DNA of 38,631 bases from positions 1 to 38,631 of the IMG/VR virus record IMGVR_UViG_3300045051_000289; one strand, 5' to 3'. Every line of letters begins with the position of its first letter. Position 1 is the first letter of the stretch. Positions 1 through 38,631 of this stretch are shown piece after piece. A model generated the notes under the pieces. It was not told the DNA's origin. It made no database searches and was given only the letters and a program-made list of their open reading frames with translations. Both the position numbers and the translations under genes were made by a program. The DNA comes from a virus.

Positions 1-179
1 TCTCTGGAGAGAGCTTCCAACCCAGCCCATGCTAGGCGTTCCCCTCATATACGGAGCGGCCCTATCCCGCCGTTCTCATTCATCCGGGCTCCGGAACTGC
101 CGGGGGGGGTATTGGGGGGTTTTCATACGACGAAGCCCGCGTGTGTGTTTCGTCTCAACCTTATATTTTTCAGGGGTTT
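1..179. other. Left-edge stretch without a supported gene
   Basis: No frame here has both a start with a convincing ribosome-binding site and a plausible protein. The stretch contains long G runs near 103-119 and a 6-bp inverted repeat (GACGAA at 129-134 with TTCGTC at 149-154) just downstream of the leftward frame that ends at 180. The repeat has no T-tract on either strand, so I do not call it a terminator. Confidence 0.4.
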
Positions 180-395
180 TCAATTGGACTTGACAAGCTC
201 AACAGGGTCGAGCCATCCATTTGGGTCTGGTTGGTAGAAGAGAGAGAGGAAGCGAGCGAGTTCAGAGGGTGTGACGGGAGCGGACATCGGTTGACCTCCG
301 AAGGTGTAATTCCCTAGATCCACGGACCTCGGGGCATAGTATCCCCTTGCGGGGATGAAGGTGATTCCCTGAGTCCTTTCGGAGCCCCAAGGCAT
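180..395 (-). CDS. Possible small leftward protein, 71 or 35 residues
   Basis: I do not recognise this protein. The frame reads leftward from an ATG at 395 (71 residues) with only a weak ribosome-binding site. An in-frame ATG at 287 (35 residues, beginning MSAPVTPSEL) is preceded by GGAGGT at good spacing and is the better-supported start. Codon usage and amino-acid composition look coding-like, with many C- or T-ending third positions and no low-complexity arginine or serine runs. It would be the first gene of a leftward unit running off the left edge, divergent from the late block. The frame could also be fortuitous. Confidence 0.4.
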   Translation of the reverse strand: MPWGSERTQGITFIPARGYYAPRSVDLGNYTFGGQPMSAPVTPSELARFLSLFYQPDPNGWLDPVELVKSN

Positions 396-491
396 CAAGC
401 ACCATCACTTCAGAGGGGGTTTGACGGCCCTCAGCGCACCCTCGGTCAGCGGTAGGTGCTAGTGATGCTTCCCGAGTTTCCTCCTGACGGT

Positions 492-525
492 GGCCCCTGA
501 GACAGTGCTTGTTGCCTCAGGGGTT
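492..525. other. Strong hairpin in the control region
   Basis: CCCCTGAG at 494-501 pairs perfectly with CTCAGGGG at 516-523 around a 14-base loop, and two G-T wobbles extend the stem. No T-tract follows on either strand, so an intrinsic terminator is unlikely. It may be an RNA structure or a protein-binding site. Confidence 0.4.
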
Positions 526-738
526 GTATGGGGCTCTGCCCACACGCTTTCTTCGAGTAGCGTATCAAGGTCTGGCCGGTTTCAACGCCTTGGCTGCTTA
601 GGCTTTAGGCACCGCTGGCCACCTTGATATCCCGTCTCTTCACCAGCCTTCTCGGGGGCTTCCGGGCTTGACCGGTGGATTCTGGGGATCGGCCCCGCCC
701 TCAACACCGACACCCAGAGTCTGCGCCATGGCCCCACC

Positions 739-795
739 CCTGTCAACCCCAAGATCGGTAGAGAAGGATTTTCTTGCAAGTTTCCTGTTGACAGG
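739..795. promoter_or_regulatory. 9-bp inverted repeat with divergent TTGACA boxes
   Basis: CCTGTCAAC at 739-747 is the exact reverse complement of GTTGACAGG at 787-795. Each arm contains a TTGACA -35 hexamer, reading leftward at 746-741 and rightward at 788-793, so the arms face away from each other. The right arm is itself a short dyad (CCTGT-TG-ACAGG). Candidate roles are paired divergent promoters or an operator occupied by one dimeric regulator. The leftward -10 is poor (CAGACT at 17-base spacing). Confidence 0.4.
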
Positions 796-815
796 CACCT
801 CTTCGGGGTTATCCT
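788..815 (+). promoter_or_regulatory. Candidate sigma-70-type promoter for the packaging genes
   Basis: A perfect TTGACA (788-793) is followed after 16 bases by TATCCT (810-815), which matches 4 of 6 consensus positions. The predicted start is near 822, giving a leader of about 28 bases with AGGAGG at 839-844 before the ATG at 850. The -35 lies within the 9-bp inverted repeat, so a repressor could cover it. Confidence 0.4.
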
Positions 816-849
816 TGGGGTGTGGGGATAGACCCCTTAGGAGGTATCT

Positions 850-1290
850 ATGAACGTAGTCTTCCAGTCTGACGTCATGCGCCATCTGGCGGTGAGCACC
901 GAGTCTGGTGTGGTGGGCAAGCACGCCTTCCGCGCGCTCTTCTATATCTGTTCGGTCATGGGCCCGGACAACAAGGCGAAGGTGGACCAGCAGAAGCTGG
1001 CCGAGCGCCTTGGGGTTTCCGGCCAGACCCTCTACATGGCAACCCGCGCCCTGTGTAGCTACGGCTTCATCGCTAAGGAGATGAACCGGGAGCGGTCCAA
1101 GACCTTCATTGTCAACCCCGCCCTGGCCGTCCATGATGATGGTGTGGACTACGAGACCATCATGGAGGCCTTCAGCAAGGCACAGGCCGACCAGATCGAG
1201 GTTGAACAGGAGGAGAACAAGGATGTCGAGGAAGCCATCGCCTCCTTCATTACCGGCGAAGAGCCGGATGCCGCGAATCCCGAAGCCTAG
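850..1290 (+). CDS. Winged helix-turn-helix protein (RepL/MarR-like)
   Basis: This 146-residue protein starts at an ATG preceded by AGGAGG with 5-base spacing. Residues 45-73 form a clear helix-turn-helix (QQKLAERLGVSGQTLYMATR), and residues 74-90 look like a wing ending in TFIVNPALA. That layout recalls plasmid RepL and MarR-type winged helices. The last 50 residues are acidic. It is the first gene of the rightward late block and overlaps the start of TerS by 23 bases. It may regulate the late promoter or the inverted repeat just upstream, or assist packaging-site recognition. The DNA-binding fold is fairly secure, the role is not. Confidence 0.75.
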   Translation: MNVVFQSDVMRHLAVSTESGVVGKHAFRALFYICSVMGPDNKAKVDQQKLAERLGVSGQTLYMATRALCSYGFIAKEMNRERSKTFIVNPALAVHDDGVDYETIMEAFSKAQADQIEVEQEENKDVEEAIASFITGEEPDAANPEA

Positions 1291-1942
1291 GAAGTCTGTC
1301 CACCTGGACGAGTTCATGGAGAACATCACCGACAAACTCGAAACGGCCTCCCCCTCCCGGGGGGACCATGACCTCCGCTTCAGGCGGAAGCTGGAGTTTG
1401 CGACCAAGGATGTGACTGCTACGGCATGGAACATTAGTGGCCTCGGTGAAGTCTCCATGAACCAGGTCTGGGAGTGGGTCTGTATCATGACGGCAGAGAA
1501 GCACAACCTCAAGGAGATCTGTGATGTCCCCGGGGCCCCGTCCATCCGGACACTGTTTCATTGGCGCCGCAAGTATCCCACCTTTGATCAGCGGCTCCGT
1601 GAGGCAGAACAAATCAGGGCCTACCTGATCGCCGAGGAAGCGACTGATGCCGGCCGCGGTGCCACTCCCGAGACTGCCCAGGCAGCCAAGGTTGCCTTCC
1701 AGGCGCTCACCTGGCGTGCGGCCAAGTTGGACCCATCCGCCTTCGCGGACAAGAGGATCGAGGAACACCGCCACGACTTCTCTGATACCGCAACCGAGGA
1801 GCTCAAGGGACGCGTCGCCGCTATGGTAAGCGCCTTCCCACACCTGCTCGGAATCGCCAAGGAAGCCCTTGGATCCAAGATCGAATCACCTAAGGTCATA
1901 GATATAACCCCAGAGCCCAAGGAGGAACCACCCCCACCCTGA
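1268..1942 (+). CDS. Terminase small subunit (TerS)
   Basis: This 224-residue protein should recognise phage DNA and load the TerL motor. Residues 80-105 match the helix-turn-helix of phage small terminases (LKEIC...APSIRTLFHWRRKYPTF), followed by a long helix rich in E, R and A (REAEQIRAYLIAEEA) as in the Sf6-type family. The C-terminus is proline-rich and acidic. The start is uncertain. ATG 1268 lies inside the preceding gene behind a weak GAAGAG, and ATG 1316 is the alternative. Earlier in-frame ATGs give only arginine/serine-rich shadow sequence. Position ahead of TerL supports the call. Confidence 0.8.
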   Translation: MPRIPKPRKSVHLDEFMENITDKLETASPSRGDHDLRFRRKLEFATKDVTATAWNISGLGEVSMNQVWEWVCIMTAEKHNLKEICDVPGAPSIRTLFHWRRKYPTFDQRLREAEQIRAYLIAEEATDAGRGATPETAQAAKVAFQALTWRAAKLDPSAFADKRIEEHRHDFSDTATEELKGRVAAMVSAFPHLLGIAKEALGSKIESPKVIDITPEPKEEPPPP

Positions 1943-1951
1943 GGAGGGACC

Positions 1952-2167
1952 ATGCGCCCCATCGCCTGCACAACCTGTTTCGACCGTGGAGTCATCATTG
2001 ACCGCTCCGGATGCACCCGTCACTGCCCCGCCTGCCTTGGACTTTCTCGGTTCGGTCAGGACGAATATGACGCGCCCGGAGTTCTCGATGACCCGGTCAA
2101 GCGCTCTCCCAGGCGAACTGTTCCTCCAAGTCCCCGTAAAACTCCTAAGCCAAAACACAGGGTATAA
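1952..2167 (+). CDS. Small zinc-ribbon protein
   Basis: This 71-residue protein has a strong ribosome-binding site (GAGGAGG, 5 bases before the ATG). Cysteines at 6, 9, 21, 25 and 28 form a zinc-ribbon pattern (CTTC ... CTRHCPAC). The tail after residue 45 is basic and proline-rich and could bind nucleic acid. Its last 101 bases overlap the RusA-like gene in another frame. Such small zinc proteins are common in phage packaging operons, with no assigned function. Confidence 0.65.
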   Translation: MRPIACTTCFDRGVIIDRSGCTRHCPACLGLSRFGQDEYDAPGVLDDPVKRSPRRTVPPSPRKTPKPKHRV

Positions 2168-2474
2168 CTCCCACTGGTCCGTCAAGTATCGCCATCGGCA
2201 GGATATGGACCTCGTGGCTACCCAACTCCTCAAGGGCCTTCACCCTGGACTCGTCCGGGCTGAGGGCCCTCGCTTTATCATCTTCTATAACCGCGGCCGT
2301 GCCGACATCATCAACATCATGGGCGGGGCCAAGGCCTTGGTCGACGCCCTCGTGAAGCGCGGGGTCTTCCGCGATGATGACCCCAAGAACCTCGTCTATG
2401 CTGCGGCTATCCCCGCACCCAAGCACGAGAACCCTGACATCAAGGCAACTATCTATATCGGAGATGCATTATGA
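2067..2474 (+). CDS. RusA-like Holliday-junction resolvase homologue
   Basis: This 135-residue protein starts at an ATG with AGGA six bases upstream. The N-terminal part has the RusA-type VPVKLLSQN...HW segment. Residues 77-105 match the family catalytic core in order: RGRADIIN, a lysine at 89, an aspartate at 93, then FRDDD at 101-105. RusA-type enzymes cut four-way junctions, and phage relatives beside terminases resolve branched DNA before packaging. In E. coli RusA the first motif is DxDN. Here it reads D80-I-I-N83, so the second aspartate is replaced and activity may be altered. It overlaps the next gene by 4 bases (ATGA). Confidence 0.65.
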   Translation: MTRPEFSMTRSSALPGELFLQVPVKLLSQNTGYNSHWSVKYRHRQDMDLVATQLLKGLHPGLVRAEGPRFIIFYNRGRADIINIMGGAKALVDALVKRGVFRDDDPKNLVYAAAIPAPKHENPDIKATIYIGDAL

Positions 2475-2671
2475 GCGCAACCCTCGTTATCCACGAAGAG
2501 CATAACGACGTAACATACCACTATGATGATGTAAAAGACCTTGGGGCCAGGTTGGTGGATATATTTAATAGCGCCGACCACCCCAAGGGTGCGACCCTGA
2601 TTGTGGGCAGTGACAATAACTTCGGGGAGCTTACCCTCCGCATTGGCGATGGGTGGTGGAATGGTAAATAA
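2471..2671 (+). CDS. Small hypothetical protein, 66 residues
   Basis: I do not recognise this protein. It starts in an ATGA overlap with the RusA-like gene, with GGAG eight bases upstream, and shares its last bases with the next start at 2661. The sequence is acidic with hydrophobic strand-like segments (ATLIVGSDN, ELTLRIGDG). Translational coupling on both sides supports it being real. Confidence 0.6.
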   Translation: MSATLVIHEEHNDVTYHYDDVKDLGARLVDIFNSADHPKGATLIVGSDNNFGELTLRIGDGWWNGK

Positions 2672-2909
2672 GTGGTCTGACGAGTCCCGCGACAACATCA
2701 TGTCGACGATCATGGATATTGCGGCCAACCTGGAAGAGAACGCTGGGGTCATCATCCTGCGCCGGTTGAAGGATGGCGCACTTGATACCACGTGGGCTGG
2801 GTCAGATGGCTTCTCCCAGATCGACGTCATCGGGATGACCGCCATCTTCCAGCGCCGCCAGCATGACTGCATTTCATACCAGGAGCCCAAAGATGACCCA
2901 GACTCATGA
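2661..2909 (+). CDS. Small hypothetical protein, 82 residues
   Basis: I do not recognise this protein. I chose ATG 2661 (MVNKWSDESRDN) because GGTGG precedes it and the overlap with the preceding gene fits coupling. An earlier ATG at 2601 gives less natural sequence. The first half is predicted helical, and the middle has strand-like GVIILRRLKDG. It overlaps the following start by 17 bases. Confidence 0.55.
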   Translation: MVNKWSDESRDNIMSTIMDIAANLEENAGVIILRRLKDGALDTTWAGSDGFSQIDVIGMTAIFQRRQHDCISYQEPKDDPDS

Positions 2910-3150
2910 GACCACCTTCCCCCGCATCCTCTACCTGTCGCACGATGTCGTCCCAACTGACACCGGCATCACCTACTGTTGGACCTTCTCTGTGTCCGTG
3001 GGTAACCGTGGGGTCCTCGCTGAGGTCGATGACTTCCAGCCGGATCGGCGCAAGGGCGATGACGCTGGGGCACTCGTCGATTCCTATGCCAGGGTTGCGA
3101 GGATCCTGACCATGTTCGCCGACGCCGCGGAGAAGTCTAGTGCAATGTAA
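2893..3150 (+). CDS. Small hypothetical protein, 85 residues
   Basis: I do not recognise this protein. AGGAG at 2881-2885 sits seven bases before the ATG at 2893. The protein begins MTQTHETTFPR and contains a strand-rich middle (ITYCWTFSVSVGNRGVLAEV) and a helical C-terminus. It lies within the chain of overlapping small genes between the RusA-like gene and TerL and overlaps the next GTG start by 11 bases. Confidence 0.6.
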   Translation: MTQTHETTFPRILYLSHDVVPTDTGITYCWTFSVSVGNRGVLAEVDDFQPDRRKGDDAGALVDSYARVARILTMFADAAEKSSAM

Positions 3151-3355
3151 GAAGGGATCTTGCGTGTGGGTTCGTTACCGGGTGAATGGATTGTCCTATA
3201 ACGGCAGTCGAACCCCCACGCCAATCGAACCGTCCTGGGCTGTGAGCATCTGCGAGAAGTGCCATTGGGTCTCGGCCATTCTCATGGACCAGGCCGGCTT
3301 GCCGGTTGTCCTGATCAGCGGGCAAGTGGCTGCCCAGGGGGACCTGCGTGATTGA
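3140..3355 (+). CDS. Small cysteine-paired protein, 71 residues
   Basis: It starts at a GTG with GGAGAAG a few bases upstream. Cysteines at 3, 8, 38 and 41 (CKKGSC and CEKC) suggest a small zinc site. Otherwise I do not recognise it. It overlaps the TerL start by 8 bases, so it is probably coupled to TerL translation. Confidence 0.55.
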   Translation: MQCKKGSCVWVRYRVNGLSYNGSRTPTPIEPSWAVSICEKCHWVSAILMDQAGLPVVLISGQVAAQGDLRD

Positions 3356-4862
3356 TCCCATCGACCCGATGCAGCAGATGCCAACCCTTGTGGAGCCAGA
3401 TCTTCGTGAATTCGAGGCCATGCTCCAGGAGCTTCGTAAGCGCGAGGTCCTTGGGAGCAGGGACAGCATCGAGTTCTATCCGAAGCAGAAAGAGTTCCTC
3501 TTCTCGCCGGCCGAGATCACGGTCCTCTACTCTGGCAACCAGACAGGCAAGTCGCATACCGCATCATTCGCCCTGGCCTGCGACCTTGAGGGGATCTACC
3601 CGGATTGGTGGGAGGGTCCGCGGACCAAGAACGCCATCCGCGCCTGGTGCGTCGGCGTGACCAATGAGTCCACCCGTGACAACTGCCAGTTCAAGCTGTG
3701 GGGCCCAGACCATGAGGCCCCGGGTGGGGGCTGGCTGAACCCGGAACGGATCATCAAGCACACCCGTCGCCAGGGCGTGGCGGGTGCCATTGATACCATC
3801 TGGATCAAGCACGTCAGTGGCGAGACATCCATGGTGACGTTCAAGTCCAACGAGATGGGGCGTGAGAAGCTCATGGGTCCCTCCCTTGACCGCATCTGGT
3901 GTGACGAGGAAATTGATAAGGATGTCTTCGACGAGCTCTGCTTCCGTATGGCTGCACGCCCGGGTGCCATTCTCCGCATGACCTTTACCCCCCTCAAGGG
4001 TATGACCGAGTTGGTCATCAACCTGGAGGAGGCCGAGGACGGCAAGGATGTGAACGTGATCCGCCTGACCGCTGCGGATGTCAAGCATCGGGATGGCCGA
4101 ACCCACATGACCGAAGAGTGGCGCGACAAGATCCGGCGCCGCTATGCCGGCGAGCCTCACCTTCTCCAGGCGCGTATCGAGGGTGTCCCATCACAGGGGT
4201 CGGGTCTGATCTACAAGGTCGACTGGACAAAGATCTTCTGTAAGCCGTTCCCCATCGAGCCGTGGATGCCGCGCATCGGGGCCATCGACTTCGGATGGCG
4301 CCACCCAACCGTGGCCATGGCTGCCGCCTACGACAAGGACGCCGACTCTATCTATATCTATGGGATGCACCACGCCAGCGAGCAGGACCCCAAGCAGCAC
4401 GTGCGCATCATCTCTAAGTGGGGTGACATCGACTATGCCGCCGACCCGGCCGGCGTCCAGTCCGACAAGATCTCTGGCGCCAAGCTCATGCACGAATATA
4501 ACAAGGAGTTCGACCCGAACTGGCGGGAGCACTGGGATGAGAAGCGGTGGCGGGTCTTCCCGGCTGACAATGGCGTCCTTGCCGGCATCGCCAGGTGTCA
4601 GACCAGAATGGAGACCGAGCGTATCTTCATCTTCGACATCCCGGAGTTTGATCCACTGAAGAAGGAAGCTCGCCTTTACCGCTGGAGTGAGACTGACCCA
4701 AACAAGCCATTCAAGAAGTATGATGACTGTATGGATACGATGCGGTATCTGGTCGGCGCCATTAACAGGGCCAGGCCCATGGGTAAGAGGTTGACCCCAT
4801 TAGAAGATGACACATCCACACCTAATACCCCACAATATAAGCCGAGGCCTGAGGGCTACTAG
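3348..4862 (+). CDS. Terminase large subunit (TerL), packaging ATPase-nuclease
   Basis: This 504-residue motor pumps DNA into the prohead at the portal and cuts it. Walker A is at residues 63-69 (GNQTGKS). Walker B with its catalytic glutamates is at 181-188 (DRIWCDEE). The RNase H-like nuclease half shows acidic residues at D314 (GAIDFGWRHP), D366 (YAADPAG) and D459/D460/D463 (YDDCMDTMRYL). Length and motif order are those of an intact TerL. The start is a GTG with GGGGGA upstream, overlapping the preceding gene. TerS lies upstream and the portal follows within 8 bases. Confidence 0.95.
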   Translation: MIDPIDPMQQMPTLVEPDLREFEAMLQELRKREVLGSRDSIEFYPKQKEFLFSPAEITVLYSGNQTGKSHTASFALACDLEGIYPDWWEGPRTKNAIRAWCVGVTNESTRDNCQFKLWGPDHEAPGGGWLNPERIIKHTRRQGVAGAIDTIWIKHVSGETSMVTFKSNEMGREKLMGPSLDRIWCDEEIDKDVFDELCFRMAARPGAILRMTFTPLKGMTELVINLEEAEDGKDVNVIRLTAADVKHRDGRTHMTEEWRDKIRRRYAGEPHLLQARIEGVPSQGSGLIYKVDWTKIFCKPFPIEPWMPRIGAIDFGWRHPTVAMAAAYDKDADSIYIYGMHHASEQDPKQHVRIISKWGDIDYAADPAGVQSDKISGAKLMHEYNKEFDPNWREHWDEKRWRVFPADNGVLAGIARCQTRMETERIFIFDIPEFDPLKKEARLYRWSETDPNKPFKKYDDCMDTMRYLVGAINRARPMGKRLTPLEDDTSTPNTPQYKPRPEGY

Positions 4863-4870
4863 GAGTGGAC

Positions 4871-7129
4871 ATGGTTGAAGACAACTCCGCGGCTGGGCTC
4901 GTCAACGTCCCACAGCCGGTGATGACTGGGGCGCAGCACCCCATTGCGAAGCCGTCGAAGACCCAGGAGATGGCCACCAAGGTCCAGTCGGAGTTCAACA
5001 ACTATAAGACGCGCATTAGGAATCGCCACGATACGTGGATCGAGCTTGAGGCCAACTACAACGGCCGCTACCTCACGCCGATCACTGACGGCAGCAACGT
5101 CTTTATGCGGTTCACGCGGCTCATGGTCTCCCTGGCTATGGCCAAATTGCTCCCCATCATCATGCCTTCGACCGGTGAGCCATGGAACGTAAGCCCATCA
5201 CCCGTCCCAGATATTGATGGGGTCGATCCAGCCCAGGCCAAGGAGTTCGCAGATAAGGCCTGCGCGGGGATGCGTCAGCGCATCAAGGACAACTTCGAGG
5301 AGATGCACTTCTATGAGCAGGTTCCTCAGGCCCTTCTCGATGCCTGCCTTTATGGGACCATGGTGTGGCGTGGTCCGTTGGGTAGCACGGCGCGCAAGTC
5401 TCAGTGGGCATACACGGAGACGCTCGACCCCATTACGGGGGCCAAGAGCATCTCATATCAGAAGCGGACGACATCTGACTCGAAGCGCCCCGAGCATAAG
5501 CACATCCCGCTTTGGAACGTCTATCCAGACCCAGGCGCCAAGTCCATCAATGACTGCAACTCAGTTATCATCCGGCACACCCTGACAGCATCCCAGTTGC
5601 GGGAGATGGCCGAGGGCGGTGACTTCGACAAGCAGGAGATCTACGACCTGTTGACCGAGTCGCCCACCGGTAATTTCGTGGCCGAGACTCACGAGTCCCA
5701 GAGGTTCGCCCTGAACCGGGAGCACCTCGACTCTCTGTCCAACCGCTATGTAGTGCTCGAACGCTGGGGCTATCTGTCCGGTAAGGACCTGGAGTCCGCT
5801 GGTGTTGAGCTTGAGCCCGGTGATGTCAAGACCCAAAAGATGTTCCAGACCTGGGTGTCCGGCAACCATGTCCTGAAGAATGACCAGGTTGACTACTTCA
5901 CCAAGCCTCCCTTCATCTTCTGCCCCTATGAGGTGGTGCCGCAAAGCATCCTGGGCCGCGGTGTCGCCGAGCAGTGTATGGACTCCCAGACTGCCATCAA
6001 CTCCCTGGTCCGAGGGCTGATTGACAGCATGGCGTGGGCGATGGGCCCACAGGTTGAGGTCGACCCGGCCAAGATTGAGCCCGGGGCTGACGGCTATACC
6101 GGGAAGCCACGGCGGGTCTGGCAGCGCCGGCGCATTGACATGCCTGATGACAACAACCCGGCCGTCCGTTTCCACGATGTCCCATTCCACGGGGAAGCCA
6201 TCTTGGGTGGCATCCAGTTCTTCCAGAACATGTTCCAGATGGGGACCGGTGTTGCGTTCAGCAATGGGGGCTTCCAGCAGGCCGGCAACTCTGGCGTCCG
6301 CACCGATGGGATGCAGACTGCGCAGTATCGGAACGCCGAGTCCTTCGCCCAGCTTGTCATCAAGAACTTCGACACCTTCTTCTTCTCCCCCATGGTCCGT
6401 GACCACTACGACTGGGAGATGACCTACAACACGGACATGTCCCTCAAGGGAGACTATCAGGTCGTCGCGACGGGCATCCGTGGCGCCATGGCCAGAGAGA
6501 TCGCTCTCCAGAAGAAGGCCGAGCTTCTCCAGGCCTTCAGCGGTAACCCAGTTTTGGTCGGCCGCATCAAGGTCTCCAACTGGGTCGCCTCCTACATGCG
6601 GGATCTCGACTACGACGAACAGGATCTTGTCTATACGGATGAGGAGTATCAGCAGATCCAGGAACAGGAGATGCAGCGTCAGGCCAGGCTCGACCAGATG
6701 CAGCAGGAGAACCGTCGGTTCAAGGCAGAGACCCCCGTCAAGGACATCCTCGCTACCCTCGCCTCGCGTATCCCCGATGACAACCCGGCCTTCGCCCCCG
6801 CCTACTACGAGGCTTACAACGCTCTCGGGGTCAAGAGCCCCCAGCTTCTCGTGGCCCTTAGTGCGCTGTCTGAGAAGATCGCCAATGAGTATGAGCAGGC
6901 TGGCTTCATCACGCCCCAGCAGGGGACTACCCTCAAGAAGGACTATGAGGCCGGCAGCGGTGGTGACGCCTCCGCGCCTCCTGATCGCCCGGGTCCGCAG
7001 GCGCCGGCGCCTCCGATGGCTGCGCCCCAGATGCCGCCCCAGATGGGCGGTGGTGCCATGCCAACCCAGACTGGGCCAGGGCGGATCCCGCCTGAGCTCG
7101 CAGAGTTACTGTCGCAAGGGGGCGAGTAG
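4871..7129 (+). CDS. Portal protein (head-tail connector ring)
   Basis: This 752-residue protein should form the dodecameric portal through which DNA enters and leaves. I chose ATG 4871 because AGGAG at 4861-4865 is well spaced. A GTG at 4865 would overlap that site. Typical portal features are the early helical segment with membrane-like SLAMAKLLPIIMPS, the PLWNVYPDPGA motif near residue 210, and a long helical stem region (FDTFFFSPMVRDHYDWEM). A glutamine-rich helix follows near 580-620, and the last 60 residues are a proline/glycine-rich flexible tail. It is longer than the T7 connector and closer in size to P22-type portals. It sits between TerL and scaffold as expected. Confidence 0.9.
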   Translation: MVEDNSAAGLVNVPQPVMTGAQHPIAKPSKTQEMATKVQSEFNNYKTRIRNRHDTWIELEANYNGRYLTPITDGSNVFMRFTRLMVSLAMAKLLPIIMPSTGEPWNVSPSPVPDIDGVDPAQAKEFADKACAGMRQRIKDNFEEMHFYEQVPQALLDACLYGTMVWRGPLGSTARKSQWAYTETLDPITGAKSISYQKRTTSDSKRPEHKHIPLWNVYPDPGAKSINDCNSVIIRHTLTASQLREMAEGGDFDKQEIYDLLTESPTGNFVAETHESQRFALNREHLDSLSNRYVVLERWGYLSGKDLESAGVELEPGDVKTQKMFQTWVSGNHVLKNDQVDYFTKPPFIFCPYEVVPQSILGRGVAEQCMDSQTAINSLVRGLIDSMAWAMGPQVEVDPAKIEPGADGYTGKPRRVWQRRRIDMPDDNNPAVRFHDVPFHGEAILGGIQFFQNMFQMGTGVAFSNGGFQQAGNSGVRTDGMQTAQYRNAESFAQLVIKNFDTFFFSPMVRDHYDWEMTYNTDMSLKGDYQVVATGIRGAMAREIALQKKAELLQAFSGNPVLVGRIKVSNWVASYMRDLDYDEQDLVYTDEEYQQIQEQEMQRQARLDQMQQENRRFKAETPVKDILATLASRIPDDNPAFAPAYYEAYNALGVKSPQLLVALSALSEKIANEYEQAGFITPQQGTTLKKDYEAGSGGDASAPPDRPGPQAPAPPMAAPQMPPQMGGGAMPTQTGPGRIPPELAELLSQGGE

Positions 7130-7365
7130 TGAGTATAGACCAGGGCAACAGACTTCTATCCATAGCACAGACGCTCCATGGCAACCCCTACGCTATCGGC
7201 CGTGACAAGGACCTCATGTTGAAGGTCCTCCGCGCGCGCATCGACGAGCTCAAGACAGGCATGGCTCGGAACCGAGACCACCTAACTCACATTGAGTTCA
7301 TCGGGCGCATCATCTCTCTTGAGGAAGTCTTCAGTGCTATTGAAGCGGCAAATCAGCCGAGCTAA
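7129..7365 (+). CDS. Small helical protein after the portal
   Basis: This 78-residue protein starts at a GTG that shares a base with the portal stop codon (TAGTG), with GGGGGCGA just upstream. It is almost entirely predicted helix (RARIDELKTGMARNRDHL...IISLEEVFSAIEAA). I do not recognise it. Many podoviruses have a small helical gene at this position without a known role. It is the last gene before the promoter-like gap ahead of the scaffold. Confidence 0.65.
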   Translation: MSIDQGNRLLSIAQTLHGNPYAIGRDKDLMLKVLRARIDELKTGMARNRDHLTHIEFIGRIISLEEVFSAIEAANQPS

Positions 7366-7370
7366 GTGAT

Positions 7371-7406
7371 TTTCTTATTGCACCAATAAATGGGATACAA
7401 TACATT
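7371..7406 (+). promoter_or_regulatory. AT-rich candidate promoter upstream of scaffold and coat
   Basis: The 82-base gap between 7365 and 7448 is markedly AT-rich at its start. TTGCAC (7378-7383) and TACATT (7401-7406) are separated by exactly 17 bases. An overlapping TACAAT at 7396-7401 is a better -10 but lacks a well-spaced -35. The gap is one of the few real breaks in the rightward gene chain and precedes the scaffold and coat genes, whose products are needed in large amounts. Confidence 0.45.
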
Positions 7407-7447
7407 AACCACAACGCAGTCCGCATACGCGCCTGCACGGAGGGTAT

Positions 7448-8494
7448 ATGACAGGTTTCATCAATGACGACCATCGTCAGGTCGTCGACGAGCTTGCAAC
7501 AGAGATGCTCAGGCTTGGTTTTATTGACGATGGCACAGGCAACTTCGTCCCGGCACCGACCCAACAGGCGGCTCCCGTGGCACCCCAGGCGCCTCCAGCC
7601 TACACGCAGCCCCCGCCTTCCACACCGCAGTCCACTGGACAGGCACAGCCAGCACCCGTTCTTTCTCAACCGACCACCCCACTCTCGTCTGGCCATGATT
7701 GGGCCAAGCGAGAGGCTGATGCCCGGCAGGCACAGCGCGACCTTAGCCTTGAGCGCAACGCAGTCATGGAAGAGCGCCAAGCCTTGGCAAGAGAGCGTGC
7801 GGAAGCGTTGAATGTCCTCCAGTCCCTGAAGGAGCAGAGCGAAGCACTTGCTGCGCGAGCCACCCAGGTCCCGGCCGCACCCCTTCAGGTGCTGACCGAG
7901 GAGTTCCGACGAGAGTATCCCGACATCGCCGCCGCAATTGAGCAGGTCAATGCAGCCAATCAGGCCGAGATCCAGAGGATCCGACTTGAGCAGCAGCAGG
8001 AACAGGACCACCGAGCAATCGAGCACGAGCAGAACCGCCGCAGGCTCTTCCTCGACGCCGTCCGTAATGTCCACCGTGACTACGACGACATCGTGGCGAG
8101 TGAGGCCTTCAAGCAGTGGGCCATGGCGCAGGCACGAAGCACCCGCCTCGTCCTGGAGGAGACGTTCAACACAGACCTCAGCTACGAGCCGCAGGATCTG
8201 GTAGACGTCATCACCAGGTTCAAGCTGGTTGCCAGGCCTACCCACGTTCCCCCACAGGTCCCGCCGGGACTCACCGCTGTGGATCCGACAGTCAGGTCCC
8301 TTCCTGATTCATCGGAGCCCAGTGGCAAGGATGACTTCGTATTCTCCCTCAAGGAGATGCGCGATCCGTCCCTGATCGACCGATGGATGAAGGACCCCAA
8401 CCACCGAAGGAACCCCAAGGTGGCGATGGACGAGTTCGATGCAGCATGGGCCAGGTCGGTTGCCTACCACAACCGAAACCGCAACACCGTCTAG
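7448..8494 (+). CDS. Scaffolding protein
   Basis: This 348-residue protein should guide coat assembly and then leave or be lost from the prohead. It has the usual scaffold make-up: a short acidic N-terminus, a proline/glutamine-rich linker at about 38-80, long charged coiled-coil segments (about 85-140 and 180-215), and a C-terminal helical region with basic residues (WMKDPNHRRN, YHNRNRN). The ATG is preceded by GGAGGG. Its place directly upstream of the coat gene, 9 bases away, is diagnostic. Confidence 0.85.
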   Translation: MTGFINDDHRQVVDELATEMLRLGFIDDGTGNFVPAPTQQAAPVAPQAPPAYTQPPPSTPQSTGQAQPAPVLSQPTTPLSSGHDWAKREADARQAQRDLSLERNAVMEERQALARERAEALNVLQSLKEQSEALAARATQVPAAPLQVLTEEFRREYPDIAAAIEQVNAANQAEIQRIRLEQQQEQDHRAIEHEQNRRRLFLDAVRNVHRDYDDIVASEAFKQWAMAQARSTRLVLEETFNTDLSYEPQDLVDVITRFKLVARPTHVPPQVPPGLTAVDPTVRSLPDSSEPSGKDDFVFSLKEMRDPSLIDRWMKDPNHRRNPKVAMDEFDAAWARSVAYHNRNRNTV

Positions 8495-8503
8495 GAGTAG
8501 ACA

Positions 8504-9448
8504 ATGACTTGGCAGCTCACCGGAGCTCGCGACGCATCCACTGATTTCCTCGTCAGCTCTGCTGGCGTCGTCGGCGCAGCCGCAGATCAGGTCCCCAATG
8601 GCCTGCTGATGCCCGAGAACTGGAGCCGCAAGCTCCAGAAGAAGTGGTATGCCACTTCCGTCCTGAACCAGATCACCAACACCGACTGGGAAGGCGACCT
8701 CAAGGGTCCCGGCCAGAACGTGTTCATCCGCAAGCGGCCGAACGCCTACGTGTCCCGGCACAGCGCCAACCAGAAGGTCGTGTGGCAGGCGCTCACCGAC
8801 AGCAAGATCGAGCTGAAGATCACGGAGGCCTTCAACGCCGCGATCAAGTTCGACGACACCGATCTGGCCTCCTTCGACATCAACATGTTCAACGAGATGA
8901 CCGACGAACTGTCGAATCGTCACATGAACAAGGAGGACGAATACGTCTTCACCGCTCTGCCCACCGTCGCCACCACCGTTCTCCCCACGGTGAACGTGGT
9001 CGCCGCGGCCGATTACGACAAGCTGCTCACCGCGCTGTCGACCGCCCGCACCAAGCTGGATCGCCTCTTCGTTCCCCGCGCCGGCCGGTTCTTCGCCTGC
9101 CCGCCTGAGGTCGGTGAGGTCCTGCTGCACACCAGCCAGGCCGTTTACACCACCTCCGGTGAGGTCAACGACCAGCAGCGCTACGGTGTTCTCAGCAAGC
9201 CCATCTATGGCTTCACCATCATCGAGACCACGTTTGTCAACGGCAACGGGTCCGCGGCTGGTGTGCCCTGGAAGTGCATCGCTGGCACCAAGGACGGCTT
9301 CTGCTTCGCGCGGAAGATCACCAAGACGGAAGGCCCCATGCCGCTCCAGGACTACTACGGTCAGGGCATGAAGACGCTCAACTGCTTCGGCGGTGGCGTC
9401 ACCCAGCCCGACGCCCTGGTGCTCATCCCTGTGGCTACCGTCGCCTAG
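8504..9448 (+). CDS. Major capsid (coat) protein
   Basis: This 314-residue coat protein starts after TAGGAG. The N-terminal pattern fits P22-type HK97-fold coat proteins: PENWSRKLQKKWYATSVLNQ, then TDWEGDLKGPGQNVFIRK and a KIELKITEAFNAAIKFDD strand/helix segment. The C-terminal half has the strand-rich A-domain-like GFTIIETTFVNGNG. The gene is strongly enriched in optimal-looking C/G-ending codons compared with its neighbours, as expected for the most abundant virion protein. A strong hairpin follows directly. Confidence 0.9.
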   Translation: MTWQLTGARDASTDFLVSSAGVVGAAADQVPNGLLMPENWSRKLQKKWYATSVLNQITNTDWEGDLKGPGQNVFIRKRPNAYVSRHSANQKVVWQALTDSKIELKITEAFNAAIKFDDTDLASFDINMFNEMTDELSNRHMNKEDEYVFTALPTVATTVLPTVNVVAAADYDKLLTALSTARTKLDRLFVPRAGRFFACPPEVGEVLLHTSQAVYTTSGEVNDQQRYGVLSKPIYGFTIIETTFVNGNGSAAGVPWKCIAGTKDGFCFARKITKTEGPMPLQDYYGQGMKTLNCFGGGVTQPDALVLIPVATVA

Positions 9449-9457
9449 GTCAACCAA

Positions 9458-9482
9458 GGGGGAGGGGGCTGACCCCTCCCCC
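9458..9482 (+). terminator. GC-rich hairpin after the coat gene
   Basis: GGGGGAGGGG (9458-9467) pairs perfectly with CCCCTCCCCC (9473-9482) around a five-base loop, followed by ACTTCTTT. The stem starts 10 bases after the coat stop codon. The weak T-tract suggests partial termination or mRNA 3'-end protection rather than full termination, since the late block continues in the same direction. Confidence 0.65.
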
Positions 9483-9499
9483 ACTTCTTTGGAGACAAC

Positions 9500-9859
9500 A
9501 TGTCCCTTAACGAGTTCTTCGACGGCCGCACCGTGACCCGGCTCATCAGCCGGATCAATGGCACTGTTGAGTCCGCCTCCGACTACGAGGCGACGACCCC
9601 ATCGGATGTGGTCACCCCGGGCAAGTGGGAGCTCCTGCTCTCTTTTGCCAACGCACACCGCGAGATCTTCGACGTCGAGTTCGCCGACGTCCCCGAGAAC
9701 AACACCGCCGACAACCGCGGCAACTTCTCCCGGGCCCAGCTCGAACGCATGAGCATCCCGAAATTCAACCGGCTGCTTGAGCAGTATAACCTCGTGGGCC
9801 TCCCGAACAGGGAAGCCTGTGTCAACGCCATCCTTGCTGCACAGGGCGCCAAGGGCTAG
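9500..9859 (+). CDS. Small protein after the coat gene, SAP-like C-terminus
   Basis: This 119-residue protein starts 10 bases after TTTGGAGA. The N-terminal half is helical with WELLLSFANAHREIF. Residues 84-116 (MSIPKFNRLLEQYNLVGLP...VNAILAAQ) resemble a two-helix SAP/HeH-type element, a fold found in several phage head-associated small proteins. The position between coat and connector genes suggests a head or head-completion role. This is inference from context. Confidence 0.6.
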   Translation: MSLNEFFDGRTVTRLISRINGTVESASDYEATTPSDVVTPGKWELLLSFANAHREIFDVEFADVPENNTADNRGNFSRAQLERMSIPKFNRLLEQYNLVGLPNREACVNAILAAQGAKG

Positions 9860-9879
9860 ACTCATCATGTGGAGGCCTG

Positions 9880-10557
9880 ATGGCGATTACCCTAAGCAAT
9901 CTTCTGGCTCAGGTTAAGCACCATCGAACTGACCTGTCGGGTGGGGAGCACCTCTACGCTTTACAGGCTGCCGCTCGAAAGATCGGCAGCCTCGCTCTGT
10001 TGAAGATCCAGTCCGTGAATGTCCCGACGGTGATCGGGCAGGCGGCCTACACCATCACGCTTCCTGCCATGGATGAGGATGTGGCTGAAGAGGTTGTCCG
10101 CATCGCGGCTGTGCATCGAGCCGATGGGAGCCCTCTCCGTGAGGCGAACATCCACGAGTCTGGTAACCGGCGTGGCAATACACTGGACGTTGGCAGCCCA
10201 GTGCGCTGGATGGATCGGTTCGGCGTCTTAGTCGTCGACCCCGCTCCTGATGCCATCCAGACACTTACGGTAGAGGTCTACGTGACCCCCGCGATCACAG
10301 CCGAGATCGTGGATCTGCCTATCCAGGCGGAGACGGTCATCGTAGCTGGCGCCCTGTATGAGTTGTCGATGATCCCTGGGGCCGGCTTCAATGCATCCCT
10401 TATCCCCATCCGCGCGCGCCGTTGGGTTGTCGAGCTGTCCAACTATCAGGGGTCTGTCGCGCTTGGAACCAGCGGGACCCCCACCATGCATATCGACTCG
10501 CCATACTCTGCGCGCGTCAGAACTATCAACCGCGGTGGGTTTGGGTGGATGGTATGA
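9880..10557 (+). CDS. Head-to-tail adaptor-like protein, first of three
   Basis: This 225-residue protein starts after GGAGG. It has the layout of podovirus adaptor proteins that ring the portal. A helical N-terminus (HLYALQAAARKIGS) is followed by a strand-rich core (NVPTVIGQAAYTITLP, VVRIAAVHRADGSPL). Then come an SPVRWMD...VLVVDPAP segment and a C-terminal helix. The same order of elements appears in the two following proteins, so I treat the three as a diverged family. It overlaps the next gene by 4 bases (ATGA). Confidence 0.65.
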   Translation: MAITLSNLLAQVKHHRTDLSGGEHLYALQAAARKIGSLALLKIQSVNVPTVIGQAAYTITLPAMDEDVAEEVVRIAAVHRADGSPLREANIHESGNRRGNTLDVGSPVRWMDRFGVLVVDPAPDAIQTLTVEVYVTPAITAEIVDLPIQAETVIVAGALYELSMIPGAGFNASLIPIRARRWVVELSNYQGSVALGTSGTPTMHIDSPYSARVRTINRGGFGWMV

Positions 10558-10781
10558 ACAAGCAGGAGATCATGGATGACACCACGGCGCTGATTGGCGA
10601 CATCTCGCCCAGTCTCGTCATCCCGCCAGAGTCGCTTGCCGACGCAGTTGCCTGGGCCCAGGAAGAGCTGGCCCGTCGGCTTGGCGTCACCTATGTTGAA
10701 TCTGATCCTATCCCGGTGGTAGACGGGATTGTGGTGCTGCCTGATGACCTTGTGAAGCCTGTCCGTGTCTGGGCGGTGTAG
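10554..10781 (+). CDS. Truncated adaptor paralogue, 75 residues
   Basis: The ATG overlaps the preceding stop. The protein is visibly homologous to the first 75 residues or so of the next gene. LGVTYVESDPIPVVDGIVVLP here corresponds to SGCTYKETD-IPIVAGAVALP there, and VRVWAV here to VRVFWK there. It stops where the second half of the neighbour would begin, and the full-length copy starts 2 bases later. This looks like a partial tandem duplication kept as a separate small gene. Both copies are intact frames, which argues for retained function. Confidence 0.7.
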   Translation: MNKQEIMDDTTALIGDISPSLVIPPESLADAVAWAQEELARRLGVTYVESDPIPVVDGIVVLPDDLVKPVRVWAV

Positions 10782-10783
10782 CC

Positions 10784-11395
10784 ATGGACCTGACCGCGCT
10801 CCGAGGCCAGCTTGCGAGACTGCTGAGGGACAACGGACTCAACAGTTCTCAATATGATCCCAGCCATGTAACACGCGCAATCACCTTCGCGTGTGACGAG
10901 ATCGCCAAGCGCAGTGGTTGCACCTACAAGGAAACGGATATCCCCATCGTAGCCGGTGCCGTGGCGCTCCCCGCGTCAATCATCGGCATGGTTCGTGTAT
11001 TCTGGAAGAACGGGGCAGCCATGAAGCTATTGCAGAAGTCGACGCTTGAGTTTGAGGACAGCAAAAATGCTGGCTGGCGAACGCTCGCGGGGACGCCGTC
11101 GACCTGGATGGATTTTTCTGGCAACACCCTTCGGCTCAATCGTTTGCCAGCGGCTGGAAGCGCCATCGTGGGATACATCGAACGCCCGACCCCTATGGTG
11201 GCTCCGACCGATTCCCCAGACGCCCGTATCCCGGCCCACTTCCATCAGCACCTCCGCTACGCAGCGGCGGCCTTCCTGCTGAACCAGGCCGGAACCATGG
11301 AGGACATCGCGAAGGCAGACAAGTTCATGGAGCAGTTCAACGCGCTCATCGGCGCCGGGCCCGCCCCGGTCGCTGCGACAGAAGTGGATCGGTGA
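10784..11395 (+). CDS. Head-to-tail adaptor protein (gp11/gp4-like)
   Basis: This 203-residue protein begins with a helical segment (HVTRAITFACDEIAKRSG). A strand-rich middle follows (IPIVAGAVALP, MVRVFWKNGAAMKLL), then TPSTWMDFSGNTLRLNRLPAAGS and a long C-terminal helix pair (HQHLRYAAAAFLLNQAG...ADKFMEQFNALI). This matches adaptor proteins that bind the portal and receive the nozzle. It is the full-length member of the tandem family. Translation probably relies on coupling, as the start is 2 bases after the preceding stop with no strong ribosome-binding site. Confidence 0.75.
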   Translation: MDLTALRGQLARLLRDNGLNSSQYDPSHVTRAITFACDEIAKRSGCTYKETDIPIVAGAVALPASIIGMVRVFWKNGAAMKLLQKSTLEFEDSKNAGWRTLAGTPSTWMDFSGNTLRLNRLPAAGSAIVGYIERPTPMVAPTDSPDARIPAHFHQHLRYAAAAFLLNQAGTMEDIAKADKFMEQFNALIGAGPAPVAATEVDR

Positions 11396-11398
11396 CCT

Positions 11399-12082
11399 AT
11401 GGCTCTCGTCGGCTCGTGCTATTTCCAGGATACAGACCCGGGTGCCCCGCCCACCGGTGGGTATGAGTGGTATAACACTGCCACCGGTGTGAAGAAGATC
11501 CGCAACCTTGCGAACACCGCGTGGGTTGAGGTTGGGACCTCCGAGAGTGTCAACCTGGGGCTCGTCCCGGCCGGAGGTCGGACCATGACCGGCCCCCTCC
11601 CGGGTGTGACCGAGTTCGCTCCCATCGCTGGCCCAGACTTCTCTGGATCGCCCAAGGCGCTTGGGATCAAGCTGGCGACCATGAGCGACCTTGCCAACCT
11701 GAGGCGCGACCTCATGAACAGGCTGGGGTCTGTGACATCTGAGGCCTTGTCGGGGCTCTCCACGATGGGGGGCATCAAGAACTCTGTGGCCATCCGGGGG
11801 GGCATCCAGGTCTGCACAGCCGGTTCCTTCGACTTCACAGTGCCGCTTCCTCAGTATGATGGCGGGTCGGGTGAGACCGCACTCCGCTCCGAGGTGCTCT
11901 TCCATGGGGTATGGCCCCTGAAGTTCGAGCACGAGGACCGGGCCGAAGGCATCGGCAGCTCCTACTTCACGCTGAATATCTCACTCGTGAATGACACGGA
12001 CATGAAGTGGAACATCTTCGCGTCCAACATGGTCCATGATTATCCGGTCACCATCCGCTACCTCGTGATTGCCGCACGATGA
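11399..12082 (+). CDS. Virion structural protein, probably tail- or fibre-attachment
   Basis: This 227-residue protein starts 3 bases after the adaptor stop with GGTGA upstream. The N-terminus has GGYEWYNTATGVKKIRN...AWVEVG, a short strand motif common at the base of phage fibre proteins, followed by GGRTMTGPLPG, another fibre-associated motif. A helical stretch (ATMSDLANLRRDLMNRLGS) precedes a strand-rich C-terminal half that could be a trimeric head domain. It overlaps the nozzle gene by 4 bases. Function is inferred from motifs and position. Confidence 0.6.
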   Translation: MALVGSCYFQDTDPGAPPTGGYEWYNTATGVKKIRNLANTAWVEVGTSESVNLGLVPAGGRTMTGPLPGVTEFAPIAGPDFSGSPKALGIKLATMSDLANLRRDLMNRLGSVTSEALSGLSTMGGIKNSVAIRGGIQVCTAGSFDFTVPLPQYDGGSGETALRSEVLFHGVWPLKFEHEDRAEGIGSSYFTLNISLVNDTDMKWNIFASNMVHDYPVTIRYLVIAAR

Positions 12083-14802
12083 AGGAGTATCTCGTCTCCT
12101 TCGCCAAGGGGATCAACCAGGTGGTCGATAAGGCCCTGATTGATCCCGGCTTTGTCACGGCCATGGATAACATCGACATCCGGTCGGGGTCTATGCGGAC
12201 TATGCCGGGGCTTATGCCCATGATGGACCCGCCCATCGCTGGGAGGATTAACCACCTGTCCTGCCTTGGGGGCGAGGCTAATTATATATTCGCATATGGC
12301 GGTCTTATTATCTTGTCAGCCAATAAGCGCTCCTATACGACCGAGACAATCGGTAGCTCGTCCCGCATCTTCTACACGGAATACGGCGCGGCGCCAATGA
12401 AGATCGTGAATGGGGCCCCAGCGCTCCTGGGGTTGCGCCGACCAGCGGTCCCACCATCGCTAAGTAAGGCCACGGTGCTTGGCATCAACAACTTCGTGGT
12501 TAAGGAAGAGGCTGGCGGGAACATCGCCAAAGACACCGTCCGGTCCTACCGCATCGCCATCGGCACGGACGAGGGGGTGACGCCTCCGACCACCAAGATC
12601 AGCGTCAAGGCTGTCGGTGACAAGGTTTCCTTCCGGCTCACCTGGAATAGGACGATGCTGGAGGACCAGGTCGCGCGGTCTATCGTGATCTTCGCTGGTG
12701 ATGATGACAAGGAGCGGCGCATCGCGACTGTGCCCCCGGGCCAGGTCTACTATCTTGACGATGGTTCCGCCACGGGCGCGATTGGTGAGATGGCCTCACT
12801 TTATGACATCCCCTATGACCTCCAGTATTGCTATACATTCGTCCGCAACGTCCGGGGCATGGAGGACGAGAGCGGCCCATCCCCGATCAGTAAGACCGTG
12901 AACGCAGGGACGGCCCGCTCTGTCCTCTTCTCCGGAACGGTGGATGGGTTCCTTGACTCGGATCAGGTGGTAACACCAACCGGTGTGGCTGTTGTTACTC
13001 CGGTAAATAACGACACAAAGAATATGGTCCGATTCTCCATCGCGGCCGTCGCTTATGATACTGTCCTTGCCATGTGGTATATGGACTTGGCAAAGGACGA
13101 CGCCGGCCAGCCCATGCGATTTGGGCTCCTGAGCGGGGATTTTGTCCGCTTCCCTGACACAGTAGCAATCGCAGACAAGGCCTTCCAGATCAAGCTGGTG
13201 GATGACAGCGACCTACCACACGAGCGTCTGGCTTCCGGGGCAGACTGGATTAACACATCCAGGATCTGGTTCGAGGACGCTTCCGTGTCCGTGGTTGCCC
13301 CCGGAGGGCATCTTGAGCGGTTCGTCTCCGAGACTCTTGCGACCGTCCAGCTCGCGAGCAATAACTCGGATGTCATCTTCACCACGGTCAACGAGCATTG
13401 CTTCTACACCGGCCAGAGGGTGTCGTTCAGTGGTGTTGGGGCAATCTATCCCCAGGTCTTTTCTATCGTCGTGGACCCAATCGACCGGAAGAAGTTCTAT
13501 ATCAGTGGCGCGACATTCGACCGGTCTCAGCCAAACTTCGGCTACGGGACGACCGTGGGCGCGCTGAAGTCCATGGTAACCATCCCAAGCGGGACATACG
13601 CCACATTCCCCCATGACGGTGACGCGGTCTTCCTGGCCCTGGCGCCGGACGCCGGGAGTCCCCCTTCGGCGACAGCGCTCAACGGTTGGTTCCGTGCGCG
13701 GGTGGGAACATCCATGCAGACGACCGGCCAGATTATCGTCGACGAGCCGTGCCAAGCCACCTTCTCCTCCACGCTTGGTGTCAACCAGATCAAATACATC
13801 CCGAACAACGACTACATCTATGCCAGGAGACTATATCGTATCGGCGACACAGGCGAGTTCTTGAAGGTCAAGGATGTCCCGCTTTGGGAAACCACCTTCG
13901 TTGATGCGCGCGCGAACATCCTGCTCTCTGATGCCATTAGCTCGAACTACACGGACAATGGGATAGAGGTTCTCTATGATGCCCCACCTGTTGGGATGCG
14001 AGAGATCATCTCGCACTACGACATGAAGTTCGGCATCATTGGCAACTCTGTGCGATGGACGCCCAACGGTGTCCCGGATGCGTGGCCAGAGCAGTATTCC
14101 CAGGAGTTCAAGTATGAGCCCCTTGCCATCAGGAGCTGGGAGCAGGGCGTCCTAGTCCTGTGCGAGGATGCCCTCTACATGCTGGTCGGTAATACGGCCT
14201 CCACCATGTCCATCGCCGGAACCGAGGCGGTGGATGGGTGTATTGCCCCGGGCAGCGTCCAGGCCACCTCTGTTGGGGTCTTCTACCTATCGAAGCGCGG
14301 CCTCATGCTCTACCAGGGTGGGCGCGCTGAGTGCGTGACGGAGTTGCGGATCTTCCCTAAGACGCTGCTCGGGACAAGCCGATTCACTGGAGACCAGGAG
14401 CTTACGAGGAAGCCCTACTACTTCCTTCTGAGCCGGCACTCCTACCTCTACCGAAGCATGGTCGCAGCGGATCAGCCTCTCCCGCCGCTTGAACATGACC
14501 CGATTGATATCGACAGCACGGAACCATCCTCTTCTGTTATCCCCGAGATCGGGTCATTCTATGTCGGTGGACGCTATTATATGTATTGGGCCGACCAGAA
14601 TGGCGGATTCCAGAATGATGGTGGTCTCGGCCTGCCGAGCGTCATGCACAACAACTACGAGTGTCACACGATGATCTGTGTTGACACTTACTCGGAGGGG
14701 ATGCCTATCACCACCCTTGGCTTGAAGCCAAAGTCTGTCTTTGTCACCGAGAAGGAGGACGCGGTATTCCTCGTGAGCGGTGCCGGCGAAGCGTGGGTGT
14801 AG
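12079..14802 (+). CDS. Tail nozzle protein (tail tubular protein B-like)
   Basis: This 907-residue protein overlaps the preceding stop (ATGA). The N-terminus (SFAKGINQVVDKALIDPGFVTAMDNIDI) and the repeated propeller-like strands late in the protein fit the T7 gp12/P22 gp10 nozzle class, which extends the tail channel. Those strands include EPLAIRSWEQGVLVLCEDAL, YMLVGNTASTMSI and GVFYLSKRGLMLYQGG. It is somewhat longer than T7 gp12. The position after the adaptor and before fibres is the conserved one. Confidence 0.8.
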   Translation: MKEYLVSFAKGINQVVDKALIDPGFVTAMDNIDIRSGSMRTMPGLMPMMDPPIAGRINHLSCLGGEANYIFAYGGLIILSANKRSYTTETIGSSSRIFYTEYGAAPMKIVNGAPALLGLRRPAVPPSLSKATVLGINNFVVKEEAGGNIAKDTVRSYRIAIGTDEGVTPPTTKISVKAVGDKVSFRLTWNRTMLEDQVARSIVIFAGDDDKERRIATVPPGQVYYLDDGSATGAIGEMASLYDIPYDLQYCYTFVRNVRGMEDESGPSPISKTVNAGTARSVLFSGTVDGFLDSDQVVTPTGVAVVTPVNNDTKNMVRFSIAAVAYDTVLAMWYMDLAKDDAGQPMRFGLLSGDFVRFPDTVAIADKAFQIKLVDDSDLPHERLASGADWINTSRIWFEDASVSVVAPGGHLERFVSETLATVQLASNNSDVIFTTVNEHCFYTGQRVSFSGVGAIYPQVFSIVVDPIDRKKFYISGATFDRSQPNFGYGTTVGALKSMVTIPSGTYATFPHDGDAVFLALAPDAGSPPSATALNGWFRARVGTSMQTTGQIIVDEPCQATFSSTLGVNQIKYIPNNDYIYARRLYRIGDTGEFLKVKDVPLWETTFVDARANILLSDAISSNYTDNGIEVLYDAPPVGMREIISHYDMKFGIIGNSVRWTPNGVPDAWPEQYSQEFKYEPLAIRSWEQGVLVLCEDALYMLVGNTASTMSIAGTEAVDGCIAPGSVQATSVGVFYLSKRGLMLYQGGRAECVTELRIFPKTLLGTSRFTGDQELTRKPYYFLLSRHSYLYRSMVAADQPLPPLEHDPIDIDSTEPSSSVIPEIGSFYVGGRYYMYWADQNGGFQNDGGLGLPSVMHNNYECHTMICVDTYSEGMPITTLGLKPKSVFVTEKEDAVFLVSGAGEAWV

Positions 14803-14805
14803 GTG

Positions 14806-17040
14806 ATGGCTATCAAGCGGGTAATCCCCCACACGAACGACCCCATAGCGCTACGCCAGGCTTTTGCCAAGGTCTGGGATGCCATCGAGTCTGGCACTGG
14901 GCCGACGCACGAGGCCGCGCGTAGTGCCCCGTTCACTGGCCTAGCCACGCCAGACCAGGGGCGCCAGGTCAATACCTTCTATGTAGCCCCCAAGGGGCGC
15001 AAGCACGTGATCGCTGGGACGGGCGTTCTTGGCTACTACGAGACTGCATACCTTGAGGTGGAGTTCACCGAGAGCTGCGACATGATCAGTGTCGGCTCCG
15101 ACCATGAGGCGTGGATCAGGGTCTATTCCTCAGCCGCGGCTCGGACGCTGGACGCGTCCCGCCCCTACATCCGTGACCCTATTCCGGGGCAGGGCATCAT
15201 GGGGGAGGTCGCAACATACCGGCCCGACTATCTGACCATCGACTTCAGCCCCGTTCCGTTCTTCAACAATCAGGATGAGACTCTTGGGAAGACGGCCTAC
15301 ATCGCTGTCACCAACATGGAACCAGGTTACGCTGGCCCGATCTCCCTCGACTTCAAGGTTCTCCCACAGGAGCAGGTCTCTCCAAGCGGCCCGCAGGGCG
15401 ACACGGGGCTGCCCGGGAAGACGCTTATCATTGGCACGGCCCCTCCCGTTCCGGCGCAGGGCAGTGATGGCGATGGGTTCCTAGACAAGGTCGCCCTTAT
15501 GTTCTATGGGCCGAAGGCGAACGGAACGTGGCCGGCCGGAGTATCCATCCTCGGCACTCCAGGGACTCCAGGCGCACCAGGGCTCGATGGGCTCGATGGG
15601 CTCGATGGGCTCAACGTGCTTGGCGGCGTCGTTGACCCCGTAGCTAGTGACGGCCGAGACGGTGAATACTACATCAACCACGCGACGTGGGTCATCTTTG
15701 GCCCGAAAGCTGCCGGAGCCTGGCCCACGGGTGTATCACTGGTGGGCCCACCGGGCACAAACGGCACAAACGGCACAAACGGCACAAACGGAGCCGATGG
15801 CGCGGGTGTGCCTGTGGGGGGCGTCCTGCCGCAGATCCTTATCAAGCAGTCGGCCACGGACTTTGACACAGCATGGTCTGATTGGACTGGGCCGCACGGG
15901 AAGGGGCCGACCTCCTCTAAGCCTGCGGCGGCGGCCGGGAACAAGGGATTCATCTACTTCGATGAGACCCTTCAGAAGCTCCAGCGCAGCAGTGGAACCG
16001 CCTGGGAAGACATCGGTGGTGCAGCTTCTGGCGGTGGCAGCAGCATTTCGGGAGTCCTGCAATACAAGTCTGCTGTGGCCTCAGGGGGCACTACCACCAG
16101 CACCGTGACCGCAGACGCGCCGACGATCACACAGGGCATGAGCGTCGCAAGCATCACGATCACACCGACAGTCATCGGCTCGCGCATTGCGGTGCGCGGA
16201 CATGTCAGGGGGACGCTGAACAGTGGTTATTCAGGCGGGCATTCTGCCCTATTCAAGGACGGTGCCAGCGCTGCGCTGACCGTTGCGGTGGAGAACGAAG
16301 TCAACGCTACGTGGCCCACCAACACCGACACGTATTACACGATGATCACCACCAGTCTCGATCCGATCACGTTCGAGCTACGTGCTGGTTCAAGCACTGG
16401 CGGCACGTTCACCCTTTCCACCAACTCTTGGTTGGAGATTCAAGAGCTATCAGATGGGATTGGGTTCTCTGGCGCAGGGGGACTCAGCTATGCCCCGTTG
16501 TTCTCTTCCAATTTTACCGATCTCACTGGGTGGACCTCTGCGAGTGGTAGTTGGTCTGTATCCGCAAACGAGCTGACCCAGGCTACCAACACCGCCGGGA
16601 ATTATTTCCTGCGTAGAAGTGCGTCCATTTATCGCAACGAGGGGCTCGTCATGGAGTGTGAGGTAAAGCTCCCGGCAGCCCCCAATGACAACTCACAAGC
16701 TGGGTTTGCCATCACAGACTCGGCGTCGACTTCTTCCGGCGCGCTAGGAGCGATCATCCACTACATCAGTGGCGGGACGAGGATCGGTGCTGTTCGCATT
16801 GATCAGGCATGGCTCTTCGATCCGTCCTACACCTTCGCGCTTAATACCTGGATCAAGCTCCGGGCTGTGATCAGGAACGGAACCTGTCGGTTCTTCATCA
16901 ATGGTGTAGACGCTGGTGTGGCAGACATCACGTCCATTTCCTCGTCTCTGCTTTACTTCAATATGTTCTCCTGTAACAGCTCCGCTGTGTTCAGGAACTT
17001 GAAGGTCTGGAATATTCCAGAGCCAATCCTGCCTGCTTAG
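14806..17040 (+). CDS. Collagen-like tail fibre with LamG-like C-terminal domain
   Basis: This 744-residue protein uses ATG 14806. A GTG at 14803 is also in frame. After a strand-rich N-terminal 195 residues come two copies of a unit with GPKANGTWPAGVSILG (about 232-247) and GPKAAGAWPTGVSLVG (about 296-311). Each is followed by collagen-type Gly-X-Y triplets (GTPGTPGAPGLDGLDGLDG and GTNGTNGTNGTNGADG). From about 566 to 740 the sequence fits a concanavalin/LamG-like jelly roll (FTDLTGWTSASGSWSVSANE ... FALNTWIKLRAVIRNGTCRF), a likely sugar-binding tip. It should contact the host surface. Confidence 0.75.
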   Translation: MAIKRVIPHTNDPIALRQAFAKVWDAIESGTGPTHEAARSAPFTGLATPDQGRQVNTFYVAPKGRKHVIAGTGVLGYYETAYLEVEFTESCDMISVGSDHEAWIRVYSSAAARTLDASRPYIRDPIPGQGIMGEVATYRPDYLTIDFSPVPFFNNQDETLGKTAYIAVTNMEPGYAGPISLDFKVLPQEQVSPSGPQGDTGLPGKTLIIGTAPPVPAQGSDGDGFLDKVALMFYGPKANGTWPAGVSILGTPGTPGAPGLDGLDGLDGLNVLGGVVDPVASDGRDGEYYINHATWVIFGPKAAGAWPTGVSLVGPPGTNGTNGTNGTNGADGAGVPVGGVLPQILIKQSATDFDTAWSDWTGPHGKGPTSSKPAAAAGNKGFIYFDETLQKLQRSSGTAWEDIGGAASGGGSSISGVLQYKSAVASGGTTTSTVTADAPTITQGMSVASITITPTVIGSRIAVRGHVRGTLNSGYSGGHSALFKDGASAALTVAVENEVNATWPTNTDTYYTMITTSLDPITFELRAGSSTGGTFTLSTNSWLEIQELSDGIGFSGAGGLSYAPLFSSNFTDLTGWTSASGSWSVSANELTQATNTAGNYFLRRSASIYRNEGLVMECEVKLPAAPNDNSQAGFAITDSASTSSGALGAIIHYISGGTRIGAVRIDQAWLFDPSYTFALNTWIKLRAVIRNGTCRFFINGVDAGVADITSISSSLLYFNMFSCNSSAVFRNLKVWNIPEPILPA
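15580..15606 (+). repeat. Three 9-bp tandem repeats in the fibre gene
   Basis: GGGCTCGAT occurs three times without interruption and is followed by a degenerate fourth copy (GGGCTCAAC, 607-615). The unit encodes Gly-Leu-Asp, so gain or loss of copies keeps the frame. Confidence 0.9.
15754..15789 (+). repeat. Four 9-bp tandem repeats in the fibre gene
   Basis: GGCACAAAC occurs four times in perfect tandem, encoding Gly-Thr-Asn collagen-type triplets. The repeats are identical at DNA level, which indicates recent expansion or ongoing slippage. Copy change would alter fibre length by three residues per unit. Confidence 0.9.
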
Positions 17041-17050
17041 GAGAGCCAGC

Positions 17051-18604
17051 ATGTCCCAGTTTCTCGCACCCTATTTCGACAGCATCCCACTCGGCTACTC
17101 CATCTTGCAGATGCAGAATGCCCTCGTCGGGAATCTGACGACCAACGGCTGGCAGCTTCTCGCGCAGTCGGACGGCAACTGGTCGGACGTGATCCCCCCG
17201 GCTACCGAGACCATCGGCACCTCGAAGTTCAGAGAGGTGACGAGGATTTACTTCCCGGACAACGTGACGATCAAGATTGGCAGCTACCAGGAGTGCATCT
17301 CCGACGCGCTCCCACAGAGCTTCCAACTCACCGCGTTGAATGGTGGTGCTGTAGCGGACGCTGTAACCATCGGTGGTGTGACGGTGACCGGCGCGACCGG
17401 TGGCGCTGGGGCCACGGCCAACGACAATCTTCGAGCGCTCTACTACGCGCTTCGCGACAGCGTGGACGCGACGATCACTGGATGGAGCTTCTGGTATAAC
17501 GGCACCAACACACTGGTCGCCACGAAGAAGACTGTTACTGCCGCTGTCACCATCAGCAGCAACGCGAACGTAACCTATGCAGCGCTTGACGCACCGGTCC
17601 TGTCTGGTGCCAGGAGCAGCTACGCCAAGGTGGACGTGAGCCTTGGGTTCGGCATCACCACCGACCTTACCAATGGGTTCGTCTACTACATGGACGTGTG
17701 GTCGCGCTCCTTCACCATCGGGACCAAGTGCCTTTCTGGCGTGACGGGGCAGATCTTCGCGAGCTACGTTGATCACGCGGAAGCGCTGGCAGTCATGCCG
17801 GAGAATGCGGGCGATCTCTGCACACCCATTGAGCTGATCGTGGGCAATCTCAGCGACGGCGCTGGGACCGCGAAGGGCCGTCCCACCCACTGGTGGATTC
17901 TGCCAACCAGTTATGGGACGCAAACTGTTCCCAACACCGACGCAACCTACATCTACAGCGTTGGCGAGGCCTACGGTGATGCGCATTCGTTCACTGGTGG
18001 GATGATCCCACGGCGTGTCAGCGACGGCGGGGTTTCCTACAAGAGCGGCGTCGGCTACTGCTACGGCGATGCGCTCACCTTTTCCGGGCTGCTTGAGCGC
18101 GACGACATCAACACCATTCCGGTGATGCCGACCCTCGGTGTTGCCCAGTTCAAAACCGCACCGATGTCCGTTCCGGCAAAGGTCATGTCAAGCTCCTCTT
18201 ACTACTCGCAGTCCATCCGATTCATCCCGGCCATTAACCTGCCAGACATCCACAAGTGGTATGGGTCGGAGCCGAACGAGGCCGCAGCTATGACTACATT
18301 GGCACCAACCCCGAGCGGAGTCTCTGGCATCAAGCTCCAGACCGTGATGGACGACACCTCCACCTACTCCACTGTTACCTTCGACACAGTGGTCGGGCTC
18401 GAACCCACTGGAGGCGACTTCATCATCGGGACAGAGCAGTTCACCTACGCGGCAGCCTCTGGCACCACGGCCACCGGGGTGACGCGAGGTCAGAATGGCA
18501 CTGCGCAAGCACGGCACTTCCTGGACGACGCCGTGTATCCAGTCCTGTGGTTCTTGAAGGTCAACTCATCCGCAGTCTGCTCTGGCTCGGCGAAGCCGGT
18601 GTAG
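17051..18604 (+). CDS. Second tail fibre / host-range structural protein
   Basis: This 517-residue protein starts after TTAGGAGAG, 10 bases after the first fibre gene. It is strand- and glycine/threonine-rich throughout with few lysines, as in beta-helical or fibre proteins. Near the C-terminus is a motif often seen in phage structural proteins (GGDFIIGTEQFTYAA ... GVTRGQNGTAQARHF). No catalytic motif is visible. Position beside the collagen-like fibre suggests a receptor-binding or fibre-tip protein, possibly in complex with it. Confidence 0.6.
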   Translation: MSQFLAPYFDSIPLGYSILQMQNALVGNLTTNGWQLLAQSDGNWSDVIPPATETIGTSKFREVTRIYFPDNVTIKIGSYQECISDALPQSFQLTALNGGAVADAVTIGGVTVTGATGGAGATANDNLRALYYALRDSVDATITGWSFWYNGTNTLVATKKTVTAAVTISSNANVTYAALDAPVLSGARSSYAKVDVSLGFGITTDLTNGFVYYMDVWSRSFTIGTKCLSGVTGQIFASYVDHAEALAVMPENAGDLCTPIELIVGNLSDGAGTAKGRPTHWWILPTSYGTQTVPNTDATYIYSVGEAYGDAHSFTGGMIPRRVSDGGVSYKSGVGYCYGDALTFSGLLERDDINTIPVMPTLGVAQFKTAPMSVPAKVMSSSSYYSQSIRFIPAINLPDIHKWYGSEPNEAAAMTTLAPTPSGVSGIKLQTVMDDTSTYSTVTFDTVVGLEPTGGDFIIGTEQFTYAAASGTTATGVTRGQNGTAQARHFLDDAVYPVLWFLKVNSSAVCSGSAKPV

Positions 18605-18605
18605 C

Positions 18606-18896
18606 ATGCCAACTCCTGTGAAGGCCATCACCTACGTTGCCGGGATTCACCAGCGAGCAGTGCCTGTTGTTCAACCCACGCGGGTTGATGTCAAGGCTCT
18701 CACGGCGACTGCCATGCGCCTGATGCCACCCAACTGGAAGCCAATCAGGCACGCTGCACCACAGCTAAGGGCACGCACGATCCTTATTCCGAGGCGAATC
18801 TATACCGACGCGTTCATTCACCTGAAGATGACTCTATTCTGGCGGGATGGGAGTAGGCGCCCCAAGCGTGGCCAGCTTTGGCCAAGGACGCGCTAG
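18606..18896 (+). CDS. Small basic, proline-rich protein
   Basis: I do not recognise this 96-residue protein. Its ATG lies one base after the fibre stop, so it is probably translated by reinitiation. It is rich in Arg, Pro and Ala (MPPNWKPIRHAAPQLRARTI) and ends in a basic tail. No cysteine pairs or membrane segment are visible. It may be a minor virion or fibre-assembly protein. Confidence 0.5.
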   Translation: MPTPVKAITYVAGIHQRAVPVVQPTRVDVKALTATAMRLMPPNWKPIRHAAPQLRARTILIPRRIYTDAFIHLKMTLFWRDGSRRPKRGQLWPRTR

Positions 18897-18906
18897 TGGA
18901 GTTTGC

Positions 18907-19248
18907 ATGATCACCAATTACCGCAATGCTATATCCTTATCGTTGGGGGGGAAGATGACGGAGCGAGTAATGGAGCATCTTGACGCAAACGAGGGGCGTG
19001 GATGGCGCATTATCCGCAACGTGTTGGCGATCCTGGGGGCATTGGCCTGGTTCTTCACGTGGTCCCAGGTCCAGGGTTCCCGCGTGACAACCCTAGAGAA
19101 CAATGATTCATACTTCAAAGAACAGCTTAGGGAGATGAAGGAGAGCGCCCAGCGTGACAGGACAGAGCTCCGGGATGATATCAAGGAGATCAAGCGCTTG
19201 CTCCAAGAGGACAGGGGGCCGAGGCGCAAGACCGCGGAGGGGACATGA
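18907..19248 (+). CDS. Single-pass membrane protein with coiled coil
   Basis: This 113-residue protein has GGAG before ATG 18907. A second in-frame ATG at 18955 lies directly behind GGGGGGAAG, giving a 97-residue form. A single hydrophobic segment (VLAILGALAWFFTWSQV) is followed by a charged coiled coil (LREMKESAQRDRTELRDDIKEIKRLLQED). This resembles holin- or spanin-like phage membrane proteins, but it sits between fibres and ejection proteins, far from the lysis genes. It could instead be a minor tail or ejection component. Confidence 0.6.
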   Translation: MITNYRNAISLSLGGKMTERVMEHLDANEGRGWRIIRNVLAILGALAWFFTWSQVQGSRVTTLENNDSYFKEQLREMKESAQRDRTELRDDIKEIKRLLQEDRGPRRKTAEGT

Positions 19249-19712
19249 CGGACTCCTCTTGGGGGATGGTTAGTCGGGCCCAGGCTGGGCTGGACACCGT
19301 CCTAGATCTCGCAGCCCTGGAGAACCGGGCACCATCGGTATGTCTCTTCATGGGCGACCGAACGCGGGTCATGCCCGGTCGGTTCAACACCGGGGAGTTG
19401 AAGATCGGCGACCCCTTCGCCTTCAAGTTCTTCCGCGGTGTGGCAGTCTATGGCATCGGGCAGATCCACGTCAGGGTCTTTGTGAATAAGGCGCCTGTTA
19501 ATATCTACAGGCCATTGGATGCCCCCGACTATGGGACACCAACAACTCACGGGACCATTGAGATGGCAGAGACGCCGGACCCACAACGTGTGCTATGGCT
19601 TCCGCGTGGGACGAAGGGTAGGACATTAAGTATCGAGGGCTCCGGAGACTTTAGTCGTATCCGGGGTATCGTTGTTTTCTGGGACCCACTTATAGGAGAT
19701 GAAGATGGCTGA
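19245..19712 (+). CDS. Hypothetical strand-rich protein, 155 residues
   Basis: I do not recognise this protein. It starts in an ATGA overlap with the membrane protein and its end overlaps the ribosome-binding site and start of the next gene. The sequence alternates hydrophobic strands (FAFKFFRGVAVYGIGQIHVRV, RIRGIVVFWDPL) with turns, suggesting a small beta-sandwich virion protein. No catalytic motif is visible. Confidence 0.6.
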   Translation: MTDSSWGMVSRAQAGLDTVLDLAALENRAPSVCLFMGDRTRVMPGRFNTGELKIGDPFAFKFFRGVAVYGIGQIHVRVFVNKAPVNIYRPLDAPDYGTPTTHGTIEMAETPDPQRVLWLPRGTKGRTLSIEGSGDFSRIRGIVVFWDPLIGDEDG

Positions 19713-20394
19713 CACCGTTCGCCGTGCGACCGAAGAGGATGTTGAGTTCATCGAGAGCGTGATTAATGATCCGGCCGTCCGACCGGTCATGGCCCCTGGG
19801 GATGTGCCGCTGGCATTCACCCCTACCATCGAGTATGCCCTGACGTATGTGTCTGACCACGGTGTGATGTTCGCGGAGAACATAGGCGACAACACCTTCA
19901 TCGCTCTGGCAGCGTTCAAGCCATCCGGCCGCGGCCTCCACGCCATGATCGCCATGCGTGAGTCCATCCGGAAGGCGCTCACAGAGACGGAGTGCCGCCG
20001 CCTAATCGGGACCATTGCGATGAACCCGCCCAACACCAAGATGCTCCGTGCTGCATCCATCCTGGGGTTCCAGCCAAGGGGGATGATGGGCTCGCGTATG
20101 GTCATTGAGATCGAATACCCATCATGGGCTCTGTCTGATGTTGATTGCCACATGCTTGGCAACGAGTTCCTCGACAAGAACAACATCCCACGCGAGGCAG
20201 AGGACATGCCTGGGGCCATCGGTGCCTTCCTGATGACAGCCCACGCCGGGCTTGTCTCAAAGGCCGTGAGTGAATATGAGTTGTATGCGACACTATCACA
20301 TACGAAGCCAATCGTCCTGGCCGACGAGGCTAACCGTTTCTATATTGGTGGTATGGATATCACAGAAGCGGTCCTGGAGGTAATCGGAGAGTGA
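19705..20394 (+). CDS. GNAT-like internal virion protein (T7 gp13-like position)
   Basis: This 229-residue protein uses ATG 19705 with GGAG at good spacing. ATG 19699 would sit too close to it. Residues 1-140 read like a GNAT acetyltransferase fold: an N-terminal VRRATEEDVEFIESVIND, a central strand pair, then CRRLIGTIAMNPPNTKMLRAASILGFQPRG. T7 gp13, the first ejectosome gene, is also GNAT-like and sits at the same position ahead of the gp14-, gp15- and gp16-like genes. Whether it binds acetyl-CoA cannot be judged from sequence. The C-terminal 80 residues are unfamiliar. Confidence 0.65.
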   Translation: MADTVRRATEEDVEFIESVINDPAVRPVMAPGDVPLAFTPTIEYALTYVSDHGVMFAENIGDNTFIALAAFKPSGRGLHAMIAMRESIRKALTETECRRLIGTIAMNPPNTKMLRAASILGFQPRGMMGSRMVIEIEYPSWALSDVDCHMLGNEFLDKNNIPREAEDMPGAIGAFLMTAHAGLVSKAVSEYELYATLSHTKPIVLADEANRFYIGGMDITEAVLEVIGE

Positions 20395-20395
20395 C

Positions 20396-21187
20396 ATGAC
20401 TTTTGTGACTGCTGGGGTAATGGTTGGTGGTGCGGCACTCTCCGCTAACAGCGCAAAGCAGGCCAACAAGACCGCCAAGAAGAGCGCGGAGGGCCAGCGG
20501 CAGTTGCTGGAGCGCGATCTCAACGAGCGTATGCGAGTCCAGAAAAGGATGGAAGGGCTCTACGGGCCCATCGAGGAGCAACTTGCGTCTCAGGCTAAGG
20601 CGCCTGGCATCGACCCGTTCCGCATGGGTATCCTTCGCTCTAACATCGAGCGCGAGTATGGCAATGCTGGCCGCAACATCAACACCATGATCGGGACACG
20701 CGGTGTCTCGTCCGGTCTGGCAGCCTCCATGCTCCAGACCAACGAGCTGTCGAGGGCACGAGCCATGGCTGCCGGCGTCCTTGGTGAGTATCAGAACAAG
20801 GACCAGTTGCGGATGGGGCTGTTGTCCCGATTTAACCCAATCCAGACAGCAGACTACACCAGCCAGGGGTTGCGCGGCCTCGCCTCCTTCTATGGGGACG
20901 AGGCACAGCGCGCGCGCCAGGCGTCCCAGGATGGGTGGAACGCGGCTGGCAACGGACTCATGAACGCCGCAATGTATTACAGCTCTCGCCCAGCGGCGCC
21001 AGCCCCGTCTGCCCCAACCCTGCCCAAGGCTGGTCTCGGAGCAGGTATTCTCCCATCAGCACCAGGACCTGTCCCGACCCCCAACCCAAACACTTTCACA
21101 GCAACAGACGCATACCGCTCCTTCCTACAGTCAGGTGGGCTGATGCCGACAGCCGGTAGCTGGGGTCTGCCCAAGGGGGTGATGTAA
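20396..21187 (+). CDS. Internal virion / DNA-ejection protein (gp14-like)
   Basis: This 263-residue protein starts with a glycine/alanine hydrophobic segment (TAGVMVGGAALSANSAKQAN) and continues with long alanine- and glutamine-rich helices. It ends in a proline/alanine-rich flexible tail. Small proteins of this make-up (T7 gp14, P22 gp7-type) enter the outer membrane during DNA ejection. It begins 1 base after the GNAT-like gene and shares a base with the next start (TAATG), so the ejection genes are coupled. Confidence 0.7.
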   Translation: MTFVTAGVMVGGAALSANSAKQANKTAKKSAEGQRQLLERDLNERMRVQKRMEGLYGPIEEQLASQAKAPGIDPFRMGILRSNIEREYGNAGRNINTMIGTRGVSSGLAASMLQTNELSRARAMAAGVLGEYQNKDQLRMGLLSRFNPIQTADYTSQGLRGLASFYGDEAQRARQASQDGWNAAGNGLMNAAMYYSSRPAAPAPSAPTLPKAGLGAGILPSAPGPVPTPNPNTFTATDAYRSFLQSGGLMPTAGSWGLPKGVM

Positions 21188-22722
21188 TGGACTACAACGT
21201 CGGGATCGGCCTTGGTGGTGCCCTGAGCCGACTGGGCCCAGGAATCCTTCAGGGTGAGGAGATTGGGCGTCGCCGGACACGCGAGGACGAGGAGCAGGCT
21301 CGCCTCCGCGCAGAGTTCGAGAACCGTCAGACCATGTTCGGACGCCAGAAGCAGATGTGGCAGAAGGAGGACAGTGTCGGTGATCTGACTGCTCAGTATC
21401 TCGCGGGCAACCTGGACGAGCCTGGGCTCTATCAGGGTATGGCCGGTGCTGGCGCTGGGCAGGAGGCACTGAATCTACGGGGTGTTCTCCAGGGGCAGGA
21501 GCAGAACAAGCAGTCTTTCGAGATGAACAAGAAGTCCTTCGATCTCAACTACGGCGAAGCTTTGTCAGCGGCCCAGGATCGGGAACTCGTTCGTTCGTTT
21601 TACCGTGGCGATACGTCCGCGCTAACCAATCTCGCACGGACGCAGATGCAGGAGCGGGCCAAGAAGGACCCCACGTTTGTCCCACCCGACATCATTGATG
21701 TGGGCCTCATGCCAGAGAAGAGCAAGGAGGGGCTCACTCAGGTCTACTATCGCGAGAAGGGTTCGGATGGGAAGGTCAGGACCAACACCCTTGATGTTAT
21801 GCGGGCTGGCGCGTTCTTGGGGTCTCAAGGGCTGATGGCGCTTGGAGACCGCGAGCGGACGTATGCCCAGAACGAGCGTGCCCTGAGTGCACAGGCGGCT
21901 GTCGGTCGGAAGAGCAACGAGATCGCCATCCAGAGGCTCAACTTTGAACAGCGCAAGGAGCAGGCTGCGGAGTTCCAGAAGCGGATCGACAAGCTGGAGG
22001 GGCGTCGGAAGATTGCTCAGGAGGCACTGTCGAAGGGGCTTAACAATGGGAATGTCAATAGCGTAGACATTGCCAAGCTGGATCGGGAGATCGCTGTCGA
22101 GGAGCAGCGTCGCGATGCTGCGTTCCAGGGATACGACGTCTACCCGAAGGTGGACCCAAAGACAAATGAGGTTGTTGGTGTCGAGCGTCGCCGGTCCATC
22201 TACCCCAAGGGGAATATGGACGAGGCCACCAAGATTGATTGGCGGCCAGATGACAACTCTCTCCACATGAACGCTGACAATGTCCCGCGCGTGATGTCGA
22301 TGGTCAACCCTCGCCTGGACGGGGAGACGCAGCCCGCCTATATGGATCGGCTCAAGCGGCTTGCTAAGGCCCAGGGTGTCAAGCCCGGGTGGGTAGCAGT
22401 CATGCAGCCTCCCGCAGGCCTTCAGGGGGCTGCGCCAGTTGTCGTCAACACTGGGCACTGGAGTGATCCAGAGGTCCAGCCAGATAATGTCAAGGCCCTG
22501 CTCTCCAGGGGGTGGACCCCGGTGTTGCCGCCCAACTTCGACCTCGGGACAGCCTACCGTATGCCAGATGCGCAGGAGGCTGCTCGGAGTGCAGAGCGCG
22601 CCGGAGAGACCAAGGCGAGCAGCGGTGTCAGGGTTGGCCGCTCGTCTGGCGCGGTGGGCGGGCGTGGTGTTCTCCCGTCGACACAGCCGGTGACTGCACC
22701 TCCCTTTGGCAAGTCGCGGTAA
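21187..22722 (+). CDS. Internal virion / DNA-ejection protein (gp15-like)
   Basis: This 511-residue protein is highly helical and charged (EIGRRRTREDEEQARLRAEF, FQKRIDKLEGRRKIAQEAL), with coiled-coil stretches near 20-60 and 240-310, and a Ser/Gly/Pro-rich C-terminus. T7 gp15 and similar periplasmic-tunnel ejection proteins share this character and the position between the gp14-like and giant proteins. No enzymatic motif is visible. A 29-base gap separates it from the giant gene. Confidence 0.65.
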   Translation: MDYNVGIGLGGALSRLGPGILQGEEIGRRRTREDEEQARLRAEFENRQTMFGRQKQMWQKEDSVGDLTAQYLAGNLDEPGLYQGMAGAGAGQEALNLRGVLQGQEQNKQSFEMNKKSFDLNYGEALSAAQDRELVRSFYRGDTSALTNLARTQMQERAKKDPTFVPPDIIDVGLMPEKSKEGLTQVYYREKGSDGKVRTNTLDVMRAGAFLGSQGLMALGDRERTYAQNERALSAQAAVGRKSNEIAIQRLNFEQRKEQAAEFQKRIDKLEGRRKIAQEALSKGLNNGNVNSVDIAKLDREIAVEEQRRDAAFQGYDVYPKVDPKTNEVVGVERRRSIYPKGNMDEATKIDWRPDDNSLHMNADNVPRVMSMVNPRLDGETQPAYMDRLKRLAKAQGVKPGWVAVMQPPAGLQGAAPVVVNTGHWSDPEVQPDNVKALLSRGWTPVLPPNFDLGTAYRMPDAQEAARSAERAGETKASSGVRVGRSSGAVGGRGVLPSTQPVTAPPFGKSR

Positions 22723-22751
22723 GCGTGGGTATCCTATACCTGGAGTGACAC

Positions 22752-25700
22752 ATGGCAGATCAGGACCCCGGCCTCCGTGGGTATGAAGGAATCTTTGGAC
22801 AGGGCATGAGCCTGCAAGAGGCGCTTGCCTTGTCCAATCCCAAACCACAGCCGACTGCCCCAGGTGCGCCTGGCGTAAGCTATGTCACAGCAGTGGACCC
22901 GCAGTCGCCGATCACGGATGCAGAGCTGGCAGAGTATGCCATCTCCGCGGCAGACCTGGCGCGTCGCAACCCAGGCATGACCCTGACCCAGCCTGAAGTT
23001 GCTGAGTTCATTAACCGGGCGAAGGCTGACCCGACAGGGCAGCATGCCCAGCTCATCCGCCGAGCCAACGCCATGACCAAGCAGGCGGGCGTCGAGCGAG
23101 AGAAGTATTACCAGGGCGAATATATCAAGGACATTAACGACCCGGACCAGACGGATGGCGGATTGCCTGAGATCCGACGCGCGGGCCGTGGTGTGATGGG
23201 TGGCATTCTGAGCCAGGGACTCGGCCTCGGGGAGGAGGTTGCCAGGACGCGTGGGCGTAGCCTCATCTCACTCGCTGGTAGCCCACTCAACCCATCTGGG
23301 GCGGCGTTCCGGTATCTCGACAGGAAGCTGACTGAGCGTCACGAGCAGGGCATGGACCCAGGGCAGGTCCTGGCTGATCGCTCATTCCGTTCTGTTGGCC
23401 CCACCGATCCCATCACGGGCATGATGGCCGACGCGAATGCCGAGGCAAAGCGCCTCCAGCAGTCCGCGTCCTTCGCCGGGATCTATGATGACGGGTCCAT
23501 GATGGGCAAGGCCAAGGGCGTTCTTGCTGATGCCCCGTATAACATCTTCCAGATGATTCCACTCGTCGCGTCTGGCGGTATGGTGGGCGGCGCCGCGGCC
23601 GGCGCAACTGAGGGTGCTGGCGAGATCCTCCTCACCAACCCTATTACCAAGCGAGTTATGTCAGTCGACCTGTCGGGGCTGGCCTCTCGTGTTCTTGCCT
23701 CTCTCCCAGAGGCCATGAGCGAGGCGCAGAGCGCCGCGAGCGAGGCGCGGATCAACGCCATCCAGAAGGGGATGGACCCTGATGCCGCGGCTGGCAGCGC
23801 ATATACAAACACCCTGGCTGGGAACATGGCCTTGCTTGGGGTAACGAACAATTTCGCCGATGGCCGCTTGATGATGTCCACCTTCAAGAAGGCTGGTGCC
23901 AATGAGGCTGCTGCTGCCGCCGAGCGCGCCCTTGCGAAGACGGCTGTGGCCAAGTTCGGCAAGGAGGGGACATCGAAGGCCCTGGCTCTGGCCGAGAAGT
24001 TGGGCATCAAGCACGTTGGGGAGCACGCCCTCGACGCCTTCGGTGAGGGCTTCGAGGAGTATGCCCAGCGTATCATTAGCCAGATGTCCGCCAATCCAGA
24101 GAAGAACACATGGGAGGACTTCCGCAAGGCTGCCTTCTCCCAGGAGGCCTTCGCTGAGTTCCTCGGTGGCTTCATTACAGGTGGCATTGTCGGTGCAGGA
24201 TCGAAGCCGTTCGAGCGCAAGGCCGCCCCCGAAGCTCCACTTCTCCGCGAGGTGAAGCCTGGTGACGGCGTTAAGCCTGCCAGGAGCTTCGATCCAGAGG
24301 GTGCATACCGGGAATTGGCGTCCGTTCGGTCCGCTGCCGAGGCCTCTGTCGGAGATACCATTGAGCCGGGCCTCATCACAAAGGCTCTTCGCTCTGCCGC
24401 AGGGCTGACGGCGGAGGAGTCTGCTGCACTCCCGCAGGTCACACTCGCGTTGCGGAAGTTGCAGGACCCGATGTTCGCGAACTCAGAAGAGGGGCAGGCT
24501 GCACTCCAGGCCATCAAGCCCATCTCGGACAAGCTGCTCGCCGCTCGGCGCGACATGGTCGTGCAGGCCGCAGCCAGCGACTTCATGGATGGATTGCTTC
24601 CAGAGGAGGCCACCCGGCTACGCGAGTATGCCGACTCCCTGGCGAAGACGAAGGCCCCCCAGGTTGCCGAGCCCACGGAAGAGGCCCTCCACCCAGACCT
24701 TGTGGCCAGGCTGCCAGAGGCCCACAGCGAACTTCAGCAGCGTCGGGCTGCTATCGACGAGCAGCTTCAGGTAAGCAAGGCTGTGGATGAGGCTGTCGAA
24801 GCGCGCATGGCCACAGAGCAGAAGGCCGCAGAGCAGGCCAGGGTCAAGGGGGAGATCGAGGCTCTTGGACAACTCGACCCTGCCGCCAAGAAGAAGGCGG
24901 TGAAGGAGATCACTCGACGGGCACGAGCCGCGTCTGTGCGGTTCAGCTCCCAGGCTTTTGAGACAGCACTCACGGCCTACAATGAGCTCGCCGCCAAGAT
25001 GTCTCCGGCCGCCGCACTTGGTCTGATGCAGGAGAAGGACCGCTCTATGCTCAGGCTTGGCTGGAAGGCAGAGCAGATTCGGGCTGAGGAGATGGAGCGC
25101 ATTCGCAAGGAGCTCCACTCTACAGAAGAGCAGACAGTCGCAGAGAAGTTCGCCCCCGGCAACGGGGCGATGCTACGGGAACTCCGCAAGTTCCAGGAGA
25201 ACCCGCTCCAGACAGATAGCGCACAGGCCTCCGCCCTGTCTCCCGAGGAACTTGGTGAGCCGAACCTTGGCTCCGGCCGACGCACCGAGACGATCACGGG
25301 CATCAGCCAGTGGGTCCTTCAGACGGCCCATGACTACCTCAAGAACTTCGCACCAGGGCGCACGCTTGGTGGGATGCCAGAGCACCTCCAGATGGCAGCG
25401 AAGAAGCATGGTGCCACGAGCATGAAGATGGCCCGTGCGGTAGCCGCCCTCTACAATGCCACCGTCAAGTGGCGCGGCGAGACGGCCATTGCTGCGCGCG
25501 CAGCCTATGCCCAGATGAACCTCAGTAAGTCCGAGCGTGCCTCTATTGAGGGGGCTGTCCGCGATGCCGTGTATGCCGCGCGGGTGAAGACCGTTCACAT
25601 GTATGACGCAGCCAAGATCATCCTTGAGAAGATTGCCGAAGACCGCGCTCATGGTGTCCGTGACGAGGGTGTCGCCATCAATGCCGGCATGGCCGTGGCC

Positions 25701-28700
25701 ATGAACAAGAACCTGAAGGGTATCGTCGACTTCGGTCACTCCATCGGGCTCCCGACACAAATCATCCTTGAGGCCGTCGTCCAGGCCGCAGAGTATGCAC
25801 GCCCGGAGGACAAGGAGAAGGCTCGTCCATCCAAATTGGGCGCGCGTATCAATGCCCAGATGGAAAGCCGTGGCGAGGCTGAGGCGGAGCGTGATGCCCG
25901 CACTCTCATCGAGCACCCGTCCTATGTGGCTGCCATCAAGGACATCCTCCGGAGCCTTGCTCCGAGTGCCGAGGCCGACAACACGAAGGGCTCTGCCATG
26001 GCGGGACCGGCCTTCGACATCACCAAGGCTGAGGGCAAGGCATTGACCCTTGGGTATCGGCTCGCGCGCATGTTTGCCAATCAGCAGCGGTCGGCATGGA
26101 TGTCTGTCATTGCGAAGAAGGGCACCGATACTGTTACCAATCCCCTGCAAGTCTGGTCCCGTGATGTTGTTATGAAGTGGATCAACGAGCGCATCGACGC
26201 CGAGACGAGTGGCCGGGAGGCTCCATCTGACGACGTCTCGACCGGGAAGGGTAAGAGCAAGCCTGGCGTGAAGCGCGGTTGGCGTATGACCACGAAGGAT
26301 ATGGCCGTGCTTGCCCAGGCCCTTGTTCAGGACGGTGTCCTGCGTCAGGAGAATGGCCGCTATTACATCAGCGGTGTCGGCAATGCCCGCGACATTGCTT
26401 TCGGCCTGAACCCAGAGCTGATCCGCGATGCGTGGAACCGCGCACCGTTCGGTGGCGATGCGAGCACTATCCGAGACCCAAAGACTATCGGGCAGGAGCT
26501 CTATGATGGGCTCACCCCCATGCAGTTGCTTGTGCTCAAGATGTATCACGGGCTGGACTCCATGTCTCAGTCCTACCTGAGCATCGAGCAGATCGCCAAG
26601 GCCATCAACCAGTCCGAGCGCGCAACCCAGGAGCTTCTGGACTACGCGACCAAGGTCATCGCCTCTCGGTTCGAGAACACGGCCCTGCTTGCGGATGGTA
26701 TGGCCGACCGCATCATCAGCGCCTTCAACCGTGGGCTGATGGACGAGGGGGCTGTCCTTAGTCCAGAGCAGGTCAGGGAAGTGCGTGATCTGACTGAGCA
26801 GCTTGGTCTGATTGCAGCTCTTCCCGGCGCTTTCTCTGCGGCCATGCACAAGACCACTGAGGCCAATCTCCATACGTCAGAAGGCTATGGAGACACCCTG
26901 TTCCACAAGGGGTTCTTCCCTTCGCTGCACGACGCCATCCTTGCCAGGGTGGTTGACCCCGCGCTTACCAAGAAGGTGAATGAGGCCCTGGACAAATACA
27001 AGGCTGCGGTCAAGGAGTTCCAGTCCCTGAAGAAGCCCAACTTCCTTATGACTGACCCAACGGTGTCGGCCGAGTGGATGAACTCGTGGAAGGCTCAGAA
27101 CATCGCGCGGGAGGACTACTTTAGTGCGATGCACGCGGTAGCCCTGGCCGCACCCGAGGGCACCCGGGAGATGCTGGACTACATCTCCAGGTCCATGGGA
27201 CGCCGTGTGTTCGCCGCCGAGCGGGGCAACGTCCGTGAAGGGCGGAACATCAAGGCCGCCAATCGAGCCCTTGCCTCCACCCGCGAGGAGGCATCCCGTA
27301 TCGCCAACGCTATCGGCGAGACGATCTACGAGGTCCTGGGTGGGTTCGGCATTGAGCGCCGGGCAGCATCCTTCGATGTGGACGGGATCATTGGCGACAT
27401 CAAGTGGGCATTCCTGTCTAGCCCGAACGAACCTTACCGTGCAGCATTCACAGAGGCCACCCTCGGCTTGGCAGAGAGCTACTATGCCAACCTTGCGGGC
27501 TTCAACGAAAGCGGGCAGCAGAATGTAAGCGTCCGCGTGCTCGATGAGATCCGTAACATTCTCGGCCTGGGGGACAGGACGGCTGCTGCGCGGCAGCTTG
27601 CGGAAAGCCGTGAGGCTCTAGTCGCCCCAGCCGAGGCTGAGGTCGAGAGGGCGAAGAAGGAATCTGCCCGCGCCCACCGCGCACTCGGAAAGGCCAACAC
27701 TGCGTATGAGGCTGCATCTGCTGCGCTCGGCAATGCCAGGGCGTCCATCATGGAGCTCACCAAGCTCGTGACCAAGGAAGTCTTTGGTGCGCGGTCGAGT
27801 GCCCCTGGGGCAATGGCTGGCGTAGCTAAGGCCGTCAATGCAGCGATGCGCCGCGTCGATGCTATTCCCGTCGGCATCGCTTCCCTGGTAAAGAGTGGCG
27901 ATGGGACAGCAGTCTCTGCTGGTGTGTCGGCCATTAGTCTTCTTACTTCGAGCGTCCGTGCGTTCGCCATGGATGGGACATTCGACTCCGCTCGGGCCGT
28001 GACCACCAGTGCGCAGGACGGCCTGCGCTCTATGCGCGACATCTCCGGCATGCTGCGTGAATCCGCTGCATCCGATGGCCTCTCCGCCGAGATGAAGGGG
28101 CTCGCGCGCGCATACGCCAAGATGCTGGACTCAGCAGCGGAGGCAATCGAGAGTGTGCGCAATAGCGCGGACGCTATGCTCACCTCATCCAAGCACACCA
28201 CCACCGCGCTCGTGTCTGGCAAGGCCCAGCCCCTTGGGACAACCGAATCTGGCAAGCGTGTTGCGGAGTATATCGCAGAGATGGCAGTCCTCCAGAAGCA
28301 GGAGGCCTCATTCAAGGCAGAGCTTGATCAGGCGACCCTTAGTCTCGCTAAAATCACCAAGCTTGTGAATCAGAGCAACACTGCTGTCCGAAATGCTGAG
28401 TTCCGGTTCGATGAGATCATTGCGCGAGTCAATCGCTCTGCCCTCGCATGGCTCCCCGCCTCAGAGGAGGAGCTCCGTCGCGCCTTCGGGGCCGAGGCTG
28501 AGGCCGAGTCTGTCGTTGAGGATGCGATCTACGGTCCCGATGATATCGCCGACCTGACCGAGGTTGACCCGGGTGTCGTAGAGGCAGATGTCAATGACAA
28601 GAGCCGGTCCTCCCGCATCCTCGCGAGGGAGATCAAGGCCAGCGGTATCCGGCTGCCGGCCAGCACCCTTACTGCTATCGCCACGCGCCTACTCAAGGGC

Positions 28701-31700
28701 ACCGTCCCAGGTGCGGCCGGTGCGAACGTCCGTGCAGCCAACGAGGCCATCGAGACCCTCATCAATGAGTCCGAAGCGGCTGGCATCTCCATCGAGGACA
28801 CAACCAAGATGCAGTTTGGTATCGCCGCGCTTGCCGAGCTGGCAGGTAGTGCGAAGCACGCCAGGCTCTTGCAGGGCGACATCACCGACATTGATGCGAC
28901 TATCACTGACATCTCGGCGGCTCTAGATGCGGTTACCCCTGGGCGCGACGCCAGCCTTAACTACATGATGGCGACCCATGCCGTCGAGGCATTGACAGGC
29001 AAGAGGATCAACACTGTCGAGGTGGACGCCGCCGCCATCGAGACTCTCGCCAGTCAGCGTGAAAGCTCTGTCGCCGCCGTGCTCCAAGAGCAGAGCGCGA
29101 AGGAAGAGCCTACGGTCATCCAGGAGGAAACGCTTGAAGGTCAGCCCGACCGGGCGGCATCTGGTCGCCGAGTGCTCGACGCCATCCGACAGGCGCAGGC
29201 CCAGAACCTTGGGCAGGCTGATCGTCTCCGCATCTACAACCAGGTCCAGATGTATCTCCGGGAAGTTGGCCCCGGCAACGCTGACCCAAGCATCCGGGAG
29301 GAAGCACAGCGCCTTCTCACTGGTGGGTCCAGGGAGGGTGCGCACGCATCCGCTGGCGTGGCGCTTGGGGTCGACCTGGTTGGTGTGATGGGCCTGTCTC
29401 AGTCCAGCCCTGAGGGTGCAGCCATCCTCCTGGGTGCGGGCATCGCTTACCTCGGCTACAAGCTGGGGATGCAGAACCCAACATTCAGATCCGTGATGGA
29501 GCGCATCAAGGCTAATACATCCAACACTGTGTCCCAGCTCTCTGCCAAGATCCGTGGTTTTGCCAAGGGCATCGGCGTCTATACGTCCCGGTTGATGGCC
29601 GCCATGTTCAAGGACGGTGGCCACCCCGATGGTGGTAGCCGCACAGAGGAGAACCGCAGCTTGACGCAGCAGGAGCTCCAGAGCCCAGCGTCTGACAGGG
29701 CCGGCTACTTCACCCCAGAGGGTAAGGCCAGGCTCATGGCCGCCGCCCAGAAGCTGTCTCGTCCGTCCGTGTTCTGGGGCATCTATAAGAACACCCCGGC
29801 CACGCATGGTGGGCGCGTCTTCTCGTTCGACATTGTCCGTGACAAGCTGATCCATCCGGGTGGTGGCGCGCTGGCATGGGTAGAGAACCTGCCCCATGGT
29901 GTTGGCGCCGCGTTCAACCGGGTGATGGAGCACCAGTTCCGTCAGGCTGCGCGTAACGGGCAGAACGTAGCTATCGTGGTGGGCGGTAACGGCGCCGGCA
30001 AGACGACCTTCATGGGGTCCTCTGCTGCCCTTGAGACCTATGCAGTCATGCACGAGACCTCTGCGTTCGCGGCCAATACCCTCGCAAGCGCTGTCTCCCA
30101 GGCGCAGAAGGCCGGTGCACGAACTGACATCGTCTATGTCCTGCGGAACCTTAACGACATGATCACTGGTGCCATTGTCCGTGGTGCACAGGAAGAGAGA
30201 CTCACCTACTCTGACGGCTTTGCCACGGCGTTGGTGAACGGCATGAAGAATGTCATCGCAGAGGTCAAGCGTGGTGGGCTGTCTGGAGATCTTGTTGTGA
30301 TCGACGACTCCACCGGGAATGAGTATGCCGGAGATGCTGCGCTCAAGCGCCTGGAAGGGTTGGCCGCCACCCTGGACAAGAAGGTTATTGCCGAACGATA
30401 CCGCAACATCGCGAGTGACATGCTGGAGGGGAACTATGATGGCGAAGGATGGAATGCCGGAAGCCTCAAGGACGCAGTCCGAGGATGGATCCAGTCCGAC
30501 ATCAACGGCAACATCTCACAGTGGCTTTCTGGCGTCACTCAGGCGGGGTATATCACTCCGGAAGAGCGGAGCCAAAGGCTTCAGGCCACAGCCGGGGGAG
30601 AGCTGGTTCTCCACGCCAGCAACCCCGAGGTATTAGAGGACGGCCCGATTGCCTTCGTCAGTGGTGAGTCTGTTAGCAACGAGGACATCATCAACTTCGA
30701 GGACGGCCTTGAGGGTGAGCTCGTCAAGGCCGGCAAGGGGGCGGATGGCGGTCTCCTGTATGTGAACAGCGGCATCGACCTCCGCGAGATGGACGGTCTC
30801 ATCGACGATGTGCTCGGGAAGACAATGGCTTGGGCCAAGGACCGGCTGTCCACGCGCGCGCGGCGATCCCCCATCCTGGCCGAGGGCCGCAAGTTCCTCC
30901 AGTTTGTCCACCAGTTCAAGACCGACCACCAGACGCGCATCATGCACCTGGCACTGATGTATCGGCACGCCGCTGACTCCATCGTGGGTGGGCTCCAGCC
31001 AACACTCAAGGCCCTGGCCTCCCTGCGCGACACAGACGGGCAGTCCTATACCATGCTCGGACGTGCCCTGATGGACAGCAGCGTCCAGGAACGGGTCATC
31101 AATGGGGCGGAGCTTGCCAACCGATACGGCCTTGACGAGGAGGGCTCGAAGCTCTACCGCAAGGTGGTTGACGTCATCCGCGGCATCCAGAAGGTGACCC
31201 TGGCAGCCCTCGACCGAGAGGCCATGTCGAAGGTGGCCCAGTTGCGCGACGAGCAGAACGCGCTGGACCCAGCAGATGAGAAGTTTGACGAGCAGTTCAT
31301 GGCCCTGGAGAAGAAGGTATCCGAGTTTGAGGATGAGACAGACACTTTGCGCTCCATCATCCAGAAGAACCCCGTCTTCATCTCCCTGCTCCGCAACGAG
31401 AAGGCCACGCGCCAGCTCGACATGGTAGATGCCGACGGCAATCGCATCGGTATGATCATGGTCGATACCGGCCACAGCGAGACAAAGATCCCGGATGATG
31501 TCCGGGGGCTTGCTATTGACCAGATGGTTCGGCAGCACGCGAACAAGCTGTGGGCAGAGGCTGACCGCGTTGGAAGTCCGGATCGTATCGAGGCACAGCT
31601 CCGCAAGGACATCGAGGCTGGCCGAATCAAGTTCGGGCATCACTTCGAGGGGCGATTCGTTGAGTCCAACAGCGGCGAGCTCCGCGACAATGACCATCTG

Positions 31701-33935
31701 AAGTTCGTCAAGATGGCTGGTGGCATGCTCACCACCGAAGTTCTACAGGAGATCATCGACAATCGTGCCGGTGGCGTCTCTGGGGATGCCCGTAGCGCGA
31801 TGCTCCGTGACTTGCGCTACATGGCCGGCGCCTCCGACATCAAGGGGCGCCTGAAGTATGCGCGCAACAACACCGCTGGCTACTCCGAGGACATCATCGG
31901 TGCGCTCTCTATGCACGGCCGGGCCGCCGGCTACATGGCAGGGTCCCTCCTCTACGCAGGCGACCTCCGCGAGGAGCTCAACGCCTACCGTCGCCATGTT
32001 GAAGTGTCCGATGGGCTCTCCCAGAAGGACTACGACCAGCTCCTGAACTACACACTTGCGACATTCGCTCCGCAGCGCAGTGCGGATGGCGTTGTCGGTG
32101 CATTCAACGCGCTCCGCACGTTCACAGCCTACAAGGCGCTGATGGCGAAGATCTCCTTTGGCGCCGCGCAGTATTTCCAGCAGTTCACAACCAGCCGCCC
32201 CCACATGATGGCCATGTATGACACTGGCTACACTGAGCCGCTCATCAGGGCCTCTGAGAATGCAGCCGTGAAGCTACTGGCGCTGATGGCCAAGCCTGGC
32301 GCGGATCTGTCTATGATCGACAGGGCCGTGCTTGATGCGCGCATGGATGAGATCTTCTCTTTCCAGAATTTCTCCAAGATCTGGGCAACCCAGGAAGAGG
32401 CTGACCGCATGCGGCCCATCGTGAAGGAGGTCATGCACCGAGTCATCCAGGGCTCTAGCTTCAAAGATGTGAACGTCGGTATGCAGATTGGCGTGGAGGA
32501 TGTTGCGGCCAATGACATCAGCCGAGCGACGCACACCACTAAGCTCTCTCAGGCGAAGGAAGGAACCAAGGATATCCTCACCTACGTTGCCAACAAGGGG
32601 GAGAACCTCAACCGCATCCGAGACATCGTGTCCTACGTTGTCGGTGCAGCTACTGAGTCCAGGGCCAAGAGCGCCGGGAAGAAAACTGGCATCTGGGCGC
32701 AGTATGGCTACGTCTCCATCTCGGACGAGGGTTACTCCCGCCTGACCTATGGCGACCTGGAGGCCCAAGTCCGCCAGGAGCTCGCCCAGCGGTATCGGAA
32801 CAGCGATGTCACCAAGGCCCAGCTCGAAGCGATGACCAAGGACGAGGCCTACAACCGGATCATGACGTTCGCCCAGCGTCAGTCGGCGCACGCCAACTTC
32901 AATACGGGGCGTGGGTTCGGCAATGAGAAGATCTGGAACCCAGAGGGGAACGGCCGGTCTGCTGCGTTCATGAAGACGGTGGTCCTGTTCCGGCTCTACC
33001 CCATCAACGTGCTGCGTGGGTGGATCTCTGACATGGGCATCACTGCTCGTCGGCTCGAAGCCGAGGGACGACACGCGTCCGTTGCCACGGTGGCCTCCAT
33101 GAAGAGCACTGCCTACGGTGCGCTCGCCGCGATGCTCCTTGGCGGCAGCTTCGGCCCCCCACTTGCCGGCTTGCTGGCGGACCTGATGTCATACATCTGG
33201 AACCTTCTCTCCAGGATCAGCGGGAAGCCCCCGATCCATGACGTCAAGCGCGACTACATTGAGTGGGTCCGCGAGAAGTTTGGCCCACGCACAGCCAGCT
33301 TCGCCGCGGCCGGCATCTTCGGGTTGATCCCGCCGCTCTATGGTTTCGGCGCTCAGTTGAGCATGGGTGAGGGCCCAGTCTCTGTGGACACGCACAAGAG
33401 TTGGCAGGAGAACCTCGCCAACCTGTCGCTTGGCGCCAACACTGGTGCTGTCGAGAGCCTCCGCCGTGGGTCCAGAAGGATCGAGCAGGGGGACTATGTC
33501 GGTGGTGTGGCCCAGATCGCGGCACCATCCGGAGCAGCCAACCTGGTTGATGCCTTCTGGATCGGGCGGCATGCCCCTGGCAGAAAGCCTATGCGCGGGA
33601 CAGAGGAGTTCTACCAGATGACCCCCGCCGAGCGCGCCGCGAAGGCCATTGGAGTGACGCCACAGAAGACTGCCATGATCTATGAGCAGGACGCCGCGAA
33701 CCGTCAGCTTAAGGACGAGCGCTCCAGTGCTATCAAGCGGCTCAAGCAGGCGTTTGAAAACGGGAATCTTACAGAGAAGAACTGGAATGAGATCCGGGCA
33801 TGGAACGATGCAATGAGCAACATCAAGCGCCCAGACATGATCATTGTCCCGAACGTGGGCAGTGGTTCGAGGCGCATGGAGGAGGAGCTCCGCAACGAGT
33901 CGCTGGTCGAGGAGCGTATGGGCGGGGGTGAGTGA
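22752..33935 (+). CDS. Giant 3,727-residue ejection protein, multi-domain (gp16-like position)
   Basis: This single frame occupies 29% of the window. Residues about 267-290 (GGMVGGAAAGATEGAGEI) and 430-480 (FGEGFEEYAQRI ... FLGGFITGGIVGAG) are membrane-active-looking. Residues about 1254-1307 resemble sigma-70 region 4. Coiled coil follows near 1600-1660. A P-loop at 2411-2419 (GGNGAGKTT) with downstream IVYVLRN and LVVIDDSTG resembles zeta-toxin-type kinases. The C-terminal third is helical, with hydrophobic segments near 3455-3490 and 3514-3540, as in large polyvalent proteins carrying PLxRFV-type C-termini. Gene order makes it the inner ejectosome protein. T7 gp16 is far shorter and has an N-terminal transglycosylase, which I do not see here. 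A four-gene set plus operon position supports virion entry with the DNA. Confidence 0.85.
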   Translation: MADQDPGLRGYEGIFGQGMSLQEALALSNPKPQPTAPGAPGVSYVTAVDPQSPITDAELAEYAISAADLARRNPGMTLTQPEVAEFINRAKADPTGQHAQLIRRANAMTKQAGVEREKYYQGEYIKDINDPDQTDGGLPEIRRAGRGVMGGILSQGLGLGEEVARTRGRSLISLAGSPLNPSGAAFRYLDRKLTERHEQGMDPGQVLADRSFRSVGPTDPITGMMADANAEAKRLQQSASFAGIYDDGSMMGKAKGVLADAPYNIFQMIPLVASGGMVGGAAAGATEGAGEILLTNPITKRVMSVDLSGLASRVLASLPEAMSEAQSAASEARINAIQKGMDPDAAAGSAYTNTLAGNMALLGVTNNFADGRLMMSTFKKAGANEAAAAAERALAKTAVAKFGKEGTSKALALAEKLGIKHVGEHALDAFGEGFEEYAQRIISQMSANPEKNTWEDFRKAAFSQEAFAEFLGGFITGGIVGAGSKPFERKAAPEAPLLREVKPGDGVKPARSFDPEGAYRELASVRSAAEASVGDTIEPGLITKALRSAAGLTAEESAALPQVTLALRKLQDPMFANSEEGQAALQAIKPISDKLLAARRDMVVQAAASDFMDGLLPEEATRLREYADSLAKTKAPQVAEPTEEALHPDLVARLPEAHSELQQRRAAIDEQLQVSKAVDEAVEARMATEQKAAEQARVKGEIEALGQLDPAAKKKAVKEITRRARAASVRFSSQAFETALTAYNELAAKMSPAAALGLMQEKDRSMLRLGWKAEQIRAEEMERIRKELHSTEEQTVAEKFAPGNGAMLRELRKFQENPLQTDSAQASALSPEELGEPNLGSGRRTETITGISQWVLQTAHDYLKNFAPGRTLGGMPEHLQMAAKKHGATSMKMARAVAALYNATVKWRGETAIAARAAYAQMNLSKSERASIEGAVRDAVYAARVKTVHMYDAAKIILEKIAEDRAHGVRDEGVAINAGMAVAMNKNLKGIVDFGHSIGLPTQIILEAVVQAAEYARPEDKEKARPSKLGARINAQMESRGEAEAERDARTLIEHPSYVAAIKDILRSLAPSAEADNTKGSAMAGPAFDITKAEGKALTLGYRLARMFANQQRSAWMSVIAKKGTDTVTNPLQVWSRDVVMKWINERIDAETSGREAPSDDVSTGKGKSKPGVKRGWRMTTKDMAVLAQALVQDGVLRQENGRYYISGVGNARDIAFGLNPELIRDAWNRAPFGGDASTIRDPKTIGQELYDGLTPMQLLVLKMYHGLDSMSQSYLSIEQIAKAINQSERATQELLDYATKVIASRFENTALLADGMADRIISAFNRGLMDEGAVLSPEQVREVRDLTEQLGLIAALPGAFSAAMHKTTEANLHTSEGYGDTLFHKGFFPSLHDAILARVVDPALTKKVNEALDKYKAAVKEFQSLKKPNFLMTDPTVSAEWMNSWKAQNIAREDYFSAMHAVALAAPEGTREMLDYISRSMGRRVFAAERGNVREGRNIKAANRALASTREEASRIANAIGETIYEVLGGFGIERRAASFDVDGIIGDIKWAFLSSPNEPYRAAFTEATLGLAESYYANLAGFNESGQQNVSVRVLDEIRNILGLGDRTAAARQLAESREALVAPAEAEVERAKKESARAHRALGKANTAYEAASAALGNARASIMELTKLVTKEVFGARSSAPGAMAGVAKAVNAAMRRVDAIPVGIASLVKSGDGTAVSAGVSAISLLTSSVRAFAMDGTFDSARAVTTSAQDGLRSMRDISGMLRESAASDGLSAEMKGLARAYAKMLDSAAEAIESVRNSADAMLTSSKHTTTALVSGKAQPLGTTESGKRVAEYIAEMAVLQKQEASFKAELDQATLSLAKITKLVNQSNTAVRNAEFRFDEIIARVNRSALAWLPASEEELRRAFGAEAEAESVVEDAIYGPDDIADLTEVDPGVVEADVNDKSRSSRILAREIKASGIRLPASTLTAIATRLLKGTVPGAAGANVRAANEAIETLINESEAAGISIEDTTKMQFGIAALAELAGSAKHARLLQGDITDIDATITDISAALDAVTPGRDASLNYMMATHAVEALTGKRINTVEVDAAAIETLASQRESSVAAVLQEQSAKEEPTVIQEETLEGQPDRAASGRRVLDAIRQAQAQNLGQADRLRIYNQVQMYLREVGPGNADPSIREEAQRLLTGGSREGAHASAGVALGVDLVGVMGLSQSSPEGAAILLGAGIAYLGYKLGMQNPTFRSVMERIKANTSNTVSQLSAKIRGFAKGIGVYTSRLMAAMFKDGGHPDGGSRTEENRSLTQQELQSPASDRAGYFTPEGKARLMAAAQKLSRPSVFWGIYKNTPATHGGRVFSFDIVRDKLIHPGGGALAWVENLPHGVGAAFNRVMEHQFRQAARNGQNVAIVVGGNGAGKTTFMGSSAALETYAVMHETSAFAANTLASAVSQAQKAGARTDIVYVLRNLNDMITGAIVRGAQEERLTYSDGFATALVNGMKNVIAEVKRGGLSGDLVVIDDSTGNEYAGDAALKRLEGLAATLDKKVIAERYRNIASDMLEGNYDGEGWNAGSLKDAVRGWIQSDINGNISQWLSGVTQAGYITPEERSQRLQATAGGELVLHASNPEVLEDGPIAFVSGESVSNEDIINFEDGLEGELVKAGKGADGGLLYVNSGIDLREMDGLIDDVLGKTMAWAKDRLSTRARRSPILAEGRKFLQFVHQFKTDHQTRIMHLALMYRHAADSIVGGLQPTLKALASLRDTDGQSYTMLGRALMDSSVQERVINGAELANRYGLDEEGSKLYRKVVDVIRGIQKVTLAALDREAMSKVAQLRDEQNALDPADEKFDEQFMALEKKVSEFEDETDTLRSIIQKNPVFISLLRNEKATRQLDMVDADGNRIGMIMVDTGHSETKIPDDVRGLAIDQMVRQHANKLWAEADRVGSPDRIEAQLRKDIEAGRIKFGHHFEGRFVESNSGELRDNDHLKFVKMAGGMLTTEVLQEIIDNRAGGVSGDARSAMLRDLRYMAGASDIKGRLKYARNNTAGYSEDIIGALSMHGRAAGYMAGSLLYAGDLREELNAYRRHVEVSDGLSQKDYDQLLNYTLATFAPQRSADGVVGAFNALRTFTAYKALMAKISFGAAQYFQQFTTSRPHMMAMYDTGYTEPLIRASENAAVKLLALMAKPGADLSMIDRAVLDARMDEIFSFQNFSKIWATQEEADRMRPIVKEVMHRVIQGSSFKDVNVGMQIGVEDVAANDISRATHTTKLSQAKEGTKDILTYVANKGENLNRIRDIVSYVVGAATESRAKSAGKKTGIWAQYGYVSISDEGYSRLTYGDLEAQVRQELAQRYRNSDVTKAQLEAMTKDEAYNRIMTFAQRQSAHANFNTGRGFGNEKIWNPEGNGRSAAFMKTVVLFRLYPINVLRGWISDMGITARRLEAEGRHASVATVASMKSTAYGALAAMLLGGSFGPPLAGLLADLMSYIWNLLSRISGKPPIHDVKRDYIEWVREKFGPRTASFAAAGIFGLIPPLYGFGAQLSMGEGPVSVDTHKSWQENLANLSLGANTGAVESLRRGSRRIEQGDYVGGVAQIAAPSGAANLVDAFWIGRHAPGRKPMRGTEEFYQMTPAERAAKAIGVTPQKTAMIYEQDAANRQLKDERSSAIKRLKQAFENGNLTEKNWNEIRAWNDAMSNIKRPDMIIVPNVGSGSRRMEEELRNESLVEERMGGGE

Positions 33936-34432
33936 TGGGGTTCAGCTACGAAGACTACCTATACTCTGAGACCGCTGCGCGTATGGGGATCCAGAACCGT
34001 CCCAGCGCACAGCAGGAAGCCAACATCCGCAACATCCTGATGCCCGTCGCCGACATGGTGTTTGAATTGGCGGAGAAGCTATGGCCTGGGAGCATGAGCG
34101 AGAAGGTTAAGGGTGGGTCGCTGCACTCTGGGTTCCGCGGGGTCACACTTAACGCGGCCATTCCTGGTGCAAGCTCCACGAGTGCCCACTGTGATGGGCT
34201 GGCTGCCGACATCTACCCCATGAATGGGAAGGTAGAAGCGCTGTTCGCCGCCATACAAGCAACACCGAGCATCATGCGACTCATCGACCAGCTCATCCTT
34301 GAACGTGGGTGCGTTCATGTTGGGATGAGTGCTAGCCAGCCGCGCCGGCAGATCCGCGGCGAGGTCTATGTTAATGTGAATGGACGGAAGGTCAGGACAT
34401 ACCCATTGATCAAAGTCTGGCAGGAGTCCTGA
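33935..34432 (+). CDS. M15-family peptidase, probable endolysin
   Basis: This 165-residue protein overlaps the giant's stop by one base (TGATG) behind GGGGGTGAG. The zinc ligands of M15 D-Ala-D-Ala-type peptidases are present in order: H85 and D92 in SAHCDGLAADIYP, and H128 in CVHVGMS. SGFR near residue 65-68 is the usual upstream motif. These enzymes cut the peptide stem of peptidoglycan. It has no signal peptide, so it would need the holin-like protein encoded next. It could also act as a virion-associated hydrolase given its coupling to the ejection operon. Confidence 0.8.
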   Translation: MGFSYEDYLYSETAARMGIQNRPSAQQEANIRNILMPVADMVFELAEKLWPGSMSEKVKGGSLHSGFRGVTLNAAIPGASSTSAHCDGLAADIYPMNGKVEALFAAIQATPSIMRLIDQLILERGCVHVGMSASQPRRQIRGEVYVNVNGRKVRTYPLIKVWQES

Positions 34433-34717
34433 GTGCGTAAGTGGTTCTCCAATGCGTTCGACGTTTTCGCTCGGTGGTATCGAGAGACTCATACCAGCTC
34501 GGCTACGGGCATGCTGTCCAATCGTAGCCAGGCTTACTCCTTTGTGATCCTGTCAATCATGGGCGTGCTCGTCTATGACGGCATCAAGGCGGGTGTCCGA
34601 AGGGACTGGACTGAGGCCGCGGTAGCGATTCTCGCGGCAGTAACAACCGGCAAGGTTTGGAAACGGGGGGTGAAGAGTGATCCTAAACCTGTGGAGCAAA
34701 ATACCGGTCCCGGCTAG
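34433..34717 (+). CDS. Holin-like small membrane protein
   Basis: This 94-residue protein starts at a GTG directly after the peptidase stop, with AGGAG eight bases upstream. Two hydrophobic segments are visible (about 34-52, AYSFVILSIMGVLVYDGI; about 59-77, WTEAAVAILAAVTTGKVW), with charged ends, as in two-segment holins. It lies between the peptidase and the spanin-like gene, the usual holin position. The second segment is short, so topology is uncertain. Confidence 0.6.
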   Translation: MRKWFSNAFDVFARWYRETHTSSATGMLSNRSQAYSFVILSIMGVLVYDGIKAGVRRDWTEAAVAILAAVTTGKVWKRGVKSDPKPVEQNTGPG

Positions 34718-35306
34718 GACGTTTCTGTATGGGATCCTCGCGGCGCTGACGTCCTATGGGGTGGTGACAGCCGCCCGTGGATGCAACCGTGGGGTTACCG
34801 TCACAGATACATGGAGTGGGCACCATGGGGCTGCCCAGGTAGAGGCCGCATACGCAACCCAGCACCAAGAGGAGTCGGCAAAACATGAGGCAGAGGCCAA
34901 GGCCCACGCAGCAAAGGAGCAAGAGTTACAGGCCAACATCGCCACCCTCAAGCGAGAGCTGGCGCAGGCCAAGCAGAAGCCCAAGCCTGTGGATGGGGCC
35001 GAGCCTGGTGCTGGGGGAGATGATTCTCCCGTTGTCGAGAAGCTCGAAGCGATTGTGGCCGAGCAGGACAAACTGATCTCAGAGGTCACAGCCGACAGGG
35101 ACAGCCTGCGTATTGCCCTGGCAGAGAGCAAGCTGGCGACCATCGGCATGAAGGCCGCCTTCGATGATGAGTCTCTGGCCCGCCAGCAGCTACAGGCAGC
35201 CGTGGCGAAGGTGAACGCTGATGCCCAGCGTGAGGTCGCCCGTGCCGAGTGGCGTGGTGGTGCCAAGGGCGTGGTCCTCGGCGCCCTAATCAGGTCCCTA
35301 TTTTAG
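34677..35306 (+). CDS. i-spanin-like (Rz-type) protein
   Basis: This 209-residue protein starts at a GTG inside the holin-like gene (41-base overlap) behind GGGGGGTGA. A single N-terminal membrane segment (about 13-33) is followed by alanine/glutamate-rich coiled coils (about 60-100 and 115-200), the Rz layout that spans the periplasm. At 209 residues it is longer than typical Rz. No outer-membrane lipoprotein partner (Rz1) is visible in another frame: the alternative frame at 34885-35076 lacks a signal peptide and lipobox. It is the last rightward gene before the convergent terminator. Confidence 0.6.
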   Translation: MILNLWSKIPVPARTFLYGILAALTSYGVVTAARGCNRGVTVTDTWSGHHGAAQVEAAYATQHQEESAKHEAEAKAHAAKEQELQANIATLKRELAQAKQKPKPVDGAEPGAGGDDSPVVEKLEAIVAEQDKLISEVTADRDSLRIALAESKLATIGMKAAFDDESLARQQLQAAVAKVNADAQREVARAEWRGGAKGVVLGALIRSLF

Positions 35307-35311
35307 GGCAT

Positions 35312-35342
35312 AAAAAAAGGGGAGAGCCCGAAGGCCCTCCCC
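35312..35342 (-). terminator. Intrinsic terminator of the leftward unit
   Basis: GGGGAG-A-GCC at 35319-35328 pairs with GGC-C-CTCCCC at 35333-35342 (one A-C mismatch, four-base loop). On the minus strand the stem is followed by seven T residues (35318-35312). It lies 22 bases past the cupin-like stop. The T-tract serves leftward transcription, though the stem also sits just after the last rightward gene. Confidence 0.85.
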
Positions 35343-35363
35343 TACCGGCACTTCTCCTAGAGG

Positions 35364-35900
35364 TCAAGCCTCTGGCTGGTTGCGTGTAGTCCGCTCCTCT
35401 CCATCCGTTGTTTCATCACATCGTTTCACCACAGGCCAATGCCTAGAGGCCAACGATAGGTTGCGCTCAAAGGCTATCTCGTCGAACTCGGAGTAGTCCT
35501 TGGCGATTACTTCATCCTCGATCTCGTCGAGGTTGGTCTTGTCCGTGACATGGACCGTAGTCCAGAGCGTGTCCTTGTGCGCGAAGATCGCACGCTTCGT
35601 CATCTTGGGAGAGACGAACGTGAGCGGGGCCTTGAGTCGCTGGATCCCGAACTCAGTGACCACTGTGCACTCGCCCATAGACAGGATGTTGATGTGCGAG
35701 TGCTTGTGGATCTTGCCAACGAGTAGCTTGTTCTTACCGATGAACATCTCGCGGGCGTATTGCCCATCCGCGTAGTAATGGCGGAGCGGGAAGTCGGACT
35801 GTGGCAGCATCAGCAGGGCGTCTTGAAGAAGGAGGATACCCTCACGGACATCCTTGGATGTGAGTAGCTGGCCTATGTGTTGCGCTAGATCATGGCTCAT
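35364..35900 (-). CDS. Cupin-like phage protein
   Basis: I chose ATG 35900 (MSHDLAQHIG) because GGTGAG precedes it. An upstream ATG at 35936 lacks a ribosome-binding site. The 178-residue protein carries a histidine cluster (GKIHKHSHINILSMG) followed by strands and a second histidine region (FAHKDTLWTTVHVT), the order of metal-binding cupin motifs. Similar proteins occur in many phages without an established function. Its start overlaps the end of the next upstream gene by 11 bases, so the two are probably coupled. It is the last leftward gene before the terminator. Confidence 0.7.
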   Translation of the reverse strand: MSHDLAQHIGQLLTSKDVREGILLLQDALLMLPQSDFPLRHYYADGQYAREMFIGKNKLLVGKIHKHSHINILSMGECTVVTEFGIQRLKAPLTFVSPKMTKRAIFAHKDTLWTTVHVTDKTNLDEIEDEVIAKDYSEFDEIAFERNLSLASRHWPVVKRCDETTDGEERTTRNQPEA

Positions 35901-36066
35901 TTGGCTCACCGGTCGGGAGTATATCAAGGACAGCATTGCATAGCCGGCACATGGTAATCACTGGGGCTGGCCTAGCGTAGAAGGCAACCTTCCCGTGAGC
36001 GAGGGAAGCCTCTTCATCCACTTCTAAGCAGTAGAAAACTCCAAGCAAGTGGTTGCAGTTAGCCAT
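35890..36066 (-). CDS. Small cysteine-rich protein, 58 residues
   Basis: The ATG at 36066 has GGAGGGGG just upstream, among the strongest ribosome-binding sites in the window. The in-frame extension to 36186 would be read through the tRNA gene and is spurious. Residues C4, H6, C13 and C40-x-x-C43 could bind zinc. I do not recognise the family. The end overlaps the cupin-like start, suggesting a two-gene unit. Confidence 0.65.
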   Translation of the reverse strand: MANCNHLLGVFYCLEVDEEASLAHGKVAFYARPAPVITMCRLCNAVLDILPTGEPNEP

Positions 36067-36128
36067 GCCCCCTCCGTGTCTGTGAAGCCACAAAGGAAGT
36101 GTAGCTATTGTGGCCCCACAAAACAACG

Positions 36129-36205
36129 TGGTCCGCGAGACAGGATTTGAACCTGCGACCCCCTGCCCCCAAAGCAGGCGCTCCACCAGACTGAGCTACT
36201 CGCGG
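36129..36205 (-). tRNA. tRNA-Pro (anticodon UGG)
   Basis: On the minus strand the acceptor stem CCGCGAG pairs perfectly with CTCGCGG. The D-stem GCTC/GAGC, anticodon stem CCTGC/GCAGG with loop TTTGGGG (anticodon TGG), and T-arm GCAGG-TTCAAAT-CCTGT are all intact. The discriminator A and an encoded CCA end follow. C1:G72 is the hallmark of bacterial proline tRNAs. It lies between the 58-residue gene and the integron-like array. Confidence 0.95.
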
Positions 36206-36213
36206 GTGTTAGT

Positions 36214-36234
36214 TCGCCTAGTACAAAGTTAGCC
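36214..36234 (+). other. attI-like core sequence at the array's proximal end
   Basis: The sequence ending ACAAAGTTAGCC resembles, from memory, the end of class 1 integron attI1 (ACAAAGTTAGGC). The preceding TCGCCTAGT is also close to the attI1 TCGCCCTAAA. The candidate crossover point is G36228/T36229, directly at the stop codon of the first cassette gene (TAA, 36231-36229). GTTAGCC differs from the GTTRRRY consensus at the sixth position. The attI direct repeats and an integrase gene are not seen, so this may be a remnant or a coincidence. Confidence 0.35.
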
Positions 36235-36444
36235 GACCATGGGCGGGCGTGACTTCTTCGCCTTACCGAACACTGCATCGCGGAACTCGTCACACATGGC
36301 TTCGAGTGTCACTGGGTCCAGATCCTCAAGACGATACTTCGGCCCTTCCGTAAAACCATCCTCCCGTTTGCCGGGGGGCAAATCGACCAAGACATAATTC
36401 GGGACAGTGAACGGCTTGAGTTTTACTTTGAAGGTTGCTTCCAT
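36229..36444 (-). CDS. Cassette 1 gene: small conserved-type phage protein, 71 residues
   Basis: ATG 36444 (MEATFKVKLKPF) is preceded by GGAGA at good spacing. An earlier ATG at 36492 lies inside attC A and lacks one. The protein reads KLKPFTVPNYVLVDLPPGKR, then GPKYRLEDLDPVTLEAMCDEFRDAVFGKA. I recall this pattern from uncharacterised phage proteins, without a known role. The TAA stop is at the attI-like crossover point. The gene occupies nearly all of the first cassette-sized unit (36229-36526) and is antisense to the polarity of attC A. Confidence 0.75.
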   Translation of the reverse strand: MEATFKVKLKPFTVPNYVLVDLPPGKREDGFTEGPKYRLEDLDPVTLEAMCDEFRDAVFGKAKKSRPPMVG

Positions 36445-36473
36445 GTTTTCTCCTTTTGTTTTCGTCGTGGCTC

Positions 36474-36532
36474 GGCTAACCGGCTCGCTCAACCCGGACG
36501 CCTGACGGCGCCGGTTAGCTCGAAAGTTGGGC
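36474..36532 (+). other. attC site A (59 bp)
   Basis: End boxes are GGCTAAC (36474-36480, one mismatch to RYYYAAC) and GTTGGGC (36526-36532, fits GTTRRRY). Inner arms 36487-36502 and 36507-36519 pair fully except for three bulged bases on the left arm only (C490, C495, A498), with a TGAC loop. In the aadA attC, recalled from memory, the gene-side arm likewise carries unpaired C and A. The predicted crossover is G36526/T36527. Size, boxes, unpaired spacers and bulges together make this a textbook integron recombination site. Confidence 0.88.
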
Positions 36533-36533
36533 G

Positions 36534-36722
36534 CTAATCCCGCTTACTGTCTGGGTAATCCTCAATAACCCTGAATATCGAGGACAGTGGGAATTTATGG
36601 GTCACTCTCGATTGGTTGTGCTCGAAGAGGACGCAATACATCTGCCCCTTTGTAAATGCGTTGATAGCATTTCCATAGATAATTGGTAGGCTGCTTTCAT
36701 TCCTCTGTATTTCGATTCTCAC
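36534..36722 (-). CDS. Cassette 2 gene: small hypothetical protein, 62 residues
   Basis: The start is a GTG at 36722 with GGGAGAGG five bases upstream. The protein (MRIEIQRNESSLPIIYGNAI...KFPLSSIFRVIEDYPDSK) is strand-rich and looks like small phage proteins of unknown function. The TAG stop lies one base beyond the R box of attC A, and the start lies 22 bases left of attC B. It fills the second cassette (36527-36835) and is antisense to the attC polarity. Confidence 0.7.
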   Translation of the reverse strand: MRIEIQRNESSLPIIYGNAINAFTKGQMYCVLFEHNQSRVTHKFPLSSIFRVIEDYPDSKRD

Positions 36723-36744
36723 TTAGCCTCTCCCTCAAGGTTGC

Positions 36745-36841
36745 GCTCAACCCAGCGCTCCACTCGGACCCTGCCGCAAGTCCGATATTTGAAAGGTTGT
36801 GGCTCACCTGCGGCAGGGCCGGTGCGCTTGAGTCGTTAGAC
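36745..36841 (+). other. attC site B (97 bp)
   Basis: End boxes are GCTCAAC (36745-36751) and GTTAGAC (36835-36841), both fitting the consensus. The core stem pairs CCCTGCCGCA (36769-36778) with TGCGGCAGGG (36809-36818) and extends through CGG/CCG past a bulged A768. Further unpaired T764 and 758-760 lie on the same arm, so polarity is rightward. The 30-base terminal loop makes this a medium-length attC. The predicted crossover is G36835/T36836. Confidence 0.82.
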
Positions 36842-37105
36842 CGCTCTCGGGAATCGCCGATCAAGTGCTTCCACGGCGGCCACAGCGATGGCCGCGACCT
36901 GGATCAGTCGCCGACGCCCCTTGTCAATGCTCCCCATGCAGAGCATCCGCCGTGCCCACCCGTTGTAGTCGGCGATGATTTCGTGCCAGTCGAGTGGGTT
37001 ATTTTTGTCGTCCTGCGCCGTGCCCCACTTCCCGTCCTGCCGGTTGCGCTCGGCGGCAACCTCCAGCAGCACGGGGTTGGTCGTGAAATTGTTGGCATCG
37101 CTCAT
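36836..37105 (-). CDS. Cassette 3 gene: phage MazG/NTP-pyrophosphohydrolase-like protein, 89 residues
   Basis: ATG 37105 has a perfect GGAGG upstream. The N-terminal LLEVAAERNRQDGKWG and C-terminal RRRLIQVAAIAVAAVEALDR match a large group of phage proteins related to MazG-type nucleotide pyrophosphohydrolases. The usual EExxE metal-binding segment is replaced by WHEIIADYNGWARRM, so it may be a non-catalytic variant. The stop codon TAA is formed inside the GTTAGAC box of attC B. It occupies the third cassette (36836-37192). Confidence 0.75.
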   Translation of the reverse strand: MSDANNFTTNPVLLEVAAERNRQDGKWGTAQDDKNNPLDWHEIIADYNGWARRMLCMGSIDKGRRRLIQVAAIAVAAVEALDRRFPRAV

Positions 37106-37137
37106 GCCGGTCCTCCTTTGGTTGGTTTCTATTCGCG

Positions 37138-37198
37138 GTCTAACCATGTCGCTCAGCGTCGGACCCCTGCGGGGCCGAGCTAGCTCCGGGCGTTGGGC
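37138..37198 (+). other. attC site C (61 bp)
   Basis: End boxes are GTCTAAC (37138-37144) and GTTGGGC (37192-37198). GCT-AGC-TCGG-CCCC on the left arm pairs with GGGG-CCGA-GCT-AGC on the right (37171-37184) with a TGC loop. Three bulged bases (C154, G158, A163) are on the left arm only, including the C and A seen in sites A and D. The TAG stop of the next gene is one base beyond the right box. The predicted crossover is G37192/T37193. Confidence 0.9.
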
Positions 37199-37199
37199 G

Positions 37200-37505
37200 C
37201 TACTCATCGCCGCAGGGGCGACAAAGGTAAACATCTTCTGCCTGGTGCCACCCGTCGCCTTCGCAGATGGGCTTGCCGCACGCCTCGCAGAAAGACACGA
37301 ACTCGCGGTCGTTGATGGCGAGGATCTGGGCTCCCTTCGGAAGGCGGGCTTTGATGCCCTCAAGCGAGGTGGCCTGAAAATCGAGGGTCAGCCGGTACTC
37401 GATCTTGAAGACCTCGCCCAACCCTCCGCTCAACTCGGACCCCGCCTTGGGTGTTTCTCCCCCAGGCAACAGTCCTGGATTATTTGCTACATCTCCGATC
37501 CTCAT
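37200..37505 (-). CDS. Cassette 4 gene: zinc-ribbon protein, 101 residues, starting inside attC D
   Basis: ATG 37505 is preceded by GGGAAG and is the only well-placed ATG. Both lie in the terminal loop of attC D, so the first 30 residues are encoded by the attC itself. From residue 31 (EVFKIEYRLTLDFQ) the sequence looks like ordinary protein. C73/C76 and C95/C98 (FCEAC ... LCRPC) form a zinc-ribbon pattern around EGDGWHQAEDVY. A TTG at residue 29 directly behind GGAGG is another possible but badly spaced start. The stop lies at attC C. Confidence 0.65.
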   Translation of the reverse strand: MRIGDVANNPGLLPGGETPKAGSELSGGLGEVFKIEYRLTLDFQATSLEGIKARLPKGAQILAINDREFVSFCEACGKPICEGDGWHQAEDVYLCRPCGDE

Positions 37506-37549
37506 TTCTTCCCTTTCTCCGGCGGGGCCGGTTAGCTGTGGCGTTAGGC
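37416..37549 (+). other. attC site D (134 bp, long loop)
   Basis: End boxes are GCCCAAC (37416-37422) and GTTAGGC (37543-37549). GCT-AAC-CGG-CCCCGCC on the left arm (37428-37446) pairs with GGCGGGGCCGGTTAGC (37521-37536). Left-arm bulges are C431, T435 and A439. The 74-base terminal loop contains the ribosome-binding site and start codon of the cassette 4 gene. Length is near the upper end of known attC sites, as in Vibrio repeats. The predicted crossover is G37543/T37544. Confidence 0.88.
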
Positions 37550-37759
37550 CCACGGCCACTTGAAGTTGACTATGTCCTGGACGATGCACCAAGGACGGAT
37601 CATAGAAGCGGGGACCCACGTGGGGATGGTGTTCAAGACCTCGTCGATCTCAAGGCCATCTGCACGCCACTCGGCCAGGCATCTGGGATCCCCCAAGAAG
37701 GTGAAGGACCACTCCTTCGAGTTCCCCCTGACGTGGATGGAAAGTTGTTTCTTACCCAT
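37544..37759 (-). CDS. Small phage protein, 71 residues
   Basis: ATG 37759 has GGAGGG upstream. The protein (MGKKQLSIHVRGNSKEWSFT, then GDPRCLAEWRADGLEIDEVL) has two predicted strands and an acidic helix, and ends in hydrophobic/tryptophan-rich FKWPWA. I do not know a function, though the pattern occurs in other phages. The TAA stop is built into the GTTAGGC box of attC D. The start overlaps the end of the next gene by 8 bases, so this gene belongs to an operon continuing right, where no further attC is visible. Confidence 0.7.
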   Translation of the reverse strand: MGKKQLSIHVRGNSKEWSFTFLGDPRCLAEWRADGLEIDEVLNTIPTWVPASMIRPWCIVQDIVNFKWPWA

Positions 37760-38066
37760 TCGACCCTCCGGAGGCCATCGCCTCGATCTGTTCATTGGTG
37801 TAGCCCAGGATGCCGTTCTCGGAGCACGCCGGGTAGCGCCCGGGGACGGACCCGCGACGTTCAGCATAGCAGTGTGGGCACCATGTCGCATGCCTGACAT
37901 TGTGTGGTGTGGCCTCCCACTCGTGCCCGTTCTCACACCGCCAACGCATCTTGGTCTTGGCGTTAATGTATTCCGTTGACAGGCATGCCCCGCCCATTGC
38001 CTCGGCTACCGCCCGGCAGTCGGCGAGCAGGGCGCCCCTTTGCTCTGGCATCAGGCCCCTTGGCAT
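37752..38066 (-). CDS. Zinc-finger protein of the phage/homing-associated type, 104 residues
   Basis: ATG 38066 has GGAGG at 4-base spacing. A GTG at 38081 overlaps that site and is less likely. The block from GGACLSTEYINAKTKMRWRC through NGHEWEATPHN to WCPHC has the C-x(4)-H ... C-x-x-C zinc site and W-rich pattern of a domain I associate with phage and homing-endonuclease proteins. No nuclease motif follows. The C-terminus (GYTNEQIEAMASGG) is a short helix. Confidence 0.7.
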   Translation of the reverse strand: MPRGLMPEQRGALLADCRAVAEAMGGACLSTEYINAKTKMRWRCENGHEWEATPHNVRHATWCPHCYAERRGSVPGRYPACSENGILGYTNEQIEAMASGGSNG

Positions 38067-38227
38067 CTGACCTCCACGCACACGATGGAGTCACCATCCC
38101 AGGTGTCGATGATCCAGCGTTCTTTGTCACCGGCCCACGCCTTGGGGTGTGGGGTGACACGCATGATGCTGCCGTTGTCGATGGGGGTGGAGCTATTGTA
38201 GGGTCGGTAGTTCTTGTCGGTCTTCAC
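38051..38227 (-). CDS. Small hypothetical protein, 58 residues
   Basis: This short gene starts at a GTG sharing a base with the stop of the phosphoesterase gene (TAGTG), with GAGG seven bases upstream. It ends 16 bases inside the zinc-finger gene. The protein (MKTDKNYRPYNSSTPIDNGS, later ERWIIDTWDGDSIVCVEV) is strand-rich at its end. I do not recognise it. The tight coupling on both sides supports it. Confidence 0.6.
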   Translation of the reverse strand: MKTDKNYRPYNSSTPIDNGSIMRVTPHPKAWAGDKERWIIDTWDGDSIVCVEVRCQGA

Positions 38228-38631
38228 TAGATCCTCACAAGGATGGGGGCGTTGATCGCCCGGTAGTGTTCATCACAGATTGAAGCGTTGATGGATGTGG
38301 TCTTCGTATTGCTACTGCAATACACCCCATACCCGCTATGCGCATGACCAAATACATGTAGGTCCAGGTTGAGATATCGAATCCGGCTGGTGAGCCTAGG
38401 ACACCCAATGTCTCGACCATCATCAAGCCTCCCACCACCGGTCGGCGGGCAGTGGGTGACAAGAATATCAGTGTCTTCCGGGATTGCAGCCCACTTCTCG
38501 TCAAGGAAGTCAGCCCCCTCCGATGGATCCCGTGGAGCATTGAATGCCCAGTCCATGAACCATGGCTGCCAAGGTGAACCGTAGATGCGGACCCCCTCGA
38601 CCACTGTCTCCTTGTCCACCAGGAGGGTGAC
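38227..38631 (-). CDS. Calcineurin-like metallophosphoesterase, N-terminus beyond the window
   Basis: The frame stays open to the window edge, and the residues before the first internal methionine (VTLLVDKETVVEGVRIYGSP) read as genuine protein, so the true start lies outside. Visible family motifs are IYGSPWQPWFMDWAFN, LVTHCPP (third histidine motif) and FGHAHSGYG (the GHxH metal motif). This matches the MPPED-type branch of metallophosphoesterases. The DxH and NHD motifs would lie further upstream. Such enzymes hydrolyse phosphodiesters or phosphomonoesters, and the phage substrate is unknown. Confidence 0.85.
   Translation of the reverse strand, partial: VTLLVDKETVVEGVRIYGSPWQPWFMDWAFNAPRDPSEGADFLDEKWAAIPEDTDILVTHCPPTGGGRLDDGRDIGCPRLTSRIRYLNLDLHVFGHAHSGYGVYCSSNTKTTSINASICDEHYRAINAPILVRI

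Follow-up and report, generated by a model that had tools for sequence, protein, structure and literature searches.

Results

Four attC-type sites delimit single-gene cassettes in a phage genome without an integrase, and all four cassette genes lie on the - strand with the sites on the + strand only, so that none (0/4) runs with the attC top strand. The same antisense layout is seen in most of the other phage arrays tested. The occurrence of attC sites in phages is known already; what is added here is the antisense placement of the genes relative to attC polarity. The window analysed is the whole 38,631-nucleotide stretch of IMG/VR virus record IMGVR_UViG_3300045051_000289. The nature of the sites is supported by a covariance-model search, and recombination of their bottom strands at G|TT by an integron integrase (IntI) is inferred.

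attC sites of the window

The earlier note, made from the letters alone, had placed attC sites at four positions and proposed a covariance-model search as a check. Using cmsearch with our own model, R1, rather than that of IntegronFinder, all 4/4 sites were matched, all on the + strand, with E-values from 4e-14 to 2.5e-7. The first, attC1 (36474-36532, 59 nt), has the R'' box GGCTAAC and the R' box GTTGGGC, with predicted cleavage at G36526|T36527 (51.1 bits, E 1.3e-12). It is followed by attC2 (36745-36841, 97 nt; GCTCAAC and GTTAGAC; predicted cleavage G36835|T36836; 33.3 bits, E 2.5e-7), attC3 (37138-37198, 61 nt; GTCTAAC and GTTGGGC; predicted cleavage G37192|T37193; 35.9 bits, E 4e-8) and attC4 (37416-37549, 134 nt; GCCCAAC and GTTAGGC; predicted cleavage G37543|T37544; 56.1 bits, E 4e-14). 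The left border of the array, read from the sequence, is a GTTRRRY-like G|TTAGCC on the + strand (36228-36234) without an attC. No further R1 match was found in the 38,631 bases of the window up to E = 10, and a search of 90 kb from nine other sources, up to E = 1 and including the part of the sister genome outside the window, gave the same four sites and no others. A search of the whole sister record with a looser first look listed only three of the four, missing attC4.

The structural description given earlier also holds. RYYYAAC and GTTRRRY boxes are present in 4/4 sites, with one mismatch to RYYYAAC in the R'' box of site 1, and the alignments to R1 bear out an imperfect inner palindrome in which one arm carries extrahelical bases. 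A bulged A after CGG occurs in all four, GCTCA(A/G)C is found in the left arm of sites 1, 3 and 4, and the bulges are confined to the left arm. Provided that + is the top strand, this is where an attC should carry its bulges, as judged from the bacterial alignment; in the canonical aadA1 attC the bulges lie on the same arm of the top strand. Free single-strand folds recovered the inner palindrome for sites 2-4 and gave other pairings for site 1. The evidence is weaker for sites 2 and 3, which score lower with R1 and are possibly decaying.

R1 was built from 56 bacterial attC sites; of the 58 chosen at first, L044 was set aside, as was L093 for its closeness to site 1. Two of the 56 (L038, L097) come from loci whose sites recur in IMG/VR records L021 and L018. 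Because the training sites were collected with a pattern derived by eye from sites 1 and 4, the model is biased in favour of sites of their type; the pattern does not fit sites 2 and 3.

Cassettes and their genes

Counted between the G|TT points (after 36228, 36526, 36835, 37192 and 37543), the units measure 298, 309, 357 and 351 bp, and each of the 4/4 consists of one small gene and one attC, as the earlier note had read them. That note had missed the antisense layout. Cassette genes are usually, not universally, sense to the attC top strand.

All genes described here are on the - strand. Cassette A (36229-36526) carries gene A (36229-36444, 71 aa), antisense to attC1, with AAGGAG before its ATG and its TAA stop inside the left-border GTTAGCC. 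In cassette B (36527-36835), gene B (36534-36722, 62 aa), antisense to attC2, starts with GTG preceded by GGGAGAG. Gene C (36836-37105, 89 aa) of cassette C (36836-37192) is antisense to attC3, has AGGAGG before its ATG and ends with a TAA within the R' box of attC2. Gene D (37200-37421, about 73 aa, zinc-ribbon-like) of cassette D (37193-37543) is antisense to attC4; its start is uncertain, possibly a TTG inside the R'' box of attC4 with GGAGGG directly before it, closer than usual. To the right, the TAA stop of the flanking phage gene E (37544-37759) falls within the R' box of attC4, which is the right border of the array. To the left, a tRNA-Pro (TGG) gene (36129-36205, - strand) lies 23 nt from the array border; an Rfam scan gave nothing beyond this tRNA at the gathering threshold.

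Gene B matches phrog_10299 (E 1.1e-23) and is 70% identical to Sinorhizobium phage genes, and gene C matches phrog_2831 (E 1.3e-12) and has an 87% identical homologue in phage contig L012. Gene D has only weak PHROG matches (best E 7.7e-4) and Pfam zinc-binding matches below the cutoff. Neither gene A nor gene E has a Pfam or PHROG match. A 50% identical homologue of gene A lies within a cassette of another phage, L032, in whose record the window's terminase found no match. The predicted structure of gene A is poor (pLDDT 59). That of gene C is all-helical (pLDDT 86); nothing significant resembled it in the PDB (best E 1.6), the weak matches including MazG-related proteins. None of genes A-D (0/4) has a known anti-defence function.

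The four hairpins might instead be transcription terminators or mRNA-stabilising hairpins after stop codons and not recombination sites. Each closely follows the stop of a leftward gene (B, C, D and E), and attC sites are thought to be weak terminators, according to the available part of Qi et al. (PMC9892861). Terminators, however, need neither conserved R boxes, nor one-sided bulges, nor near-identity to bacterial attC sites, and a model trained on bacterial attC selects just these four; we consider this alternative very improbable.

A phage CALIN

The window had been reported to hold no integrase, with which the absence of any TIGR02249 match for an integron integrase in the sister record (G001) is consistent. 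With four attC sites within 1.1 kb and no integrase, the region meets the criteria for a CALIN, and not those for a complete integron, since intI is absent. Phage CALINs of this kind have been published before (Qi et al. 2023, PMC9892861); the reports of attC sites in some phages, which the earlier note mentioned without verification, do exist. The accessible portion of that paper describes phage CALINs in TJE1, PH101/H101, P12002L and MW202573, which resemble the window in having attC clusters in phage genomes without an integrase. It also reports that 5/6 tested phage attC sites were functional with IntI1 and notes methyltransferase cassettes in phage CALINs. That portion does not mention genes antisense to attC polarity, and we found no literature on gene direction relative to attC in phages in a search that left out preprints and most subscription papers.

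Orientation of cassette genes in phages and bacteria

R1 recovered sites in two of the published CALIN phages, with nine matches up to E 5 in 264 kb from four of them; six other phage loci (48.6 kb) gave no match. R1 matched 2 sites in H101 and 4 in MW202573, the latter with a fifth at E 0.69; in both phages the neighbouring genes, as deposited, lie opposite to the strand matched by R1. P12002L shows the antisense layout weakly, and TJE1 is an exception, seemingly sense on a weak R1 match (E 0.12).

Gene direction was then compared between phage contigs (IMG/VR) and bacterial loci. Longest-ORF calls with a clearness rule gave 19 antisense and 4 sense for the phage contigs (of 23 clear), with 24 unclear, against 30 antisense, 114 sense and 57 unclear for the bacterial loci; 7/30 of the bacterial antisense calls came from L093. 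Because longest-ORF calling is noisy in GC-rich DNA, a codon-usage caller and matching of sense and antisense ORFs to families were added. Codon-based calls for the phage contigs (n=47) were 27 antisense, 1 sense, 3 ambiguous and 16 without a call, compared with 22 antisense, 91 sense, 12 ambiguous and 68 without a call for the bacterial loci without L093 (n=193). The difference is strong (Fisher p 1.7e-14), linkage within arrays not being corrected for. The codon caller gave a sense call in L035 and an ambiguous one in L026. The phage counts exclude L018, L021 and L031 as duplicates, and the bacterial counts retain L097 and L038. Also left out were L030, whose two sites lie 2.6 kb apart, the single-site L034 and L019, and one opposite-strand R1 match of L095 (of 278).

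A second attC pattern, used as a replication, yielded 12 contigs. R1 found no site in L173, L178 and L181, which are therefore probably chance pattern matches. L180 aside, there were 15 intervals, and the longer ORF was antisense in 12/15 and sense in 3/15. L180 is an exception, with the sense ORF longer in 12/12 intervals and a terminase gene in its record; it remains unexplained, being either a host integron next to a prophage or a phage with sense cassettes.

The family matches point in the same direction. Antisense ORFs from the phage contigs, L093 and the window (53/55; two of 37 and 39 aa were dropped) matched 59 PHROG and 20 Pfam families at E <= 1e-3, and the 51 sense ORFs matched no PHROG family and one Pfam family. 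The replication scan, run without L179 (same array as L170), L180 and one minus-strand pair of L170, gives weaker support, with 2 PHROG families for 13 antisense ORFs and 0 for 11 sense ORFs. Matches of the antisense cassettes include Tad2 (Tad2-like), Tad3, Lar, methyltransferases (C5 methylase) and RNA ligase. Phage anti-defence islands likewise hold small accessory genes, among them Tad2, Tad3, Lar and methyltransferases; they differ in that phage cassettes each carry their own recombination site. An anti-defence role for genes A-D of this phage is inferred.

Geothrix arrays and the probable host

The closest relatives of the sites are in Geothrix. attC1 shares 57/59 positions with an attC from the array of a Geothrix fuzhouensis prophage, attC3 is 94% identical over 36 nt to the same prophage array, and the left arm of attC4 reaches 97-100% identity over 28-33 nt with attC sites from integron-type arrays of Geothrix. 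Both Geothrix genomes examined encode an integron integrase (461.9 and 468.6 bits, cut-off 265), including G025, the genome with the attC1 relative. We infer that the phage host is probably Geothrix-like.

The prophage array (L093/L165), with nine R1 sites and 8/8 antisense genes, resembles the window in layout and holds the nearest attC relatives of sites 1 and 3, but it belongs to another phage type (transposase, terminase, portal and head genes). Genes A-D had no match in L093, and the L093 array had none among phages. The chromosomal integron of Geothrix fuzhouensis SG12 (G025) is like the window in attC arms and polarity; unlike it, it has an IntI and 44 R1 sites, nearly all of about 124 nt, with genes sense in 39/42 intervals by longest ORF. 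Within this one genome, longest ORFs were thus antisense in 8/8 of the prophage array against 3/42 of the integron array (p 3e-7). Another Geothrix array, L096, has antisense cassettes with short, phage-type attC sites among host-type cassettes; it is on a different contig from the integrase. Codon-based calling left all 42 intervals of the Geothrix integron without a call.

Relatives and cassette sharing

The sole close relative found, the sister record, is virtually identical, with 1 mismatch in 10,266 compared bases and none across the 1,501 array-bearing bases. When the tail protein (12079-14802), terminase, tail fibre and phosphoesterase were used as queries, they gave only this record, a 15-kb fragment whose terminase is 72% identical, and more distant matches. 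None was a relative with an empty or different array, and nothing in the fragment truly matched the array region. Among 50,697 phage records, megablast of 24.6 kb found no match, and blastn of two short attC queries against phages found only MW202573 at a useful E-value (9e-6).

The record is metagenomic, and bacterial integron DNA could have been joined wrongly to a phage contig, or the whole could be a host fragment. Yet the same join is present in two records, the second a contig with a 243-base end overlap (one mismatch), genes B and C match phage families, and the gene inversion is unlike most bacterial cassettes tested. We regard such an artefact as the most remote of the alternatives considered.

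Phage contigs L030 and L035 have a cassette of about 660 bp in common (91%), whose identity starts at G|TT and ends in the next R' box. The earlier note had held that related phages never differing at the predicted crossover points would refute it; this pair, which is distinct from the phage of the window, passes that test and shows that phage contigs share a cassette with one edge precisely at G|TT. Reshuffling of phage genes by host integrons, which that note had suggested, is inferred, an inference helped by the IntI of both Geothrix genomes and by the phage-type antisense cassettes within a Geothrix host-type array.

Proposed explanation of the array

We propose that the region is an integrase-less cluster of four cassettes (CALIN) with inverted genes, recombined in trans by the IntI of the host and drawn from a pool shared by phages. 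Each cassette comprises one small gene and one attC. The genes, being antisense to the attC top strand, would therefore be read together with the adjoining leftward phage genes, and the recombinogenic bottom strand of each attC is the coding strand. Most likely, the integron integrase of an infected host would recombine the cassettes in trans, acting at G|TT, and they would belong to an inverted-cassette pool common to unrelated phages and rich in genes blunting bacterial defences. We judge this explanation, taken whole, to be likely; recombination by host IntI, the host and the reason for the inversion are inferred, and the fact that no recombination event was observed counts against it, as do the failure to find a relative with another cassette set or an empty site, the possible decay of sites 2 and 3, the exceptions to the inversion (TJE1, L180, L035 and L026), the 4 sense longest-ORF calls in phage contigs, the weaker replication scan, the lack of codon-based calls for the Geothrix integron, the lack of a known anti-defence function for genes A-D and the position of the L096 array on a contig without the integrase.

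Alternatively, an ancestor of the phage may have acquired host-integron cassettes once and later passed them on without exchange. The identical 1,501 array bases of the sister record, the low scores of attC2 and attC3 and the lack of an integrase in the record would all fit such a fossil. However, site 1 is still nearly identical to a Geothrix attC, gene A has a homologue in a cassette of a different phage, and other phage contigs, L030 and L035, share a cassette with edges at G|TT. We consider a fossil array unlikely.

Stated generally, unrelated phage types may keep their own back-to-front pool of anti-defence cassettes, traded via host integrases; the inversion would align the genes with phage transcription, expose the recombinogenic strand on the lagging-strand template and isolate the pool from bacterial cassettes, these being silent in such an array. 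These claims together are put forward tentatively, as falling somewhat short of probable. If the pool reading is true, the unknown genes of such arrays, including A-D, are candidate anti-defence genes. If the inversion is general, phages own a separate cassette economy, a gene antisense to its attC is a simple mark of a phage cassette even within bacterial arrays, and anti-defence genes could be found by position, as defence islands allowed for defence genes.

As to the reason for the inversion, where transcription follows the replication fork the antisense layout would place the bottom strand on the lagging-strand template, where attC sites fold and recombine more. In PMC11023631, much more excision was seen in a V. 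cholerae integron inverted so that its bottom strands lay on the lagging-strand template. Strand exposure offers a testable reason why orientation affects mobility, and it is the reason we prefer, though we hold it to be less likely than not. A single inverted set might instead have spread among phages, with strand exposure irrelevant and no mixing with bacterial cassettes, since a cassette of either kind would be silent in an array of the other. Such a separate pool would account for the contrast within one Geothrix genome, and gene A and the L030/L035 cassette are each shared between phages; we see this as possible, without calling it probable. Against one founding set, H101, MW202573 and the Geothrix prophage are unrelated phages whose inverted arrays differ in their attC sites, and several origins are therefore likely.

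Detection of attC sites in the phage genome

Visual inspection of sites 1 and 4 supplied an attC pattern, which matched 94 stretches in a GTDB-based genome collection. The covariance model R1 was built with the attC fold from 56 aligned bacterial matches, Geothrix excluded. Fold covariation in this training set amounted to 97 cells changed on both sides versus 36.6 in shuffles, and the number of base pairs with a two-sided change was not above that in shuffles. The earlier note had placed attC sites at 36474-36532, 36745-36841, 37138-37198 and 37416-37549 (attC1 to attC4), and our model recovered all of them: R1 matches in the window up to E = 10 were exactly these four, all on the + strand, with nothing extra. 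Since its training sequences were chosen for similarity to sites 1 and 4, R1 is not fully independent of these two; the by-eye pattern behind it does not match sites 2 and 3. As a negative control, R1 gave no match in 48.6 kb of six phage loci.

The window is itself an IMG/VR virus record. The sister record IMGVR_UViG_3300044673_000126 (G001; 59,680 bases) is longer than the window and nearly identical to it, with one mismatch in 10,266 bases compared and none in a further 15,000. Its two ends share a 243-base overlap containing one mismatch, compatible with a circle of about 59,437 bases. Across nine further sources, including the part of G001 outside the window, R1 gave the same four sites and no others; a looser first-pass search of the whole sister record listed three of the four. 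No second version of the window array was found in any relative. A tRNA-Pro gene (36129-36205, -) adjoins the array, and a stretch with 80% identity to part of this gene is located outside the window, at 48382-48442 of G001:C1. One open frame (22752-33935, +), 3,727 aa long, takes up about 19% of the sister genome.

Orientation of cassette genes relative to attC

In an attC site the extra bases lie on the left arm of the top strand, and most bacterial cassette genes are on the top strand. In the window, + is the top strand for all four sites, and the four genes lie on -: A (36229-36444), B (36534-36722), C (36836-37105) and D (37200-37421, with an uncertain start). Ribosome-binding-like sequences accompany A, B and C, and PHROG families match B and C. 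Stop codons of A, C and the flanking phage gene E fall inside GTTRRRY-type boxes; for B and D the stop codon starts one base past such a box. On the - strand at 37416-37433, the R'' box of attC4 offers TTG as a possible start for gene D, directly preceded by GGAGGG, closer than a usual ribosome-binding site.

The by-eye pattern found 21 stretches in IMG/VR, one being the sister record, and R1 gave 79 matches in the other 20. Gene direction was scored with a codon-usage gene caller after removal of duplicate phage contigs. Cassettes of the IMG/VR contigs comprised 27 antisense, 1 sense and 3 ambiguous, with 16 without a call; the 193 bacterial intervals comprised 22 antisense, 91 sense and 12 ambiguous, with 68 without a call. 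The window gave 2 antisense and 1 without a call, and a prophage array of Geothrix fuzhouensis SG12 (L093) 7 and 1. Cassettes within one array are not independent; read per locus, window included, the balance is antisense at 12, sense at none and even at one. The longest antisense-strand ORFs of the phage contigs, L093 and the window (n = 53) matched 59 PHROG and 20 Pfam families at E ≤ 1e-3, whereas the longest sense-strand ORFs of the same cassettes (n = 51) matched no PHROG and one marginal Pfam family. These figures count families matched, not how many of the 53 proteins match. This contrast is the most telling sign that the inversion may be general. A replication scan with a second pattern pointed in the same direction and added little family evidence.

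Phages annotated by others were compared as well. In H101, genes on - surround two R1 sites on +; in MW202573, genes on + surround four R1 sites on - (and a fifth at E 0.69). P12002L, with a weak site (E 0.94), shares this layout. In TJE1, with a weak site (E 0.12), the genes are sense. The IMG isolate record 2834908352_000001 (L180) carries thirteen R1 sites with sense, bacterial-looking genes and a terminase gene; it represents either integron DNA of a host next to a prophage or a genuine exception to the inversion. Some IMG/VR records may hold host DNA, L180 and the contig L026 being suspected. Matches to the phrog_2 terminase occurred in 12 of 22 records in one scan and 1 of 7 in another, and phage origin is therefore not proven for every contig. 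The bacterial contig L125, with five antisense calls and no sense calls, is possibly an unrecognised prophage array.

Link to Geothrix integrons

Of all the loci retrieved, those of Geothrix, a genus of Acidobacteriota, gave the best matches to the window sites. Site 1 agrees at 57 of 59 positions with an attC of G. fuzhouensis SG12, and the array containing that attC also matches site 3 (94% over 36 nt). For site 4, identity of the left arm to Geothrix integron-type sites reaches 97-100% over 28-33 nt. Consistent with the absence of an integrase reported in the earlier note, the phage record had no match to the integron integrase family, in a search where the control genomes themselves matched only below the cut-off. 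Both Geothrix genomes encode a true integron integrase, with scores of 461.9 and 468.6 bits (cut-off 265). Because the closest attC matches and these integrases occur together in Geothrix, a Geothrix-like host is likely, inferred from sequence and not shown.

SG12 carries two arrays in opposite orientation. One has 44 R1 sites on -, its end about 0.6 kb from the integrase; the other, about 25 kb away, has nine on +. Judged by longest ORF, 39 of the integron intervals are sense and 3 antisense, and the nine-site array is antisense in 8 of 8. The codon-usage caller scored none of 42 integron intervals, and 6 of 8 in the nine-site array, all antisense. The latter lies between a transposase gene and a group of terminase, portal, protease and major head genes, which places it in a prophage that is probably Mu-like.

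In Geothrix SG200, two cassettes whose attC sites are short and phage-type (L096, 124-604) lie between host-type cassettes with 124-nt sites; the integrase is on another contig. In one, the antisense ORF is clearly longer (57 versus 25 aa); the other is a near tie (50 antisense, 49 sense), but the antisense ORF has a good ribosome-binding site. The remaining 11 cassettes have the longer ORF sense. Both give the impression of having been captured from a phage; no family matched their ORFs.

Proposed mechanism

The window array most likely lives on host integrases in trans, although recombination itself was not seen. Bottom strands of phage attC sites were functional with IntI1 for 5 of 6 sites (PMC9892861). 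In chromosomal integrons the bottom strand tends to lie on the leading-strand template, and inverting the V. cholerae array dramatically increased excision (PMC11023631). With an antisense gene, the attC bottom strand would be the coding strand and, where transcription runs with the fork, the lagging-strand template. Phages would gain from cassette turnover and may prefer this placement. Such strand exposure is an inference, no replication direction having been determined for any phage; alternatively, one inverted cassette pool may have spread that cannot mix with sense cassettes.

Cassette contents and exchange

The function of window genes A-D is not known. Antisense cassettes identified elsewhere include Tad2-like (L020), Tad3 (L023), Lar restriction alleviation (L029), C5 methylase (L032) and RNA ligase (L015) cassettes and a Mom-like match below its cut-off (L016). 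Gene B is 70% identical to Sinorhizobium phage genes. Its phiM12 homologue (L169, 2501-2686) is at a locus without attC by R1. Two genes away from it is an NMN adenylyltransferase gene, and next comes one for nicotinate phosphoribosyltransferase; a tie to NAD-based anti-defence is possible. An 87% homologue of gene C in the phage contig L012 sits among small genes, where R1 detects no attC. A gene A homologue lies inside a cassette of L032; that record has genes for portal, tail and tape-measure proteins, and the window terminase has no match in it.

Two contigs, L030 and L035, have one cassette of about 660 bp in common (91% identical), whose gene matches a phage DNA methyltransferase family (E 1e-71). 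Identity starts exactly at the predicted crossover point G|TTAGGGGCC and stops in the next R' box; upstream lies an attC in L035 and unrelated sequence in L030. Their sole other match of at least 90 bases is 227 bp at 70%. The L030 record contains a terminase; L035 has ribonucleotide reductase and polymerase genes, judged by eye from translations. Two phage contigs carry the same attC of about 102 nt (L028, 964-1068; L029, 10979-11083; 95% identical), with no other match of at least 90 nt between the loci; attC and gene therefore need not move together.
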